Assembly (NCBI GenBank): GCA_017550655.1
Contig: JAFZOK010000024.1
Location: 372,001-436,000 of the forward strand
Direction: 5' to 3'
DNA: 64,000 nucleotides
DNA from: Bacteroidales bacterium
Lineage (GTDB): Bacteria > Bacteroidota > Bacteroidia > Bacteroidales > UBA932
Shown here: positions 1-64,000 of the stretch, one piece after another
How the letters are laid out: the number at the start of each line of letters is the position of its first letter
How positions within the stretch are numbered: the first letter of the stretch is position 1
Notes under the pieces: generated by a model
What the model saw: only the letters and a program-made list of their open reading frames with translations
Told to the model about the DNA's origin: nothing
The model's database searches: none
Made by a program: the position numbers and the translations under genes

Positions 1-549
1 AATGATATTACCGTAATACGCGAATTAAAAGACGTAGAAGACGTACTTCAGGATTATGAACCACATAATGATACGGTAGGCAATCATACAAGAAGTGTAG
101 TTGCGGAGATGAAGGAACAAGACTACTATAAAAATGCTTCTGATGAGAAGAAAAACATTCTTCTGTTATCAGCATATCTCCATGATATAGGGAAAGGCCC
201 TAAGAATAAATGGAAAGATGGAATAATGAAAGGAGCATATCCCGATCATCCAGCTGATGCAGTGCCAATGCTTCTGCGTATCCTAATTGAGGAAATAGAA
301 ACTGTATCGGATGAGGAGATCCGCCAAGTGTGTATGCTTGTTGTATATCACGATATTATAGGGGACTGCATGGAAAAGGGCAGAGAAAAGCAACAAGTAG
401 CTGATGTTATTGAGAGTGAAGAAGATTTAGATATGCTTTTTGCAATTTCTTGTGCTGACGCAAAGGCTGTGACAGGAGTCTGGGGATTAGGAATCTTTGG
501 CAGGAAGAAATCGTTTAAAGAAGCAATCATGAAAATGAAACAATCATAG
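1..549 (+). CDS. HD-domain phosphohydrolase-like protein, 5' partial
   Basis: The reading frame is open from the first base of the window, so the gene starts upstream; the first internal ATG is at 109. The visible 182 residues contain an HD-domain pattern: a first histidine in N-H-T-R-S-V (about bases 85-102) and the metal-binding pair in Y-L-H-D-I-G-K-G (about 175-198), followed by a second His-Asp in the Y-H-D-I-I-G region near residue 117. HD proteins usually hydrolyse nucleotides or phosphoesters. It ends 2 bases before the DarT start, so it is probably the first gene of the DarTG operon. Its substrate is unknown. A role in nucleotide turnover linked to ADP-ribosylation of DNA is inference from position only. 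Confidence 0.75.
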   Translation, partial: NDITVIRELKDVEDVLQDYEPHNDTVGNHTRSVVAEMKEQDYYKNASDEKKNILLLSAYLHDIGKGPKNKWKDGIMKGAYPDHPADAVPMLLRILIEEIETVSDEEIRQVCMLVVYHDIIGDCMEKGREKQQVADVIESEEDLDMLFAISCADAKAVTGVWGLGIFGRKKSFKEAIMKMKQS

Positions 550-551
550 AG

Positions 552-1169
552 ATGGAGAAGGTGCTAAAATATGCTTTCCGTATAACCCATATTGACAATA
601 TTCCGCATATTCTCAAGAATGGGTTGGTTAAAGCAGATTCCCCTCTGCATGACGAGAATTATGTGCCTATAGGTGATCCACAGATTATTGGATTGCGAGG
701 TGATATAGAAGTTAAGGGATACCGGATTGGAGATTATATCCCATTCTATTTAGGCCCTCGTTCACCTATGCTATATGTAATTCAACATGGTTATAATGGG
801 GTGCAACGGGTGGAACCGGAAAAGATAGTCTATTGTGTTATCAGGCTTGATGACTTGATTAATAACAATATTGATTGTATCTTTACAGATGGTCATGCGG
901 TGAGTTTCTTAACATCGTTTTATTCCAGAGACAAATTGAGCTCAATAAACGAAATAGTTAAGTTTGATGATGTGTATTCATCACAATGGAATTCAGAAGA
1001 AGACTTGGACTTGAAACGTCGCAAAGAGGCTGAGTTATTGATTAAAAACGATTTACCTGTACAATTTTTGAGAGGTTTTGTCGTTTATAATAATAAAGCA
1101 AAGGATTTTTTGATAGAGAAAGGTGTCGCTGATAATATGATAGCCGTGATGCCTAGCTATTATTTTTAG
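552..1169 (+). CDS. darT: DarT DNA ADP-ribosyltransferase toxin (DUF4433)
   Basis: A 205-residue protein with the DarT/DUF4433 layout. The N-terminal segment Y-A-F-R-I-T-H-I-D-N-I and the I-L-K-N-G-L turn are typical of the NAD-binding part. P-F-Y-L-G-P-R-S-P-M-L-Y is the conserved block that follows. The segment R-R-K-E-A-E-L-L (residues 156-163) contains the glutamate at the position of the DarT catalytic residue, probably E161. Known DarT enzymes ADP-ribosylate single-stranded DNA and are held in check by DarG, which follows after 6-12 bases. Some characterised DarTG systems abort phage infection. The order toxin then antitoxin, with the antitoxin immediately downstream, is the usual one. 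Confidence 0.9.
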   Translation: MEKVLKYAFRITHIDNIPHILKNGLVKADSPLHDENYVPIGDPQIIGLRGDIEVKGYRIGDYIPFYLGPRSPMLYVIQHGYNGVQRVEPEKIVYCVIRLDDLINNNIDCIFTDGHAVSFLTSFYSRDKLSSINEIVKFDDVYSSQWNSEEDLDLKRRKEAELLIKNDLPVQFLRGFVVYNNKAKDFLIEKGVADNMIAVMPSYYF

Positions 1170-1181
1170 GAGGGTGTGAAT

Positions 1182-2246
1182 ATGATACATTATGTGAAAG
1201 GTAACTTATTAGAAAGTTCTGCGGAAGCATTGGTTAATACTGTTAATACCGTAGGCGTGATGGGTAAGGGAATAGCACTTCAATTTAAGGAGTCTTTCCC
1301 CGAGAATTACCGCGTGTATAAAAATGCTTGTCAGAAGAAGGAATTCCATATTGGTGATATTCTTATCGTTGAGGATTCAAACCTTGTGACGGGACGTAAG
1401 TTAATAGTTAATTTCCCGACGAAGACTCATTGGAAAATGCCCTCTGACTACTCATATATCCAACAAGGTCTTGTGACATTACGTAAGGAAATAGAAACAC
1501 GTCATATCCGCTCCATTGCTATTCCTCCGCTCGGTTCGCATAATGGTGGCCTTGATTGGCTTGTGGTAAAACACATGATAGAAGAGGCTTTAGCTGGACT
1601 GGACTCTGAGATTATGCTATATGAGCCATCTGATGTTATCATTGAGAGATTAAAGACCGAAAGGGTGAAACTAACACCGGCTCGCGCTATGCTGCTTTCT
1701 ATGTTTGGTGATATGAACAAAAATGGAGAGTTTGCGTCTGTATTTGCTGCGGAAAAGGTGATTTATTTTATGCAGCGCTTTGGTGCGAAGGATTTGTTTA
1801 AAATAGATTTCAAACCTTATTATTACGGCCCTTATTCGGGTGGTAAGGTGGCTCATGTGCTTTACCATATGAATGGTAGTTATATAAAGGGAATGGGTGG
1901 TATGGAGAACCGTCCGTTTGATTATATATGGTTGATAGATGGTGCAGAACAGGAGGCAAACAATTATATTGATAGATGTATGAACAACAGCTTACGCGAG
2001 ATTTGCGAAAAGACAAAACAATTCTTGCGAGGCTATTATTCAAACTATTCTTTGGAATTATTGGCTTCCGTAGATTATCTTTTGGAAAATGCCCCTATGT
2101 TGCAGAGTTGGAGAACTAAAGATATGGGGTATGTCCTGGATATTTTGGAACAGGAGATACAAGGGTGGAGTAAACGTAAGAAACAAATGTTTAAAGTTGC
2201 TTTGCTATCGGATGCCGTTAATTATCTGCGGAATATTATTTTTTAG
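1182..2246 (+). CDS. darG: DarG macrodomain antitoxin
   Basis: The N-terminal 150 residues form a macrodomain: M-I-H-Y-V-K-G-N-L-L, then A-L-V-N-T-V-N-T-V-G-V-M-G-K-G, and I-P-P-L-G-S-H-N-G-G-L-D-W. These are the ADP-ribose binding loops of DarG, which removes ADP-ribose from DNA. The remaining 200 residues are the DarG C-terminal region, which in studied systems binds and blocks DarT. A GTG at 1176 is in frame, but ATG at 1182 is preferred because AGGAGG (1169-1174) sits 7 bases before it, overlapping the DarT stop. The good ribosome site could favour antitoxin output over toxin output. Confidence 0.9.
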   Translation: MIHYVKGNLLESSAEALVNTVNTVGVMGKGIALQFKESFPENYRVYKNACQKKEFHIGDILIVEDSNLVTGRKLIVNFPTKTHWKMPSDYSYIQQGLVTLRKEIETRHIRSIAIPPLGSHNGGLDWLVVKHMIEEALAGLDSEIMLYEPSDVIIERLKTERVKLTPARAMLLSMFGDMNKNGEFASVFAAEKVIYFMQRFGAKDLFKIDFKPYYYGPYSGGKVAHVLYHMNGSYIKGMGGMENRPFDYIWLIDGAEQEANNYIDRCMNNSLREICEKTKQFLRGYYSNYSLELLASVDYLLENAPMLQSWRTKDMGYVLDILEQEIQGWSKRKKQMFKVALLSDAVNYLRNIIF

Positions 2247-2293
2247 AAGATAAAGATGTTGCAATAACTGGAACCGTATTCAAGAGGAAATAT

Positions 2294-3667
2294 ATGGATG
2301 ATTCGAATTATTTAGTCAGGCCACGACTTAATGACTATTACGGAATATTCTTAAATCAAGCTAAGGTGGATTTTGCAATACCTTACCTTGATGAGGATAT
2401 TCCCTTGTACGTAGACCCATTTAGGCTGTGGCAATCACCATCTTATCAAGATAACGGACTACATATTCTTTTTCAAAATGCATTCAATTGCTTGGGAAAG
2501 ATGTATTTAGAAGGACAACAAACAAAGGCAGTGGAACTATTGAAGAGAATATCAGAATGTAATGAGGTAGGACTTGGCAATTCAAAGAGTCGTAATGGTA
2601 GGAAGATTGGAGATGGATTAGCTATTGACATTCTTCGTTTGTATGAGATAATTCCATCGATTAACAAATATGGATTAAATCATCCCGAAGTAATTCAAAT
2701 GCTTGTTAATGGTATTTCAAAGGATCGTATCAGCGATATTTCGACAAATATGCTTGGTTCTTTCCTGATAGATTATACTATGCAGGAGTGCCAAAAGTAT
2801 GGAATACCTACTGAGAGATGTGATATTGAATATTTGGACGTTAAAAGCATGAGTATGAGGAAAGATAATTGTGAACTTCCCATTAATCCACAAACGAAAC
2901 AGGTATTGTGGTTGGTACCAAAGCGTTGGTTAAGAAAAACGATGTGGCTTAACGACGATGATTATTTGAATCATTTTCTAGTGAACCGCATTGAATCCCT
3001 GGGAAGGGGAGAAATAGACATTGTGACCTTTAATAGACAAAACTATAGTATGGTAACTGAATATATCAGCGCTAAGGAAAAAACTGCTGTTGACTGCAAG
3101 AATGATCCATTGTTTGGGCAAATACCTGTTTTGTCAGCAAAGAGAAAGTTGTCCACCATCAAAAAGTTACCCACAGGAAAGGAGGACAATGCAGACAAGA
3201 AATATGAAGCAGAATTATGTCCGTTGTTAGCATCCATACTCTATCCGCATTTGGATTTTGCACAACCTCAAAGTCGGACGGAAAGCGGGACTCAGATAAG
3301 GGATTTAGTGTTTTACAACAACACTTCATACGAATTTCTGAATGATATGAAAGAGAAGTTTGGTTCACGACAACTTGTGGTGGAACTAAAGAATGTAGAC
3401 GAAGTGACCAAAGAGCATATTAATCAGTTGAACAGATATTTGAATCCTGTGTTTGGTTCGTTTGGCATTATTTTGACTAGGAACAAGCCTAAGAGAAGTG
3501 TGATGCAACACACTATAGATTTATGGTCTGGCCAAAGAAAATGTATCCTTATTATGGATGACAGTGATTTGGAACTTATGGTGAACGTATATGAAAGTAA
3601 ACAACGTGATCCCATAGAAGTGATAAAAATGAAATACGTTGATTTTACCAGGAAATGTCCAGCATAA
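2294..3667 (+). CDS. PD-(D/E)XK nuclease-like protein
   Basis: A 457-residue protein without a family name I can give. The C-terminal third looks like a PD-(D/E)XK nuclease core. There is an acidic residue in the helix Y-E-A-E-L-C-P-L-L (about 304-312), then aspartate in I-R-D-L-V-F (D337), then L-V-V-E-L-K-N (E364, K366), followed by a helix with I-N-Q-L-N-R-Y-L. The N-terminal 270 residues are a separate conserved-looking region beginning with D-Y-Y-G-I-F and containing V-D-P-F-R-L-W. It lies 47 bases after darG and overlaps the next gene by 13 bases, so co-transcription is likely. A DNA-cleaving role in a defence island is inferred from the motif and neighbours. Confidence 0.65.
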   Translation: MDDSNYLVRPRLNDYYGIFLNQAKVDFAIPYLDEDIPLYVDPFRLWQSPSYQDNGLHILFQNAFNCLGKMYLEGQQTKAVELLKRISECNEVGLGNSKSRNGRKIGDGLAIDILRLYEIIPSINKYGLNHPEVIQMLVNGISKDRISDISTNMLGSFLIDYTMQECQKYGIPTERCDIEYLDVKSMSMRKDNCELPINPQTKQVLWLVPKRWLRKTMWLNDDDYLNHFLVNRIESLGRGEIDIVTFNRQNYSMVTEYISAKEKTAVDCKNDPLFGQIPVLSAKRKLSTIKKLPTGKEDNADKKYEAELCPLLASILYPHLDFAQPQSRTESGTQIRDLVFYNNTSYEFLNDMKEKFGSRQLVVELKNVDEVTKEHINQLNRYLNPVFGSFGIILTRNKPKRSVMQHTIDLWSGQRKCILIMDDSDLELMVNVYESKQRDPIEVIKMKYVDFTRKCPA

Positions 3668-4041
3668 ATAAATATAAATTAGATATGATAAAAGCAGACG
3701 TTGAATTATATGACAAACTACATGGTCAGTTAATGACAATGAAAACTCAGTTTGATGCTCTTTCAAAGAAAACCCCCAATGATGTGGTAAATGAGTTTAA
3801 GATAGGACTGGTTAATAAATTGTTGGTTGATATCAATGAGCTGATAGGTGATTATAAACCTTTTCCAAACTTTGAACAGTTTGAGAACAGTCCAAGGGTT
3901 TTCAATAGTGATGTGCTCTTGATTTTGGCACATTACCTCACTGCGATGAGCCGATTTAAGGTTGCAAATACTACAGTAGAGAAAAGCCCAATAAATACGG
4001 ATTGGATGGATACAATAGAAACTTGGAATACAGAAGATTAA
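3655..4041 (+). CDS. Small helical protein, first of a tandem paralogous pair
   Basis: A 128-residue soluble, lysine-rich, mainly helical protein of unknown family. Its ATG lies inside the end of the nuclease-like gene (13-base overlap), which suggests translational coupling. It is a diverged paralog of the next gene. Shared features include the spacing of D-V-x-x-x-x-x-L-Y near the N-terminus, a F-S/A-K-K-x-P-x-x-x-x-N-E block, and a late N-S-D-V-(L/V)-L-x-x-x-x-Y segment. No catalytic motif was seen. It may be an accessory or regulatory subunit of the nuclease-like protein, but that is only inference from position. Confidence 0.7.
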   Translation: MSSINKYKLDMIKADVELYDKLHGQLMTMKTQFDALSKKTPNDVVNEFKIGLVNKLLVDINELIGDYKPFPNFEQFENSPRVFNSDVLLILAHYLTAMSRFKVANTTVEKSPINTDWMDTIETWNTED

Positions 4042-4046
4042 AGGAT

Positions 4047-4457
4047 ATGGCAAAGAAAAGTAGTATAGAAGAATATCTGCCGTCAAAGGCTGATGTGATG
4101 AATTTTATTATGTTGTATGACTTTTTGGAGTCTGCATACATAGAGATGAAAGACTTTTCAAAAAAGAATCCTGATGCAGCACTGAATGAGAGAAAGGTTA
4201 AGAGCCTGAATAGGATTCTTAAAGACATTAAGAATATCCTACAAAACGAACCTACAGCATCGTATATGGATATTTTAGATGAAGAGATGCTTCCTTCGAA
4301 TAGTGACGTTGTGCTCACAATGAGCCAGTATCGCTCTGCTTTAGAAAATTACAGGAAGAAGTATCGTAGATATTATAATTATGATAATTTCTGGCACACA
4401 ACGGATGGTGAAATAAAAGCAAAAGATTTGGAAGGAGATAGACCCCAATGGAGGTGA
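4047..4457 (+). CDS. Small helical protein, second of a tandem paralogous pair
   Basis: The ATG at 4047 starts 5 bases after the stop of the previous gene. The in-frame start at 4002 would lie inside that gene and is less likely. The product is about 136 residues, helical and charged, with K-D-F-S-K-K-N-P-D-A-A-L-N-E-R aligning to L-S-K-K-T-P-N-D-V-V-N-E-F of its paralog, and S-N-S-D-V-V-L-T-M aligning to F-N-S-D-V-L-L-I-L. The function is unknown. The pair suggests an older tandem duplication or two subunits of a hetero-oligomer. Confidence 0.7.
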   Translation: MAKKSSIEEYLPSKADVMNFIMLYDFLESAYIEMKDFSKKNPDAALNERKVKSLNRILKDIKNILQNEPTASYMDILDEEMLPSNSDVVLTMSQYRSALENYRKKYRRYYNYDNFWHTTDGEIKAKDLEGDRPQWR

Positions 4458-4488
4458 TGATGACAGATAGTATGTAAAACGAGAAATC

Positions 4489-4653
4489 ATGGAACAGAAA
4501 TTCAATAATAACCGCTTGGATTTGCAGATACTTCGGGAGTTCTGCGAGCGAGAGGGTGAAAAGATTGCTTACCGCAAGGGTGACCAACTGGAACGCGAGG
4601 GTGACCCTGCACGGTGGTTTGCCTTCGTCACTGAAGGATGTTTCAAATGCTAA
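4489..4653 (+). pseudogene. Truncated Crp/Fnr-family regulator fragment
   Basis: An ATG-started frame of 54 codons reads like the first part of a Crp/Fnr cyclic-nucleotide-binding domain: L-R-E-F-C-E-R-E-G-E-K-I-A-Y-R-K-G-D, then E-R-E-G-D-P-A-R-W-F-A-F-V-T-E-G-C-F-K, then a stop. A complete regulator would need about 150-170 more residues including a helix-turn-helix. None follows in any frame, because the next sequence encodes an unrelated AT-rich protein. This is a gene remnant at a recombination boundary. It is more GC-rich than what follows. Confidence 0.7.
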
Positions 4654-5615
4654 AAATTTTGTGGTTGAAAACTTGAATGGTGAAATTAGGGAAACTGTTT
4701 TTGATCTCTTGGATGATTTGTTTGATGGTATTTCTATAGATTATTTTGAGGACCTAGATAAAAAGCGAATTATTACAGAGGAGTATTTCCCTAAGTATTT
4801 CTCTTCAAAGGTTCCATCAGATATTATTCCAGATAGATTCGTTGCTTTATTGAAGGATGCGGTGGAAAAAGATTTGATAGATACTGTCGTAGAAACAATA
4901 AATCTTTGGATTACAAAATACCCAGTGTAAGAAGTTAGGCGTTCATTAATTTCTCTTATAAGATTGTTCCCTTATGGAGGTGATAGATGTAAAGCTGCTT
5001 CAGTTGTGGCAAAATCTCTGTCAATTAGCGATTTAGCCAAAGATTATCCTTATGGTTTTGGGAAAGATGATTTCGCTGCTTATTTAGCGAATGGTGTAAT
5101 AGATCGTTATATGTTTGTTTATTCAGATAATTCCTCTGAACGTCGTATCTGGGATTCGGTTTTAATGGATGATTTATTGACGTTTATATATAATAATTCT
5201 GAATTGAATTTTTGTTTGAATCTACTCGGATTTTCATCGGTCTTTTTAAAGGGAGATAGTTACGATGGGAGGCGGGTTTTGACTATATTAATAAATCGTT
5301 TTCGGGAATTGCAACTCGAGGAACATTTACTTTATAGCAAGCTTATGTTGAATACGGTATATGAATATTGGAATTGGGCAGATAATGATTCCTTTAATGA
5401 ATTTGCAAACATTTTTTTCCAATCCTGAAACTCCTTACCTATTGTTCTTTGACAGATTAATTGATGGGCATAGTGATGATTGTAGAAATTTTGTAAAGAT
5501 TTTTTCAGAGCAGATTCCTTTAATAAATAATCGCATTAACAATGATCCTGAAGCAGAAAAACATGATTCTGTTAAGATCTACTTGTCAAAATATCAACAA
5601 TACCTTTCCCAATAA
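4654..5615 (+). pseudogene. Decayed gene of unknown family, in-frame stop plus frameshift
   Basis: Three open segments read as one broken protein. The first runs from about 4640 to a TAA at 4928-4930. The same frame then continues without a gap through 5428 (L-S-I-S-D-L-A-K-D-Y-P-Y-G-F-G-K-D-D). The frame then changes at a run of seven T around 5411-5417 and continues as P-E-T-P-Y-L-L-F-F-D-R-L-I-D-G to a stop at 5613-5615. The protein is helical and acidic with no recognised motif. Its 5' end is lost at the junction with the Crp fragment. Bases 5616-5695 hold nothing recognisable. Confidence 0.55.
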
Positions 5616-5695
5616 TGATTGGCGTTTTCCAGCTGTGTCTTATTCTGAATAACTTTCAAATTTGTTAGATTGTGGAGAATTAATGCAAAAAATTT

Positions 5696-5827
5696 ATGAA
5701 GATTGACAAAGAGTTACTGGATAAACTAACGGAACAGGCAAAGGCATCGCAGAGGCTGAGGATGAATTATGACCTGAGGAATAGTGCGGAAGATAAATCG
5801 CAGAGGATGCTGAATGTGAAGTGGTAA
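5696..5827 (+). pseudogene. WbuC-like cupin fragment 1
   Basis: A 43-codon frame (M-K-I-D-K-E-L-L-D-K-L-T-E-Q-A-K-A-S...) matches the first third of the intact WbuC-like gene at 7242 almost word for word, up to Q-R-M-L-N. It then ends after V-K-W, where the intact gene continues into the cupin barrel. It therefore lacks the metal-binding part and is a remnant. It lies directly before the first full DegT-family gene. Bases 5828-5873 are a short leader. Confidence 0.75.
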
Positions 5828-5873
5828 CTGAAAAAGTTGTCGTTGAATATATTATTGTTGAGATAATTATCGC

Positions 5874-7178
5874 ATGAATAAAAGGATTTATCTGTGTCTT
5901 GCTCACATGAGCGAGGCGAATTTGGAACAGAAGTACATTAAAGAGGCTTTTGACACCAATTGGGTGGTGCCGCTGGGGCCGAATGTGAACGGTTTTGAGG
6001 CGGATCTGAAGAAGTTTGTGGATTCGCTCCCGGAGGGCAAAAGCCTGGAACCGGGTCACGAGGTGGTGGCTCTTTCTGCTGGAACGGCTGCGGTGCATCT
6101 GGCACTGCTGGCTTGTGGGGTTGGGCCTGGGGATGAGGTGCTGGTGCAGAGCTTTACTTTCTGTGCTTCTAGTCATCCGATTACATATCTGGGAGCTAAG
6201 CCGGTGTTTGTTGATTCTGAGGTGGATAGCTGGAATATGGATCCGGAGCTGCTGGAGAAAGCGATTCTGTCCAGGATTGAGGCTACGGGACGGAAGCCGA
6301 AGGCTATTGTGCCGGTGGCTTTGTACGGCATGCCATATGATGTGGAGAAGATCATGGCAATCGCTGAGAAATATGAAATTCCGGTGGTGGAGGATGCTGC
6401 AGAGGGGTTTGGTTCTAGGTATGATGGCAGGGTGCTTGGTACGTTTGGTAAGTACGGAGTGCTGAGTTTCAACGGTAATAAGATGATTACGACCTCCGGT
6501 GGCGGGGCTCTTATTACGGCCAATGCGGATGAGTGGAGGGAGATAATGATGTATGCAACACAGTACAGGGAGAGTTATCCGTATTATCAGCACGAGAAGA
6601 TCGGCTACAACTACCGAATGAGTAACATCTGTGCGGGAATCGGCAGGGGACAGATGACTGTCGCCGATGAGCATATTGCTCATCATAAGCACGTTAAGGA
6701 GCTCTACAAGGAGCTTTTTGCTTCTGTGCCTGGTATTGAGGTGCATGACAATCCTTCTCCGCGATACGATAGCAATTTCTGGCTGAATACCATTACGATA
6801 GATCCGTCGCTGAGAATTAAGGGGCAGGAAAATGCCTACAAGACTGTAGTGAAGGGGGCTGTTGGTGGTGCTGCAGGTGTGGTGCATGCATCGGAGAGTG
6901 CCCATACAGACTGCGAGCCGAATGCAAACGTGGAGGCTCTGCGCGTGGTGCTGGACGAGGCTGGTATTGAGGCCCGTCCGCTCTGGAAGCCAATGCACAA
7001 GCAGCCGGTGTATAAGGGATGTGCGGCATATCTGAGGCCGTGCAAGCTATTTGGAACTGAGGAAGCTTCCGTTTCAGAGGCGCTGTTCAAGGTGGGTATG
7101 TGTTTGCCTTCCGGGCCTTATGTTACGGACGAAGACGTCAAATATATCGTTGAGACAATAAAGGGAGCTATTCAATAG
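5874..7178 (+). CDS. DegT/DnrJ/EryC1/StrS-family PLP aminotransferase, copy 1
   Basis: A 434-residue nucleotide-sugar aminotransferase, a fold-type I pyridoxal-phosphate enzyme acting in surface-sugar synthesis. The substrate-binding start is followed by A-G-T-A-A-V-H-L-A-L (residues 69-78), the cofactor aspartate in V-V-E-D-A-A-E (D174), and the Schiff-base lysine in S-F-N-G-N-K-M-I (K203). The family glycines S-G-G-G-A-L follow. About 80 percent of residues appear shared with copy 2 at 26585. It is longer than typical 360-390 residue members, owing to an extended C-terminal half. It may supply the 3-amino group in a UDP-diacetamido-sugar pathway (WbpE-like step), but the exact sugar cannot be told. 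A terminator overlaps its stop codon. Confidence 0.9.
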   Translation: MNKRIYLCLAHMSEANLEQKYIKEAFDTNWVVPLGPNVNGFEADLKKFVDSLPEGKSLEPGHEVVALSAGTAAVHLALLACGVGPGDEVLVQSFTFCASSHPITYLGAKPVFVDSEVDSWNMDPELLEKAILSRIEATGRKPKAIVPVALYGMPYDVEKIMAIAEKYEIPVVEDAAEGFGSRYDGRVLGTFGKYGVLSFNGNKMITTSGGGALITANADEWREIMMYATQYRESYPYYQHEKIGYNYRMSNICAGIGRGQMTVADEHIAHHKHVKELYKELFASVPGIEVHDNPSPRYDSNFWLNTITIDPSLRIKGQENAYKTVVKGAVGGAAGVVHASESAHTDCEPNANVEALRVVLDEAGIEARPLWKPMHKQPVYKGCAAYLRPCKLFGTEEASVSEALFKVGMCLPSGPYVTDEDVKYIVETIKGAIQ

Positions 7179-7187
7179 CTCCTTTTT
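7164..7187 (+). terminator. Rho-independent terminator overlapping the aminotransferase stop
   Basis: GGAGCTATT (7164-7172) and AATAGCTCC (7174-7182) form a perfect 9-bp inverted repeat around one base, effectively a stem with a tight loop, followed by TTTTTG. The stop codon lies inside the stem. The equivalent position after copy 2 (about 27886-27907) has a decayed stem but keeps the T run. Confidence 0.65.
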
Positions 7188-7241
7188 GTATGAAATGAAG
7201 CATCATAGATCGGTCTCTTTTAATCGCTGAGGGAAGAGATA

Positions 7242-7625
7242 ATGATAATCGATAAAGAGTTACTCGATAAACTGACGGAACAGGCAAAGGCGTCGCCGAG
7301 GCTAAGGATGAACTATGACCTGAGAAATAGTGCGGAAGATGGGTCGCAGAGGATGCTGAATGCTATTGAGCCGGGGACGGTGATGCCGGTGCATAGGCAT
7401 TTGAAGTCTAGCGAGACGGTGGTTTGTGTTAGGGGGCATTTTGAGGAGTATTTTTATGATGAGAACGGGGTGCTGACGGATATTGTTGATATGGTGCCGG
7501 GTGGGGTTGTTCTGAATGTTCCTATAGGGGGGTGGCATAGTTTGAGGTCTTTGGAGAGCGGGACGGTGTTGCTGGAGTGCAAGGATGGTAAGTGGGAGCC
7601 GCTGGGAGAGGAGGAGAAGAGGTAG
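7242..7625 (+). CDS. WbuC-like cupin-fold metalloprotein
   Basis: A 127-residue single-domain cupin of the WbuC family, often found beside O-antigen or capsule genes; its reaction is not established. The cupin motif 1 is visible as T-V-M-P-V-H-R-H-x-x-S-S-E-T-V-V-C-V-R-G-H (about residues 45-65), giving metal-binding histidines and a glutamate. G-G-W-H-S-L near residue 100 is motif 2. The end W-E-P-L-G-E is complete. The leader (about 7195-7241), including ATCGCTGAG, is also found after aminotransferase copy 2. This is the only intact one of the cupin copies in the window. Confidence 0.85.
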   Translation: MIIDKELLDKLTEQAKASPRLRMNYDLRNSAEDGSQRMLNAIEPGTVMPVHRHLKSSETVVCVRGHFEEYFYDENGVLTDIVDMVPGGVVLNVPIGGWHSLRSLESGTVLLECKDGKWEPLGEEEKR

Positions 7626-7670
7626 GTTTAATTAATTGCGAGTTTGTTATAGAGACTAAATAATAGCTTT

Positions 7671-8317
7671 ATGAATCAGAAATATGTTGCTCCTACCCTA
7701 AGTCTAAAGTCTTTTACATGTCCGCATTGTCACACTTTGTCATTAATGCAGTACGACAGCCATCGTTTTATTGCCGACGTAAAAACAGGTGCACGTGGAG
7801 TAAAGTCCATTTCAAATAATGTCTTTATTGTTAGATGTGAAAATTGCGGAAAGAAAATCATATGGATTGACAATAATTATGTTTACCCAGATATTGTAGC
7901 AGAAGAAGCTAATCCTGATATGCCGAAAAGTGTAAAACAATTATTTGATGAAGCAGGATTAATCTACAACAAATCTCGAGAGCTGCTTGTGCTTTATTGC
8001 GTTTGGCAATAGACAGATTGTGTAACGAGTTAGGGGAAACGGATAGAGATATAAATAAGAATATAGGTGCTCTTGTAAAGAAAGGATTGCCTAAATCCGT
8101 TCAAAAGGCATTGGATGTAGTAAGAGTGGTTGGTAACAAGGCTGTTCATCCAGGAGTGATTTCATTTGATGTTGATGACAAAAACACAGCTATAATGCTT
8201 ATGCTTCTCTTGAATATTATTACCGAGCGAATGATAACGGAGCCTAAGGAAATCAACTCTTTATATGAAAGTTTGCCAGAGTCGGTAAAAGAATCTATTT
8301 CGAATAGGGATAAATAA
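7671..8317 (+). pseudogene. DUF4145-type protein broken by a 1-base frameshift
   Basis: Two overlapping frames make one protein. The first (7671-8012) has a zinc-ribbon (C-P-H-C near residue 17 and C-E-N-C-G-K near residue 62) and reads into P-K-S-V-K-Q-L-F-D-E-A-G-L-I-Y-N-K-S. After about 7976 the expected continuation R-A-A-C-A-L-L-R-L-A-I-D-R-L-C-N-E-L-G is found only in the other frame, which runs to 8317 with A-L-D-V-V-R-V-V-G-N-K-A-V-H-P-G. That is the usual DUF4145 ending. Loss of one base near T-C-T-C-G-A-G explains the break. DUF4145 domains are common in restriction and defence contexts. A sequencing error or programmed shift cannot be excluded. Confidence 0.75.
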
Positions 8318-8369
8318 AAGAAAGCGGATAGCAGTAAGGTAAGTTATTGAAAAGGCTAAATGTTGAACT

Positions 8370-9566
8370 ATGGAAAAGAGATTTGAACGTTTTTTGAATT
8401 TATCTGGCTCGGAGTTTCTTGACTTTCTCTATAATGAGCGTGACAGGGAAAGGAGTTATGATTCTTTTCACGGATGGAATAACTGGGTTCTAATTGGGGC
8501 GATCGTGACAATTAGCTGCTGGCTGTATCGTTTACTTGTGGTTTATCATTCTTCTTTAGATAACTATATTTTTTTGTGTTTCTTGAGTGCTTTGATGGCT
8601 TTCGGTTTGGGCCTTGGGCCATGGCTTATTTTATTCAGACAATCGAGGGGCATTGACTATTCAAGGATGAGGAAAAGGATAGATGTTTTTCCAGTGTTCT
8701 ACTATTCCTTTCTTTTATTATGCGCTTTAATCCTTATTATTTGCTTTCTTGTTTATGATGCAAAGTGTGGGATATCTGTCTTATGGAGCATAGTGTTTCT
8801 ATTTCATGGTTTATTTCTGCTGCTAGCACTTGTCTTTAAGGAAGACATTGTTCCTGCATATTATGTGGGTAATGCTCATCCTAGTGAAAAGTGGAACATT
8901 TTTGTATGTATAGTTTCTCCAATATTGCTCTCATTGACGGGATGGTATTCCGCATTTATGGGGAAGGGCTCATTTTTTAGTCATGAGTTTGAAGCTGCAA
9001 TTTGTATGGTTTCAATTGCCTTCCTTATATATGTTTTGATTAAGGTTAATCTTCATAGCAGGGCTTCACTGAGAATAGATAAAATAATTGACAACTATAT
9101 TTACTGTGGCTTTTCTGAGGAAGCAACTATCCGAGCCGTTTTTATTAATCGTGTGGGGTATGGTGTTCTTGATGTCTGTGAAGAGGAATTGCAGTCCTTA
9201 GAGGTTTTATTAGCCCAGTATGATGTTCAGACAAGAGATATGGAGACTAGTTATGAATCCTTAAAAGGTGGCGCAGAGATAGGTAACATCCAATTATTCC
9301 GTAACAAAGCTAACGTTACTATTCAGTATTTAGAAACATTATTGAAAAGAGTAGGTAAGCTAAACAATAAGTTGTCTAAAATTCTAGTTCAGGCGGAAAA
9401 ACTTAACATTAATCAAGATTTTTGTAATCTTACCCGTGATGTAATAGATAAGACTTCTCTTGCAATTTCGAGAGTGCAAGAATTTGTTGTGAGAATATCT
9501 GTTATGATAAGTGAAATAAAGTCTGAACGGGCCCAAGGGAAATATGAGAGAGATGGTTTGATATGA
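8370..9566 (+). CDS. Polytopic membrane protein with cytoplasmic coiled-coil tail
   Basis: A 398-residue protein of unrecognised family. The first 230 residues hold about six hydrophobic segments (roughly 40-60, 66-88, 108-128, 136-156, 176-195, 207-225). The last 170 residues are soluble and helical, with heptad-like leucines in L-E-V-L-L-A-Q-Y and L-E-T-L-L-K-R-V-G-K-L-N-N-K-L. It is AT-rich like the genes around it and lies within a cargo module ending in a putAbiC protein. A membrane-acting defence effector is possible, but there is no motif to prove it. Confidence 0.65.
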   Translation: MEKRFERFLNLSGSEFLDFLYNERDRERSYDSFHGWNNWVLIGAIVTISCWLYRLLVVYHSSLDNYIFLCFLSALMAFGLGLGPWLILFRQSRGIDYSRMRKRIDVFPVFYYSFLLLCALILIICFLVYDAKCGISVLWSIVFLFHGLFLLLALVFKEDIVPAYYVGNAHPSEKWNIFVCIVSPILLSLTGWYSAFMGKGSFFSHEFEAAICMVSIAFLIYVLIKVNLHSRASLRIDKIIDNYIYCGFSEEATIRAVFINRVGYGVLDVCEEELQSLEVLLAQYDVQTRDMETSYESLKGGAEIGNIQLFRNKANVTIQYLETLLKRVGKLNNKLSKILVQAEKLNINQDFCNLTRDVIDKTSLAISRVQEFVVRISVMISEIKSERAQGKYERDGLI

Positions 9567-9662
9567 TTTTCTTTCGAGTAATTTTATATTATTGTAGATT
9601 TGGACGCGAGTCATTCGTAAGAATGACATAAGATAGAAATGTTGACTTAGTTGGATTTAATT

Positions 9663-9953
9663 ATGAATGAAGTAATAGATGTCGCCTTTGCTGGCGCAAA
9701 GATAGCTTCCCGGAATAATGTGTCGACGAGCCTGATTGTTCATGGCTTGTCTGCGGGGTATAATATAGGACAGATTGCTCATTATCGCTATATGATTGCG
9801 GAATACCAGATGGCCGTAAGTAATGGGAATATTTCTGCTTACTTGAAAGAGTTGGAGCAGTATAAAAGGGAACTGACGAAACACACGGTGCTTTCTATAA
9901 TTGATGTGGTTAGTCTATTTTGTATTGGTTTTAACGGTTTGAATAGAAAGTAG
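9663..9953 (+). CDS. Small protein with glycine-rich and hydrophobic segments, unknown
   Basis: About 96 residues from the ATG at 9663; a TTG at 9651 is in frame but less likely. It begins M-N-E-V-I-D-V-A-F-A-G-A-K-I-A-S, and has a middle amphipathic segment (Y-R-Y-M-I-A-E-Y-Q-M-A-V) and a hydrophobic end (V-L-S-I-I-D-V-V-S-L-F-C-I-G-F). It looks like a small membrane-associated protein. No family is recognised. Confidence 0.45.
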   Translation: MNEVIDVAFAGAKIASRNNVSTSLIVHGLSAGYNIGQIAHYRYMIAEYQMAVSNGNISAYLKELEQYKRELTKHTVLSIIDVVSLFCIGFNGLNRK

Positions 9954-10035
9954 GTGGCTAGTGGAACTGGTAGTTATAGGAATGGTTAGGGGCACAGGCC
10001 GGTTATAAGTGTTTTTTACCAAATGTTTTAAAGAC

Positions 10036-10389
10036 ATGGGTGCTGAACAGGGATTAATAGAAAAGTTAATAGAACTCCTTGCAAAAAAGGATACAACTCC
10101 TGAAGAAAAGAAGGTTCAAGCGCTGATTAAAGCAGCATTGCTGAGTGATAACTTGATTGCCTTTATCAAGGAGTTTGAGGCTGCAACAAAAGGTTGGGGA
10201 AAGGTAAGATCGGAGACAGTAAAAGGTGTTGTTGAGTTTGCGCGTGCTAATAATGAACTTCAGATTAGGACGTTATACGGCAATGATGATAAGACAGAAT
10301 CTATCGTTGAACAAGAGAACAACCGACTGACTGTTGCTGAAGTGTGGGTATGTGGTACATTGTCTCGTTTGGGATTGTTGCAAGAATAG
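10036..10389 (+). CDS. Small soluble helical protein, unknown
   Basis: The ATG at 10036 gives 117 residues; a GTG nine codons upstream is less likely. The sequence is helical and charged (G-L-I-E-K-L-I-E-L-L-A-K-K-D-T-T-P-E-E-K-K near the start) and ends A-E-V-W-V-C-G-T-L-S-R-L-G-L-L-Q. No catalytic pattern is visible. It lies between the preceding small protein and the putAbiC protein. Confidence 0.5.
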   Translation: MGAEQGLIEKLIELLAKKDTTPEEKKVQALIKAALLSDNLIAFIKEFEAATKGWGKVRSETVKGVVEFARANNELQIRTLYGNDDKTESIVEQENNRLTVAEVWVCGTLSRLGLLQE

Positions 10390-10494
10390 GGGGGCATGCT
10401 GTTGTTTTTTGGGAGTATCTGATTTTTTTGCCACGGATTCTGTTTAATGTGTTAAGGAGTGCGGCGAAGGGGAATAGGAGTAGAATTTGTTTTT

Positions 10495-11523
10495 ATGAAA
10501 AAGCATAATAGTTTTTTTACTAAGATTCCATTAGCTTTCTGGCTGGTGATTTCTGTCTTAATTCTTTTCATTTGTGCTCTTCCAGTGTTATTTGTAAAGT
10601 TTAGCATAATTGATTTTACAAGTACAGGGCAGATAGGTGATACAATTGGAGGAATAATGGGGCCTTTTATCGCAATTTTGGCTGCATTACTAACTTTTAT
10701 TGCATTCTGGGCTCAATATGATGCAAATAAAGAGTTAATTAGAGAAAATGAAAGAAATCATTTTGAGAATCGTTTTTACAAAATGATGGATATTCATCTG
10801 GATAATACTAAAAGTTTAGCTACTGACAATAATAGTAATACTTCTGTTTTCAAAAAATGGTGTTCAGAAATCGAGAGTTACTACAAAAGCTTTACAATTC
10901 CTGGGTTGATAAATGAGTTTGAAGATTACGTGCAAAAAAAACTCAAAGATGAAGTTCATATGAGCGGATTCCTAAATTATGTAGATGGCTTGTTGAATGA
11001 TGACGAGACTCGATTTAAAGTTATATTTGATATTTGTTATTCATTGTTCTATACAGCGTCGGTTGTGCAATATATGCCGAAAGATGAACAAAGCGAGTAC
11101 ATTAATAATTTTGCTGTCCTGTATAATGCTTTTATGAGTGAAGAGAAATTCATTAAGTTGGATAATAGGTCGCCTAAGAATGAAATGTTAGGTCGTTATT
11201 ACAGGCACTTATACCAGATTATTTATTTGATTGACGATCAGCCTAATGATTTGTATCAAAAAAATAGTTGGCGAGAAGATTATTTTAATTTGTTACGTTC
11301 ACAAATGTCAGATTATGAGCAATTACTTCTATATTATCACTCACAATCATCTTTTGGAGAAAAATGGGATAAGTCAAACTATATTGAAAAGTATTATTTG
11401 ATTAAAAACATACCATTGGAATCAATTCATATATCAGCAGGCATTCCCCCAATTCAGCGGTATAGTAAAGTAATTAAGGAATTAGAATCAAGAGGTAAAC
11501 AATTCTTTGATGTGGTTGTTTGA
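10495..11523 (+). CDS. putAbiC-type phage abortive infection membrane protein
   Basis: The ATG at 10495 gives 342 residues; the upstream in-frame start would only add polar residues before the membrane helices. Two transmembrane segments (about 13-35 and 53-74) enclose G-Q-I-G-D-T-I-G-G-I-M-G-P, then F-W-A-Q-Y-D-A-N-K-E and E-N-R-F-Y-K-M-M-D-I-H. This layout marks the family called putative phage abortive infection protein (putAbiC, PF16872). The 250-residue cytoplasmic tail is helical. The family is named by similarity to lactococcal Abi proteins; the mechanism is unknown. It is the last gene of this cargo module. Confidence 0.75.
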   Translation: MKKHNSFFTKIPLAFWLVISVLILFICALPVLFVKFSIIDFTSTGQIGDTIGGIMGPFIAILAALLTFIAFWAQYDANKELIRENERNHFENRFYKMMDIHLDNTKSLATDNNSNTSVFKKWCSEIESYYKSFTIPGLINEFEDYVQKKLKDEVHMSGFLNYVDGLLNDDETRFKVIFDICYSLFYTASVVQYMPKDEQSEYINNFAVLYNAFMSEEKFIKLDNRSPKNEMLGRYYRHLYQIIYLIDDQPNDLYQKNSWREDYFNLLRSQMSDYEQLLLYYHSQSSFGEKWDKSNYIEKYYLIKNIPLESIHISAGIPPIQRYSKVIKELESRGKQFFDVVV

Positions 11524-11579
11524 GTATAAAAGTGGATGTTTAATATTCAATCGCTGAGGAAGAGAATTGTCATCTGAGA

Positions 11580-11964
11580 AGATTGATTAAGAGATACTGG
11601 ATAGGTTGACTGAGCAGGCAAAGGCATCGCCGAGGCTCAGGATGAACCTGGGTTTCAGGAATTCTGCTGAGGATATGTTGCAGAGGATGCTGAATGCCAT
11701 AGCGCCGGGAACGGTGATGCCTATCCACAGGCATAGGACATCGTCAGAGACAGTGGTGTGCGTGCGTGGCATTTCGAGGTGTATCTGTATGATGAGTCGG
11801 GTGCACTGGTGGAGACGGTGGATATGGTGCCTGGAGGCAATGTGCTGAACGTGCCTGCGATGCAGTGGCACAGTTTGAAAGGCCTGGAGAGCGGAACGGT
11901 GCTGCTGGAGTGCAAGGATGGACAGTGGGAGCCGCTGGGGGAGGGGGATGTGATGAGGTCTTAG
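11580..11964 (+). pseudogene. WbuC-like cupin pseudogene 2
   Basis: The sequence follows the intact cupin at 7242 along its whole length but carries at least two lesions. The third codon of the expected I-D-K-E-L-L start is TAA (in ATTGATTAAGAG), and one G is lost in the R-G-H-F motif near 11770, so the first half (to M-P-I-H-R-H) and the second half (F-E-V-Y-L-Y-D...W-E-P-L-G-E) lie in different frames. The ATCGCTGAG leader is at 11550-11558. Bases 11965-12149 hold a short frame reading V-G-S-S-K-T-F-D-E-I-D of unknown origin and otherwise nothing recognisable. Confidence 0.8.
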
Positions 11965-12149
11965 ATTGTAGAGGCTTACGATCTGGTGGGGTCGTCCAAG
12001 ACCTTTGACGAGATTGATTAATGGTACAGGGTTCATCAAGATGATAGATTTAAAAGCTTTACGATAAATGGATGGATATCATATTGAATACATTGAAGAA
12101 ACGATGATTATTAGAAGTTTGACATAGCGGGATAATAAAAGATTGCAAT

Positions 12150-13349
12150 ATGAGAGTAATATCAGTAATAAACGATGGACTGCTTCAGGCAACAAACGCA
12201 TTGCTTGAAATGACCATTGGTGAGTATCTTGACATAGGATTAAGAATACTCCATAATAACAAATACCAAAGAAAAAGGGTGAGCAGGTCTTCCTCGGTTT
12301 ATTCATTGTTAAATGAAGATATGAAGAAGTTATGTTCAATCCCTACTATTGTGTTGGCATTTACCGATGAAGCTCAAGGCATTCATTTGCAAGAGGACAT
12401 GTCTGCAGAGGAATTGATGAGATGCCTAAATAGCGATAGTTTAATTATCTTAGACGGACTTCAACGTACTTATACGATGAAGGATGTAAATTCTGATTTA
12501 TTGTTCCCCGAAGAAGACAAAAGGCGTTTCAGAGAGCATACAATCAGAATAGAAGTTTACTGTGGTTTGTCTAAAACGGGTGTACTTTATAGGATGCTTA
12601 CTCTTAACACTGGACAAACGCCAATGTCTAAGAGGCACGAAATAGAAATACTTTATTCTAGTTATCGAGAGAGGAACTTAGACGGCATTAGTTTTAATAC
12701 ACAAGTTGATACGAATAATGAACCAGGTATTGACGTTTATGATTTTGATAATGCAATTGAAGGATTCAATTCTTTCTTAGAGTCTGATGAATCTCCAATG
12801 GATCGTTTCGATATTTTGGATGTCATACAAAGGATGGAAAAAATAACAGAAGATAATTATCAAAAAGACTTATTCGAATATTACATAAACTCGTACAATA
12901 GTCTGGCTCATCATATTTACGAACAGACAAACCACTGGGTAATCAGCAGCGAAGAAAAAAGAGACTTAGGCAGCATTTATGCTAAGGATATTCCTGCATT
13001 TTTCAACAAGGCACAAACGATGTCCGCTTTTGGTGCTGCTTTGGGGAAAATCCTCTGGGATAAATCAGACCGTGGTTTTGGTAATATCTCAGACAGAATT
13101 AAGAATGTACGGTTTAGCGGAATACCCAATGAAGCTATACTGATGATGCAGAAGATGCTTAAGGTCGTGAGGGAAGGTGCGAAAAAAATTGGTGTATCCC
13201 AGCGTTTGTACTTGAAGTTCTTCTTCTTGAATTTATTGACTGAAGGAAGCGAGACCTACTTATTAGTTGAATCTTCTATTGATAAGGCAAAAATAGATTA
13301 CGACCATGCAATTATCATACAACCACGAAAGGAAAGCCTTTTTGATTAA
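12150..13349 (+). CDS. DGQHR-like (DndB/DUF262-type) domain protein
   Basis: A 399-residue protein. The segment S-L-I-I-L-D-G-L-Q-R-T (residues 97-107) fits the D-G-x-(Q/H)-R motif of DndB/DGQHR and DUF262/ParB-like proteins, here D102-G103-L104-Q105-R106. It is followed by M-L-T-L-N-T-G-Q-T-P-M-S, as in those families, where the conserved Asn-Thr-Gly-Q stretch lines the same pocket. The C-terminal half is helical. Proteins with this fold occur in DNA-modification and restriction systems. Its last 44 bases overlap the next gene, so the two are almost certainly co-translated partners. Confidence 0.6.
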   Translation: MRVISVINDGLLQATNALLEMTIGEYLDIGLRILHNNKYQRKRVSRSSSVYSLLNEDMKKLCSIPTIVLAFTDEAQGIHLQEDMSAEELMRCLNSDSLIILDGLQRTYTMKDVNSDLLFPEEDKRRFREHTIRIEVYCGLSKTGVLYRMLTLNTGQTPMSKRHEIEILYSSYRERNLDGISFNTQVDTNNEPGIDVYDFDNAIEGFNSFLESDESPMDRFDILDVIQRMEKITEDNYQKDLFEYYINSYNSLAHHIYEQTNHWVISSEEKRDLGSIYAKDIPAFFNKAQTMSAFGAALGKILWDKSDRGFGNISDRIKNVRFSGIPNEAILMMQKMLKVVREGAKKIGVSQRLYLKFFFLNLLTEGSETYLLVESSIDKAKIDYDHAIIIQPRKESLFD

Positions 13350-14385
13350 GGATGGTGAAGAAGAGTTGTGCCCTGTTGACTTCAAGTTTTCTGACCTTGA
13401 CCATGAGGGGAAAGTTATAACTATAGAGGAGGCGGAAAACTATAACTTTGCAGAATATTATAAAAATGATGTAAAAGAATTGGCCTACAGAACAACCAAT
13501 GTGAATGTAGGAGCTGGCGGAGGCGCACCGCAGCGAATAGGGTGGATGTTGCCCATTTCCATGTTGACAACAGAAGATGAAGATACTCTTGAAAAAGAGC
13601 ATGTTAATCAATATGTGTTTTTTGCATATTGTTATTTGCTTCGTAAAGATGAAATCGAGGGTGAACTGATAAATGGAAAGAACTTTGATGAAGTTCTAAC
13701 TAAAAAGTATCCTAATGGTTGCTTGTTGGTTGTAAACAATGATAGAATGCCCAATGGCATTTCGTTAAAGAGTCTGGAACTATCCTTGGCTCGGAATGGT
13801 TTTTTTTCTAAACCAACGGGATATGCAAATCCATTAATCAGTGAAAATGGCGACTTAAACCTTATTCCTGCCACTGAGGTGTTGAACCCAGACAATACGT
13901 ATGTAGATAGTTATATTGATACTTACCTTAGTCAATATGCATACAACTCAAATCCTTTTATACGATTCTTCTATCTGTACCAACTAGTCGAGGTTTTATT
14001 AGATAAGGAAATGATTGAGATATTGAAAGATTTTATCTACTTGTTGGAACACACTAAAACTTCATATAGAACAGCAGAGACTGCGCTTCAGAAGCATACA
14101 GAGTCTGAACGATTTTATAGAATTGTACAGAATTCGGGTCTGAATGTGGCAAATTATGCTGAGTTTGATAATTTGTGCTATACTTTTCTCAATTTGGGTG
14201 AAGGTGAGGATAGGAAACCAAACCCGGAAAGTATTTATCAAGTGAGGAATCATATCGTTCACAGATTTAGAAAGGCAGCGAGTGACGAAGCTGCGGTTAA
14301 ATCTATTTGTGATCATTTAGAGCTCTATCTTTATGATTTGTTGATTTGCTATAAGAAGCCGAAAGTGAATAGGCCTGTGGAATAA
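13306..14385 (+). CDS. Protein with C-terminal HEPN-like RNase motif
   Basis: A 359-residue partner of the preceding gene (44-base overlap). The first 100 residues include a glycine-rich loop G-A-G-G-G-A-P-Q-R. The last 150 residues are helical and end with Y-Q-V-R-N-H-I-V-H-R-F, where R314-N315...H319 matches the R-x4-H signature of HEPN ribonucleases and abortive-infection effectors. The HEPN assignment rests on that motif and the helical surroundings only. Together with the DGQxR protein this may be a two-gene sensor and effector, or a front part of the STAND cluster that begins 49 bases downstream. Confidence 0.55.
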   Translation: MQLSYNHERKAFLIKDGEEELCPVDFKFSDLDHEGKVITIEEAENYNFAEYYKNDVKELAYRTTNVNVGAGGGAPQRIGWMLPISMLTTEDEDTLEKEHVNQYVFFAYCYLLRKDEIEGELINGKNFDEVLTKKYPNGCLLVVNNDRMPNGISLKSLELSLARNGFFSKPTGYANPLISENGDLNLIPATEVLNPDNTYVDSYIDTYLSQYAYNSNPFIRFFYLYQLVEVLLDKEMIEILKDFIYLLEHTKTSYRTAETALQKHTESERFYRIVQNSGLNVANYAEFDNLCYTFLNLGEGEDRKPNPESIYQVRNHIVHRFRKAASDEAAVKSICDHLELYLYDLLICYKKPKVNRPVE

Positions 14386-14434
14386 AGGACGGATTGTAGT
14401 AATAGTTCGTTTAACGTATGATTGACTTTGTTTT

Positions 14435-17400
14435 ATGGAGAAACGTGTGATTAACCAGAACGGTCCAAAACCTCTTTATGTAGAGAAGAATAATGGTATC
14501 ATCTATGTAGGTGACTACCTAGAAGAGGCCAGCTCTGCATTCAAGGACGGCTCATTTGAGTTATATGAGTATGCTCCCAAGATCGACCCGCCGTTGAAGA
14601 GACCCGAAGTGGGACTGCTGAAAGAATGGTTGGCTCAAGAAGCATTATCAGAAAGCTCTTCAAGGTTAGCCTTACTTTACGGAAAGGCAGGAATCGGAAA
14701 GTCTGTAGTAATGCATGACTTATTGGTGGAGCTTCAGACGAATCCTGACTATTTGGTTCTTGGGCTAAAATCTGACCAGATAGAATTCGTCGATACGAAT
14801 GAGTTGAGCCGTAGTCTTCATTTGGCTCAGCCTCTTGAGGTGGTCGTAAAAGAGATGGCCCAACAGTATAAGAGAGTGGTTTTGCTGATAGACCAGATAG
14901 ATGCTTTGTCTTTGTCTCTGTCATCAAACCGAACCCCTTTACGTTCGCTGCTGAAGCTAATTAGAAAGATACAACTTATTCCTAATGTCGGGATTATAAT
15001 ATCTTGCCGTCCATACGATTTGGAATATGACCCGTTGCTTGACAATCTTAATATCAAGCAGAAATGGGAATTAAAGGAGTTCAGTAAGGAACAGGTGTTG
15101 CAGGTGCTTAAAGCACACCAAATCAAGGATCGTCTAAACGATAATTTAATTCGGTTTTTGGGAAATCCGCTGCATTTGTATCTTTTCTTGAAAATACGGC
15201 CGGAAGAACTGCTCACAGACCCTTTGTCAACTGATTTGTTGTACCATCAGCTGTGGAGAAAGTATGTAACTGACGATAGTGAGAGAAAGGTGGATAAACA
15301 GCGGCTTTTGGCACTGCTGGATGCGCTTGTGACTACGATGTATGACAGGCAGGAGCTATCGGTACATATAAGGACGTATGAGACAGAATATAGTACAGAG
15401 CTACAGTATTTGTTCACGAACGAGATTCTTTTGCTCAGCAAAAGCGGTCAAATACAGTTCTTCCATCAAACCTTGTTTGACTATGTTTATGCCCGCCGTT
15501 TTACGGAGAAAGGCCTTAACCTATTGGATGTATTGAAAACGCAGCATCAAGGTCTGTTCTTGCGTGCGGCTGTAAAGAGTATTTTGACATTTCAGAGGGA
15601 ACAAAACACTAAAGAATATATCAAAACAATAGGCCAATTGCTTTATGCAAAGGATGAAAACGGTAAGGACATCTACCGTTATCACTTGAAGTCTTTGGCT
15701 CTGAGCAATATGGCTTACTTTGAAAGACCTTTGCCAGAAGAACTGATTTTTATATCGCGAAAAGTTTTTATGGATAAGGTTTATATGAATGTGCTCTTCG
15801 AATCAATATATACCCCCCATTGGTTCAATGCTATTTGGTGTATAATAGATGAGACAGGGGGATGGAAGGCATTAGACAAGGATTATAAGGAAAAAGCAAT
15901 GCAGATGTGCAGAAGGACACTTTGGCTGGCTACCGAAGATGTGCTCGCTACTGTTGAACGGGAACTTGACTGTCAAAATACTGAGGATTGCAAGTATTTG
16001 GCCGACTTGTTGGAATACTATGAGCTTAACTGTGGGAGTGAGAGGCTGATTGGTTTTTATAATAAGCTTGTGAAGAGCAGACTACCCTTGGAGCATATTC
16101 ACTTATTGAAGAACATAATGAGGGATAATCCTGCATTTGTTTGCCAGGAATTGAAGGAGAATATGCGACTCCAATTGGCAGAGAAAGAGACTAAGTATAT
16201 TCATCGGATAGGTTTCAGCCACGAGGTGGAAAACCTGTATGAAGAACTTTTGAAAAACCATCACGATGAAGGGGTCCAGTTGTTGGTTGATATTCTAACG
16301 ATGGTCTATGAAAAGACCAAGTTTAGATTAGAAGGAGCAGAAATATACAATTCTTCAGAGTTCTTCAGTTTCCAAAAGACCACGGGTGGCCATTTTGTGA
16401 ACAACTTTGTAGAAGACGCAGCAAATATACTTATAGACGATTTCTTGAGCCGCATCGATGACGAAAAGACGAAGCACTACATTATGTCATTCTGCAAGAG
16501 TGAACATGAAGTTTTTGTATTCATTGCGCTGTACGTCTTTACCGAACGTCCTGAGAAGTTCAAAGATGAGGTGTATGACATCATAATGAACAGGTCGGTT
16601 CTGTCAAATGCTCCAAGCTGGGTGGAATATCAGACAGTTGAGGCACTTGAAAAGTCATGGGGGGGGATGAGCGATGAACAGAAGAAAGCGATTATCGATA
16701 GGATTCTGGCAATTGATGATCTGGGAGAACACCTGCTATTTAAGGATGCCGTTGAGATGAGACTGCAATATGGGCATCCCCTCTTGGATGTTGACTTGCA
16801 TAAAGGAAAGGCTCTTGAAATAATTCCAATAGATGAGTTGAGAAGGCTGTCGTGGTTTGCCTACCAAGAGCGTCAGCGAATAGACAGGAAATTCAACTCG
16901 AAGCGTTTGAAAAACAGTAAGCCGTCAAGTATGTCTTCACATTCCGGATGGACTTCCTTGAGGGAAGACCAGGGGCTGAAGATGAACAATGAAACGTGGC
17001 TGAATTCAATGCGTGCCTATGACAAGAACCCCTTTGAATGGGATAAGCCATCATTAACAGGACAGTGCCATCTTTTTAGGAATGTCGTCAGCAAGGAGCC
17101 GGATAAGTTCTTAGAACTCATTCACGAGGCTATAAAAGATGATTGTATTCTGCTGGCTTATCCGCAGGCAGGGATGCAGGGGCTTCTTGATGCCGGGCGT
17201 AAAGACGAGGCAATGCAAGTATTGAAGGGAATACTGGAAGTGATTGGTTATGATGTAAACTCAACAGTTCGTGGATTCAGTTTACATTCATTGTTGTTTG
17301 CCCTTAATGATATTGCCAAGACCGGACCTGTACCGGAGATTGTCTTTGCATTGTTCTGTAACACGGTCCTGAATGCCAAAGAGCCAGAAGAAGATACTCA

Positions 17401-18361
17401 TCAAGCTGAGAAAGACGTTTATAACGTAGGGATGAATCAGTCAAGGGGGAATGCCGGCTATATGCTTGTAGAGTGCGCAAGAGAGGAAAAATATGGGGAG
17501 CGAATTTTCAGCACCTTTGAGCAAATTGCAGAGACCTCCTCTGTGTATACCAGGGGAGCAATCCTTCTGAATATGGCAGCGCTAAACTTTGTGGATAAAG
17601 ATAGGAATGTTAGACTATTCAAAAAACTCTTATATGACTATAATCCGAGACTAATGGCGATGCCGGTCCACAATTATAATCCTTTGGTTTATTTCGTTAA
17701 TTATGCAGCTAGCGAGCTGATGGATTTTTTCCAGCATGCGGCAGATTGTCCTGAATGTTACCGGGAGCAAGTGATAATACTGTGGCTGGCATGGTCACAT
17801 AATAACCACGACGAACGTATTAAAGTGCTTCTGGACAAGATGTGTGATAACAGTGAGGATGCGAGAATCTCCTTGATGGAATTCTTTTGTACACTGAACG
17901 AGAAGATTGGCGAGGATGCCGTCTGTTATATCATACACTTTATGGCTAAGCAATTTGACTCGCCAAGGATGGGGGAAGTATGCGATAATCTTTTCCACTA
18001 CACAAAGAATTGGCCGGAGGACGTTACTCGAAGAGTGGCCGAGGCGTATGTTTCTTCCCCGCTGAGCAAACACAAGACAAGAACGTTTATCGGTTTTCTG
18101 GCAGGATATGCCATCGTCAACCCAATACAGACACTCATTTGGCTGGAGCTGGTAATGGGGGACAACATCCCAAACGAATACCATACTTGGAGCAATGTTG
18201 TCGATGTGATTATTCAGTCATATAACGGTATCAAGCAATTTAATGATATCAGTTGTCAAGATGCGTTGGAAAACGCGATGGACCTGATAGATACCATTAT
18301 GCAGAATCCGAGCAACAAGAATCTTATCGGCAACTTTATCAATAAGTTGGATAATGAATAG
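14435..18361 (+). CDS. STAND-type NTPase with N-terminal signalling motif
   Basis: A 1,308-residue protein. Residues 6-26 carry I-N-Q-N-G-P-K-P-L-Y-V-E-K-N-N-G, the motif also found in the next two genes. The ATPase follows: Walker A G-K-A-G-I-G-K-S (83-90), Walker B V-V-L-L-I-D-Q-I-D (148-156), an S-C-R-P sensor-like segment (about 193-196), and a winged-helix part ending F-F-H-Q-T-L-F-D-Y-V-Y-A-R-R-F. The last 950 residues are helical repeats, the usual ligand-sensing part of STAND/NLR-like proteins. It overlaps the TIR gene by 8 bases. By analogy with bacterial NLR-like defence proteins, it would oligomerise on sensing a trigger and recruit effectors through its N-terminal motif; that is inference. 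Confidence 0.8.
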   Translation: MEKRVINQNGPKPLYVEKNNGIIYVGDYLEEASSAFKDGSFELYEYAPKIDPPLKRPEVGLLKEWLAQEALSESSSRLALLYGKAGIGKSVVMHDLLVELQTNPDYLVLGLKSDQIEFVDTNELSRSLHLAQPLEVVVKEMAQQYKRVVLLIDQIDALSLSLSSNRTPLRSLLKLIRKIQLIPNVGIIISCRPYDLEYDPLLDNLNIKQKWELKEFSKEQVLQVLKAHQIKDRLNDNLIRFLGNPLHLYLFLKIRPEELLTDPLSTDLLYHQLWRKYVTDDSERKVDKQRLLALLDALVTTMYDRQELSVHIRTYETEYSTELQYLFTNEILLLSKSGQIQFFHQTLFDYVYARRFTEKGLNLLDVLKTQHQGLFLRAAVKSILTFQREQNTKEYIKTIGQLLYAKDENGKDIYRYHLKSLALSNMAYFERPLPEELIFISRKVFMDKVYMNVLFESIYTPHWFNAIWCIIDETGGWKALDKDYKEKAMQMCRRTLWLATEDVLATVERELDCQNTEDCKYLADLLEYYELNCGSERLIGFYNKLVKSRLPLEHIHLLKNIMRDNPAFVCQELKENMRLQLAEKETKYIHRIGFSHEVENLYEELLKNHHDEGVQLLVDILTMVYEKTKFRLEGAEIYNSSEFFSFQKTTGGHFVNNFVEDAANILIDDFLSRIDDEKTKHYIMSFCKSEHEVFVFIALYVFTERPEKFKDEVYDIIMNRSVLSNAPSWVEYQTVEALEKSWGGMSDEQKKAIIDRILAIDDLGEHLLFKDAVEMRLQYGHPLLDVDLHKGKALEIIPIDELRRLSWFAYQERQRIDRKFNSKRLKNSKPSSMSSHSGWTSLREDQGLKMNNETWLNSMRAYDKNPFEWDKPSLTGQCHLFRNVVSKEPDKFLELIHEAIKDDCILLAYPQAGMQGLLDAGRKDEAMQVLKGILEVIGYDVNSTVRGFSLHSLLFALNDIAKTGPVPEIVFALFCNTVLNAKEPEEDTHQAEKDVYNVGMNQSRGNAGYMLVECAREEKYGERIFSTFEQIAETSSVYTRGAILLNMAALNFVDKDRNVRLFKKLLYDYNPRLMAMPVHNYNPLVYFVNYAASELMDFFQHAADCPECYREQVIILWLAWSHNNHDERIKVLLDKMCDNSEDARISLMEFFCTLNEKIGEDAVCYIIHFMAKQFDSPRMGEVCDNLFHYTKNWPEDVTRRVAEAYVSSPLSKHKTRTFIGFLAGYAIVNPIQTLIWLELVMGDNIPNEYHTWSNVVDVIIQSYNGIKQFNDISCQDALENAMDLIDTIMQNPSNKNLIGNFINKLDNE

Positions 18362-19577
18362 AGATTATCAGCTGGAGCAGCTTCGGAGTTTGTTGATGGC
18401 TCCAGAGTTGAAGTCGGGACTTTTTCTGATAGATACGGATTTGACCGATGAGGAGATTGAAAAATATCTAAAAAGCTTCGGGATATTTTCGTATGTGAGA
18501 GAAGCATTGTTTCCTTCATCCGAAGGCTCTGCGTTTGAGATGTTTGTCGTTGGATTGAGTTATAAGTGTGAAAGCCCAGACATATTAACTCGTCGTAAAC
18601 AGTTGTTTGCGGCTGAAGGCCGTAGGCTGGGTGGTGTGTTATATAGTATGGTTATTGAGATGATGGGGGCTCTATGTAGGAGCGACATTTCTGTATTACA
18701 CATCAGCGGCGAGCTTGATTTGTCTTCATTGAGTCATGAAGAATTGTGTATATTGAAAGAGTCGATGGCTCATCATTATAATAGGATTATCGTATTAAGT
18801 AAGCAGAAACACGTTGTGGACTCAGAATATGACAATCTCATACGGCGAGTTTCACTTAAAGAACAAAAGTATAGTTTTAGTTATATGGAGAATGCGATAG
18901 ATAAGGTTCATATCACTTATAAACACGACGATGAACACGAAGAGGCTTTGAATGCTGTTTTGGCAGGCCTCGACAAAGAAAGTATTCCATATTCGATAGA
19001 CAGGTATGACATTCTATATCGATCAAGTATAGATGAATATGAAAAGGAAATAGGTCAAGCGGACAGAGTGATTATGTTTGTGATTCCCGATTATCTCAAA
19101 TCTTTGGATTGTATGTTTGAAATGACTGAGATCTTCAAAAATGGTTATGTAAAGGAAAGGACCTTCCCAGTTGTGGACTTGGGGGAGATGAAAAGGAATG
19201 GCGACAGTCTGAAACAATTGAAAGACTATTGGCAAGGTGAGAAAGTCAGAAAGCTTGAAATGATGAAGACCGAACCCGGTGGTTCAGAGTTCATTATGCA
19301 AGAGACCCGTAAAATAGATACGATCATCAGTACTCTTGATAAGTTTTGGTTATTTATCTGTCGTGAGTCAACAGGACAATATGACAAACTAATCGAGAAT
19401 GATGCAGCATTGTTGGTAGAGGAAATTGGAAAAGCAATGACAACACAAACAGGTTGTTCGGACGAAGCATTTGTCGCCCCAGGTACTACAAGACCACAAA
19501 GTAATAGAACTACAAACCAGAATGGTGCAAGGTCGGTATATGTGGAAGAGAACAACGGGACTTTAATCATAAATTGA
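18354..19577 (+). CDS. TIR-domain effector with C-terminal signalling motif
   Basis: A 407-residue protein. Residues 184-300 form a TIR domain: K-V-H-I-T-Y-K-H-D-D start, S-I-D-R-Y-D-I-L-Y-R-S-S-I-D-E-Y-E-K-E-I-G, then V-I-M-F-V-I-P-D-Y-L-K-S-L-D-C-M-F-E-M, with E256 at the position of the NADase catalytic glutamate. The N-terminal 180 residues are an unrecognised domain. The last 22 residues contain N-Q-N-G-A-R-S-V-Y-V-E-E-N-N-G, matching the STAND N-terminus. TIR effectors usually cleave NAD+. The start overlaps the STAND gene by 8 bases and the PLD gene starts 4 bases after the stop, so this is one operon. Confidence 0.8.
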   Translation: MNRDYQLEQLRSLLMAPELKSGLFLIDTDLTDEEIEKYLKSFGIFSYVREALFPSSEGSAFEMFVVGLSYKCESPDILTRRKQLFAAEGRRLGGVLYSMVIEMMGALCRSDISVLHISGELDLSSLSHEELCILKESMAHHYNRIIVLSKQKHVVDSEYDNLIRRVSLKEQKYSFSYMENAIDKVHITYKHDDEHEEALNAVLAGLDKESIPYSIDRYDILYRSSIDEYEKEIGQADRVIMFVIPDYLKSLDCMFEMTEIFKNGYVKERTFPVVDLGEMKRNGDSLKQLKDYWQGEKVRKLEMMKTEPGGSEFIMQETRKIDTIISTLDKFWLFICRESTGQYDKLIENDAALLVEEIGKAMTTQTGCSDEAFVAPGTTRPQSNRTTNQNGARSVYVEENNGTLIIN

Positions 19578-19581
19578 AACT

Positions 19582-20769
19582 ATGGCTGACGAACTGCATA
19601 ACGAGGAGGAGTTTTATCAAGACAAAGGATGGCCTACGGAAGAGTATTCTTTATGTAGGTATGAGTTGCCGGTTTTAGGAGAAGATGCAGAGGGGGCGGA
19701 TTTCGACCAGTTTGCGTTGATAACTAATGCTATTTATCCTTATATACGGCTGACGAAGAGACGTGGTAATAGCCATATCCCTTGTGGCGGTGCTATATCT
19801 CCTGCAACTGATGGGTGGTTTGCGAATAAGCCCGAGCAAGAGCGTAACAAGTGGTGCCCGAAGATAGCCTGGGGCTTTGCTGCTGTATTCCTTGCAAACC
19901 TCAGATATGATGCGGTTCAAAAAGACTATGTTCTTCTCAAGGATTTAAGTGAACTGATTCGGCATTATTACGAGAAGTACTTGAAAATGTACTTACAGTG
20001 CCATAATGGGTTAAAGTATAAAGGCCATTCCCCATATCAAAAGGAGCTGAATTTCCTGGAAGAGCATTGGGCGTTGATAAAGTCCTTTTGGGAGAAGTCG
20101 GAACCGTTAAAAGTGTATGCTGACTTGTATGATTACGCTAAGGATGCGGAAACAGATTATGAAAACTTCCTTTACGCACGCAAGGAAGCAATTCTGACCC
20201 GGAGAGAATTGAAGGCTGATTCGCTAAATGATAAAGGAGGGAATCGGATAATAAACCAGAATGGAGAAAGATCCGTTTATGTCGAAAACAATACTGGCAC
20301 TATTGTTATCGGGGCGAATAATGAGAAATCAGTTGCCAAGACGTACAAGAATGAGGCCTATTTTAATGATATTGCAACTCAAATCATTAAGGATTTGGAC
20401 GAGGCAAAGGTTTCAATACTTGTTGCTATAGCTTGGTTTACAAACCAGCGTATAGCTGACAAACTGGTTGAAAAGTTCAAGCAAGGGCTAGATGTAAAAG
20501 TGGTTTTTTATGATGACCACACCAATTCTAAGTTTGGTGCCAATATAGGTGGTATTCCTTTTAAAGCAATTCGTGGGACACGAGGTGGAATAATGCATAA
20601 TAAATTTTGTGTGATAGACAATCAGAAGGTGATAACGGGCTCATATAATTGGTCGGATAACGCAGAGAATAAGAATCATGAAAATGCGGCATTGGTTTAT
20701 GATAATGATTGCGCATCCTCATATTCTGTGGAATTTAGAAGATTGTTTAATTCGTCAGAAAAGGAATAG
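19582..20769 (+). CDS. PLD-family nuclease-like effector with internal signalling motif
   Basis: A 395-residue protein in three parts. Residues 1-215 are an unrecognised helical domain. Residues 223-243 hold I-N-Q-N-G-E-R-S-V-Y-V-E-N-N-T-G, the motif shared with the STAND and TIR proteins. Residues 255-390 form one phospholipase-D-type domain: V-A-I-A-W-F-T-N, then I-M-H-N-K-F-C-V-I-D with H339, K341 and D346 in the H-x-K-x4-D pattern, then G-S-Y-N-W-S. One-HKD proteins act as dimers and are often nucleases or phospholipases. A second effector arm of the same system is the simplest reading. Confidence 0.8.
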   Translation: MADELHNEEEFYQDKGWPTEEYSLCRYELPVLGEDAEGADFDQFALITNAIYPYIRLTKRRGNSHIPCGGAISPATDGWFANKPEQERNKWCPKIAWGFAAVFLANLRYDAVQKDYVLLKDLSELIRHYYEKYLKMYLQCHNGLKYKGHSPYQKELNFLEEHWALIKSFWEKSEPLKVYADLYDYAKDAETDYENFLYARKEAILTRRELKADSLNDKGGNRIINQNGERSVYVENNTGTIVIGANNEKSVAKTYKNEAYFNDIATQIIKDLDEAKVSILVAIAWFTNQRIADKLVEKFKQGLDVKVVFYDDHTNSKFGANIGGIPFKAIRGTRGGIMHNKFCVIDNQKVITGSYNWSDNAENKNHENAALVYDNDCASSYSVEFRRLFNSSEKE

Positions 20770-20772
20770 GCG

Positions 20773-21265
20773 GGCATCGAGCACGTGGTGGACGGGAAGC
20801 CGCAGAAGAATGACGTGCTGCAGTTCATCGGCCGCACGGTGCAGCTGGAGCAGCGTAACCAGGCGATGAACTATTTCATCGGCGTGCTGGTGGAGAAGAT
20901 GCGGGAGGCGGGGATCTACATGGTGCTGGTGAAGGGGCAGGAGCAGGTCAGTGCTACGAGCGTCCGCTGTGGCGGTCGTGCGGCGACGTGGACCTGTTCT
21001 TCGATGCGGAGAACTACGAGCGGGCGAAGGGGTTCCTCTCGCCGCTGGCGGTTGAGGTGGAGTCAGAGGAGAAGCGTAAGAAGCATCTGGCGATGACCAT
21101 CGACCCGTGGTTGGTGGAGTTGCACGGCCTGATGCCAACGGAGATTTCGGAGCGTATCAACGCGGGTGTGGAGCGGGTGCAGAGCGACATCTTCGCTGGC
21201 GGTGGCGTGCGGGTGTGGAAGAACGACGGTGTGGATGTGCCGCTGCCCATACAGATGACCCCAAA
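20773..21265 (+). pseudogene. NTP_transf_5-type nucleotidyltransferase fragment, GC-rich
   Basis: A GC-rich block starts 3 bases after the PLD stop. It reads G-I-E-H-V-V-D-G-K-P-Q-K-N-D-V-L, then L-V-K-G-Q, and after a one-base shift near 20945 C-Y-E-R-P-L-W-R-S-C-G-D-V-D-L-F-F-D. This is the same pattern as L-L-K-G-Q-G-I...R-N-C-G-D-V-D-L-L in the intact family member at 48630. The N-terminal 60 residues and the C-terminal half are missing. Its 3' part is fused in frame to the AT-rich gene that follows. Confidence 0.7.
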
Positions 21266-23255
21266 CCTGAAGATAGTCATTAGGATACAGCAACTGACTA
21301 TTTTGAAAGACCTGTCTTCTGGCAAGAAAAACTATATTCTGAATGACCTTTGCAGGATTGTTGAGGGTGCTTCAGAAAGTGAACTGACGGCTGCTTACTA
21401 CAGTGTGCTGAGTTTATTATGCTTGACGGAGAATAGGATACAAGCAGGTTTGAATTATCATAAACTGTCTATTGAGAAACGCAATAAGGATAGCAAGGGC
21501 GTTGATGGGCTGGAAGAACTATACAAAAAGAGTATCTGGATGTTGCCTCTTCGTTTCACAAAGATAGAAGAGTATGATGCATGGCTTCAAGACTTTTCTG
21601 CGAAGCCTTTTGAATATGATCATTCGGACAGTGAGATATGCGAGCATTGCTATTTGGCAGGATACCTGCTTGTAAATAAGGAGTGGAAGGACAAGGAGCA
21701 AAGTGACATCATAGCAGGACTGCAACTTTTATTGGATAAAACTATTGAGCATAATTGTCCTGAAATGACGGTTTCCATCCTGTTTCAAATGATGGAGACG
21801 TTCAATAAAGCAGGTCGATTTGAGGACACAAGAAAGGTCTTTAACGATTACTATGGGAAGTACGATGAATATCCCTTGGCGAAAGTGCTGTTAAACGGCT
21901 CGATGGCATATGCTATTTATTCAAATAAGGCGGCAGAGAGCAAAGAGTCTTTGCCCTATATTGAAGCTATGCAGATTGCGGAATATGGAGAGGTAATACC
22001 AAGTGTCCATCTCCATCTTGGGCAGATAAAGGCTTATGTGACGTGTGAGACTGATGTGGATGAAGGAATCTCACAGTTGAAGAAGGTCATTGACTATGTT
22101 CAGAAGCCCGGACATTTGACTACACTCTTTGAGTATTATCAATGTCTGGGGGAGTTGTCACTAATGTATTGGAATGCCGGAGTAAGGGATAGGTCTGTTG
22201 AAGTGCTTTCAGAGTGTGTTGATTATGTGACTAGCGAGGAAGGATTGAAGTCACCATATGCCAAGACATATCTCTGTCTGTGTGATTGCTTGTTAGTGAA
22301 TTACCTCTACGAATTGAATGTTCAAGTACTTCCTGTAGATCAGGCAAGGCCCTATATGGGTATGTTTACTGAGCGGGATGCACAGGGTCTCGATAGCTTA
22401 TATTCGATTGACAGAATCTTTACGTCTAGTTATATTATGTACCAGATATGTAGCGCATTAAACTTGGAAAAGATGAGGACAGAATGGGCTTATAAAGTGT
22501 TAGAGGCTATTAAGGGCAGGGGAGAGAATAAAGAGATACATTATATCACTACACTCTTACTTCCCATTTTCCTGAAAGAGCAAGACTTTGATGCTTTGGC
22601 TCGTGTAGCAGAAATATCTAGCGTTTCACAGGCAATTACTTTTGAGATGCATCCTGAGATGAAGCATGCAAATACGGATTCGGATTTTATAGAATATGTG
22701 GTGACTCCAGTACTGTTTTTAGCACTTCGTATGGCTATTACTGGAGATAAGAGTGGGTTGGAAAAGATAAAAAACATACTGTCGAATTATCAGCCAGTCA
22801 ACAATTATGAAGTAGTGAGCAAGGTGATTGACGTTCTGGAGAGAAGAGATTATGATAAGGCATTTATTAACGAGGTTCACAAACTGGATGTGAACAAGTT
22901 CTACCCAGTATATATATTCGCCTATCTAATTACAACACTTTCCGTGGATTCGTATCAGGCTTTTAAACTGATAATGGATGTGATTGTAAGACTTGAAAGC
23001 GATTTGGTTAGGGTTATAGGAGGTGACGTAAAAACCGTCATCAATGAGTTCATTGCATCTTTCTGGCGGTCACGTATTCTAACTAAGTCCGAAGATTTTA
23101 TAAACTATTCATTCCTTGCCAGTAAGGGTATCAAGCTGATAGATGAATATGAAGGGAAAGATAATCAAGCTAACCACACAATGTTCGTTATTAGGCACCA
23201 TCTGCCATATGGGGTGTACTTGAATTATGAGCAAGAGAAGTGGTTGGATACTTGA
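20988..23255 (+). CDS. Chimeric ORF: nucleotidyltransferase remnant fused to helical-repeat protein
   Basis: An open frame of 755 codons, but its first 90 codons are the GC-rich nucleotidyltransferase remnant (C-G-D-V-D-L-F-F-D...V-P-L-P, to about 21255). From I-Q-M-T-P-N-L-K-I-V onward the composition becomes AT-rich. The remaining 660 residues are helical, TPR-like repeats resembling the sensor half of large STAND-type proteins, with no ATPase motif. The native 5' end of the AT-rich gene therefore appears replaced. Whether the hybrid is expressed is unknown: the ATG at 20988 lies inside the remnant. Bases 23256-23479 contain no recognisable element. Confidence 0.5.
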   Translation: MDLFFDAENYERAKGFLSPLAVEVESEEKRKKHLAMTIDPWLVELHGLMPTEISERINAGVERVQSDIFAGGGVRVWKNDGVDVPLPIQMTPNLKIVIRIQQLTILKDLSSGKKNYILNDLCRIVEGASESELTAAYYSVLSLLCLTENRIQAGLNYHKLSIEKRNKDSKGVDGLEELYKKSIWMLPLRFTKIEEYDAWLQDFSAKPFEYDHSDSEICEHCYLAGYLLVNKEWKDKEQSDIIAGLQLLLDKTIEHNCPEMTVSILFQMMETFNKAGRFEDTRKVFNDYYGKYDEYPLAKVLLNGSMAYAIYSNKAAESKESLPYIEAMQIAEYGEVIPSVHLHLGQIKAYVTCETDVDEGISQLKKVIDYVQKPGHLTTLFEYYQCLGELSLMYWNAGVRDRSVEVLSECVDYVTSEEGLKSPYAKTYLCLCDCLLVNYLYELNVQVLPVDQARPYMGMFTERDAQGLDSLYSIDRIFTSSYIMYQICSALNLEKMRTEWAYKVLEAIKGRGENKEIHYITTLLLPIFLKEQDFDALARVAEISSVSQAITFEMHPEMKHANTDSDFIEYVVTPVLFLALRMAITGDKSGLEKIKNILSNYQPVNNYEVVSKVIDVLERRDYDKAFINEVHKLDVNKFYPVYIFAYLITTLSVDSYQAFKLIMDVIVRLESDLVRVIGGDVKTVINEFIASFWRSRILTKSEDFINYSFLASKGIKLIDEYEGKDNQANHTMFVIRHHLPYGVYLNYEQEKWLDT

Positions 23256-23479
23256 ATGGTAAATTAAGATTGTGAGTTTTGAAGAACCAAGTGCCTGCTT
23301 CCGTATAACGAATCAGTAGAGAACTTAATCACAGAGAAGTTGCCCTTAACGTGTTCAATATTTAGAATAGCTGAGGAATATTCAGATTCTGATTTGCAAA
23401 GAACGGGTCATGTGTGTTGAGTTTTGGTTGTTGTTTTCTATAACTATTTTTAGATTAGGTTATTTATTTAGAGAGTGAT

Positions 23480-23767
23480 ATGACAAAAATGGAATTAGAT
23501 GATTCTACAAAAGCATATTTTGAAGGAATGCTTTGGGCAGCTTATGGGGTAAAGTTGATGGGAGGGTTTATTTCAGAATGGCAAATTGATGCAATAAAAG
23601 AGTGTGCTTCTAGGTTGAAGTTGGCTGAAATTGATCACTTTCAGCTTTCTCCTTGTGAGAAGGATGAGTTGAAACGCTTATGGAAACAAAGATTTGATGC
23701 ATTAACTAGTGGTATTAAGAACAAACTGAAACAAGAGGGGAGGATTGTAGGAGGATATTTAGTATAA
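23480..23767 (+). CDS. Small helical protein, unknown
   Basis: A 95-residue protein with a central hydrophobic patch (M-L-W-A-A-Y-G-V-K-L-M-G-G-F) and charged helical ends. There is no recognised family. It stands alone, 42 bases before the next gene, in AT-rich DNA, and may be co-transcribed with it. Confidence 0.5.
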   Translation: MTKMELDDSTKAYFEGMLWAAYGVKLMGGFISEWQIDAIKECASRLKLAEIDHFQLSPCEKDELKRLWKQRFDALTSGIKNKLKQEGRIVGGYLV

Positions 23768-23809
23768 CAGGTGGATGAAAAATTAATAAGGACGATATAA
23801 TATTTTGTT

Positions 23810-24796
23810 ATGAAATCTTCTGTAACCTTACTAGATCTTGATACTATTGAGCTTCATTATTGGCTAGATGATGGTTCACACACTATGGATGCTCTTGTTT
23901 TTAATAAATGCGAGCATGAGTTTTTGAGTATTGTTCAGGAACTTTCCAACACTTTTAGAATTAAAGTCGATGTTGAAGTAGAGCCGTTGGGTGAAGGTGG
24001 TTTAAGGGCGTGGTTTAAACTCTATCGCAACAACAAAGATGCTATAAAAGTTGCTTTTCTGATATTCTTGCTGACAGATTTATTGTGTACGCCACTAAAA
24101 ATAACACTTGAGCATGTTACAAGAGAAGTATTGGAACGAGTATTCGAGGACCCTGAGATTAAGAAACTAGAGGAAGAAAAGAAAAAGGCAGAATTAGAAT
24201 TCGAGATTACCACAATAAAGTCTGAGACAGAGATTCTTTGTAAGAACATTGACGAAAACAAATTACAAAAGAAGAGGTCGAATTACTATGAGACGGCAAG
24301 TCAATGTAAGAAGTTAGAAAAAATAACTATAACAGCTACTGATGCTACAAAGGGAAAAAAGTATGTTAGTAGGGATGTTGTTTCGAAGGATTTCCCCCTT
24401 TATATCATGACTTCTGATGATTTGGATCCAGATAAGGATGAAAATGCTATTATCGAGATTATTTCTCCTGTCCTAAAAAAAGGAAAGTATCAATGGTTGG
24501 GGATATACCAGGGAGAGGTAATACAATTCAAAATGAAGTCTAATGAGTTTAAGACTTTGGTGTTAACGGGACAAGTGCCTTTCAAAAACGGGTCTTCAAT
24601 AACATGTCTGCTCGTACGCAACAAGAAAATTGATAGCAACGGTGAGGTCAAGATAACTGGGTATGAGGTTTTAGAAGTATATAACTTCTTTGAGAATGAC
24701 ACACCTATTGAGACACCAGAGGGAAGACGCAGAAGACAGAGGAAAGAGACTGAAAAAAAACAATTGAGTTTATTTGACTTGGAAGAAAACGTATAG
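23810..24796 (+). CDS. Membrane-anchored coiled-coil protein, unknown
   Basis: A 328-residue protein. The first 75 residues are a small alpha-beta region (W-L-D-D-G-S-H-T-M-D-A). One hydrophobic helix follows at about 80-98 (V-A-F-L-I-F-L-L-T-D-L-L). Then comes a charged coiled coil (K-K-L-E-E-E-K-K-K-A-E-L-E-F), then a beta-rich domain of 150 residues, and a basic tail with E-G-R-R-R-R-Q-R-K and the ending Q-L-S-L-F-D-L-E-E-N-V. The arrangement suggests a membrane-bound protein whose C-terminal domain binds a ligand or nucleic acid. No family could be named. Confidence 0.55.
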   Translation: MKSSVTLLDLDTIELHYWLDDGSHTMDALVFNKCEHEFLSIVQELSNTFRIKVDVEVEPLGEGGLRAWFKLYRNNKDAIKVAFLIFLLTDLLCTPLKITLEHVTREVLERVFEDPEIKKLEEEKKKAELEFEITTIKSETEILCKNIDENKLQKKRSNYYETASQCKKLEKITITATDATKGKKYVSRDVVSKDFPLYIMTSDDLDPDKDENAIIEIISPVLKKGKYQWLGIYQGEVIQFKMKSNEFKTLVLTGQVPFKNGSSITCLLVRNKKIDSNGEVKITGYEVLEVYNFFENDTPIETPEGRRRRQRKETEKKQLSLFDLEENV

Positions 24797-24875
24797 TTTA
24801 AACAACAGTTTGTTTTGAAGATAAGAAAGCGGTAATTTATTATATTTATCACTGAGAATTAAAGTTTTATTAAAT

Positions 24876-25013
24876 TTGAATAAAAGAATTTATCTGTGTC
24901 TGACTCACATGAGTGAGGCGAGTTTGGAGCAGAAGTACATTCAGGAGGCGTTTGACATCAATTCTGTGGTGCGGCTGTGGTCTAATGTGAACAGATTTGA
25001 GAATTATGTATGA
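24876..25013 (+). pseudogene. DegT-family aminotransferase 5' remnant
   Basis: Forty-five codons match the start of the two full aminotransferase genes (N-K-R-I-Y-L-C-L...H-M-S-E-A-S-L-E-Q-K-Y-I), but the start codon has become TTG and the text drifts after V-V-R-L-W-S-N-V-N before a stop. The leader at 24848-24875, ATCACTGAG plus AATTAAAGTTTTAT, matches that of copy 2 (26552 onward). Bases 24797-24847 and 25014-25129 contain no further gene. Confidence 0.8.
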
Positions 25014-25129
25014 CACTTTTGATGTTTACGTGCGGCTAATTTGCTAAACTCCAGGCAAATGGAGGAGGAAAATGAAAAGATGAAGGATTTATAGAACAAT
25101 TAATATTTGGCTGGACATATAAAGTTAAC

Positions 25130-26524
25130 ATGATATTTGAAGATATACAAAAGCTAGTGGTGAAGGATGAGCATCGCTGTTTGGAGTTGAAGAAAACGAC
25201 AGGGGAGTTGCAGGATGGTATGCACTCTGCATGTGCTTTCTTGAACACGGATGGTGGTTGGCTGATTTTTGGAGTGGCTACGAAGTCGCTGAAGATACTG
25301 GGTCAGCAGGTTTCGGATAATACGCAAAGAGAACTGGCTCAGGCGTTGAGTGGCTTCAGCCCAGTGGCGGATGTGAAGCCGGAATATATTGACGTGCCTG
25401 GAAGACCTGGGAACCAGGTGGTAGCAATACACTTTGGTGGCTGGAAGTGGGGGCAGTTGCCTTACACCTACCATGGGTGTCCTTACTATAAGGTGGAGAG
25501 CACGACGAAGGTGATGCCACAAGAGATGTATGAGGAGCGCCTTCGTGCTGCGAAGCCGGAGGTGTTTGCCTGGGAAAGACAGGAGGCGGACGATATTACA
25601 CTGGCGGATCTGAGCGAGGAGAGGATTCGCGGTGCTGTGCGTTTAGGTGTGGAGCGTGGGCGTGTGCCAGAAACGGCTATGTCGGAGGTTGTGGAGTCTA
25701 TTTTGAGCAAGTGGGGGCTGATGAAGGACGGAAAGGTGCTGAACGGTGCTGTGGCGTTGTTTGCCAAGCAGAAGGGTAGTTATACGCAGATGGCGCTGCG
25801 GTTGGCGCGCTTCCGCGGAACAAACAAGAATGAGTTTGTGGATAGTGCTCGTGCAGAAGGTAACTTCTTTGATCTGTTGGATGCGGGAATGGCTTTCTTG
25901 TTCAAGCATCTGTCACAAAGCGGAAAGATTGTGGGATTCAGGAAGGAGGAGCACCTGGAGATACCTGCGGAGGCCTTGCGTGAGGCATTGACGAATGCAC
26001 TGTGCCACAGGCAGTTAGAGAAATTTAACTTGACACCGGGTATTGCCATTTATGATGATAGAGTGGAGATTGAGAATCCCGGACGGTTGCCAATAGGTAT
26101 TACCCCTGAGAATATCAAGAGTGCACACATTTCTTTGCCCTATAATCCATTGATGGCAGAGGTGCTGTTTAAGTCATCATTTCTGGAGAACTGGGGATCG
26201 GGAATTAGCCGTATGGTGGAAGCGTGCAGGGAGCAAGGAGTACCGGAGCCGGAGTATGAGGTAATGCCCGGATTTGTGAAGATAATTTTCAGAAAGAATT
26301 CGACTACGGAAAAGACTACGGAAAAGACTACGGAAAAGACTACGGAAAAGATCCTAAGTCTGATTTCGAAAAATCCGCATATCACGACTGAAGAGTTGGC
26401 TCAATTGTGCGGAATGACGGCTGATGGTGTGTATTATCACACAAAGCGTCTGCGTAAGAGTGGTATTCTGATTCGAAAAGGGGGGCGCAAAGATGGGTAT
26501 TGGGTTATTGTAACAAAGAAATAA
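25130..26524 (+). CDS. AlbA_2-type ATP-binding protein with winged-helix end
   Basis: A 464-residue protein of the common RNA/DNA-binding regulator-like family. Residues 1-130 are an AlbA_2 (Schlafen-like) domain: L-E-L-K-K-T-T-G-E-L near 20 and A-F-L-N-T-D-G-G-W-L-I-F-G-V. Residues 230-370 are a GHKL-like ATP-binding region (E-A-L-R-E-A-L-T-N-A-L-C-H-R, then V-E-I-E-N-P-G-R-L-P, then W-G-S-G-I-S-R-M). A T-T-E-K repeat linker at about 391-407 leads to a winged helix (T-T-E-E-L-A-Q-L-C-G-M-T). It forms a module of one gene between two aminotransferase copies. Its regulatory target is unknown. Confidence 0.8.
   Translation: MIFEDIQKLVVKDEHRCLELKKTTGELQDGMHSACAFLNTDGGWLIFGVATKSLKILGQQVSDNTQRELAQALSGFSPVADVKPEYIDVPGRPGNQVVAIHFGGWKWGQLPYTYHGCPYYKVESTTKVMPQEMYEERLRAAKPEVFAWERQEADDITLADLSEERIRGAVRLGVERGRVPETAMSEVVESILSKWGLMKDGKVLNGAVALFAKQKGSYTQMALRLARFRGTNKNEFVDSARAEGNFFDLLDAGMAFLFKHLSQSGKIVGFRKEEHLEIPAEALREALTNALCHRQLEKFNLTPGIAIYDDRVEIENPGRLPIGITPENIKSAHISLPYNPLMAEVLFKSSFLENWGSGISRMVEACREQGVPEPEYEVMPGFVKIIFRKNSTTEKTTEKTTEKTTEKILSLISKNPHITTEELAQLCGMTADGVYYHTKRLRKSGILIRKGGRKDGYWVIVTKK
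26302..26350 (+). repeat. 12-bp tandem repeat coding T-T-E-K units
   Basis: About four consecutive copies of GACTACGGAAAA encode repeated Thr-Thr-Glu-Lys in the linker between the ATP-binding region and the winged helix. The 12-bp period keeps the reading frame, so slippage would change linker length only. Confidence 0.9.
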
Positions 26525-26584
26525 TGAGCGGTAGTGGGCAAGGACGTTTTGATCGCTGAGAATTAAAGTTTTATAAATATTAAT

Positions 26585-27895
26585 ATGAATAAAAGAATTT
26601 ATCTGTGTCTGGCTCATATGAGCGAGGCGGGTTTGGAACAGAAGTACATTAAGGAAGCATTTGACACTAATTGGGTGGTGCCGCTGGGGCCGAATGTGAA
26701 CGGGTTTGAGAAAGATCTGGAGGAGTTTGTGGGGCGTGTGGAAGGTGCTGGGGAAGAGGCGAAAGTGTGCAAGCGTGTGGTGGCGCTGAGTTCTGGGACG
26801 GCGGCGGTGCATCTGGCGCTGATAGCGTGTGGTGTGAAGCCCGGGGATGAGGTGCTGGTGCAGAGCTTTACGTTTTGTGCAAGTTCTCATCCGATTACGT
26901 ATCTGGGGGCAACGCCGGTGTTTGTGGACTCGGAGGCGGATAGCTGGAATATGGATCCGGAGCTGCTGGAGAAGGCGATTTTGTCCAGGATTGAGGTGAC
27001 GGGCAGGGCTCCGAAGGCCATTGTGCCGGTGGCTCTGTATGGTATGCCGTACAGGATAGACAGGATATTGGAGATTGCTAATCGGTATGGGATTCCGGTG
27101 GTGGAGGATGCGGCGGAAGGGTTTGGTTCCAGGTTTAACGGCAGGGTGCTGGGTACGTTTGGGAAGTACGGAGTGCTGTCTTTTAACGGGAACAAGATGA
27201 TTACGACTTCAGGTGGCGGGGCGCTGATTACGGATTCAGAGGATGAGTGGAGGGAGATAATGATGTATGCTACGCAGTACAGGGAGAGTTATCCGTATTA
27301 TCAGCACGAGAAGATTGGGTACAATTACCGTTTGAGTAATATCTGTGCCGGAATAGGCAGGGGGCAGATGACGGTGGCCGAGGAGCATATTGCGCACCAT
27401 AAACACGTGCAGAGGCTGTATGAGGATTTGCTCAGCGATGTGCCTGGAGTTAAGGTGCATGCGCAGCCGGCTACGGGGGAGTATGACGGGAACTATTGGC
27501 TTTGTACGATTACTCTGGATCCTTCCGTTAGGGTTGTGGGGCAGGAGAATGCGTATAAGACCGTGGTGACGGGGGCTGTTGGCGGAGCGGCCGGAGTTAT
27601 TCACGTGGCTTCATCGGCTACAACCGATTGCCAGCCGAACGAGAATGTGGAGGCTATGCGTGTGTTCCTGGATGCAGCGGGCATTGAGGCAAGGCCGCTC
27701 TGGAAGCCGATGCACAAGCAGCCGGTGTATAAGGGATGTGCGGCATATCTGAGGCCTTGTTCGTTGTTCGGGTGCGAGTCTGAGTCTGTTTCAGAGGCGC
27801 TGTTCAAGGTGGGTATGTGCCTGCCGTCCGGGCCGTACGTTACGGACGAGGATGTCAAGTACATCGTTGAGACAATAAAGGCAGCTATTCAGTAG
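26585..27895 (+). CDS. DegT/DnrJ/EryC1/StrS-family PLP aminotransferase, copy 2
   Basis: A 436-residue close relative of the gene at 5874, with the same motifs shifted by one residue: G-T-A-A-V-H-L-A-L-I, V-V-E-D-A-A-E (D175) and S-F-N-G-N-K-M-I (K204). Differences cluster at residues 42-68, in the M-P-Y-x-(V/I) region and in the C-terminal 100 residues. These changes are scattered and third-base rich, so this is an old duplication or allele and not a recent copy. Its leader (26552-26584) matches the leader before the remnant at 24876. It should make an amino-sugar nucleotide for surface polysaccharide. Confidence 0.9.
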   Translation: MNKRIYLCLAHMSEAGLEQKYIKEAFDTNWVVPLGPNVNGFEKDLEEFVGRVEGAGEEAKVCKRVVALSSGTAAVHLALIACGVKPGDEVLVQSFTFCASSHPITYLGATPVFVDSEADSWNMDPELLEKAILSRIEVTGRAPKAIVPVALYGMPYRIDRILEIANRYGIPVVEDAAEGFGSRFNGRVLGTFGKYGVLSFNGNKMITTSGGGALITDSEDEWREIMMYATQYRESYPYYQHEKIGYNYRLSNICAGIGRGQMTVAEEHIAHHKHVQRLYEDLLSDVPGVKVHAQPATGEYDGNYWLCTITLDPSVRVVGQENAYKTVVTGAVGGAAGVIHVASSATTDCQPNENVEAMRVFLDAAGIEARPLWKPMHKQPVYKGCAAYLRPCSLFGCESESVSEALFKVGMCLPSGPYVTDEDVKYIVETIKAAIQ

Positions 27896-27964
27896 CACCC
27901 TTTTTGTTTGAGATGAGTTGAGACATCATGAATCGATCTCTTTTTATCGCTGAGTGAAGAGATC

Positions 27965-28012
27965 TTGATAATAGATAAAGAATTACCGGATAAACTGACG
28001 GAACAGGCTTAG
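27965..28012 (+). pseudogene. WbuC-like cupin fragment 3
   Basis: Fifteen codons, I-I-D-K-E-L-P-D-K-L-T-E-Q-A then a stop, match the start of the intact cupin. The upstream leader, including the T-rich stretch and ATCGCTGAG at 27946-27954, matches the region between aminotransferase copy 1 and the intact cupin. So aminotransferase plus cupin was one cassette, and the cupin has been cut off here just before the Big_2 lipoprotein. Confidence 0.75.
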
Positions 28013-28044
28013 TCGATGTCGATACCTGAATAAATTAATTTAAA

Positions 28045-29436
28045 ATGAACAGATTCATAAGCCTTTTTATCTTCGGACTTACATTTGTTCTATGCTCCTG
28101 CGGGGGTGGGGGCGGAGATAAATCCAATGGGCCGATAACTCCATCTAATGTAACTGTATCTTCCATTACGCTTTCTAAGACATCTTCGGACCTGGTAATA
28201 GGCAGCACGCTCCAACTTACAGCCACGTTATCCCCATCCAATGCAACGGACAAAACTATAACTTGGTCTTCTTCAAATACATCTATAGCAACTGTAACTC
28301 CAACTGGGCTTGTTACGGCTAAAGCAGAAGGATCTACGAATATTACTGCATCTGCTGGTGGTAAAAATGCCGTTTGCAAGATAACTGTGAAAAAGCCGGC
28401 TATTGCTGTAACTTCCATAGAACTAGATAAAACAGATATAACTCTTGATGCAGGAGAAACGTCAACCATCAAAGCAACAGTGAAACCTGACAATGCTACT
28501 GTAAAAACGATTACTTGGACTTCTTCCAAACCAACAGTTGCAACGGTTGATGGCAATGGTAAAGTTACTGGATTGGATAACGGAACCACCAACATTACAG
28601 CAACATGTGGAGATAAAACCGCTATTTGTAAAGTAACGGTTAAAGTACTTGTTAAATCTATCAGTTTAGATCAGAGCTCCGCTACAATTATTAAAGGTGA
28701 AATACCACTTATCTTACAACTAACCATAACTCCAGAGAATGCCGCTGATAAAACGATCAAGTGGTCTTCCTCTAACATTAATATAGCGACGGTTAAAAAC
28801 GGAGTTGTTACTGCTGTTAATGCCGGAGATGCTGTTATTACGGCTGAAGTCGGGGACAAAAAAGCTCAATGCAAAGTTACGGTTGTTCTATGCAGAACCG
28901 TAGATTTGGGTTTGTCTGTAAAGTGGGCAGACCGCAACATTGGAGCGAATTCAGAAGAGGAATATGGTGATTATTATGCATGGGGAGAAATAGAAACAAA
29001 GGATATATATACTTGGGATACGTATAAATGGGGAACTGAATATAACCTTACAAAGTATTTGGGTAAATGTACTCTTGATTTGTCTGATGATATTGCTAAT
29101 GTGGTTTTAGGTGGTAATTGGCGTATGCCTACAGAGAGGGAATTATGGGAACTGATTAGTGGGTGTGATTGGAATTGGACTACTATTAGTGGTATTAACG
29201 GTTTTAGGGTTGTAAGCAAAAAGAACGGGAATAGTATATTCCTTCCAGCTGGTGGTCTTCGTACAGATAACATTGTATATAATAATATAACAGGGGATTA
29301 TTGGTCTTCATCACATGGTTCTTGGCCAGAACAGGGGGCGTCCTTTCTTCAGTTTTCTGCGAATATGGGTAAATCGATTACGGTCGCTGGTACTCCACGA
29401 AGCCATGGGTATACGATTCGTGCTGTTACAAAATAA
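28045..29436 (+). CDS. Big_2 (Ig-like) surface lipoprotein with FISUMP-type C-terminus
   Basis: A 463-residue secreted lipoprotein. The signal peptide ends in the lipobox L-C-S-C, followed by a glycine run. Three bacterial Ig-like group 2 domains follow at about 37-116, 122-200 and 202-279, each with (K/D)-T-I-(T/K)-W-(S/T)-S-S and a closing (A/V)-x-C-K-(I/V)-T-V. The last 180 residues have V-D-L-G-L-S-V-K-W-A-D-R-N-I-G-A, Y-Y-A-W-G-E, W-R-M-P-T-E-R-E-L-W-E-L and Y-W-S-S-S, typical of the FISUMP-type domain in Bacteroidales surface proteins. It probably sits on the outer surface and binds a ligand or matrix. A strong terminator follows. Confidence 0.85.
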   Translation: MNRFISLFIFGLTFVLCSCGGGGGDKSNGPITPSNVTVSSITLSKTSSDLVIGSTLQLTATLSPSNATDKTITWSSSNTSIATVTPTGLVTAKAEGSTNITASAGGKNAVCKITVKKPAIAVTSIELDKTDITLDAGETSTIKATVKPDNATVKTITWTSSKPTVATVDGNGKVTGLDNGTTNITATCGDKTAICKVTVKVLVKSISLDQSSATIIKGEIPLILQLTITPENAADKTIKWSSSNINIATVKNGVVTAVNAGDAVITAEVGDKKAQCKVTVVLCRTVDLGLSVKWADRNIGANSEEEYGDYYAWGEIETKDIYTWDTYKWGTEYNLTKYLGKCTLDLSDDIANVVLGGNWRMPTERELWELISGCDWNWTTISGINGFRVVSKKNGNSIFLPAGGLRTDNIVYNNITGDYWSSSHGSWPEQGASFLQFSANMGKSITVAGTPRSHGYTIRAVTK

Positions 29437-29520
29437 TTCTTGGGAACGGCTTCATTCTGATATAGTTTGCCAGAGACCTGACTAATCTCTGAGAATAATA
29501 GATTATGGGTGAGAAGTTAT

Positions 29521-29556
29521 GGCCAGCGGAGTGATTCGCTGGCCTTTTCTTTTTTA
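29521..29556 (+). terminator. Rho-independent terminator
   Basis: A perfect 8-bp stem (GGCCAGCG and CGCTGGCC) around GAGTGATT is followed by a T-rich tract (TTTTCTTTTTT). It ends the lipoprotein transcript. The 5' arm and loop recur at 32701 without the closing arm. Confidence 0.85.
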
Positions 29557-29575
29557 TATTGCTTTATTCTGATTC

Positions 29576-30958
29576 CTAGTGCTGGATTGCCATGGTGCGG
29601 ATGTACTTGAGGACCAGGTCGCACCAGACGGGGTCGCCGGGGTATTGGAAGCGGCAGTTGCCGTGTTCGTCTTGTTTGAAGATGGTTTCACCGTTAGGGG
29701 TGAGGGTTACGAAGCCGCGAGGGGAGAGTTTGTAGAGGGCATCGCCTTCAACGGCGTTGATGACTGCCTGAGGGTCCCACATCTTTTGGCCGGTATCGCA
29801 GTTAAGGAATTGGTATGTCCACTTGATAGGGTGGAGGTCTGTCCAGTTCATATCGCTGATGACAGTTTCAGGGCGGTAATCCAGAGGGTCTCCGACCTCG
29901 CCTGGGGAGAAGACAATGTCCACGTCTTTTGGCCAGAGCTCGAAGAACTTGAGGGAGAAGTCGATGGCGGCTTTGAAGTTGTAGTCAGGTTCAACGGCAT
30001 CGCCGAAGACACCGCCCATGGCGTAAAGGGCGCTGACCTTTTGTCTGACGAGGTCTACGCCGGTGAGGTTGGAGTATTCATCGGGGCCGGACTGGAGGAG
30101 GCGGGAGAGGGAGGTTACAAAGCCGATGGAGGCGATGGTGACGGATTTGTCCGGGGATTCGGCAAGGAGCTTGCGGTAGAGCTTGTAGGCTTCCGGGTAG
30201 GTGCCGGTGTCTCCGACTGTGCGCTTGAACATAGGCTCTGCCTTTGTGGAGCGGGCGTATGGGAGGTTGTGGTAGGATATGAAGACGTGCGGGTTAGGGA
30301 TGCCGCTGGTTTCCAGGCCGATAGGGATGTTCGGGTAGCCGTAGAAGTTGTTCATTATGTCTGCAATGTCTGCGTTGGCGCGGTCCATGCGGTCCACAAT
30401 GATGCCTATCAGGTTGCAGCGTTTCATATCCATATAGCGGTATAGCATCATAAGGGCAAAGAGGTCGTCTGTAGAGGAGCCGAGATCTGTGTCCAGAATG
30501 ATGCGGATGTCTTTCTGCTCGTAGTTGGTCCAGAGGTTTATGCCCTTGGAGGCAATATAGACCGTGTGCTGGCCGTTCTCCCTTGCAAACTGTACTGCTG
30601 CGGCAAGGCTGTCTTCCGGGAAGATGCGGTTGGAGTCGAAGTAGTACTTGCCGTTCTCGGGGTTGAGCCAGCCGCCTACAAAGCCGTTATGTTCTCGGGC
30701 ATGCTTGACAACATTTGGGATGCTTTTGCGGTCGAAGCTGTTCTGGGTGGCGGCATAGGACACTACGATGCCTTCCGTTGGCTGGCGCATAGTGTTGATA
30801 TCCAGGGTGAAGCCGTCGGGATACATCTGGCCCATTGCCCAGACTGCGTTATAGAGTTCCTTGTCTGTGAGGTTGGGCTTTGATTGGGCTGTTGCGGTTA
30901 TTGTCGCTGAGACTGAGATTGCGAGAATTGCGGCGAGAGTCAGAAAGAGCTTTTTCAT
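29576..30958 (-). CDS. Secreted nucleoside-hydrolase-like protein
   Basis: A 460-residue protein with an N-terminal signal peptide (M-K-K-L-F-L-T-L-A-A-I-L-A, cleavage likely after A-T-A-Q). From about residue 150 it resembles inosine-uridine-type nucleoside hydrolases: I-R-I-I-L-D-T-D-L-G-S-S-T-D-D-L-F-A-L corresponds to the calcium-binding D-T-D-x-G-x-D-D loop, with two extra residues between the glycine and the D-D pair. The first 120 residues after the signal are an added domain of unknown type. It probably acts in the periplasm on nucleosides or related ribosides. The loop insertion leaves the activity uncertain. It is transcribed alone on the minus strand. Confidence 0.75.
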   Translation of the reverse strand: MKKLFLTLAAILAISVSATITATAQSKPNLTDKELYNAVWAMGQMYPDGFTLDINTMRQPTEGIVVSYAATQNSFDRKSIPNVVKHAREHNGFVGGWLNPENGKYYFDSNRIFPEDSLAAAVQFARENGQHTVYIASKGINLWTNYEQKDIRIILDTDLGSSTDDLFALMMLYRYMDMKRCNLIGIIVDRMDRANADIADIMNNFYGYPNIPIGLETSGIPNPHVFISYHNLPYARSTKAEPMFKRTVGDTGTYPEAYKLYRKLLAESPDKSVTIASIGFVTSLSRLLQSGPDEYSNLTGVDLVRQKVSALYAMGGVFGDAVEPDYNFKAAIDFSLKFFELWPKDVDIVFSPGEVGDPLDYRPETVISDMNWTDLHPIKWTYQFLNCDTGQKMWDPQAVINAVEGDALYKLSPRGFVTLTPNGETIFKQDEHGNCRFQYPGDPVWCDLVLKYIRTMAIQH

Positions 30959-31014
30959 ATATGTGCATTGTTGATTCTTATGCAGTGTCGGTTCTTATAT
31001 AGCTGTCCGTACCT

Positions 31015-31022
31015 CAAATTTA
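31015..31022 (-). promoter_or_regulatory. Possible -7 box for the nucleoside-hydrolase-like gene
   Basis: On the minus strand this reads TAAATTTG, an exact fit to the Bacteroidales -7 consensus TAnnTTTG, 57 bases before the start codon. No convincing -33 box was found at the right distance. Confidence 0.4.
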
Positions 31023-31109
31023 CGTTTTATATCGGCAATATAAAAATGTTAATTGAGAATTAATTATGATAATTCGGGGTGGCTTATTTTTTGCCGAGAA
31101 AGAAAAATT

Positions 31110-31170
31110 AACCTGCGAGTTGATTTATTCGAAATTATTTCTACTTTTGCATAAAATAAACTCGCGAGTT
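31110..31170 (+). promoter_or_regulatory. Promoter with two operator copies for the toxin-antitoxin-chaperone operon
   Basis: A -33-like GTTG (31119-31122) and a -7 box TACTTTTG (31142-31149) are exactly 19 bases apart, the Bacteroidales spacing. Two copies of an inverted repeat overlay it: AACCTGCGAGTT (31110-31121, imperfect) over the -33 region and AACTCGCGAGTT (31159-31170, a perfect 12-bp palindrome) just after the likely transcription start. Each copy continues into GATTTAT, so direct repeats lie 49 bases apart. The second one runs into the start codon at 31176. Autorepression by the HTH antitoxin is the natural reading. Confidence 0.75.
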
Positions 31171-31175
31171 GATTT

Positions 31176-31829
31176 ATGGAATATGATTTGATATATCCAG
31201 AGAGGTTAGGGCAGATGATTGACACACCGTGTATTGTTGCCGCTGTTTATTTTAATGAAGATGAATTAATAAGTTTAGGCATTCCGGAAGACTCTCTTGA
31301 GGTTCAGGAACCATTTTGGGATTATAACGAGTTCCAGAAGCCGTTTGAATTATGGGCATCACCAAAATTCTTGAGCGATTACTATGATCGGTACAAGACA
31401 TTTTTACAACAAGAGTATTGGAGGGAAATCACTGAAGAGGAGTTCTTGACGGATGTTTCTAATTCATTGATTAATAATAAGAAGGAACTGATTGACAAGA
31501 TGGAGTCTAATGAGTTTTACTCTTTAGTAGAACCACTAGATGATAACGAGGAGATAAAGAGGCTTATTGACAGTATTAAGGTTAAGATAAAACAGGGTAT
31601 TATTAAAGGACATCACCCCTTCCGTTTTTATGCTATTGAAATTGAAGAAGAAAAGTGCTATCTCATAACTGGTGCAACTATTAAAGTCCATAAAGATATG
31701 GGCAAAGCTATGAATACAATTATAGAGTTAAGGAAACTTGAAAAGGTATACAGGATTCTTGAAACAAATGATGTAAAGACCAAAGAATCATTTATAGATT
31801 TCTTCTATAAGGAAAATTCAAAGAAATAA
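31176..31829 (+). CDS. Putative toxin of a toxin-antitoxin-chaperone operon
   Basis: A 217-residue protein in front of an HTH gene. The C-terminal third reads F-R-F-Y-A-I-E-I-E-E-E-K-C-Y-L-I-T-G-A-T-I-K, then a helix with E-L-R-K-L-E-K-V. This recalls the strand order of RelE/HigB-type toxins, whose last strands carry Y-L-I-T-G or similar. The first 130 residues are extra and acidic. The toxin role is inferred from gene order, the operator pair upstream, and the 14-base spacing to the HTH gene; no catalytic residues can be assigned. Translation starts about 20 bases after the likely transcript start. Confidence 0.55.
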   Translation: MEYDLIYPERLGQMIDTPCIVAAVYFNEDELISLGIPEDSLEVQEPFWDYNEFQKPFELWASPKFLSDYYDRYKTFLQQEYWREITEEEFLTDVSNSLINNKKELIDKMESNEFYSLVEPLDDNEEIKRLIDSIKVKIKQGIIKGHHPFRFYAIEIEEEKCYLITGATIKVHKDMGKAMNTIIELRKLEKVYRILETNDVKTKESFIDFFYKENSKK

Positions 31830-31843
31830 ACCACTGAAAAACA

Positions 31844-32251
31844 ATGGCACACAATCGAATTATTAAGCAAACATCTTGGATCTCTCAGGCAAAGTTTGAG
31901 ATTGAGAATGAAGCCGGTTTTCTTGAATGCAAACGAATTGTTCTCAGGATTGTCCGTTATATGAAGGACAATCACCTTTCTCAAAAAGAGTTGGCGGCAA
32001 GGCTGAATGTCACGCCTCAGTATGTCAATAAGTTTTTGCACGGTCAAGATATTGACCTGAAGATATCGACAGTGATTAGATATGGGAATCTTCTTGGGAT
32101 AAAACTTATAGAGGTTCCAATGGAGAAACCGGGGGATAATAACCTTCAGATAAACTATGTAATTAAAATATCGGTGAAGGAGAAAGCCATACAACCTTCC
32201 ACCTTCATTTATTCAAACATACTTCCTAAGAGTACTTTTTCAATGCAATAG
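31844..32251 (+). CDS. XRE-family HTH antitoxin with hydrophobic C-terminal tail
   Basis: A 135-residue protein. Residues 42-90 are a helix-turn-helix of the XRE/HigA type: S-Q-K-E-L-A-A-R-L-N-V-T-P-Q-Y-V-N-K-F-L-H-G. The last 35 residues (N-L-Q-I-N-Y-V-I-K-I-S-V...S-T-F-I-Y-S-N-I-L-P) extend beyond an ordinary HigA. They are hydrophobic and beta-prone, like the chaperone-addiction tail (ChAD) of toxin-antitoxin-chaperone antitoxins. It ends 2 bases before the SecB-like gene. It probably binds the two palindromes upstream of the operon. Confidence 0.75.
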   Translation: MAHNRIIKQTSWISQAKFEIENEAGFLECKRIVLRIVRYMKDNHLSQKELAARLNVTPQYVNKFLHGQDIDLKISTVIRYGNLLGIKLIEVPMEKPGDNNLQINYVIKISVKEKAIQPSTFIYSNILPKSTFSMQ

Positions 32252-32253
32252 CT

Positions 32254-32676
32254 ATGGAACAAATCAAATACAAACTTCAAGGGGTATCCATCGAGCAATA
32301 TGCTACGCCTTTCGAACCGCAAACTGATAATATCGAGCTCAAATTGAGTATTCCGATAAAAACTAATTATGCGGCAAATGCGCTTGCAATAGGAACTAAT
32401 ATTCAGTTTTTCGAAGATGGTAAGCCTTTTATAATAGCTGAGGTTTTCTGCCATTTTATTATTGATTCGGACTCCTGGCGTCATCTTTCATCGGATAATA
32501 CAAAAGATGTTGTTCTTTCTAAGGATTTTGTTAGAATGCTTGTTGCTATTGCTATTAGCACATGCAGAGGGGTTCTTTGCGCCAAAACCGAAAAGACAGT
32601 TTTCGCAAAATTCTTTCTTCCTCTTATTGAATTGAATTCTGAATTTGGCGATGATTTAGTTATTCATGTTGAGTGA
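32254..32676 (+). CDS. SecB-like chaperone
   Basis: A 140-residue protein with the SecB fold pattern. Beta-strands alternate near the start (I-E-L-K-L-S-I-P-I), followed by A-E-V-F-C-H-F-I-I, then a helix D-F-V-R-M-L-V-A-I-A-I-S-T-C-R-G-V-L. It closes with F-F-L-P-L-I-E-L-N, the place where SecB has N-L-P-P-V-N-F. In TAC systems such as Rv1957 of Mycobacterium tuberculosis, this chaperone protects the antitoxin tail. Its place directly after an antitoxin with such a tail supports the same job. Recognition rests on pattern, so the family call is moderate. Confidence 0.6.
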   Translation: MEQIKYKLQGVSIEQYATPFEPQTDNIELKLSIPIKTNYAANALAIGTNIQFFEDGKPFIIAEVFCHFIIDSDSWRHLSSDNTKDVVLSKDFVRMLVAIAISTCRGVLCAKTEKTVFAKFFLPLIELNSEFGDDLVIHVE

Positions 32677-32694
32677 TTGGCTGTAAAGATATCC

Positions 32695-32721
32695 AGTTAA
32701 GGCCAGCGGAGTGATTCGCTG
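32695..32721 (+). repeat. Partial copy of the 29521 stem-loop
   Basis: AGTTA, one variable base, then GGCCAGCGGAGTGATTCGCT and G repeat the sequence at 29515-29541, but the closing GGCC and the T run are absent. The two copies bracket the nucleoside-hydrolase gene and the toxin-antitoxin-chaperone operon, 3.2 kb apart and in the same orientation. Confidence 0.7.
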
Positions 32722-32790
32722 ATTTAAGAGATTATGAGTAATGTTAGTACTTCCATTACTAACCCCCTTAGATGAAAAAGGCTAAGGCTT

Positions 32791-32816
32791 GCCACCTTTC
32801 GGGGTGGCTTTTTTGC
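32791..32816 (+). terminator. Rho-independent terminator
   Basis: GCCACC and GGTGGC pair around TTTCGG, followed by TTTTTT. It lies 115 bases after the chaperone stop and before the next promoter. The stretch 32722-32790 has nothing else recognisable. Confidence 0.75.
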
Positions 32817-32845
32817 CGAGAAATAATAATCCACATTTCCAAGCG

Positions 32846-32861
32846 ATTACAAGCTTGTAAT
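32846..32861 (+). promoter_or_regulatory. 16-bp palindromic operator 1
   Basis: ATTACAAGCTTGTAAT is a perfect palindrome. Thirty bases after it comes CCTTTGC (the TTTG of a -7 box at 32892-32895), and the AAA+ gene begins at 32912. The same palindrome, flanking T tract and spacing occur before the AAA+ gene at 36507. Its position just upstream of the -33 region suggests a shared regulator. Confidence 0.8.
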
Positions 32862-32911
32862 TGCTTTTTTCTATTGTTGGTATGGACGACCTTTGCAGAA
32901 AATTTTGAATT

Positions 32912-34084
32912 ATGAGCAATGGTCAACAGTGGATTAATGAGGCAGGAACATTCTATCCAGTAGATGGTGATACCCGTTTGTTAAAGTCACCAGGTGATGG
33001 AATATTCGTTGTCGTAGAGTCTTCAAACCCGATGATGACTCGTATAGGCTTACGAAAAATCGGAGATAGGTTTAGTTTCGATTTTAAGATTTATGAATTG
33101 GGAACCGAGCCGATGATTCGGTTAGTGAAAAAAACTTGGGAGTCTGATATATTTATGAATTGCGGTAAGAATCTGGGAGTTATATTTAATGGAATAAAAG
33201 GAACAGGGAAGACATTGTCTGCACAATTGCTCTGCAATGCAATTGGTTTGCCTGTTGTAGTGGTGCAGAGTAATTTAAAAGGGCTTTTACCGTTTATTCA
33301 GTCATTGAATTTCGAATGTGTGATTTTTATCGATGAAGCTGAAAAGACCTTCAAAAGAGATGAAAGCGGGGATATTCTGCTCCGTCTTATTGACGGTGCT
33401 TTTAATGTTTGCAGAAGGCTTTATGTGCTAACGACAAACCAGTTGACGCTGAACGAAAATCTGTTAGGCCGTCCGGGAAGGATACGTTATCGGTTTGAAT
33501 TTAACAATCTCCAACCATCGGCGATTGATGAATACCTTAAAGACAATTTGCTGCCAAAATATGCAGAACAGCGAAAGAAAATTCTGGAACAGATAGATTT
33601 GCTGGAAATATCTACTATTGATATCTTGAAAGCACTTGTGGATGAGGTAAATATCCATGGTCGGCTTCCTCAGAATGCATGCTTGAATGTACCAATTGCC
33701 AAATTTGCATTTGATATCTTATCGTTTTACGAGCTGGAGAGTTATGAGAGGCATGCTGAGGTAATGAACTTTATCCGGGAGAAGTTGTCAAAATTTGGCG
33801 CTACGTCATTGAACGAGTGGCTAAAGAATTGGAAATCTGAGGACGGTAAGATGGATGCTGAAGACTTGTTGTCAGATGAGTTCGGATTTACCTGTGAAAC
33901 GAAAATGACATCTTCCTCTTCTAGTCTTTGGAAAGATGCCAACACCTCGGTCGGAACTATTATACGAGAACCAGATACAGATGGCTTCTTTGTCGTTAGA
34001 CCATTTCATGGGGATACAGACCGCCTTTGCCTATTGTTAAGGAGGAGGGAATCGCCATCTCTGTATAGAGGGAATCTATTTTAG
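32912..34084 (+). CDS. AAA+ ATPase 1 of a palindrome-linked gene group
   Basis: A 390-residue single-domain AAA+ protein. Walker A is G-I-K-G-T-G-K-T (94-101), Walker B C-V-I-F-I-D-E-A (136-143), sensor-like V-L-T-T-N-Q (about 172-177), and the arginine-finger area G-R-P-G-R-I-R-Y-R-F. The first 85 residues are an added beta-rich domain, and the last 100 are a helical then acidic, serine-rich tail. No partner domain reveals the substrate. It is likely co-transcribed with the phosphoesterase 34 bases downstream. The palindrome upstream ties it to the AAA+ gene at 36507. Confidence 0.8.
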   Translation: MSNGQQWINEAGTFYPVDGDTRLLKSPGDGIFVVVESSNPMMTRIGLRKIGDRFSFDFKIYELGTEPMIRLVKKTWESDIFMNCGKNLGVIFNGIKGTGKTLSAQLLCNAIGLPVVVVQSNLKGLLPFIQSLNFECVIFIDEAEKTFKRDESGDILLRLIDGAFNVCRRLYVLTTNQLTLNENLLGRPGRIRYRFEFNNLQPSAIDEYLKDNLLPKYAEQRKKILEQIDLLEISTIDILKALVDEVNIHGRLPQNACLNVPIAKFAFDILSFYELESYERHAEVMNFIREKLSKFGATSLNEWLKNWKSEDGKMDAEDLLSDEFGFTCETKMTSSSSSLWKDANTSVGTIIREPDTDGFFVVRPFHGDTDRLCLLLRRRESPSLYRGNLF

Positions 34085-34118
34085 AAGTACTCGATTATTG
34101 TCATTTTAAATACAAATT

Positions 34119-34748
34119 GTGAACCGGATCTTTTTTACTGCTGATCTGCACTTTGGCCATCCAGGCATACTGAAGCATTCTCCTCAACGTCCGTTCTCTG
34201 ATACGGTTGATATAGTGGCTCACGATGAGTGGTTGCTTGATTTGTGGCAAAGAACTGTAGATAAGAGAGATACTATTTATATCCTCGGTGACTTGACTTT
34301 TTTGAAAAGCGGAGAAGCAAAGAGACTTCTTGAGAAATTACCCGGTCGGAAGTTTCTTATAGAAGGGAATCACGATGGTTCCATCAGAGCATATAAGAAT
34401 TACTTCAAGGAGGTCTATCAGATAAAGGAGATGCGGTTTAGACCTACTGTAGCTTCTTTCCTGAAGGAAGATTTAGCAATTGTGATGTGCCATTATCCGC
34501 TGCTGACTTGGAACCAGAAGCCTCGTGGATCAATAATGTTGCATGGACATTGTCATGGAAAACTTGATGAATATAATTCACAGTCAATGGATTTGAGATT
34601 TGATATCGGTATTGATAGCTCTTTGGGAAATCTCAATTTCTTAACATTGGAAGATATTTATAATGCTGCAACCGAGAAGATTAAGCAGTATGGATACAGT
34701 TCTTTTGCAGAATACGCACAATGCAATTACTCTCGCGAATTACGTTAG
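34119..34748 (+). CDS. Calcineurin-like metallophosphoesterase
   Basis: A 209-residue protein beginning with GTG. It shows the metal-binding blocks in order: D-L-H-F-G-H (about 9-14), G-D-L (about 57-59), G-N-H-D (about 83-86), C-H-Y-P (about 129-132) and H-G-H-C-H-G (about 146-151). Members hydrolyse phosphomono- or diesters, including nucleic acids and cyclic nucleotides. The substrate here cannot be told. The gene ends convergently with the minus-strand gene, overlapping it by 4 bases, an unusually tight arrangement. Confidence 0.85.
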   Translation: MNRIFFTADLHFGHPGILKHSPQRPFSDTVDIVAHDEWLLDLWQRTVDKRDTIYILGDLTFLKSGEAKRLLEKLPGRKFLIEGNHDGSIRAYKNYFKEVYQIKEMRFRPTVASFLKEDLAIVMCHYPLLTWNQKPRGSIMLHGHCHGKLDEYNSQSMDLRFDIGIDSSLGNLNFLTLEDIYNAATEKIKQYGYSSFAEYAQCNYSRELR

Positions 34749-36304
34749 ATTGGTTTAAGTTTGAGTTTAAGTATTAATGCCCTCATAGCTTCGTTATAAC
34801 TAGGATAATATTTTTTGCTTTTAGAAGTAGAGTATTCTTTGCCTTTCGTAGGGAGTAAGTAATAATAGCCATTGTAGCCATCCTCTTCATAAACTGATAG
34901 ATAGGTGTTGTATTTCTTTTCTATGAGGTGCCTGATTTCACTAAGTGTCATTGGTGTAACTGCCTCTTCTCGTATTAGATCGTACAGATGGTCCTTAAGC
35001 GGGATTCTTTTATCCAGCTTTAACTTCACGTCTGGCTCCCATTCAGCAAGTCTTATAATCTCATCATACTGGGTTCGGGTTAGTTCGCCCTCTTTGTCAC
35101 AGTCTTCTACAAAAGGCAGGTCTATTACTCCTTCATCATCACCGTTCTGGAGATAATCATGGAAGGTAAAAGGTGAAATGCGTACAGTACCTGTTTCTTC
35201 AAGGATATGCAGTAAATTCTCGGCATCGTAAAAAATAAACGGAACCCCCGTTTCATATAGTGCTATTGCTATCTTCAGCCCCACTTTGTCATGGGCTGAA
35301 TAGCTAATTCCAAAGGTAATAATCCATTTGTCACCAGCATAGTAGCGAGTTGCACCAACGTTCATTCTTGAAAGCCCTAGTTCTCCATAGTGATCCTTTG
35401 CAAAAAGAATGAAATCCTTTTCGCTATCAAGGTCATACTTACTCAGGTCATCATGGAGACTATGACAGGTGTAGTATTTTACATCGTCTTCCTGATCTTC
35501 TGCCGAGTGACATTTCTTTCCGGACCTTGCCCTGCATACCATATCCGCAATTCGATAGTATTTACAAAATGTGCGGATAGACATTGTTTCTAGTGGAGCA
35601 GGAACACCCAATTCCTTCCAATCAACAGAAGAATTGTTCTCCACGGACTCGTATATTTTCTCCCTTCGCAACAGTTCTTTCATTACCCGAATGCAATACT
35701 TTCTATTCTTTATTTTCAGTTTGCGTTCAGGAAGAATACGGTTCAAGTCTTTGCTCTTGATTCTGCCGGAACGCTGTCTATATGGAAGGTCATCATTGAT
35801 GTGTCGGTTGTATGCATCAACGTCTTTTACTATGGCTGCTACTCGTCTTCTTACCAATTGGAGTAGGGGTTTGAAGAACCAACTCTTATCTTCGGGGTAT
35901 GCGTTATTATGGTAGTTCCGGTTGGAAAAAATAACATACCTGTGGTCGCGATCTGATATTTTCAGAAAGGTGAATTCGCGATAGGTTGATGTGACCAGGA
36001 AGAACCATTCCCTCTCGTAGGGGAATTCGCTATTCAGGGCTTCCTTATATTCATCCAAGTTATCACAATCTTCATCTGGGAATCCGGCTTGTTCGTCATC
36101 AAATGCTTTCCACTCTCCGGCTGTGCCGCGTGGAATTTCAAGCCAGATTTTCCGTGCTTCATCATCGTCTATGGGCTCGAAAACCGATAGCATTCTTTGA
36201 ATATCTAGCAGGATACCAACCGATTTGTCATCCAGGTATATGGCATTGTGTAAACTGCGATGAAGAACACTATTAATAATAGGTAGAGTAATTCTGTAAT
36301 TCAT
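34745..36304 (-). CDS. Unknown 519-residue protein, palindrome-linked
   Basis: A soluble charged protein of a family I do not recognise. The middle has a basic cluster (R-Q-R-S-G-R-I-K-S-K-D-L-N-R) and a cysteine-histidine stretch (C-R-A-R-S-G-K-K-C-H and Y-T-C-H-S). The C-terminal end is basic and tyrosine-rich (S-T-S-K-S-K-K-Y-Y-P-S-Y-N-E-A), with a helix before it resembling a winged helix. Its promoter has a perfect -7 box and its own palindrome (36366-36381). It diverges from the AAA+ gene at 36507, and both appear to answer to the same regulator, which might be this protein or another. Confidence 0.7.
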   Translation of the reverse strand: MNYRITLPIINSVLHRSLHNAIYLDDKSVGILLDIQRMLSVFEPIDDDEARKIWLEIPRGTAGEWKAFDDEQAGFPDEDCDNLDEYKEALNSEFPYEREWFFLVTSTYREFTFLKISDRDHRYVIFSNRNYHNNAYPEDKSWFFKPLLQLVRRRVAAIVKDVDAYNRHINDDLPYRQRSGRIKSKDLNRILPERKLKIKNRKYCIRVMKELLRREKIYESVENNSSVDWKELGVPAPLETMSIRTFCKYYRIADMVCRARSGKKCHSAEDQEDDVKYYTCHSLHDDLSKYDLDSEKDFILFAKDHYGELGLSRMNVGATRYYAGDKWIITFGISYSAHDKVGLKIAIALYETGVPFIFYDAENLLHILEETGTVRISPFTFHDYLQNGDDEGVIDLPFVEDCDKEGELTRTQYDEIIRLAEWEPDVKLKLDKRIPLKDHLYDLIREEAVTPMTLSEIRHLIEKKYNTYLSVYEEDGYNGYYYLLPTKGKEYSTSKSKKYYPSYNEAMRALILKLKLKPI

Positions 36305-36330
36305 ATCATAAGATCAAGTATTTCCGAGAG

Positions 36331-36381
36331 CAAAGGTAATGTCTAAGGATGCGTGTATGCAAGTCTTTACAAGCTTGTAAA
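36331..36381 (-). promoter_or_regulatory. Promoter and 16-bp palindromic operator 2 (divergent)
   Basis: On the minus strand, TTTACAAGCTTGTAAA (36366-36381, perfect palindrome) is followed after 31 bases by the TTTG of TACCTTTG (36331-36338), an exact TAnnTTTG -7 box, with the start codon at 36304. The inner 14 bases of the palindrome equal those of the other two copies. Confidence 0.8.
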
Positions 36382-36435
36382 AATTTGCGAATCAGTGAAT
36401 TTTGTATATAGAAATGTAGTTGGATTTTCCAAACT

Positions 36436-36451
36436 ATTACAAGCTTGTAAT
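36436..36451 (+). promoter_or_regulatory. 16-bp palindromic operator 3
   Basis: ATTACAAGCTTGTAAT is identical to operator 1 and also followed by TGCTTTTTT. The TTTGC of the -7 region starts 30 bases later at 36482, giving CATCTTTG. A Shine-Dalgarno-like AAGGAGG (36491-36497) precedes the ATG at 36507, which is unusual for this phylum. Confidence 0.8.
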
Positions 36452-36506
36452 TGCTTTTTTTTTGGATAGAGAAGAGCCATCTTTGCCGAAAAGGAGGATT
36501 CTTTAA

Positions 36507-38624
36507 ATGACGAACAGACATACTAACAAAAGTGCATGTTTGATTGGTCTTGATGGAAAAATCAGTGCTATCAACTGCATTCATACGGCCGCGAAGTTGC
36601 TGAAAGGTAAGCGGTTAACCAACCAAAGCATAAGCAAAGCTATGGAAGCATTATCGGGTTTGGCACAATGTACCGGAATGACGGGGATGGAGCCATTGGT
36701 ATTTGTGCCGGTTTTCGATCGTGATTTGACGGAATCTTCTACAGGAGTTACAGATATTGCAAATTATTACAATTGTCCTGTACTAGATGTTATGATGTAT
36801 TACTCTTATTTGGATGCTTTGGAAAAGGATGGTTTTCTGACATTGGATATGGGGGTACTTGGCTCTCCTTTGAGGCGCAAGTACAGGGTAAATATCAATG
36901 TGCTGGAGGCGATTATCCAAGGGAAAGAAGTTCGGCCCAAGCAAGATTACAAGAGACGTAAACTGAGGAATCAGTACGACTTCTGCCATATCGTTTCTGA
37001 GATGGCGGATACCAGGAAAAAGGAGGGAGTGGATACTCAGATTCTGCTGGGAGATATCATGAAATTAGAGGATGCCTTTTTATCGCTTAATCTCGTCAAG
37101 GCATTGCGTGATAAGAAGATAAATATCGAAAATAGGGCACTATTCTACATAATATGTGATGATTACATATTTTGTTCAGAACGCGAAACATATCTTTCGG
37201 AACTTATGAGTTCTGTGTTTGATTCACCAGGTGACCGTCTGTCTATTCGCTGCTCCTTCTTACAATTGGAGAATCCGCTTATTAAAGAGGATTTGGTGGA
37301 AGGCGTGGGCGAGAATAGCGTCAAACTGACGAATCAAGGCGTTATGTTGTTTTTGGAAGAAAAGGCCAATGCATTCGTTAAATCTATTGAAGGCCTTGAT
37401 TGTTATGGCTTTGCGTCTGCCATAAATAAGATATTCCAGGATGCAGACGAAAATCGGCCAGGATTCTCGGAAGAAATAAGGAAGAAGCTATTCCGTCTAG
37501 AGTTGTCTAATCGTCATCTCCCTTTTGTGGACAAACTAAAAACTAACTATGATCAGTTGGATTGTTTTCTTTTCTATTTGGTCTGTTATGAGTGCATGAA
37601 AGATAGTTCACTTGATTTGGGAAGCCTTAATTCTATCTACCCTAAAGCACAATCGGTGAGGATGGTACACATGTTAAAGTCTAACGAACACCCGCTTCAA
37701 AAGGCTAAATTAGTGGAGTGCAGTAAGCAGGGCTTTTTTGACAGGTCTGCCCTTACACTTACAGATAACGGTAAGAGGCTTTTCTTTGGCGAAGATGCCA
37801 GAAATTTCATGGAGAAAGTAGGAGGAAGGGATTTCTTCCTTCCGGAAAAAATTGTAGAAAGGAAGCTCTTTTTTTGCGAGGAGGTTCAAGCCCAACTGGA
37901 TCTTTTACAAAAAAGTCTAGAGGAGGATCACTTTGCAATGCTTCGTAAGCGTTTGGAAGAAAAAGGTATGCATACGGGAATCGCCGCCCTGCTCTATGGG
38001 CCTTCAGGTACAGGTAAAACAGAAAGCGTCATGCAGATTGCAAAGGCTACTGGCAGGGCTATATACCATGTTGATATCAGTTCTACAAAATCTTGCTGGT
38101 TTGGAGAAAGCGAAAAACTCATTAAGGATGTTTTTAAAAAGTACGAAGACATCTGTAGAAATAGCGAAAAACATCCAATTTTGCTTTTCAATGAAGCTGA
38201 TGGCATCTTTTCTAAGCGAAAAGATTCTGATTCTTCCAATGTGGCGCAGACGGAAAATACCATCCAAAACATTATTTTGGAAGAAATGGAGCGCCTTGAC
38301 GGCATTCTTATTGCCACTACTAATATGGCTGATAATCTGGATGGTGCTTTTGAAAGACGTTTCCTTTTCAAAATCAGATATGACAGGCCTGTACTCGAAG
38401 CTAGAAAATGCATTTGGCTCTCAAAAATGCCATCGCTTTCAAATGATGACGTTCAGACTTTGGCCTCTGAATTTACATTTAGTGGGGGCGAAATTGATAA
38501 CATTGCCCGTAAAGCCACCATTATGGAAGTTCTAAGAGGTAGGTCGCCTATGCTTCAAGAGCTTAAGAGTCTTTGCCGGGAAGAAAAAATGCATGGTAAA
38601 AGTGCTCGGATAGGATATTCTTGA
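36507..38624 (+). CDS. AAA+ ATPase 2 of the palindrome-linked group
   Basis: A 705-residue protein. The first 480 residues are helical, with winged-helix-like pieces but no clear motif. The AAA+ module lies at about 490-650: G-P-S-G-T-G-K-T (Walker A), a substrate-loop-like W-F-G-E-S-E-K-L, and I-L-L-F-N-E-A-D-G-I as Walker B, where asparagine replaces the usual first aspartate. It continues I-A-T-T-N-M (sensor 1) and F-E-R-R-F (arginine fingers). This is the FtsH/Vps4-like group often used for remodelling. Its regulation by the same palindrome as the AAA+ gene at 32912 suggests that the two work together. Confidence 0.8.
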   Translation: MTNRHTNKSACLIGLDGKISAINCIHTAAKLLKGKRLTNQSISKAMEALSGLAQCTGMTGMEPLVFVPVFDRDLTESSTGVTDIANYYNCPVLDVMMYYSYLDALEKDGFLTLDMGVLGSPLRRKYRVNINVLEAIIQGKEVRPKQDYKRRKLRNQYDFCHIVSEMADTRKKEGVDTQILLGDIMKLEDAFLSLNLVKALRDKKINIENRALFYIICDDYIFCSERETYLSELMSSVFDSPGDRLSIRCSFLQLENPLIKEDLVEGVGENSVKLTNQGVMLFLEEKANAFVKSIEGLDCYGFASAINKIFQDADENRPGFSEEIRKKLFRLELSNRHLPFVDKLKTNYDQLDCFLFYLVCYECMKDSSLDLGSLNSIYPKAQSVRMVHMLKSNEHPLQKAKLVECSKQGFFDRSALTLTDNGKRLFFGEDARNFMEKVGGRDFFLPEKIVERKLFFCEEVQAQLDLLQKSLEEDHFAMLRKRLEEKGMHTGIAALLYGPSGTGKTESVMQIAKATGRAIYHVDISSTKSCWFGESEKLIKDVFKKYEDICRNSEKHPILLFNEADGIFSKRKDSDSSNVAQTENTIQNIILEEMERLDGILIATTNMADNLDGAFERRFLFKIRYDRPVLEARKCIWLSKMPSLSNDDVQTLASEFTFSGGEIDNIARKATIMEVLRGRSPMLQELKSLCREEKMHGKSARIGYS

Positions 38625-38654
38625 TTTGGTGACGGTTTTGTTTAAATTTGCGTT

Positions 38655-39245
38655 ATGGGAACAATGGCTTCTGTTGAGGCGCGTTTAGCGTGGATGTTGC
38701 TCTTTTCGGGGGAAGAAGGATTACTCAAAGAGAGTCCTGTGGGCTATGGGTATAGTCTGGAAGAGATGGATGCTGAAGAACTCTTTGCCCTAATGAGGCA
38801 GATTCAAGATAGATTGCAGGTGTTGGGATTGGAAGATAAAACGGGTCAGGAACCTCGCAAGCTGTATATAGATACTCACTATAAAATTCGTATTGATACC
38901 CCTGACGGGCTGGAACTTCCTCTTAGACCGCTTGTGAAGGCTTTGTTTATTCTTTTTCTGAAGCATCCGGAGGGAATAATCTTAAAACAAAGGGACAATT
39001 ATCGGCAGGAATTGGAAAATATCTATGGAATAATCGCTCCGGCTGTTTCCAAAGATGATATTTGCGAACGGGTTAAGCGATTAGTGGATCTTTCGGACAA
39101 TTCTTTCAGCGAAAAGGCCTCTGTCCTAAATGCCAGATTGGACAGCATCTTTGGTCCTACGCAATCAATGTACTATAAGATTAAAGGCGCCAACGGCTAT
39201 CCAAGGAGTATTCCATTGGACCCGCTTCTTGTGGAGTGGAAATAG
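38655..39245 (+). CDS. Unknown protein, possible winged-helix
   Basis: A 196-residue protein starting 30 bases after the AAA+ gene. The middle part L-P-L-R-P-L-V-K-A-L-F-I-L-F-L-K-H-P-E-G-I resembles the start of an OmpR-like winged-helix domain, followed by helical D-N-Y-R-Q-E-L-E-N-I-Y and the recognition-helix-like S-E-K-A-S-V-L-N-A-R-L-D. It could be the regulator of the three palindromic promoters, but that is a guess. The 97 bases after it hold no gene. Confidence 0.6.
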   Translation: MGTMASVEARLAWMLLFSGEEGLLKESPVGYGYSLEEMDAEELFALMRQIQDRLQVLGLEDKTGQEPRKLYIDTHYKIRIDTPDGLELPLRPLVKALFILFLKHPEGIILKQRDNYRQELENIYGIIAPAVSKDDICERVKRLVDLSDNSFSEKASVLNARLDSIFGPTQSMYYKIKGANGYPRSIPLDPLLVEWK

Positions 39246-39342
39246 AGTTCTAGTGTTGGGCTATGGTGCGGGAGATACGCTCTCTATTGCTCAAATGAAG
39301 TGTTTTGAGTAAATTTGTAGGTTAAGTTAGAACCTGCTTTGA

Positions 39343-40548
39343 ATGAAACGGTCCCGTTATCCATATCAGTATGAAGATGCTGTGGGGCTCCACGGTTTTA
39401 CGGAACCGGGGGTGGACAGCAGTGCCCATCTGGAGCCGGGGTTGGCGGATAATCCGGACCTTAAGCGGATGATGGAGGCCATCGGGGAGATGAAAGTGGT
39501 GGAGACTCTGGAGTGGATAAAGTCTCATCGCGGAGAATTCTCTTCATCCTCAGCGATTTATGACGGCGCAGACGGAAATGATGTCTCCGGGTTGAAGGAT
39601 ATGGTAAGCGGAGTGGGAAAGGATGTGGATGCTGGGAAGCGTCTGATTGTACTGACTGCGGGGCTGGATGAAGTGAAAGAACTGAATCTGCTGCTTAACA
39701 ATGCGTCTGAATTGCTGGAGAAGGGTGGTTACATTTGGGTGCATACCCGTACTTCCGGGAGCCGCAAGGCCAGCATTTTGTCTGGCAAGCCGCCTGTGAT
39801 ACGCAACATTGTGGTGTTTTTCTGGTACCTGTGGTACAGGGTGTTCCCGAAACTGAGGATGACCAGATGGCTGTACAACTGGTATGAAAGGATTTCCGGG
39901 AGGGTAAACCGCTGCTATCACAGGGTGGAGGTTTTGGGAAGGCTGTGCCGTGCGGGGTTTGAGATTGTGGATGAAGACTACAGGCACGGGCACTTTTATG
40001 TTGTGGGGCGCAAGGTCAAGGCCCCGATTTGGGACAACGAGCCTACAGGCAGCCCGATTATCAAACTGCTGAGAGTTGGAAAGGGAGGGCTGCTGATCCC
40101 GGTTTTCAAGTTCCGTACAATGCACTCTTACTCAGAGTATTTGCAGGCATATATCTATAAGTACAACAACCTTGCGTCTGGAGGAAAGTTTGCGAATGAC
40201 TATCGGGTGGCCGGGTACGGAAAGATATTGAGGAAGTTCTGGCTGGACGAGCTACCGATGGTGGTAAACCTATTTAGAGGAGACGTTAAGATTGTGGGAG
40301 TGAGGCCTATATCCAGGCAATACTTCTCTCTTTACAGTTCTGAAATGCAGCAGCTTAGGGTTAAGGTTAAGCCCGGGCTCATTCCTCCGTTCTACTATGA
40401 GAAGAAGCGTCCGGAAGGTATAGAGGAGGTTCAGGAAAGCGAGAGAAGATACACGGAAGCGTATCTGAAGAATCCGCTGCGTACGGACTGGCGTTACTTC
40501 TGCGGAACAATAGGCAACATTCTCTTTCGCGGAGCAAGAAGCAAATGA
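39343..40548 (+). CDS. Sugar transferase (Bac_transf) with degenerate methyltransferase-like N-terminus
   Basis: A 401-residue protein. The C-terminal 170 residues are a polyprenol-phosphate sugar transferase: F-K-F-R-T-M-H (about 263-269), L-R-K-F-W-L-D-E-L-P, then G-D-V-K-I-V-G-V-R-P. Such proteins attach the first sugar phosphate to undecaprenyl phosphate. The first 225 residues look like a SAM-methyltransferase fold without its glycine loop (L-E-K-G-G-Y-I-W-V-H-T-R-T, then R-A-G-F-E-I-V-D-E-D). No multi-spanning membrane domain is present. It opens the polysaccharide locus, which then runs almost gaplessly on one strand. Confidence 0.85.
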   Translation: MKRSRYPYQYEDAVGLHGFTEPGVDSSAHLEPGLADNPDLKRMMEAIGEMKVVETLEWIKSHRGEFSSSSAIYDGADGNDVSGLKDMVSGVGKDVDAGKRLIVLTAGLDEVKELNLLLNNASELLEKGGYIWVHTRTSGSRKASILSGKPPVIRNIVVFFWYLWYRVFPKLRMTRWLYNWYERISGRVNRCYHRVEVLGRLCRAGFEIVDEDYRHGHFYVVGRKVKAPIWDNEPTGSPIIKLLRVGKGGLLIPVFKFRTMHSYSEYLQAYIYKYNNLASGGKFANDYRVAGYGKILRKFWLDELPMVVNLFRGDVKIVGVRPISRQYFSLYSSEMQQLRVKVKPGLIPPFYYEKKRPEGIEEVQESERRYTEAYLKNPLRTDWRYFCGTIGNILFRGARSK

Positions 40549-40573
40549 TTGCGTTGTGAATTGATTTGTTTAA

Positions 40574-42019
40574 ATGGCAGAGACGTTAAATACAAAGATA
40601 GTCAAGGGAGTAAGTTGGAGTCTTATAGAGACTTTTGTGGCTTATTTCATCAGGTTTTTTATAGGCATACTGCTGGCAAGGATACTGATGCCGTCCGATT
40701 TTGGACTGATTGGAATGATTACCATATTCATTGCCATATCTGACGTTTTTGTAAAGGCGGGATTCGGGCAGGCGTTCATAAGGAAGAAAGACACCTCCAC
40801 TGTCGATGCGAATACGGTATTCTTCATCAATCTGAGCATATCTGTCGCGATATATATAATTCTCTTTTTTGCAGCACCTTATATTGCTTCCTATTTCCAC
40901 GAGGAGAGGCTTGTGCACCTGGTCAGGGTTCTCTGCCTTGTAATCATTGTAAACTCCTTTAACGTAATACAGCACTCCATAATCAGGAAGGAGATGCAGT
41001 TCAAGAGGAAGGCTATTCTGACAGTTACCTCTTCTCTTGTGTCCGGAGTAGTGGGAGTTCTGTGCGCATATAAGGGAATGGGAGTGTGGAGCCTTGTGAT
41101 ACAGCAGCTTACAAACAAGATAGTTTTGTGCATACTTTTCTATTCCACATCCGAGTGGAGGCCTACATTCAAGTTCTCCGGCCAGGTGGCAAGGAAGATG
41201 TTCTCTTACGGAAGCTGGCTTCTTCTAGCGGACTTGCTGTTGACTGTCATGAACAATTTCTACAAGATTTTCATAGGAAGGTATCACAGCTCCCAGGAAT
41301 TGGGGTACTATGAGCGCTCCAGACAGTTCCAGGCTATGGTGGCAGATACGTTTTCCTGGGTGTTCGGAATTGTGGCGTTCCCTTCATTCACAAAAGTTCA
41401 GGACAGTTTCTCTGCGATGCTGGATATGGCCAAGAAGTTTGTGAGGTATTCCGCTTACCTGATATATCCGATTCTTTGCATTATTTTGGTAGTCAGCGAG
41501 CCGATGATCCATCTACTGCTTACGGACAAGTGGCTTCCAGCGGTTCCATACCTGAAGATCCTGTGCGTTGTGGGAATGGTGGTTCCATTGAGCTTCTTCC
41601 TAAACCCATATCTGCAGGCCGCGGGTTATTCCAAACTAGTTTTCCTGAGTACTGTGTTTACAGCGATACTTAGGGTGCTTAATGTGGTGCTGACATTCTC
41701 ATACGGAGTTAAGGCCCTGCTGATCGGGGAGATATTTGTGCTGCTGCTGAATCTAGTGGTCTTCTCCCTGCTGTCTGACAAGAAGATGAAGGGCAACAAT
41801 TACCTGAAGACACTGCCGGGCCTTTGGCCATGCTTTGTTGCTACGGGAGCGATTCTTCTTCTAGGCATTCTGGTAATGCACATTATGCACTCGTCTGCGG
41901 AATGGATCCAGCTGGTGGCTACTGCCGCCGCAATGGGTTCTGCATACATAATACTCCTCTTCCTGCTGGACAGGAAAAACCTTAAGGTACTGATTCAACA
42001 CATGGTAAAGATTATTTAA
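40574..42019 (+). CDS. Wzx-type lipid-linked oligosaccharide flippase
   Basis: A 481-residue integral membrane protein with about 12 hydrophobic helices, of the WzxC/TuaB branch of MOP exporters. The start K-G-V-S-W-S-L-I-E-T-F and L-A-R-I-L-M-P-S-D-F-G-L-I-G-M are characteristic. It would flip undecaprenyl-linked repeat units across the inner membrane. The stop overlaps the next start by one base (TAATG). Confidence 0.85.
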   Translation: MAETLNTKIVKGVSWSLIETFVAYFIRFFIGILLARILMPSDFGLIGMITIFIAISDVFVKAGFGQAFIRKKDTSTVDANTVFFINLSISVAIYIILFFAAPYIASYFHEERLVHLVRVLCLVIIVNSFNVIQHSIIRKEMQFKRKAILTVTSSLVSGVVGVLCAYKGMGVWSLVIQQLTNKIVLCILFYSTSEWRPTFKFSGQVARKMFSYGSWLLLADLLLTVMNNFYKIFIGRYHSSQELGYYERSRQFQAMVADTFSWVFGIVAFPSFTKVQDSFSAMLDMAKKFVRYSAYLIYPILCIILVVSEPMIHLLLTDKWLPAVPYLKILCVVGMVVPLSFFLNPYLQAAGYSKLVFLSTVFTAILRVLNVVLTFSYGVKALLIGEIFVLLLNLVVFSLLSDKKMKGNNYLKTLPGLWPCFVATGAILLLGILVMHIMHSSAEWIQLVATAAAMGSAYIILLFLLDRKNLKVLIQHMVKII

Positions 42020-43296
42020 TGGGGCTTCTGTTCTTACTGTTGATGCTGGTGGCGATATTCTTCTTTGTGTTTTCAAAGAAGAGCGGGGCGATATTGGCCT
42101 TGGCCGTATTGTTCCCGGAGATGACCGGCATCATACTGAACAGGGCAGGACTGGAAGGGTTTAACATGCTCTTCCGCTATTCTCTTTACATTGTGGTGTT
42201 TGTGATGAACATAGATGTCCTCAAATATGGCATCAAGCGGCTGTGGGGAGACCTCACGTCCATACTCTTCTATGCAGTTATCATTACAATGTTGGTGCTG
42301 AACCTGTTCATTGTGGGGAGGGCTAGGTACGATACAGATGTGGCTGATTTCCAGATGAATGTCATTCTTAGGGTGTTTGTGCCGTATGTTGTCGTACTGC
42401 TTACACTCATCAACAGGAAGAACATAATGGATTTCTGCAAGTCCATTCCGGTGTGGGGTATGATGTTCTTCGGGGTGTTCTTCCTGCTGATCGGTATGGG
42501 CGGAATCGTGATAGAGGACAGAATGACAATCGAGGAGGCTACTGGAATAGGGCCGATAGAGCTGTCCAGATTTTCAGGCCTTATCATAATTGCCTGCACT
42601 GTCTTTCTGATTGATTCGAAATCAAGGCTGCAACCGGTCTATATTGCGATGATCCTAATAGGATTGTTCCTGCTGTTCCTTTCATCGCAGAGGGGGTCTA
42701 TCCTTGGAGTGGCCTTTTCTGTTTTGATTGTGCTATATTACTTCTTGGCTAGAAGGGGGCGTCCCGGAACCCTTGTCATTGCTCTGGTTTTTCTGGTTAT
42801 TATTTCCCTTATACTTCTGGAACAGTTTCATTTCAGCTTCCTCAGCAGATTTGTTGAACTTGAAGATTTTGAGGAGTCCAACAGGTTTTTTGACTATGGC
42901 TTTTCCTGGGCTGCATTTTCCAAGAACCATTATTTCTGGGGACTGGGCAGTATGGGATATTACTACTTTATGGATGAGTTAAGGTCTTATCCGCATAACT
43001 TTGTTCTGGAACAGATGGTTGAGTATGGCATAGTGGGACTTGTCTTTGCCATAACGCTTCTGGTACAGGGCTTCAGAAGCAGTTTCAGGCTGTTCAGGAA
43101 CTTCAATACTCCGGGAGCTATAAAGACTATTCCGGCAATGTGGATTATGATGCTTGCTTCTGTTCTTGTCAGCGGTAGTTTTCTTTCGAATTATTCGTTT
43201 ATGGTCTTGACAGCCACATTGCTGTCTGCAGACGCATGTTATAAAGATGAAAATGAATTCCCAAAGACTGTTATATATAAGCGGGCACAACTCTGA
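42019..43296 (+). CDS. O-antigen ligase/polymerase (Wzy-like) membrane protein
   Basis: A 425-residue protein with 10 or more hydrophobic segments and a large loop (about 275-320: F-L-S-R-F-V-E-L-E-D-F-E-E-S-N-R-F-F-D). This is the layout of the Wzy_C/WaaL family, where the loop holds the catalytic arginine and histidine; here S-Y-P-H-N-F near residue 330 fits. It should polymerise or ligate the repeat unit outside the inner membrane. It starts within the stop codon of the flippase. Confidence 0.8.
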   Translation: MGLLFLLLMLVAIFFFVFSKKSGAILALAVLFPEMTGIILNRAGLEGFNMLFRYSLYIVVFVMNIDVLKYGIKRLWGDLTSILFYAVIITMLVLNLFIVGRARYDTDVADFQMNVILRVFVPYVVVLLTLINRKNIMDFCKSIPVWGMMFFGVFFLLIGMGGIVIEDRMTIEEATGIGPIELSRFSGLIIIACTVFLIDSKSRLQPVYIAMILIGLFLLFLSSQRGSILGVAFSVLIVLYYFLARRGRPGTLVIALVFLVIISLILLEQFHFSFLSRFVELEDFEESNRFFDYGFSWAAFSKNHYFWGLGSMGYYYFMDELRSYPHNFVLEQMVEYGIVGLVFAITLLVQGFRSSFRLFRNFNTPGAIKTIPAMWIMMLASVLVSGSFLSNYSFMVLTATLLSADACYKDENEFPKTVIYKRAQL

Positions 43297-44326
43297 AAAG
43301 GATTTGGGAGTTGAGAAGAAGATCCGGGATATCTGCGCAGCTGCCAGGAATCTGGGATATGATTCATCTGTGCTCTCTTCCCATACGAGGTCTATAAAGG
43401 CTCGCAGGAATCTTTTGGAACAGATGCTGCGGACTGATGCAAAGTATGTGATACTGAGAAGTTTCAACGCCTTCAATATCCGTTGCAGGAAGCTGTTGAA
43501 GGAGGCCAAGAGGCAGGGACGGATCCTGGTTCTGGACCAGCCAACTCCAATGTCTGCATATTTGCCTGAAGTATGGGGGAGCCGAAAGCCGTTTGGGAAA
43601 AAAATGCTGTCTGCCTTGAGGCTTTATTATAACGGACCTTGGGGGCAGAGAGTTTTTGACAGGATTGTTCAGTATGGAGACGAGTCTTGGTTTTTCAGTC
43701 TTGGAAATAAGGAAAGGACTATTCTGATAGGCAATGGAATTGATCCATCCAGGATGGGTATGAGGAGTCAGAATTATAACAATTCCGGTGTTCTCCGTCT
43801 TGTAGGAGTCTCTGCTTCTGTCAGCCGCTGGCATGGTTTTGACCGTATTATCAGGGCAATGGGGATGTTAGGAGATTCACTGAACGTGGAGTTTGAAGTG
43901 GTGGGTGAGGACACGGGGAATGCTTTGGAGAATCTGGCCAGAAAACAGGGTGTTGAGTCTAAGGTCCACTTCCACGGTAAGAGGCAGTCTGACTACATCT
44001 TGAATCTTTATTCAAAATGCAATCTTGCAGTTTCCTCTTTGGGGCTTTTCAGAAATGGTCTTGAAACTGCTTCTGTACTGAAAGCCAGAGAATATTGCCT
44101 GGTGGGGATTCCTTTTATTGCAGCTGGATACGATCCGGATTTTGCTGCGGACGTTCCGTTCCGGTTTGTAGTTCCGAATGACGACACCACAGAGCCGATT
44201 GTTTCCGTGCTCAAAAGGTTTAATTCTGAACGTGGAAAATTTACTGATTTTCAGATACGGGAATATGCACTTGAACACCTGTCGTTTGAGTCTAAGATAA
44301 AAATAATGCTGGAGGGTTTGGTTTGA
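43247..44326 (+). CDS. Glycosyltransferase, GT-B fold (group 1 type)
   Basis: A 359-residue protein with a GT4-like domain: L-V-G-V-S-A-S-V-S-R-W-H-G, V-H-F-H-G-K-R and S-L-G-L-F-R-N-G-L-E-T-A-S-V-L-K-A-R-E-Y. The latter replaces the usual E-x7-E with a diverged version. It overlaps the Wzy gene by 50 bases unless the second ATG at 43253 is used. It probably adds one sugar of the repeat unit at the cytoplasmic face. Confidence 0.75.
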   Translation: MKMNSQRLLYISGHNSEKDLGVEKKIRDICAAARNLGYDSSVLSSHTRSIKARRNLLEQMLRTDAKYVILRSFNAFNIRCRKLLKEAKRQGRILVLDQPTPMSAYLPEVWGSRKPFGKKMLSALRLYYNGPWGQRVFDRIVQYGDESWFFSLGNKERTILIGNGIDPSRMGMRSQNYNNSGVLRLVGVSASVSRWHGFDRIIRAMGMLGDSLNVEFEVVGEDTGNALENLARKQGVESKVHFHGKRQSDYILNLYSKCNLAVSSLGLFRNGLETASVLKAREYCLVGIPFIAAGYDPDFAADVPFRFVVPNDDTTEPIVSVLKRFNSERGKFTDFQIREYALEHLSFESKIKIMLEGLV

Positions 44327-45438
44327 TGAGAGTTATAATGGTTTCACATATTCCTCTACCAGAGGATAATGTCCGGGGAGGGGTTGAAGCTGTAACCCTT
44401 GGCCTGCTTAAGGGATTTGCCCGTTGCCAGGATATTCAGATCAAGTTTCTCAGTTTCGGGCACGATAGGGATCTAACAGTACAATTATATGATAACGTAG
44501 AGGTTTGCTATGTTAAGCGGAAATATCGTGTCCGTAAACTGGAACTCTGGCTTCACGCCCGGAAAGTTGTTAGACGTGTCTTTGACGAGTGGAAGGCAGA
44601 TATTATCCACATAGAGGGGAACGGAAGCCTTCTTCTGCTGCTTCAGAGGGATCTTGCTGAGCGGACAGTTGTGACCCAGCACGGCATTATGGCCAGGGAA
44701 CGGAAGAATACCAAATCGCTGAGAAGGAAGATTAATTTATTGGCCGCACAGATGATTGAGCACCATAAATGGCCTTTAGTGAAGAATATCATTTTCATCT
44801 CTGATTACAATAAGAATTTATGTAAGAATCTGGATCATTTGAAATGGGTTAAGATATATAATCCTGTGGGTGATGATTACTTTATCCAAAGTGACGTTTT
44901 TGGACGGGGATTCTGTTTTATTGGCCGTCTCAACGAACTGAAAGGTGTGCGGGATCTTTTCCTGGCGATGGCTTCCTTGCCAGAGGATATTTCTCTGAAT
45001 GTGATAGGTGGCCCTGATACAAAGGAGTATATGGCTGAACTTGAAGGTATTGCCTCCAGTCTTCCGCCAGGCAGGATTAAGATGCACGGATGGCAGAACG
45101 GAGAAGGGATACGCTCTATTACAGAAAGAGATTGCTGTCTTGTCCTGCCTTCTAATCAGGAAATACTCCCGGTTGTCATTGCGGAGGCTATGGCTATGGG
45201 GAAAATTGTGATTGCTACTGATGTGGGGGGTGTTAGCGAGATGGTGGAAAATGGAGTTAACGGTTTTATGTATAGGGCAGGAAATATAAACGGTCTGATC
45301 CAATGCTTTCAGAAGGTTATGGCTTTGTCTGATTCAGAACTCAAAACTATGCAGAATAATGCTGTGCGGCTGGCCCGGGAAAGGTATTATTCAGTATCTA
45401 TTGCGGAGAAAACAGCAGATTTCTATCGGGAAATATGA
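44326..45438 (+). CDS. Glycosyltransferase family 4
   Basis: A 370-residue GT-B enzyme: G-G-V-E-A-V-T near the start for acceptor binding, I-G-R-L-N-E-L-K-G-V in the hinge, and P-S-N-Q-E-I-L-P-V-V-I-A-E-A-M-A-M-G-K, the E-x7-E donor motif, followed by A-T-D-V-G-G-V-S-E. The ATG at 44326 overlaps the previous stop (TGATG); the TTG at 44323 is not needed. It is retaining by family; donor and acceptor are unknown. Confidence 0.85.
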   Translation: MRVIMVSHIPLPEDNVRGGVEAVTLGLLKGFARCQDIQIKFLSFGHDRDLTVQLYDNVEVCYVKRKYRVRKLELWLHARKVVRRVFDEWKADIIHIEGNGSLLLLLQRDLAERTVVTQHGIMARERKNTKSLRRKINLLAAQMIEHHKWPLVKNIIFISDYNKNLCKNLDHLKWVKIYNPVGDDYFIQSDVFGRGFCFIGRLNELKGVRDLFLAMASLPEDISLNVIGGPDTKEYMAELEGIASSLPPGRIKMHGWQNGEGIRSITERDCCLVLPSNQEILPVVIAEAMAMGKIVIATDVGGVSEMVENGVNGFMYRAGNINGLIQCFQKVMALSDSELKTMQNNAVRLARERYYSVSIAEKTADFYREI

Positions 45439-46358
45439 AGGTATTGATAGTTGCACATACAAAAGATGGCAAATTCAGCCCATTTGTTCAGGAACAGGCT
45501 TTGGCCTTGTCTGAAGTTGGCTGCAGTGTAGGCTATTTTGGTATAGAAGGCCATTCCGTAATGGGATATCTGAAGAATTTGTCTTCTTTGAAGAGGAAAA
45601 TTTCTGACTTTAAGCCGGATATAGTACATGCGCATTACGGCCTTAGTGGATTGCTTGCAACTATGCAGCGGAAGGTCCCGGTAGTTGTGACTTTCCATAA
45701 CGGGGAGACATTGCGTTGGTGGGTGAATTATCTGTCTTCTTTATGTGCCTTCAGAAGCAAATATGTAATCTATGTTGCCGAACATATAAGGCAGCTCAGT
45801 TACTATAAGGCACGCAAATACAGTATCATTCCTTGTGGGGTAGATTTGGAGGATTGCAGTATAACCGACTTTGAATCAGCACGGAAGTTGTTAAATTTTG
45901 AAGACGGGAAAAAATACGTTTTGTTCGGTGGGGCATTTGATAATTTGCGGAAGAATTATCCCTTGCTGCGCGAGGCTGTTGAGTTGATGGACGATAGAGA
46001 CTGTGTTGTATGTCTTGAGATGAAAGGATTGTCAAGAGCGGAGTGCGTTCTGAGAATGTGTGCGTGCGATGTTTTTGCCTTGCCTTCAAAAAGCGAGGGC
46101 TCTCCGCAGGCTCTAAAAGAGGCGATGGCGTGCAACTGCCCTATAGTTGCTACAGACATAGCAGATATAAGGCATTTGTTAGGCGATATGGATGGGCATT
46201 TTATATGTAATTTTGATCCGAAAGACCTAGCAGAAAAGATTAAGGCAGCCTTTGATTTTGGCGATAGAACCGCAGGCCGGGAAAGGTTGGTGGATTTGGG
46301 ACTTACAAACGATGCGGTTGCAAGGAAGCTGCTGGATATTTACAAAATGGTTATTTAA
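45435..46358 (+). CDS. Glycosyltransferase family 4
   Basis: A 307-residue GT-B enzyme overlapping the previous gene by ATGA. It has D-I-V-H-A-H-Y-G-L-S-G-L (the usual H-x-H step), the middle I-P-C-G-V-D-L, and the donor site P-S-K-S-E-G-S-P-Q-A-L-K-E-A-M-A-C-N-C-P with its two glutamates. It is shorter than the average 370 residues but has both halves. Confidence 0.85.
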   Translation: MKVLIVAHTKDGKFSPFVQEQALALSEVGCSVGYFGIEGHSVMGYLKNLSSLKRKISDFKPDIVHAHYGLSGLLATMQRKVPVVVTFHNGETLRWWVNYLSSLCAFRSKYVIYVAEHIRQLSYYKARKYSIIPCGVDLEDCSITDFESARKLLNFEDGKKYVLFGGAFDNLRKNYPLLREAVELMDDRDCVVCLEMKGLSRAECVLRMCACDVFALPSKSEGSPQALKEAMACNCPIVATDIADIRHLLGDMDGHFICNFDPKDLAEKIKAAFDFGDRTAGRERLVDLGLTNDAVARKLLDIYKMVI

Positions 46359-46365
46359 AGAAGAT

Positions 46366-47466
46366 ATGGCTATGAATATTTTGGTTTACCTTGGTCATCC
46401 GGCTCAGTATCACTTCTTTAAAAATACCTTAAAGAACCTGGTAAAGGACGGGAACAGGTTTTTGATTCTTATCAAGACCAAGGATATTCTGGAGGATTTG
46501 GTTAGAGAAGACGGGTGGGAGTATGAGAATATTCAGCCGAAGGTCAGAGGTGGTAGTATTCTTTCTATCTTGACGGCATCGCTGAGAAGATTGGCAAAGG
46601 TTATATCCAGGGCTAGAAAATTCCAGGCAGACATACTGGTAGGTACTGATTCTTCCATAGCCCAATCAGCTTGGCTGTTAAGGAAGTCTTCAATTACTAC
46701 GTTGGAGGATGATGTGGACGTCATAAGAAATCTGGCAAGGCTTACATATCCTTTCTCAAGTACGATTCTGGTTCCGGATGTTTGCCATGTGGGAAAATGG
46801 GAGAGAAAGAAAATCCCGTATTACGGCTATATGAAGCTGGCTTATCTTCATCCCTCTTATTTTACTCCGGACAGGACTGTGCTTGAAAGGTACAAGATAT
46901 CAGGTAGATACATTTTAGTCCGTTTAGCAAGGCTTACAGCTCATCACGATATTGGAATAAAAGGATTGAATACGGATCTTGTTCTTAAGATTAAGTCAGT
47001 CGCCGAGAAAAATGGATACAATGTCTATGTCAGTGCTGAGGGAGACTTGGATAATAGGTTGAAATATAATCAGTTAAAGATAAAGTTCACAGACATTCAC
47101 CATATAATGGCATACGCCTCAATGCTGGTATCTGACAGCCAGAGTATGAGTATGGAGGCCGCGATGCTTGGCCTTCCATCTCTCCGTTTCAGCGATTTTG
47201 CCGGACGTATAAGTGTGCTGGAAGAATTGGAGAAAGAATATGGGCTGACATTTGGTATCTTTACCTCTGAGCCTGAAAAGTTGTTGGACAAAGTTTCAGA
47301 ATTGCTGGCAAATCATTCTTTGGAAGACGAATTCAGTCAAAGAAGACAGAAGATGCTGGCAGAAAAGATAGACGTAACTGCATTTCTCACTTGGTTTCTG
47401 GAGAATTATCCCCAGAGCCGGAAGATAATGAAGGAAAATCCGGATTACCAACTTAGATTCAAATAG
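46366..47466 (+). CDS. DUF354-family protein
   Basis: The ATG at 46366 gives 366 residues; the longer open frame upstream overlaps the previous gene and is rejected. Motifs are G-H-P-A-Q-Y-H-F-F near the start, G-T-D-S-S-I-A-Q, and late V-S-D-S-Q-S-M-S-M-E-A-A-M-L-G-L-P. These are shared by DUF354 proteins, which have the UDP-GlcNAc 2-epimerase/MurG-like GT-B fold and occur in capsule loci. The activity is not defined; a transferase or epimerase is possible. Confidence 0.8.
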   Translation: MAMNILVYLGHPAQYHFFKNTLKNLVKDGNRFLILIKTKDILEDLVREDGWEYENIQPKVRGGSILSILTASLRRLAKVISRARKFQADILVGTDSSIAQSAWLLRKSSITTLEDDVDVIRNLARLTYPFSSTILVPDVCHVGKWERKKIPYYGYMKLAYLHPSYFTPDRTVLERYKISGRYILVRLARLTAHHDIGIKGLNTDLVLKIKSVAEKNGYNVYVSAEGDLDNRLKYNQLKIKFTDIHHIMAYASMLVSDSQSMSMEAAMLGLPSLRFSDFAGRISVLEELEKEYGLTFGIFTSEPEKLLDKVSELLANHSLEDEFSQRRQKMLAEKIDVTAFLTWFLENYPQSRKIMKENPDYQLRFK

Positions 47467-47475
47467 TTGAGCAAT

Positions 47476-48621
47476 ATGATCAAGATACTGACGATAATTG
47501 GTGCCAGGCCTCAGATTATTAAGGCGGCGGCTTTGTCCAGAGCCGTAAGGGACAGGTTTGTAGATGCTGTGCAGGAGAAAATCCTTCATACCGGTCAGCA
47601 TTACGACGATAATATGTCTGCCGTTTTCTTTGACGAGTTGGGAATACCGCGTCCGGATTATAATCTTGGAGTTGGTTCATGCGGACAGGGAGTCCAGACT
47701 GCCCGCATGATAGAGGGCATAGAGAATGTGTTGCAATCTGAGCCTTTCGATGGAGTTGTGCTGTATGGAGATACCAATTCTACGCTTGCCGGGGCTGTTG
47801 CCGCTGCCAAACTGCACGTTCCTGCCTTTCACGTAGAGGCGGGATTGAGGTCTTTTAATATGGCTATGCCTGAGGAGATTAACAGAATTGTCTGCGATCA
47901 CTTGTCTTCCATTCTTTTTGCTCCTACTGAAACTGCCGTGGATAATCTCAGAAAGGAGGGATTGGATTCTGACTCTGCCCGGTTTGATAGGGGAAGACGC
48001 AGGCTTGTCTGTTTTGCTGGAGATATAATGTACGATAACAGCCTCTATTACGGGAGCATTGCCGAAAAGGGGAGCAATATACTTCAACGCCTTGGGCTAG
48101 AAAGTTCAAATTACGTGCTGGCAACAGTTCATCGCGATTTTAATACAGATGATCCGCTTAGGTTGGAGTCGATATTCACTGCTCTATTTCATATAGCAGA
48201 GGAAAGAAAAACAAAAGTTGTGATTCCACTTCATCCGAGGACTAGGAAGATGCTTTCTGGCGATTCTGGTAAAAATCTGTATGACAGGCTTTTAAATTCG
48301 GATCATATCTCTGTTGTTCCTCCTGTCTCTTTCCTTGAAATGATTGTGCTGGAAAAGAATTCCGCTATTGTTATGACAGATAGCGGCGGGGTTCAAAAAG
48401 AGGCGTTTTTCTATCAGAAGCCGTGCCTGATTCTTCGTCCTGAGACCGAGTGGGTGGAGATTGTGGAGCAAGGGGCTGGAGTTATTGCCGACGCTGATTT
48501 TGAGCGCATTGTTGCCGCTTATGATTCTTTCTGTGGGAAACCGGTACATTTCCCTCATCTTTACGGAGATGGAGATGCCTCCGGAAAGATTCTAGAGACC
48601 ATTGTTGATTATCTTAAATAG
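47476..48621 (+). CDS. wecB: Non-hydrolysing UDP-GlcNAc-type 2-epimerase
   Basis: A 381-residue GT-B-fold epimerase from the ATG at 47476; TTG at 47467 is in frame. Typical parts are I-G-A-R-P-Q-I-I-K-A-A, H-T-G-Q-H-Y-D-D-N-M-S, Y-G-D-T-N-S-T-L-A-G-A, H-V-E-A-G-L-R-S-F and T-D-S-G-G-V-Q-K-E-A. The start I-G-A-R-P-Q and the segment G-I-P-R-P-D-Y-N-L-G-V-G resemble WbpI-type UDP-diacetamido-glucuronate epimerases more than classic WecB (G-T-R-P-E). With the dehydrogenase and oxidoreductase genes downstream, the uronate epimerase role is the better guess. Confidence 0.8.
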   Translation: MIKILTIIGARPQIIKAAALSRAVRDRFVDAVQEKILHTGQHYDDNMSAVFFDELGIPRPDYNLGVGSCGQGVQTARMIEGIENVLQSEPFDGVVLYGDTNSTLAGAVAAAKLHVPAFHVEAGLRSFNMAMPEEINRIVCDHLSSILFAPTETAVDNLRKEGLDSDSARFDRGRRRLVCFAGDIMYDNSLYYGSIAEKGSNILQRLGLESSNYVLATVHRDFNTDDPLRLESIFTALFHIAEERKTKVVIPLHPRTRKMLSGDSGKNLYDRLLNSDHISVVPPVSFLEMIVLEKNSAIVMTDSGGVQKEAFFYQKPCLILRPETEWVEIVEQGAGVIADADFERIVAAYDSFCGKPVHFPHLYGDGDASGKILETIVDYLK

Positions 48622-48629
48622 TTAGGTTA

Positions 48630-49802
48630 ATGGGACTTTTCGGTAAGAAATACAGGGTTGACGATGTGAATGTCAGGGCGTTTCTGGCTTTGACTGCGGC
48701 TGGGCTTTTGGGGAGTTCAAGGTTCTGGAAGGGGCTGCAGCGGGAGGAGGTAGACTGGGAGGCTGTCTATCAGATTGCCCAGGAACAGAAACTTGTGGGG
48801 CTGATGGCGTCTGCGTTCGACGGATGTGAAGACAATGGCCTCGGCTTTGAGATCCAGGATGTTTTTGACCGTCAGCAAAGCAAGGCCTTTGCCAAGAAGG
48901 TCTACTCCATAGAGCAGTTCAATCTCAAGATGAACAAGTTCATCTCTTTGGTCATAGGTAAACTTGAATCTGAGGGGTTGCATCCGGTTTTGCTTAAAGG
49001 ACAGGGAATTGCACAGGCGTACCGGTTCTCTTTGCGAAGGAATTGTGGGGATGTGGATCTGCTGCTTTCAGCTGAGGACTTTGAGGCGGCGCGTAAGATT
49101 CTTGTTCCTAAAGCCTCAAGGGTTATCGGGGATAATCCTAAGGATCCGCACATTGCAATGTATTTGTCCGGGTTTATTCTGGAACTGCATGGCTCCCTGC
49201 AGGTTTTCATTTCCAGAAGGCAGGATGCAATGCTGGATGATATGATGGAGAGGATGTTCTCCGATGGGGATTTCAGGGTTTGGGACAATGAAGGGACTGC
49301 TGTGAATCTTCCATCTGTGAATTTGGATGCTGTGTATGTGTTCTGCCATATTCTCCAGCATTTATTCCGGGAGGGAGTTGGCCTGAGGCAGGTGTGCGAC
49401 CTTTGCCGTCTGCTGTATTTCTATCGCGATGAAATAGACAGGGATTTGCTGCAGAGCCGGATTCTGGAGATGAAGCTACAGACTGAGTGGAAGGCTTTTG
49501 CGGCCCTGATGGCAGACTGGCTGGGAATGCCGGTGGAGTGCATTCCTATGTACGATGCTGCCGGGAAGTATTCCAGGAAGGCCCGCAGGATTCTTTCCTA
49601 CATACTTTCCTCAGGGAATATGGGGAAGAACCGGGATGTTAGCTACAAGAAGAAGTATCCGTACCTGATTAAAAAGCTGATCTCCATGAGGCTGATTTTC
49701 GGGAAGGCGGTCAGGCTCGGGCGCATCTTCCCGAGGTCAGTCCTTAAGGTTTCCGTCAAGGGCCTCACCGCCGGAGTCGGGGACCTCGCCGAAGGCCGTT
49801 AG
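48630..49802 (+). CDS. NTP_transf_5-type nucleotidyltransferase family protein
   Basis: A 390-residue protein. The core reads H-P-V-L-L-K-G-Q-G-I-A-Q-A-Y-R-F-S-L-R-R-N-C-G-D, with D-V-D-L-L as the metal-binding aspartates, then the later single acidic strand and a helical C-terminal half. This family (putative nucleotidyltransferase, PF14907) is common in Bacteroidales polysaccharide loci. Its target is not known. A decayed fragment of a second member lies at 20773. Confidence 0.75.
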   Translation: MGLFGKKYRVDDVNVRAFLALTAAGLLGSSRFWKGLQREEVDWEAVYQIAQEQKLVGLMASAFDGCEDNGLGFEIQDVFDRQQSKAFAKKVYSIEQFNLKMNKFISLVIGKLESEGLHPVLLKGQGIAQAYRFSLRRNCGDVDLLLSAEDFEAARKILVPKASRVIGDNPKDPHIAMYLSGFILELHGSLQVFISRRQDAMLDDMMERMFSDGDFRVWDNEGTAVNLPSVNLDAVYVFCHILQHLFREGVGLRQVCDLCRLLYFYRDEIDRDLLQSRILEMKLQTEWKAFAALMADWLGMPVECIPMYDAAGKYSRKARRILSYILSSGNMGKNRDVSYKKKYPYLIKKLISMRLIFGKAVRLGRIFPRSVLKVSVKGLTAGVGDLAEGR

Positions 49803-49810
49803 AGTGGATA

Positions 49811-49899
49811 GTGCTCCCACTGACACAGAGAATGGGACAGAGGGAGCAAAAACAGCTGAAAATGCTCTTACTGACACAAAGAATGGGACAGTAGGAGCA
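49811..49899 (+). repeat. Palindromic repeat A, copy 1 (two units)
   Basis: Two 37-bp units at 49812-49848 and 49863-49899, each with arms like TGCTCCYAC and GTRGGAGCA around TGACACARAGAATGGGA. They are separated by AAAACAGCTGAAAA. The whole is repeated at 50042-50129. Bases 49803-50341 contain no gene, only repeats A, B and C and a short leader. Confidence 0.8.
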
Positions 49900-49924
49900 C
49901 TTGAAGGATGGAAAGAGAAGAGAA

Positions 49925-50030
49925 TCCTGCTAGGTCCCATTGAAAAGGATGGGACTTGACAGAAAAACGTGGGAAATCCTGCCAGGTCACTCTGAAAAAT
50001 CGGGGGCCTGACAGAGAGCTGACGGAGTGA
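49925..50030 (+). repeat. Repeat B, intergenic copy (two units)
   Basis: Two 52-bp units starting at TCCTGC (49925 and 49977), each containing AGGTC...GGGAC-type arms and CCTGACAGA or CTTGACAGA. The same unit occurs three times inside the oxidase gene at 55125-55260, about 5.2 kb away. Confidence 0.8.
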
Positions 50031-50041
50031 GAGGGTATTAG

Positions 50042-50129
50042 TGCGCCTTCTGACACAGAGAATGGGACGGTAGGAGCAAAAACAGCTGAAAATGCTCCTA
50101 CTGACACAAAGAATGGGACGTTGGGAGCA
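50042..50129 (+). repeat. Palindromic repeat A, copy 2 (two units)
   Basis: Units at 50042-50078 and 50093-50129 match those of copy 1, including the AAAACAGCTGAAAA spacer. Compensating changes (TAC with GTA, CTAC with GTTG) keep the arms paired, which suggests the structure matters. Confidence 0.8.
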
Positions 50130-50195
50130 CTTTGGGGATTAAAAGTGTGCATGGCGGTGCTTTGAATGTGACACCTGGCACACTTTGAGGATGGA
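50126..50195 (+). repeat. Repeat C, copy 1
   Basis: It begins AGCACTTTGGGGATTAAAAG. AAAGTGTGC and GCACACTTT form 9-bp arms with GGTG and CACC nested inside. It abuts repeat A and precedes the UDP-sugar dehydrogenase gene. Confidence 0.8.
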
Positions 50196-50341
50196 AAGAA
50201 TATGATTTGAGTATATTTGAGGGGATTTTGAGTGAGGAGATTTTGCATTGGGGATTCGTAGGTGATATTTATGGGAGATTTGTATTAGGGAATATGTATG
50301 GGGTGAGATAGGGAGGATTACATTTAAGAATTTGTATTTGA

Positions 50342-51793
50342 ATGAAGCATATGAAGAAAATCGCTGAGAAAAAGAAGATTGCAGTTAATGGAAAGATTGC
50401 TGCTGTGGCTGGGAAACCGGTGAAGGCTGGCTGCAGGAATGGAGAGGCAGAAGAAAAGATTGCAGTGGTGGGGCTGGGGTATGTAGGTCTGCCGCTGGCT
50501 CTGGCTTTGGCCGGGAAGTTTGATGTGATTGGGTTTGACATCAATCCAAGGAAGGTGGAGGCCATGAAGAAGGGCGTGGATCCGAGCCGTGAGATGCAAT
50601 CATCTGATTTTAAGGGCAAACGGATAGTGTTCTCAAGTTCTCTGGAGGACATTAAGGCCGCAACGTTCTACATTGTGGCGGTGCCGACTCCGGTTACCGA
50701 GGCCAATGAGCCGGACCTGAGGCCGCTGATCGGGGCGTCAGAGGTTGTGGGCAAGGTACTCAAGAAAGGGGACTGCGTGGTGTATGAGAGCACCGTGTAT
50801 CCGGGCTGTACGGAAGAGGACTGCGTGCCGGTGCTGGAGAGTCTTTCCGGCCTGAAGTTCGGGGAGGACTTCAAGGTGGGCTATTCTCCTGAGAGGATCA
50901 ATCCGGGCGACAAGGTTCATACGCTGAGGAACACGATGAAGATTGTGTCGGGCTGCGACAAGGCCACGCTGGAGAGGGTTGCAAGCGTGTACGGCTCTGT
51001 GGTTGAGGCCGGTGTGCACAAGGCTCCGAGCATCAAGGTCGCTGAAGCGGCAAAGATTATCGAGAATACTCAGAGGGATGTGAACATTGCGCTGATGAAC
51101 GAACTCAGCATTCTGTTCGGGCGTATGGGCATCAATACATACGATGTGCTGGAGGCTGCCGGCACCAAGTGGAACTTCCTTAAGTTCTACCCGGGCCTGG
51201 TTGGCGGACACTGCATTGGCGTGGATCCTTACTACCTGGTACACAGGGCCCATCAGCTGAAGTATCACACCAAGGTCATCAACGCCGGAAGGTTTGTGAA
51301 CGATTCTATGGGAGGTTATATCGGCAAGAAGGTTGTCAAGGAGCTTATCAAGGGCGGTAAGGCCATCAGGGGTGCCAAGGTCCTGGTTCTTGGAATTACC
51401 TTCAAGGAGGATGTGGCAGACATACGTAACTCAAAGGTTGTGAACATTGTGGAGGAACTGCAGAGCTATGGCGTTAAGACTTCCGTGTATGATCCGTATG
51501 CAGATCCTGAGGAGGTAAAGAAGGCATACGGCATTACCCTCCTGAATGCCTCCGGTGCTGGAAACGCAAAGGCTTCTGCACGTGCTAATGGTGCGAAGAA
51601 TGTACAAAAACCTTCTCTGACGGATATTCTTGGTAAAGGATATGACGCTGTGATTGTGGCCGTTGCGCATCATCAGCTGAAGAAGATGACGGAGAAGGAC
51701 TTCATCGCCCTCTCCTCTGAGAATGCCTTGCTGGTTGACATCAAGGGCCTTTACCGGGGCCGCATCAAGAAGATGCGTTACTGGAGCCTGTAG
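50342..51793 (+). CDS. UDP-sugar 6-dehydrogenase (WbpA/TviB-type)
   Basis: A 483-residue NAD-dependent dehydrogenase making a UDP-uronic acid. The NAD site V-V-G-L-G-Y-V-G-L-P-L-A-L-A is at about 41-54, V-P-T-P-V-T-E-A follows, and the catalytic cysteine is in G-G-H-C-I-G-V-D-P-Y (about residue 291), with lysine and asparagine in the helix before. The first 35 residues, lysine- and alanine-rich, are an extension, and A-S-G-A-G-N-A-K-A-S-A-R-A-N-G is an insert near 407-421. The V-H-K-A-P segment favours the UDP-GlcNAc/GalNAc branch. It works with the epimerase at 47476 and the oxidoreductase at 57357. Repeat C flanks the gene on both sides. Confidence 0.85.
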   Translation: MKHMKKIAEKKKIAVNGKIAAVAGKPVKAGCRNGEAEEKIAVVGLGYVGLPLALALAGKFDVIGFDINPRKVEAMKKGVDPSREMQSSDFKGKRIVFSSSLEDIKAATFYIVAVPTPVTEANEPDLRPLIGASEVVGKVLKKGDCVVYESTVYPGCTEEDCVPVLESLSGLKFGEDFKVGYSPERINPGDKVHTLRNTMKIVSGCDKATLERVASVYGSVVEAGVHKAPSIKVAEAAKIIENTQRDVNIALMNELSILFGRMGINTYDVLEAAGTKWNFLKFYPGLVGGHCIGVDPYYLVHRAHQLKYHTKVINAGRFVNDSMGGYIGKKVVKELIKGGKAIRGAKVLVLGITFKEDVADIRNSKVVNIVEELQSYGVKTSVYDPYADPEEVKKAYGITLLNASGAGNAKASARANGAKNVQKPSLTDILGKGYDAVIVAVAHHQLKKMTEKDFIALSSENALLVDIKGLYRGRIKKMRYWSL

Positions 51794-51850
51794 CACTTTG
51801 GGGATTAAAAGTGTGCATGGCGGTGCATTGATTGGGACACCTTGCACTAT
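51791..51850 (+). repeat. Repeat C, copy 2
   Basis: It starts within the dehydrogenase stop codon and matches copy 1 for about 35 bases without a change (through GTGTGCATGGCGGTGC), then diverges. The 3' arm has decayed to TTGCACTATGG. Confidence 0.75.
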
Positions 51851-51887
51851 GGATATTGAATCTAGGGTAATTGATTATTAGGGATAT

Positions 51888-53387
51888 ATGAAACGGTTGG
51901 TGTTGCTGTTTATGTTTGCTTTCCTGGGTGTTTGTTCCGGGTGCGGAGCGTTCCGTTCTGTGCCGAACCGGGTTCCTGCAAGTTATCTGGTTGGGGGCGG
52001 AGTGCCTCAGGATACCATTGTGAATGTTAAGGGAGATTCTTCTCTGACCGTTAAGCCGGATAGTTCAGCGACAGGAGTATTGAATGATAACTCAGCGATT
52101 CTGAATGACACTTCAAAGGTGTATTCTGATAGCTTGCGCCGGGCTATAACGCTAAGAGACAGTCTTATACGTGATAGTATAATTCGCGATAGCATCATTC
52201 GCGACAGTCTTGTCCGTGACAGCATAGTCCGCGACAGTCTTGAGAAGGTTGCTGCGATGCATGAGCCGATCCGCTATGACTTCTCTCCGGTGTATCAGAC
52301 AGACGTCTATGTGCCTTCTCAGCAGAATGTTCCGTCTGGGGAGTATTCCGGTATCACATATCTTGGAGGAAACCGTTATGCTGTGGTTCACGACAAATTG
52401 AAAGGCGGTGGAATCGTGTTCTTTGATATCGCGATAACCAATAACGGCAAGGTTGCATCGGCGAAGGCTACCGTTCCGGCATTTACCTCAAATTCAAAGG
52501 TTTCCGGAAGGGACAACGAGGGCGTAGCCTTTGTGCCTGCAGCAAGCAGCTTTTCTGAAGCAGCACAGGCTTCGGAATCGGGGACAATCTCCGGCACTCT
52601 GTTCGTTAGTGCAGAGAGCAACCAGAGCATCGTTGAGTATACGCTTGAGGGCAAGGAAACCGGACGGTCTCTCAAGATTCCTTCTGCTTTCGGCAAGGAT
52701 AAGATCAATTCCAATAACGGCTTTGAAGCGCTGACATACAATGCTTTAACCAAGACCTTCTGGACGACGACCGAGACTCCTCTAAAGGCAGACGGGAAGG
52801 AAAGCCGCCTGCTGAGGCTCCAGAGTTTCGGCTCCAACCTAAAGGCCGCGAAGCAGTATCTCTACAAGATGGATTCTCCGGTGAAGTCCGCTGCTGAGGC
52901 ATCTGCCGCAAAGGCTTATGTCCACGGCGTTCCGGCCCTGGTGGCTTTGGATGACGGCTCTCTTATAGTGTTGGAGAGGGAGGTCTACGTTCCAAACGGC
53001 GGGCTCTTTGCCAAGGCCCTTGGCTCCTTTACCCGCACCCTCCTCTACGTTGTGAGCCCTAATGGTTCTTCCTCCACTTCTACGCTGACCTCCACAACAC
53101 CTCCTCAACAATCATCCTCTTCCACAAAAGCATCTGCATTATCTTCTTCTGCCCAGAAGTCCTCATCTTCAAGCGCTCAGAAAACAAGTTCCTCATCCCC
53201 GGAGCTTTTGGAAAAGCGTCTGCTCGTATCGTTTTCAACCTCATCGTTGAACCTCGCAAACTACGAGGGGATGTGCCTCGGACCGGAGCTCCCTGGAGGC
53301 TGGCACACCCTGATTCTCATCGCCGATTCTCAAGGCGGCTCCAGTGGCCTTACCTCCGAATACATCAAAGTTCTAGTCTTCAGGTAA
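51888..53387 (+). CDS. Lipoprotein with phytase-esterase-like domain and repeat linkers
   Basis: A 499-residue protein. The signal peptide ends in the lipobox C-S-G-C. Residues 90-118 are six R-D-S-(L/I)-(I/V/E) pentapeptides. Residues 125-490 look like the esterase-like domain of phytase (PF13449): Y-S-G-I-T-Y-L-G-G-N-R-Y-A-V-V-H-D, R-D-N-E-G-V-A, N-N-G-F-E-A-L-T-Y and L-V-A-L-D-D-G-S-L-I-V-L-E-R-E. A serine-threonine-rich insert of about 45 residues (395-440) interrupts it before N-Y-E-G-M-C-L-G. It is probably anchored on the cell surface or periplasmic; the substrate is unknown. Confidence 0.75.
   Translation: MKRLVLLFMFAFLGVCSGCGAFRSVPNRVPASYLVGGGVPQDTIVNVKGDSSLTVKPDSSATGVLNDNSAILNDTSKVYSDSLRRAITLRDSLIRDSIIRDSIIRDSLVRDSIVRDSLEKVAAMHEPIRYDFSPVYQTDVYVPSQQNVPSGEYSGITYLGGNRYAVVHDKLKGGGIVFFDIAITNNGKVASAKATVPAFTSNSKVSGRDNEGVAFVPAASSFSEAAQASESGTISGTLFVSAESNQSIVEYTLEGKETGRSLKIPSAFGKDKINSNNGFEALTYNALTKTFWTTTETPLKADGKESRLLRLQSFGSNLKAAKQYLYKMDSPVKSAAEASAAKAYVHGVPALVALDDGSLIVLEREVYVPNGGLFAKALGSFTRTLLYVVSPNGSSSTSTLTSTTPPQQSSSSTKASALSSSAQKSSSSSAQKTSSSSPELLEKRLLVSFSTSSLNLANYEGMCLGPELPGGWHTLILIADSQGGSSGLTSEYIKVLVFR
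52153..52245 (+). repeat. 15-bp tandem repeat coding R-D-S-x-x units
   Basis: Six units with consensus CGYGAYAGYMTWRTY encode Arg-Asp-Ser-Leu/Ile-x. Third positions vary, so the peptide repeat appears kept by selection and is not a fresh slippage product. It forms a charged, helical stalk after the lipid anchor. Confidence 0.85.
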
Positions 53388-53396
53388 TCTATTGCT

Positions 53397-56300
53397 ATGC
53401 CGGAGATTCTGAGTGACAGATTGCACAGGATTGCGTATAGTGCGGATGCTTCCGTTTACAGGGAGTTGCCGATGGGAGTGGCTTATCCTCAGACGATTGC
53501 GGACGTACAGGCTCTGGTGGCTGAGGCCCGGTCCAGGGGTACGCATCTGATTCCGCGAGCCGGCGGAACTTCAATCTGCGGCCAGGTTGTGGGAAGCGGC
53601 ATTGTCTGCGATATCTCCAGGCACTGGAACAAGATTCTGGAAATCAATCCTACTCAGCGATGGGCAAGGGTTCAGCCGGGAGTGGTCCGCGATGAACTCA
53701 ATCTTGCGCTGAAACCGTACGGGCTTTTCTTTAGCCCGGAGACCTCTACCAGCAACCGCTGCTGCATTGGCGGAATGCTGGGCAACAACTCCTGTGGCAC
53801 GCATTCCCTTGTGTACGGTAGCACCCGCCATCACGTACTGGAATCTACAGGCGTTCTCAGCGATGGTACTGTGGAAGTGTTTAAGGATTACACTGTTGCG
53901 GAGCTTGAAGCACGTTTCGGTCCACGATTCTGGGAGAAGGAGTTTAAGCCGGAAGATGACTCACGAGCTGTAGCTGGACTTGGTTTGAGATCTGATTCGA
54001 GTGTTGATGATGGTGTTGTGGCTGGTGCTTCAGTGGGAGTTGATGATGATATCAGTGTGGGGGCTCTTATTGAAAGAATTTATGCGCAGGTTATACGTTG
54101 GGGACTGGATGAGGGAACCGTCCGGCTTTTGGAGGAGAATTATCCGGACAAGAGCCTCAGGAGAAGGAGCTGTGGATATGCGATAGATGAAGTGGTTGTG
54201 GCTTTTGCAGAGAGCGGTAAGAGTGTGATTAATCTGTGTCCGCTGCTTTGCGGGAGTGAGGGAACTTTGGCTTTCGTTACTGAGATAAAGGTTTCCCTGG
54301 ATCCGCTTCCGCCGGAGGAGAGAATGGTGGTTTGCGCTCACTGCAACAGCCTGGAGGACAGCCTTTACGCCAATCTTGCCGCATTAAGGCACGGGCCTGT
54401 GGCCGTGGAGCTTATGGATGGACAGATCCTGGATCTTTCCGCCAGAAATCTGGAACAGCAGCGCAACCGTTTCTTCATTGAGGGAAATCCGGCAGCGCTT
54501 ATCATCGCTGAGTTTGAAGGCCCGGAGATGGAGGTTAAGGCCGCTGCTTTTGAGGCGGAGGTGCATAATTCTCTTGCGTACTGTTGCACTAGGGTTTACG
54601 GTAAGGATATCAGTCGGGTTTGGGATCTGAGGAAGGCCGGGCTGGGCGTTCTGAGCGGCATGAAGGGGGATGCAAAGCCGGTCGGGGTGATTGAGGACAC
54701 CGCGGTTGCGCCCGAGAGGATGCCGGCATACATCGCTGATTTTAAGCAAATGCTTCAGGGCCTGGGGCTTAGCTGCGTGTATTACGGACATATAAGCACG
54801 GGAGAACTGCATCTAAGACCGATACTTAACCTCAAGGATCCGTCGGACCGTAAGAAATTCCGTGATGTGGCACGTGAGACCGCATTGTTGGTGCGCAAGC
54901 ATCACGGAAGCCTCTCCGGAGAGCACGGGGATGGCAGACTGAGAGGGGAATTCATCCCGCTGATGTACGGAGACGAGGTCTATCAGATGATGCGGGAGGT
55001 AAAGCAGACCTGGGATCCGGCCGGAGTCTTCAACACAGGCAAAATCGTGGATACCCCTCCAATGGACGAGTACCTACGCTATCTGCTTAACAGTGAAGGA
55101 CTCACTTCTGTATTTTCGGGGAATTCCTGCAAGGTCCCACAGAAAGTACAGGGACCTGACAGAAAAACGCGGGAAATCCTGCAAGGTCCCCTTGAAAATG
55201 CTGGACCTGACAGAAAAACGCGGGAAATCCTGCAAGGTCCCCCTGAAAAATCTGGGACCTCGCAGAGTTCAGCCGGGAATTGTGGAGAGAGTGCATACGT
55301 TCTTCCGGAAAAGACTTACTTCAAGTGGAACGGGGAGTTTACCCACGGAGAGAGCAGCCCGTACGCAATGCTCTGCAGCATAGAGCAGTGCAACGGGGCC
55401 GGGGCTTGCCGCAAATCCAACTCTATGGGTGGAACAATGTGCCCGGCGTTCAAAGTCAGTGGAGATGAACTTTGCGTGACCAGAGCCCGTGCAAATGTCA
55501 TCCGTGAACTTCTCACATACGGTGATACTGGACTTTCTTCAAGGAAAGACATCGGAGTGAAGGGCTTGGAGGCAAAGGATGCGAAGGGTGGAAAAGACTG
55601 GAAGAATGGGACGAATAGGAAGGTTGCTGTAAGCAAGAGACAGGCGTTCAGGGAACTGGTTAAGAGTCCGGAGATTGAGGAGGTGCTGTTCTCCTGCCTT
55701 GCGTGCAAGGGTTGCCGGAGCGAGTGCCCGTCAAATGTGGATATGACCAGGATCCGTGCGGAACTGCTTCAGCACAAATGGGATGCTGAGGGTACTCCTC
55801 TGGGAGTCTGGATGGTGGCCCGAATGGCCGCTGTTGAGAGACTGGGCCATCTGGTCCGTCCGCTGTACAATTTCTTTGCAGGCTGGAAGGTATCTGAGCG
55901 CCTGATTAAGAGGCTGGTGCATTTTGCTGCGGAGAGGCATATCCCTAAGCTCAGCCGGGCGTCTATGCGTACGCTGGTAAACCGAGAGAGGAAGAGGTTC
56001 TTACATGAAGCGTCCAAAGTGAAACCAGATACTGAAAGCAGCAGATATTCGGATGACGAGAAGGTAAATGGGGATGCTTCAAAGATTAGTATTTCTGAGG
56101 ATAAGGGATATGTTGCTGAAAATGTGGGTATTCCAAGAGGGAATGCACTTTATGGATGTGCGAAAGGGAATAAAGGAAAGGTGTACCTGTTTGCGGATGA
56201 GTTCACAAATTGGCAGGAGGCGGAGCTTGGGCTTGCGTTTGCCCGTCTGCTGCTGAGGCTTGGGTATGATGTGGAGATTCCGCGTCACGTGGAAAGCGGC

Positions 56301-57035
56301 AGGGCGGCAATTTCCAAAGGCTGTTTGAGGCTGGCGAAGAAGTTTGCAAAGAAGAACGTTGAGCTTCTCGGCGATATAGTTTCAGAAGAAACTCCGCTTG
56401 TGGGCATTGAGCCGAGTTGCATACTGAGTTTCCGGGATGAGTATCCGGATCTTGTGCCGGATGATTTGAGGGAGAAGGCAAAGCGTCTTAGTTGTAACGC
56501 GTTGCTTTATGACGAGTTCATTGTCAGGGAGATGGAGGCGGGAAGGATTTCTGCGGATTTGTTCCCCGATGCGGCCTGTGAGGTTTATCTGCACGGGCAT
56601 TGCCACCAGAAAGCGCTGGTCGGAATCGAGAAGACGGAGAAGATGCTGCGGGGATTGCTCAAAGGCGCTACCGTGCATACGATACCGAGCGGATGCTGCG
56701 GCATGGCCGGTAGTTTCGGGTACGAGAAGGCTCACTACAAGACCTCTATGGCGATAGGGGAGATGGTGCTCTTCCCGGCTGTCCGTAAGGCAACTGCATC
56801 AGGGAATAATTGTTCCGGCAGTATGTATGACGGAAATCAAAGCATAAGTGCTGTTGCGGGAAAGGATTCTTGTGCACAGGGAGTTTCTGAGAAAGCCGAG
56901 AGTGAAGCAGTGCCCGTGCTGGTTGCCGCTCCTGGAACGAGCTGCCGCCAGCAGATTCTTGACGGCACAGGCGTGAAGGCTTTCCATCCGATAGAAATCC
57001 TATACAAATTCCTGTACTCTGACGTTTCCGCCTAA
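53397..57035 (+). CDS. FAD-linked oxidase fused to Fe-S/CCG oxidoreductase (Dld/GlcD-GlcF-like)
   Basis: A 1,212-residue fusion. Residues 23-200 are the FAD-binding PCMH fold (R-A-G-G-T-S-I-C-G-Q), then the FAD-oxidase C-terminal part (G-E-H-G-D-G-R-L-R-G-E-F and Y-G-H-I-S-T-G-E-L-H-L). Two 4Fe-4S motifs follow at about 660-685 and 767-778 (C-L-A-C-K-G-C-R-S-E-C-P), then CCG domains with H-G-H-C-H-Q-K and S-G-C-C-G-M-A-G. Relatives oxidise D-lactate or other 2-hydroxy acids and feed electrons to quinone. It is about 250 residues longer than usual because of low-complexity inserts near 180-220, 576-621 (made of repeat B), 715-750, 865-925 and 1135-1175. Confidence 0.85.
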   Translation: MPEILSDRLHRIAYSADASVYRELPMGVAYPQTIADVQALVAEARSRGTHLIPRAGGTSICGQVVGSGIVCDISRHWNKILEINPTQRWARVQPGVVRDELNLALKPYGLFFSPETSTSNRCCIGGMLGNNSCGTHSLVYGSTRHHVLESTGVLSDGTVEVFKDYTVAELEARFGPRFWEKEFKPEDDSRAVAGLGLRSDSSVDDGVVAGASVGVDDDISVGALIERIYAQVIRWGLDEGTVRLLEENYPDKSLRRRSCGYAIDEVVVAFAESGKSVINLCPLLCGSEGTLAFVTEIKVSLDPLPPEERMVVCAHCNSLEDSLYANLAALRHGPVAVELMDGQILDLSARNLEQQRNRFFIEGNPAALIIAEFEGPEMEVKAAAFEAEVHNSLAYCCTRVYGKDISRVWDLRKAGLGVLSGMKGDAKPVGVIEDTAVAPERMPAYIADFKQMLQGLGLSCVYYGHISTGELHLRPILNLKDPSDRKKFRDVARETALLVRKHHGSLSGEHGDGRLRGEFIPLMYGDEVYQMMREVKQTWDPAGVFNTGKIVDTPPMDEYLRYLLNSEGLTSVFSGNSCKVPQKVQGPDRKTREILQGPLENAGPDRKTREILQGPPEKSGTSQSSAGNCGESAYVLPEKTYFKWNGEFTHGESSPYAMLCSIEQCNGAGACRKSNSMGGTMCPAFKVSGDELCVTRARANVIRELLTYGDTGLSSRKDIGVKGLEAKDAKGGKDWKNGTNRKVAVSKRQAFRELVKSPEIEEVLFSCLACKGCRSECPSNVDMTRIRAELLQHKWDAEGTPLGVWMVARMAAVERLGHLVRPLYNFFAGWKVSERLIKRLVHFAAERHIPKLSRASMRTLVNRERKRFLHEASKVKPDTESSRYSDDEKVNGDASKISISEDKGYVAENVGIPRGNALYGCAKGNKGKVYLFADEFTNWQEAELGLAFARLLLRLGYDVEIPRHVESGRAAISKGCLRLAKKFAKKNVELLGDIVSEETPLVGIEPSCILSFRDEYPDLVPDDLREKAKRLSCNALLYDEFIVREMEAGRISADLFPDAACEVYLHGHCHQKALVGIEKTEKMLRGLLKGATVHTIPSGCCGMAGSFGYEKAHYKTSMAIGEMVLFPAVRKATASGNNCSGSMYDGNQSISAVAGKDSCAQGVSEKAESEAVPVLVAAPGTSCRQQILDGTGVKAFHPIEILYKFLYSDVSA
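55125..55260 (+). repeat. Repeat B inside the oxidase gene (three units)
   Basis: Units begin with TCCTGCAAGGTCCC at 55125, 55177 and 55228. The first step is 52 bp and the second 51 bp, so units 2 and 3 share a frame (G-P-D-R-K-T-R-E-I-L-Q-G-P) while unit 1 is read differently. AGGTCCC and GGGACCT form the arms. The units lie in the linker between the oxidase half and the first Fe-S cluster. Confidence 0.85.
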
Positions 57036-57055
57036 ACTCTGACGTTTCCGCCTAA
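57017..57055 (+). repeat. 19-bp tandem duplication across the oxidase stop codon
   Basis: The stretch CTCTGACGTTTCCGCCTAA is present twice in a row. The first copy supplies the stop codon TAA at 57033-57035. The second copy lies outside the gene. Confidence 0.85.
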
Positions 57056-57105
57056 AAACCAGGTGGCGGTTATTTATCTGTTAATCAACTAATTGGCTAT
57101 ATGCT

Positions 57106-57127
57106 CCTGCAGCGATTTTGCTGCAGG
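57106..57127 (+). other. Stem-loop in a 321-bp gene-free region
   Basis: CCTGCAGC and GCTGCAGG form a perfect 8-bp stem around GATTTT. There is no T tract after it, so termination is doubtful. The remainder of 57036-57356 holds only a likely -7 box TATCTTTG (57321-57328) for the next gene and an ATCGCTGAG site at 57260. Confidence 0.5.
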
Positions 57128-57320
57128 GACTTGTATTTAAGTATCAGAATATCAGCGTATTAGTTGCCACTGTACTTTTGCCATCCATTATACTACTGCC
57201 ACGATGCACAACTATTGTACGTACTGTAAGCGTGCTGTCCTAATAACGTAGAATTGAACATCGCTGAGGATTATAGCCGTGGTTTTTCTTGGATTTCTGC
57301 TGAGGAGGCGGGAATTTTAG

Positions 57321-57328
57321 TATCTTTG
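57321..57328 (+). promoter_or_regulatory. -7 box for the Gfo/Idh/MocA gene
   Basis: TATCTTTG matches TAnnTTTG exactly, 29 bases before the ATG. No good -33 box was seen at 19 bases. Confidence 0.5.
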
Positions 57329-57356
57329 ATAGACTTAGACAAACAGGTAAAATCAT

Positions 57357-58337
57357 ATGTTGAATTTTGCATTGATTGGGGCGGCGGGGTACATTGCACC
57401 CAGGCATATTAAGGCGATTGCCGATACGGGCAACAAGCTGATTGTGGCATACGACAAGTTTGACAGTGTGGGCAGGCTGGACAGCAGTTTCCCGGACTGT
57501 TCCTTCTATACTGAAAACGAGCAGTTTGACCGCTTCTGCTCCAAGAGGATGAGGACGGACGATCCGCTGCACTGGATGAGTATCTGCACGCCGAATTATA
57601 CTCACGACGCGTTTATCCGCTATGGCCTGAGGCTGGGTGTGGATGTGATTTGCGAGAAGCCGCTGGTGCTCAATCCTTACAACATAGACAACCTCGTGGA
57701 GTTGGAGAAGGAGACCGGGCATAAGGCTTACACGATTCTGCAGCTGAGGCTTCACGACAGCATTGTGGCGCTGAAGAAGAAGGTGGACGAGGGGCCTGCA
57801 GATAAGATATATGACGTTGATTTGACGTATATTACATCGCGAGGAAAATGGTATTACACTTCCTGGAAGGGAGATGTGCACAAGAGCGGCGGAGTTGCTA
57901 CCAACATAGGCGTTCATTTCTACGATATGCTGCAGTGGATATTCGGGCCGGTGAAGCAGAACATTGTGCACGTGATGAGCTTTGACCGCGTGGCCGGATA
58001 TCTGGAACTGGAGAAGGCTCGTGTGCGTTACTTCCTGAGTATCAACGCAGACTGTTTGCCAGAGAATGCCGTTCAGGGAGAAAAGCGCACGTACCGCACA
58101 CTGAACATAGACGGGGAAGAGTTCGAGTTCAGCGCAGGATTTACCGAGTTGCATACCAGGAGTTACGAGAAGATTCTCTCAGGTGAGGGGTTCCGCATCA
58201 GCGAGGCCCGTCCGTGCATCGAGATTGTGAGCCAGATCCGCAATGCCAAGCCGGTTGGCCTGGTCGGTGACTATCATCCTCTGGCCCGCCTTCCGCTTGC
58301 AAAGCATCCGTTCGGCTGGGACGACATGAAGTTTTGA
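57357..58337 (+). CDS. Gfo/Idh/MocA-family dehydrogenase (WbpB/WlbA-like)
   Basis: A 326-residue NAD-dependent sugar dehydrogenase. The start F-A-L-I-G-A-A-G-Y-I-A-P-R-H binds NAD. S-I-C-T-P-N-Y-T-H follows, then C-E-K-P-L-V-L with the catalytic lysine (about residue 100), and G-G-V-A-T-N-I-G-V-H-F-Y-D-M-L-Q-W as the substrate site. The A-G-Y-I-A-P-R-H start and the G-K-W-Y-Y-T-S-W-K-G-D segment resemble WbpB/WlbA, which oxidise UDP-GlcNAcA at C3 before transamination by a DegT-family enzyme. Such enzymes are present at 5874 and 26585 but far away. Confidence 0.8.
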   Translation: MLNFALIGAAGYIAPRHIKAIADTGNKLIVAYDKFDSVGRLDSSFPDCSFYTENEQFDRFCSKRMRTDDPLHWMSICTPNYTHDAFIRYGLRLGVDVICEKPLVLNPYNIDNLVELEKETGHKAYTILQLRLHDSIVALKKKVDEGPADKIYDVDLTYITSRGKWYYTSWKGDVHKSGGVATNIGVHFYDMLQWIFGPVKQNIVHVMSFDRVAGYLELEKARVRYFLSINADCLPENAVQGEKRTYRTLNIDGEEFEFSAGFTELHTRSYEKILSGEGFRISEARPCIEIVSQIRNAKPVGLVGDYHPLARLPLAKHPFGWDDMKF

Positions 58338-58348
58338 AACCTTTCTAT

Positions 58349-59560
58349 ATGAGACACATACGTATTATAGTGCGTGGCATCCTGATTCTGTGTGCACTGT
58401 TTTTCTTCTGTGCCCCGGTATTTTCCAGGCATATTGCCGCGCCGGGTCTTTTAACTCCGGTTCTGAGCGTCAGCCAGAATGTGAAAGATAGTGTTTCCAT
58501 GGACTGGTATGATCCGAACGCTACGGACACAAACGATGAATCTCTGTATGATGAATATGGCCGGGAGCATTCCCGTTCTTTTTTCAGGAATACCGCAAAG
58601 CATATCTACGGATGGCTATACAACATCGTTAGGCGGACTACCGGAATGGGGAACTTGGGGACTTCCCTTACCGTTCTGATAATCATTCTGATAGCGGCGT
58701 ATTTCTTTGTCAGGTACTTTGTAAAGCTAGTGGTGTTCCTGTACTGGCTCCTGACTCTCAAGCCCCTGAGGCGTTATCTTACCAGGAAGAAACTACTTGA
58801 CGGGGAGCCGGAGTATTTCCGGAATCTGCCGTTCCGTGGAGATATTTTCCAGTCCAACAGGGCCTTGAACTCTTTTTCCGGAAGAATCTCGGCGATGAGC
58901 ATCGGAACCAAAATCAGCGGGGCTATTTCCGCCTACACTTTAAGGATGCTCAATAACGGTAACCTGAAGCTTGTCTCCGATTCCGGCAAGACTTGCCTTG
59001 CAATCGGGGAGGCTCCAGAAGAGATTCCTGGGAAGTCTTCCTCAAAGAAAACTACTGGGATTAAACCTGACAAGATAAAGGACGACAAGCCGATAGAAAA
59101 GGCTTTGTACGAAATTTACAAGGGCGCTGCCGGAGTGGATGGTATCCTCCAGCCTTCTGAACTGAAGTCTTATGTGCGGTCCAATCCAAAGGTGCTCCTG
59201 CCTCTGACGGCACTGCACAGAACCCAGTCCTGCAAGTCGTATTACAAGAGAAACATCGCTGAGCTATATGGCCTAAAGAATTTCCTCAGCGATTTTACAC
59301 TCATTAAAGACCGTCAGGTTGTGGAGGTAGGGCTGTGGAACGAGTATCTGGTATTTGCTACGCTCTACGGAATTGCGGACAAGGTGCGTTCCGAGTTCAA
59401 GCAGGTTTGCCCCGAGTATTTTGATATGAACAAATTAGTTGCTGAAATAGAGGAACTTGGAGGTAGCGTTGGATTTGTTTCCGCTCCAGTTTCCAAGGAA
59501 ACGACCGCTTCCCGCTCGTTCTTCTATGGATTATTCAGAAACAATGCTAAAAAGAAATAG
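58349..59560 (+). CDS. DUF2207-like membrane protein
   Basis: The ATG at 58349 gives 403 residues; TTG at 58334 is in frame but overlaps the previous gene. A signal-type helix lies at about 8-28, and a second membrane stretch lies at 112-138 (L-T-V-L-I-I-I-L-I-A-A-Y-F-F-V). The end contains L-Y-G-L-K-N-F-L-S-D-F-T-L-I-K-D-R and V-G-L-W-N-E-Y-L-V-F-A-T-L-Y-G-I-A-D-K-V, the hallmark of the DUF2207 C-terminal half. The function is unknown. It is the start of the ordinary-chromosome section and lies 2 bases before the next gene. Confidence 0.75.
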   Translation: MRHIRIIVRGILILCALFFFCAPVFSRHIAAPGLLTPVLSVSQNVKDSVSMDWYDPNATDTNDESLYDEYGREHSRSFFRNTAKHIYGWLYNIVRRTTGMGNLGTSLTVLIIILIAAYFFVRYFVKLVVFLYWLLTLKPLRRYLTRKKLLDGEPEYFRNLPFRGDIFQSNRALNSFSGRISAMSIGTKISGAISAYTLRMLNNGNLKLVSDSGKTCLAIGEAPEEIPGKSSSKKTTGIKPDKIKDDKPIEKALYEIYKGAAGVDGILQPSELKSYVRSNPKVLLPLTALHRTQSCKSYYKRNIAELYGLKNFLSDFTLIKDRQVVEVGLWNEYLVFATLYGIADKVRSEFKQVCPEYFDMNKLVAEIEELGGSVGFVSAPVSKETTASRSFFYGLFRNNAKKK

Positions 59561-59562
59561 TT

Positions 59563-60060
59563 ATGAAAAAGATCCTTTTACTTGCATCACTGATGATGTT
59601 TTGCATTGCGGCTACGGCCCAGACAAAGACTCATACCCCTCCTTCCGATTCCGTAATCGTTGAAATTGAAGCCTACACGATCAATAACGTCTTTTCCAAG
59701 TGCTTTGAAAATTGCGACAAGGACAAGGACGGCAAAGTGACCGTGGCTGAAGCTGCTGCCGCAGATACCCTGATGCTCGGTTATGGCGGAAGGAAGAACA
59801 TCATCAACGACCTTTCTATCCTGAAGTTCTTCCCGAACCTCAAGTTCCTGGATCCGGGCAACTACACCGGTGAGGTGCTGGATATCAGGAATATGAAGAA
59901 GCTGGAGGAACTGAACCTCAGGCTCGCCGTGTTCCTCAAGAAGATCATTATCCCGACGGGCTGCTTCCCTAAGATCATCTATCCGGCCGGAGACGGTGAG
60001 TTTATAATTGAAAGGGTGAGGATCGTTGATCCCGATAATCCGATGTCCTGGTTTGACTGA
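59563..60060 (+). CDS. Secreted EF-hand protein with leucine-rich part
   Basis: A 165-residue protein. The signal peptide (M-K-K-I-L-L-L-A-S-L-M-M-F-C-I-A) ends at A-T-A-Q. A calcium-type EF-hand loop D-K-D-K-D-G-K-V-T-V-A-E is at about 53-64. A leucine-rich stretch (L-K-F-L-D, I-R-N-M-K-K-L-E-E-L-N-L) follows. It is likely periplasmic or on the surface; the role is unknown. Confidence 0.7.
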   Translation: MKKILLLASLMMFCIAATAQTKTHTPPSDSVIVEIEAYTINNVFSKCFENCDKDKDGKVTVAEAAAADTLMLGYGGRKNIINDLSILKFFPNLKFLDPGNYTGEVLDIRNMKKLEELNLRLAVFLKKIIIPTGCFPKIIYPAGDGEFIIERVRIVDPDNPMSWFD

Positions 60061-60079
60061 TAAGCACTTATAGATTACT

Positions 60080-60817
60080 ATGAGCGAGAACAGCATACAT
60101 TTCAGGCGCGACCGTTTTGAGCAGCGCAAAAAGAGGAGTGCGAGGAGTTCAATAATACTCGTAGTGCTTCTTCTGGCGCTGATCGGGGCGTGGATTTACC
60201 TTTCCAAGACCGCAAAGGGCGTCAATGCGGATAATGCCGCTACAACAGAAACAAACATAAATACAAATATGAAGAAAGTCACCGATTTCTTCCTGACGGG
60301 CAAGAACGGCCAGCAGGTTAGCCTTTCTGAGTGGAAGGGCAAGGTTCTTTTGATTGTCAACACCGCTACCGGCTGTGGCTTCACGCCTCAGTACGATGAG
60401 CTTGAGGCTATGTACAAAAAGCTTAAGGACAAGGGATTCGAGATTCTGGACATTCCTTGCAACCAGTTCGGTAACCAGACTCCCGGTACGGACGAGGAGA
60501 TCACCGAGTTCTGCCAGTTGAAGTTCGGCACGGACTTCCCGCAGTTCAAGAAGAGCGATGTTAACGGGGAGAACGAGCTTCCTCTCTACACCTGGCTCAA
60601 GAGCCAGAAAGGCTTCGAGGGCTTTGATGCGGACAACAAGCTCACTCCGATCCTGGAGAAGATGTTCGACGAGAAGAATCCGGGCTGGAGAGAAACCAGC
60701 GATATCAAGTGGAATTTCACCAAATTCCTCGTTAACCGCGAGGGTGACGTGGTTGCCCGCTTTGAGCCAACCCATCCGCTCTCCAAGGTAGAAGCCGCCG
60801 TAGAGGCCATCCTCTAA
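60080..60817 (+). CDS. Glutathione peroxidase family protein, membrane-anchored
   Basis: A 245-residue protein. A basic N-terminus and one membrane helix (about 21-40) precede a thioredoxin-fold peroxidase: N-T-A-T-G-C-G-F-T-P-Q-Y with the peroxidatic cysteine near residue 98, P-C-N-Q-F-G-N-Q with the glutamine, and W-N-F-T-K-F with tryptophan and asparagine of the tetrad. It has cysteine in place of selenocysteine. It should reduce peroxides, most likely with thioredoxin, in the periplasm. Confidence 0.9.
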   Translation: MSENSIHFRRDRFEQRKKRSARSSIILVVLLLALIGAWIYLSKTAKGVNADNAATTETNINTNMKKVTDFFLTGKNGQQVSLSEWKGKVLLIVNTATGCGFTPQYDELEAMYKKLKDKGFEILDIPCNQFGNQTPGTDEEITEFCQLKFGTDFPQFKKSDVNGENELPLYTWLKSQKGFEGFDADNKLTPILEKMFDEKNPGWRETSDIKWNFTKFLVNREGDVVARFEPTHPLSKVEAAVEAIL

Positions 60818-60840
60818 TAACGTTTCTGGGAAAAGGGTGG

Positions 60841-60956
60841 GGCGATGGTGCTCTGTAAGTAGCTGAATTACAATAGATTCTGAAATAACAGTATTCTCTA
60901 GGAAACTGTTATTTTGCAAGCGCTTGAATATAAGTCAATTACAAAGCACCATCGCC
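60841..60956. repeat. 116-bp symmetric palindromic element
   Basis: The outer arms GGCGATGGTGCTCTGTAA (60841-60858) and its counterpart ending AGCACCATCGCC (60939-60956) match at 17 of 18 positions. Inner arms AAATAACAGT (60883-60892) and ACTGTTATTT (60905-60914) match perfectly around a 12-base tip. The two unpaired stretches between inner and outer arms are each 24 bases, so the element is symmetric in length. It could be a MITE-like element or a structured RNA; the 5' part may also act as a terminator for the peroxidase gene. Confidence 0.75.
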
Positions 60957-60960
60957 TCGT

Positions 60961-61731
60961 ATGGAGCATAATATGAAACATGATTCTTTAGAACAACATC
61001 CTCTGGAGCCGTTTGTTCCGGACGGGGCCAAGTTGCTGATATTAGGTAGCTTCCCTCCTCCACGGAACAAGTGGAGCATGGAGTTCTTCTACCCGAACTT
61101 CATCAACGATTTCTGGAGAATCTGCGGCCTTGTTTTCTTCCGCGATAAGGATCATTTCATCGCTAAGGAGAATGGCATGAAACTGAAACGTTTTGACAAA
61201 GAGAAGATTGTGGAGTTCTGCAGCAAGAAGGGTATTGCATTGTACGATACGGCCTCTGCTGTAAGGCGTTTGAAAGGCAATGCTTCCGATAACTTCCTGG
61301 AGGTGGCAACTCCCACAGACATCTCCGCCCTGCTTTCCAGTATGCCGGAATGCCGCGCCATTGCCGTTACCGGCCAGAAAGCCCTTGAAACCTTCCTCGA
61401 AGCCAATCATCCATGTCTATCAGTAGCTGACAAGGTATGTGCGTCAGATGCAGATTTTATTTCTCAATCAGTTGCTGAAAACGTATGTTCCTCAGACGCA
61501 GATGGAATTTCCCAAGACTCTGGAATGAAACTACTTGCTGTCAAGGATATCAAGATAGGGGAAGCGGTTCCGATCCTCATTCGTAAAAACACAACGGATC
61601 AGCCACAGGAGTTTCGCAGAGTAATGTTTTTCAGAATGCCTTCCACCTCCCGAGCATATCCGCTACCGCTAGAAAAGAAAGCAGAGCATTACCGCAAAAT
61701 GTTTCACCAATGTTTCAGTAAATTGGGGTAG
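60961..61731 (+). CDS. Uracil-DNA-glycosylase-family protein with repeat insert
   Basis: A 256-residue protein. The start L-L-I-L-G-S-F-P-P-P-R-N-K-W-S-M-E-F-F-Y-P-N and A-V-T-G-Q-K-A-L resemble UDG-superfamily enzymes of the mismatch-glycosylase type, with the end L-P-S... replaced by R-M-P-S-T-S-R-A-Y. Residues about 152-186 are an insert of two near-identical units (S-V-A-D-K-V-C-A-S-D-A-D and S-V-A-E-N-V-C-S-S-D-A-D). The start is 5 bases after the palindromic element. The likely role is base-excision repair. Confidence 0.7.
   Translation: MEHNMKHDSLEQHPLEPFVPDGAKLLILGSFPPPRNKWSMEFFYPNFINDFWRICGLVFFRDKDHFIAKENGMKLKRFDKEKIVEFCSKKGIALYDTASAVRRLKGNASDNFLEVATPTDISALLSSMPECRAIAVTGQKALETFLEANHPCLSVADKVCASDADFISQSVAENVCSSDADGISQDSGMKLLAVKDIKIGEAVPILIRKNTTDQPQEFRRVMFFRMPSTSRAYPLPLEKKAEHYRKMFHQCFSKLG
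61421..61522 (+). repeat. Two-unit repeat inside the glycosylase-like gene
   Basis: Two units of about 50 bases encode S-V-A-(D/E)-x-V-C-(A/S)-S-D-A-D-x-I-S-Q. They interrupt the family fold in a loop and resemble no neighbour. Confidence 0.65.
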
Positions 61732-61760
61732 ATTCAAGGGGGTATGTTTATAAATAAAAG

Positions 61761-61796
61761 AGGCACAGACTTTTGTAATCTGTGCCTTTGTTCTTT
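61761..61796 (+). terminator. Rho-independent terminator
   Basis: AGGCACAGA and TCTGTGCCT form a perfect 9-bp stem, followed by TTGTTCTTTCT. It lies between the glycosylase-like gene and the convergent tRNA gene and could serve the + strand. Confidence 0.75.
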
Positions 61797-61800
61797 CTAG

Positions 61801-61874
61801 TGATTCGGTTGGGATTCGAACCCAAGACCCACAGCTTAGAAGGCTGTTGCTCTATCCAGCTGAGCTACCGAACC
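61801..61874 (-). tRNA. tRNA-Arg (anticodon TCT)
   Basis: Read on the minus strand: a 7-bp acceptor stem (GGTTCGG with CCGAATC, one G-U pair), D-arm AGCTCAGCTGGATAGAGC, anticodon loop CTTCTAA with TCT, and T-arm GGGTTCGAATCCC. It is 74 nt, and CCA is not encoded. Confidence 0.95.
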
Positions 61875-61983
61875 AGTCCCTCCTTAACCCGCATTTGCGG
61901 TTGGGGATGCAAATGTAACAATTTTTCTCAATCTTGCTAACTCAATCCGGTTTTTATGTGATATATGCGTCACATTTACCGGA

Positions 61984-62496
61984 TTATTTGCCCTTTACGG
62001 TTTCGAGTATCTTGATTATTTCCTCCTCGTTAGGATTCTCGACATTGGTGCCTACTCTTACAACGCCGTCTTTTACTTGGGCTACATATACGGTCTTGAA
62101 GCCCTGCGCGTTCTTGAAGACGTTCCAGGTAATGTCTCCGGTTGAGATGGCGTCAAGTTTTTCTTCTGCCTCGCTGCCGATATTGTCGATCCAGTTGGCT
62201 TCATCTGATTTTGCCTGCTCCTTGAAGTTCAGCTCCATACCGCCTTTCTTAACGGTCATCTCTGAAACATATTGCTTTGCTTCCCAGGAGGTTGGGATGT
62301 CTACTGTGTACCAGGCACGGTCTTCTGTCTTTACGGGCTCTGCTTCAGGAGCGGCGTTCTGTGGCTGTGCTGCCGTGGCTGCCTGCTGAGCCTGGGCTGC
62401 TGGTTCCTGTGCCGGCTTTTTGCCGGAGTTGTTTCCGCAAGATGCAATCATCAATCCTGCAGCGAGGATCGCTAGTGTAAATACTGCTTTTTTCAT
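61984..62496 (-). CDS. Small lipoprotein, unknown
   Basis: A 170-residue protein. The lipobox I-A-S-C at about 17-20 follows a clear signal helix. Then comes an alanine/glutamine/proline linker (20-57) and a beta-rich domain with W-Y-T-V-D-I-P-T-S-W and a final E-E-E-I-I-K-I-L-E-T-V. The domain may be a small binding module. It lies just downstream of the DUF368 gene on the same strand, so they may share a transcript. Confidence 0.7.
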   Translation of the reverse strand: MKKAVFTLAILAAGLMIASCGNNSGKKPAQEPAAQAQQAATAAQPQNAAPEAEPVKTEDRAWYTVDIPTSWEAKQYVSEMTVKKGGMELNFKEQAKSDEANWIDNIGSEAEEKLDAISTGDITWNVFKNAQGFKTVYVAQVKDGVVRVGTNVENPNEEEIIKILETVKGK

Positions 62497-62526
62497 TAAT
62501 GTATTTGTTATTGTTTGATATCGGTT

Positions 62527-63447
62527 TTACTGTTCCTTTTTGCTGCGGCTGGCCCAGGTCTCGAGGATTACAACTATCGCGATGCCGATAATGGCCATTA
62601 TTATGGCGGTGGCTATCTGAGGGTTGCAGCCGTTGAGGGCAGCGTATTTTGCCGGAAGGATCGGGTGGGTGATGGCTTTGTCTCCTTCTCCCTGGAGGAT
62701 CTGCTGCCAAGGCCAGATCTTGATCAGGGAACCAACCATGAAGCCTGTCAGGAGGGCAATCGTCTGGTTGTACCAGTTCTTGAGCAGCCAGGCCAGGAAG
62801 TGGGAGAAAGCCAGAAGTCCGGCAACTGCTCCAATCAAGTAGAGGGCCAGGCGAGGCAGGTTGAGGCTGCTGATGCTCTGCATAAGGTCTTCGTACTTGA
62901 CCATCAGTACCAGCAGGAAACTGCCTGAGATTCCCGGGAGGATCATTCCGCAGATGCTGGCGGCGCCGGCAATGAGGATAAACCACCAGGTGTCCGGAGT
63001 CTCGGCAGGGGAGGTCAGCGATACCCATACGGCGATTGCGGTGCCGAGGATGAGGCTGAAGAAGGTGCCCACGTTCCATTTCTTGACCTCCTTGAGCACG
63101 TACCAGCAGGATACGAGGACAAGGCCGAAGAAGAAGCTCCACGTTGCAACCGGATGGTTGTGAAGCAGGTACAGCATGAGCTTGGCAAGGGAGAATGCGC
63201 TGATGGCAATTCCCAGGATGATGAACAGCAGGAAGACTATGTCCGTTTCCTTTGCCCATTGTTTGAACTTACCCTGGAAGAGCAGTTTTGTTGTCCTGAT
63301 GTTGAAGGACTTAAGGGAGTTGATCAGTCTTTCGAAGATTCCGGTCAGGAACGCAATGGTTCCGCCGCTTACGCCTGGGATGACGTTGGCGGCTCCGATG
63401 CCGATTCCCTTGAGGGTCCACAGTGTATATTCTCTGATTTTGCTCAT
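62527..63447 (-). CDS. DUF368 membrane protein (PopT-like)
   Basis: A 306-residue polytopic protein with two inverted copies of the family signature: G-A-A-N-V-I-P-G-V-S-G-G-T-I-A-F near residue 18 and G-M-I-L-P-G-I-S-G-S-F-L-L near 168. About nine hydrophobic helices are visible. DUF368 (PopT) proteins have been shown in other bacteria to return undecaprenyl phosphate across the inner membrane. That would serve cell wall and the polysaccharide locus here. Confidence 0.9.
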   Translation of the reverse strand: MSKIREYTLWTLKGIGIGAANVIPGVSGGTIAFLTGIFERLINSLKSFNIRTTKLLFQGKFKQWAKETDIVFLLFIILGIAISAFSLAKLMLYLLHNHPVATWSFFFGLVLVSCWYVLKEVKKWNVGTFFSLILGTAIAVWVSLTSPAETPDTWWFILIAGAASICGMILPGISGSFLLVLMVKYEDLMQSISSLNLPRLALYLIGAVAGLLAFSHFLAWLLKNWYNQTIALLTGFMVGSLIKIWPWQQILQGEGDKAITHPILPAKYAALNGCNPQIATAIIMAIIGIAIVVILETWASRSKKEQ

Positions 63448-63540
63448 GTATTCTTGTATGCAGTTTAAAGTTTTCTGTAAGTTCTCAGTTTAAGTGTATC
63501 TGTACGTATATGTCTGTTTCTGTGTCTGTGTTAGTTTCCG

Positions 63541-64000
63541 TTAAACGCCTTCCAGGTCTGCTGGGTCTGAGTAATCAGCCTGGTCCTTGTTCTTGGTGTT
63601 CTTGCGGCGGGGTGGCATCGATTCCCTTATCTTCTTTTCTGCCTGAACCTCAGCGAGTCCCATTTGTGCGACCTTATGCAGAGGGTCGAAGATCAGGGCC
63701 TTGCGGTAGAGGATTTCCGCCTGGTTGAGGTCGCCGAGCTGGAAGTAAGCCAGAGCCTGTCCGCAGATTCCGTCAGGATTGTTTTTCTCTATGCGGTTAA
63801 AGTCGTTGAAATGCTTCAGGGCTTCCTGCGGCATCTTGCAGTCTATGCAGAGCTGACCCATATTGAACAGGGCGTGGATGTTCTGCGGATTGAGGGCAAT
63901 TGCGTAGCCGAATGCCTCGTAGGCATCTCTTAAACGGTTTTTCTTGTCGTAGATTATGCCCAGATTGTGCCAAATGATATCGTTGAACGGATCTATGTCC
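63541..64000 (-). CDS. TPR-repeat protein, 5' partial
   Basis: On the minus strand the frame is open to the window edge, so the true start lies beyond 64000. The visible 152 residues contain at least three tetratricopeptide units (W-H-N-L-G-I-I-Y-D-K-K-N, then A-L-F-N-M-G-Q-L, then G-Q-A-L-A-Y-F-Q-L-G-D-L-N-Q-A). The tail is basic (P-P-R-R-K-N-T-K-N-K). It is likely a scaffold protein. The 93 bases to the DUF368 gene hold nothing clear. Confidence 0.8.
   Translation of the reverse strand, partial: DIDPFNDIIWHNLGIIYDKKNRLRDAYEAFGYAIALNPQNIHALFNMGQLCIDCKMPQEALKHFNDFNRIEKNNPDGICGQALAYFQLGDLNQAEILYRKALIFDPLHKVAQMGLAEVQAEKKIRESMPPRRKNTKNKDQADYSDPADLEGV

Follow-up and report, generated by a model that had tools for sequence, protein, structure and literature searches.

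Three tightly packed genes in a 64,000-nucleotide stretch of Bacteroidales DNA (the window, by which we mean the whole of the DNA analyzed) encode a NACHT STAND ATPase, a TIR protein and a PLD-family protein that carry the same 21-residue element. The element holds characteristic positions in its bearers, is conserved and under selection in related loci, and changes partners. We think it probable that it is a homotypic adaptor, likely of the amyloid type, which links one NACHT sensor to several effectors.

The three genes lie on the + strand and follow one another almost without gaps, as a sequence-only reading of this DNA had stated: the start of the TIR gene overlaps the end of the STAND gene by 8 bases, and 4 bases separate the TIR gene from the PLD gene. 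The first gene (14435..18361) encodes the presumed sensor, a STAND ATPase of 1308 amino acids that matches Pfam NACHT (1.6e-11; residues 78–227, 14666..15115) and PADLOC PDC-M54A (5.5e-10). With this domain and its Walker A (GKAGIGKS, residues 83–90) and Walker B (residues 148–156) motifs, it is a NACHT STAND ATPase. The second (18354..19577) encodes a TIR-domain protein of 407 amino acids, the presumed NADase effector, which matches Pfam TIR_2 at 1.1e-6, above the cutoff of that model. Its TIR domain (residues 185–273, 18906..19172) contains Glu256 within SLDCMFE; this glutamate, which we take from family knowledge to be the catalytic residue, is invariant in the 11 rows of our TIR alignment (A5). 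The third (19582..20769) encodes a PLD-family protein of 395 amino acids (Pfam PLDc_2, 1.5e-21), the presumed second effector. It consists of an N-terminal domain (residues 1–222, 19582..20247) and a PLD-like domain of the NucT/mitoPLD type (residues 268–388, 20383..20745), which has the PDB relatives 1byr and 6ehi (NucT) and belongs to the PLD superfamily by its single HxKx4D motif at residues 339–346. Both the TIR glutamate and the HKD motif had been pointed out earlier and are indeed present.

The window lies in a defense island. It contains DarT/DarG (552-2246), PDC-M36A (2294-3667), a putative AbiC (10459-11523) and PDC-S42 (23810-24796), as well as DzbA/DzbB (Dazbog; 12150-14385) upstream of the STAND gene. 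DzbA/B was found beside none of the STAND relatives at E 1e-4 in 28 other loci, some of which have little upstream DNA, and Dazbog was therefore rejected as a part of the STAND-TIR system. Searches for viral carriage gave 38 pattern matches with the STAND alignment (A2) and two with the PLD protein, none of which was confirmed, and zero matches with each of two motif DNA patterns.

Pairwise ungapped comparison places the element at residues 6–26 of the STAND (INQNGPKPLYVEKNNGIIYVG; 14450..14512, + strand), at residues 387–407 of the TIR protein, which are its last 21 residues (TNQNGARSVYVEENNGTLIIN; 19512..19574, + strand), and at residues 224–244 of the PLD protein, between the N-terminal and catalytic domains (INQNGERSVYVENNTGTIVIG; 20251..20313, + strand). 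A motif common to the three proteins had been proposed from the sequence, with TIR and PLD ranges (386–407 and 223–243) that differ from ours by one residue. The consensus reads xNQxGxKSIYIExNxGxIxI. The best 21-residue ungapped BLOSUM62 scores for the STAND-TIR, STAND-PLD and TIR-PLD pairs are 64, 67 and 79, far above chance, the highest scores from 40 shuffles per pair being 44, 42 and 43. In BLASTP, the element is the sole significant match in each of the three protein pairs (E 1e-4, 2e-5, 2e-7), and the next-best matches have E values of 0.53 or worse, which agrees with the earlier statement that the remainder of the proteins is unrelated. Three profile searches of the organism's own genome (G000, about 88% complete) detected no fourth copy at the thresholds used.

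To describe the conservation of the element, we refer to an alignment of 31 copies (A4), from which one weak STAND copy (that of locus L038, see below) is excluded. Q3 is present in 30/31 copies, both glycines in 31/31 and N14 in 29/31, and positions 9, 11, 18 and 20 are hydrophobic. None of the 31 copies matches a Pfam family.

The STAND protein was compared across 25 loci, comprising the window, one plasmid locus (L020, from Segatella copri, in which the STAND is 49.6% identical over its full length) and 23 loci on genome contigs. A profile search combined with reading of the protein ends located the element on 16 of the 25 STANDs, including every one of the 13 in the close clade (identity of roughly 50% and above) and, beyond it, those of L034 and L035 (33% identity) and L038 (26%). 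The first profile, built from seven copies, found most of the copies, some with low scores (13.5 bits for the TIR copy of L026, 10.0 bits for the third copy of L029); the L034 and L035 copies were recognized by reading protein ends. The gene that follows the STAND also bears the element in 14/14 element-bearing loci with readable downstream DNA, a count that excludes L030 and L031, the contigs of which end inside the STAND, and takes the P. pasteri locus, present as L021 and L036, once. In 13 of the 14 loci, the window included, this gene is a TIR homologue; in L038 it encodes a membrane-type peptide of 61 residues. Of the 13 TIR copies, 12 form the C-terminus; the remaining one, in L042, is followed by 91 residues. 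L028 and L036 have a split TIR frame, and in L026 and L032 the TIR ORF is without its N-terminal domain. The proposed layout, with the motif at the N-terminus of the sensor and the C-terminus of the effector, is thus upheld in all readable element-bearing loci, with exceptions of placing in the L042 TIR copy, in the internal PLD copy of the window and in four STAND copies described below. Of the expected co-occurrence in homologous loci, the pairing of STAND with TIR stands (13 loci). The three genes do not generally occur together: the PLD fusion was seen in the window only.

The element was not seen in 9/23 contig loci (L037, L039–L041, L043–L047), in seven of which the STAND N-terminus was inspected, those of L045 and L047 being partial, and it was not seen in three further distant STANDs (G190, G349, G083); the STAND of G748 is the L037 locus again. 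In L037, neither the STAND nor the TIR-like fragment after it carries the element. Where inspected, the N-termini of the distant element-less STANDs open with other sequences. In four element-bearing STANDs, the copy is placed at 130–173, behind a segment of about 130 residues with hydrophobic stretches (L029, L031) or of about 170 residues (L034, L035). STAND proteins often carry an effector domain in an N-terminal slot. Judging from these upstream segments and from the other N-termini of the element-less relatives, the element seems to occupy, or to accompany, this slot.

A third bearer of the element is rare, being present in 2/11 readable close loci: the window, where it is the PLD protein, and L029, where it is a PLD-less homologue. 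The TIR gene of L029 is followed by one for a 245-amino-acid protein, which shares 48% identity with the beginning of the PLD protein in the window and ends at the element, where a stop codon follows. This copy is divergent (10.0 bits) yet at the equivalent place, and no PLD match follows the stop of the gene. The element thus marks a domain boundary, at which an N-terminal module plus element occurs with or without a PLD domain. Among 393 genomes of the order, the N-terminal module was found in the organism's own genome only, and its fusion, with the element, to PLD is a single case. The L029 homologue and the singularity of the fusion lend some weight to the idea that the STAND does not use the PLD protein as an effector; its N-terminal domain would then carry the function, perhaps a regulatory one, and its PLD domain would be an incidental addition. 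The HKD residues are present, however, and the element has been kept and adjoins the PLD domain, so we regard this idea as somewhat unlikely.

Combining these findings, we infer the following course of oligomerization, stacking and outcome. The NACHT STAND would detect an intruder and oligomerize, and the oligomer would gather many copies of the N-terminal element. This cluster would capture the C-terminal element of the TIR protein and the element of the PLD protein via homotypic β-strand stacking, for which the template would most likely be of the amyloid type (a β-arch). Clustering would then activate the TIR and PLD domains and lead to abortive infection. Judging from their families, the TIR domain would consume NAD+, and the PLD domain would act as a nuclease or hydrolyze lipids, damaging nucleic acid or lipid. 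The invariant glycines, Q3, N14 and the hydrophobic positions suit a series of short strands with turns between them, a pattern also seen in amyloid signaling motifs.

The sharing and conservation of the element fit equally a homotypic oligomerization or docking segment of a non-amyloid kind, for example a short β-helix or β-sandwich in which a set number of strands surrounds the STAND ring. In the PDB, the element matches in sequence nothing but stretches of the T4 long tail fiber protein P34. These matches point in this direction, but with E values of 2.3 to 3.3 they do not exceed chance and were set aside. Against such a segment speaks the layout, which matches that of published amyloid signaling pairs (PMC7889193), and we consider it a rather unlikely alternative to an amyloid-type adaptor.

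Less probable again, and in our view improbable, is that the element is a tag for a common third party (a scaffold, a protease or a localization factor) through which the three proteins meet indirectly. Its varied placing (close to the N-terminus, C-terminal or mid-protein) would suit a tag. In the sampled loci, however, the element is found on the STAND and its neighbors only: a relaxed pattern, written to fit the known copies, matched 30 places in 980,494 six-frame residues (the window, L020 and L025–L047), all of them at known sites.

The element is under purifying selection. Over six close motif pairs, change is mainly synonymous (pN/pS 0.23; pS 0.43, pN 0.10), one of the six (the L034/L035 TIR copies) having too few changes to tell. 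Among the TIR proteins, of which A5 contains 11 of 13 and in which the L028 row stops before the element, mean pairwise identity is 0.50 in the element, 0.26 in the linker before it and 0.59 in the TIR core. The earlier proposal that the element is shared by function is supported. For a place outside globular domains, its terminal position, the variable linker and its place at a domain boundary are suggestive, all being evidence of sequence. Three pairs of copies use the same codon at 4/10, 4/12 and 6/14 shared residues, where codon usage predicts 4.6, 5.0 and 5.4. As codon sharing is no greater than codon usage predicts, a recent duplication is unlikely and the copies are old. Considering (i) the shuffle test, (ii) the conservation across loci and presence of the element in relatives, (iii) the codon comparison and (iv) the pN/pS ratio, the idea that the copies arose by chance, or that a short coding stretch was copied recently, which the shortness of the element might otherwise invite, is strongly disfavored and has next to no probability.

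STAND and TIR copies of one locus resemble each other more closely than those of different loci (p 0.0083 for 12/13 TIR loci, 0.0188 without L034). After control for the STAND phylogeny, this signal is lost (partial r 0.22, p 0.14). Covariation was therefore rejected as proof of cognate pairing, and coevolution of the copies is unproven.

The arrangement can be set beside several known systems, as described in the cited papers. In BASS (bacterial amyloid signaling sequences), a short motif is present at the N-terminus of an NLR and at the C-terminus of an effector whose gene adjoins or overlaps that of the NLR, in NLR and BELL pairs (PMC7889193). The partners are usually BELL domains, less often CHAT or TIR, and prokaryotic NLR amyloid signaling is found mainly in filamentous actinobacteria and cyanobacteria, and also in archaea (PMC7889193; PMC9815663). 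The present loci resemble BASS in that one short motif recurs in the products of adjacent genes, N-terminal in the sensor and C-terminal in the effector (14/14 readable loci), and TIR partners have been reported for BASS (PMC7889193). They differ in their Bacteroidales host and in their partners (TIR, PLD, a membrane-type peptide); Pfam recognizes TIR and PLDc_2 here, and no BELL. The internal position of the element in the L042 TIR and the window's PLD protein also departs from the usual BASS layout. The element could nevertheless be a minor or unclassified BASS motif.

Other likenesses are partial. The repeats of HET-s are about 21 residues long with a conserved glycine (PMC7889193), as is the element. 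In fungi, one NLR is thought to activate two effectors via one motif, as in PNT1/HELLP/SBP and the σ cluster het-eN/SESA/SESB (PMC5485727). These clusters share with our locus the scheme of one NLR, two effectors and one motif; the motif is different, and HeLo-like proteins and a putative lipase serve as effectors in the fungi (PMC5485727), in contrast to TIR and PLD here. The earlier judgment that one sensor addressing two effectors would be uncommon thus needs qualifying: the fungal precedent is published (PMC5485727), and BASS motifs on TIR proteins are mentioned (PMC7889193). The Q-x-G of the element (Q 30/31, G 31/31 in A4) recalls RHIM. GxQxG is, however, the segment named for PP and RHIM (PMC5485727), and a glycine two places before Q occurs in 0/31 copies, which have QxG only and, as noted, match no Pfam family. 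Effector-associated domains (EADs) are small non-catalytic adaptor domains coupled with effectors in bacterial conflict systems (PMC8195603); the element would resemble them in its adaptor role and differs in being 21 residues rather than a small domain. Finally, the ATPase region of the STAND is like PDC-M54A (5.5e-10) and PDB chain 9n00_A, an AAA family ATPase (profile 1.4e-31); the likeness covers the ATPase part (profile positions 76–500 for 9n00_A), not the N-terminal element.

The element also has partners beyond the TIR family. In B. fragilis L038, the ORF directly after a distant STAND encodes 61 residues, with a hydrophobic stretch recognized by eye, and ends in NRTINISGDKSVYVEKNEGDITIE. 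The STAND copy of this locus is weak (13.9 bits, E 0.15) and is without Q and the first G. L038 is one case; no relatives of the peptide were found in the plasmid collection. In a STAND tree of 21 rows (L044–L047 omitted), L038 stands apart from the 15-row TIR clade, so that two changes are required on the tree to account for where the element occurs; the branches are long and the exact place of L038 is unsure.

Motif-only searches matched 5/295 genomes with A1, 3/395 with A3 and, at a looser limit of 0.05, 32/393 with A4. The A3 search, among 395 genomes of the phylum, led to G519 and G600, in which one variant of the element closes a TIR/NPHP3-like protein (weak Pfam matches) and another opens the product of the next gene. 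This next gene is an NB-ARC/TPR STAND in G600; in G519, where the second copy was recognized only on reading the context, it encodes a 253-amino-acid protein that precedes a large ATPase/TPR protein. Taken one by one, these matches (E 0.0015 to 0.004 per genome, over 395 genomes) are no better than chance; what favors them is the adjacency of the copies, each at its expected end. The remaining matches, apart from the own genome and P. pasteri (G145), were taken as chance from their contexts (L049–L083), a reading that excluded G143, G184 and the second place in G771 and covered G087 and G140 by pattern scan only. The G340 match lies inside an ordinary-looking 535-residue ORF. No STAND was seen in the part of the G766 genome listed, and the context of G074 was likewise read further. 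Tentatively, a Bacteroidota family of 21-residue plugs may move between unrelated STANDs (NACHT, NB-ARC/TPR) and effectors (TIR, TIR/NPHP3-like, PLD, membrane peptide), one sensor firing two enzymes in a branched amyloid signalosome outside filamentous bacteria. The chance-level single matches of G519 and G600 and the weak L038 copy lower the probability of this broader reading, which we hold possible but doubtful.

No description of the element or of the STAND-TIR-PLD set was found in the open-licence literature, judged mostly by titles and the openings of abstracts. As far as checked, the novelty lies in the motif, in its occurrence in Bacteroidales and in PLD and a membrane peptide as partners; one NLR with two effectors is known already from fungi (PMC5485727). 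If the proposed adaptor role is true, NLR amyloid-type signaling would extend to bacteria that are common in the gut and mouth, in a form with small genes and partners that change, and the 16 sensor and 16 partner copies in these loci would provide natural sets of cognate motifs for the study of seeding specificity. It would also raise the question of why one sensor should fire two effectors.

The ATPase region of the window's STAND protein matches PDB 9n00_A, a solved AAA-family ATPase chain of 1523 amino acids (profile E 1.4e-31), and also 9n01 and 9yix; no paper was matched to 9n00_A in the literature by its entry code.

Defence genes are dense around the window's STAND, TIR and PLD genes (552-14385 and 23810-24796), with DarTG, the PADLOC candidate families PDC-M36A and PDC-S42, a putative AbiC and Dazbog (DzbA/DzbB) as members of the island. 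The next gene past the PLD protein (20785-23255) is read as two overlapping ORFs, 20785-21096 and 20988-23255, and may be frameshift-broken. Its start presumably resembles a nucleotidyltransferase-family protein, and the longer ORF has no Pfam match.

Sequences akin to the 21-residue element common to the STAND, TIR and PLD proteins are found at protein ends in other genomes. The three-gene set L085:6701-10896, from a genome with a different STAND system, encodes, in order, a TIR/NPHP3-like protein with an element variant at its C-terminus, a 253-aa protein with a variant at its N-terminus, and a large ATPase/TPR protein. In another genome, the C-terminal residues of the L087:2244-3566 protein, NINQYGEKTINIENINGNKNININ, are similar to the element; this protein appears ParA-like by eye, and we take its central part to resemble an effector-associated domain.

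Partners also vary among relatives' STAND loci. The TIR homologue at L042:13926-15416 extends 91 residues beyond the element, and in Bacteroides fragilis Q1F2 (L038:13896-14078) the element closes a 61-aa membrane-type peptide. This peptide, weakly similar to the N-terminus of PADLOC PDC-M43A (E 0.00013), is a candidate minimal membrane effector.
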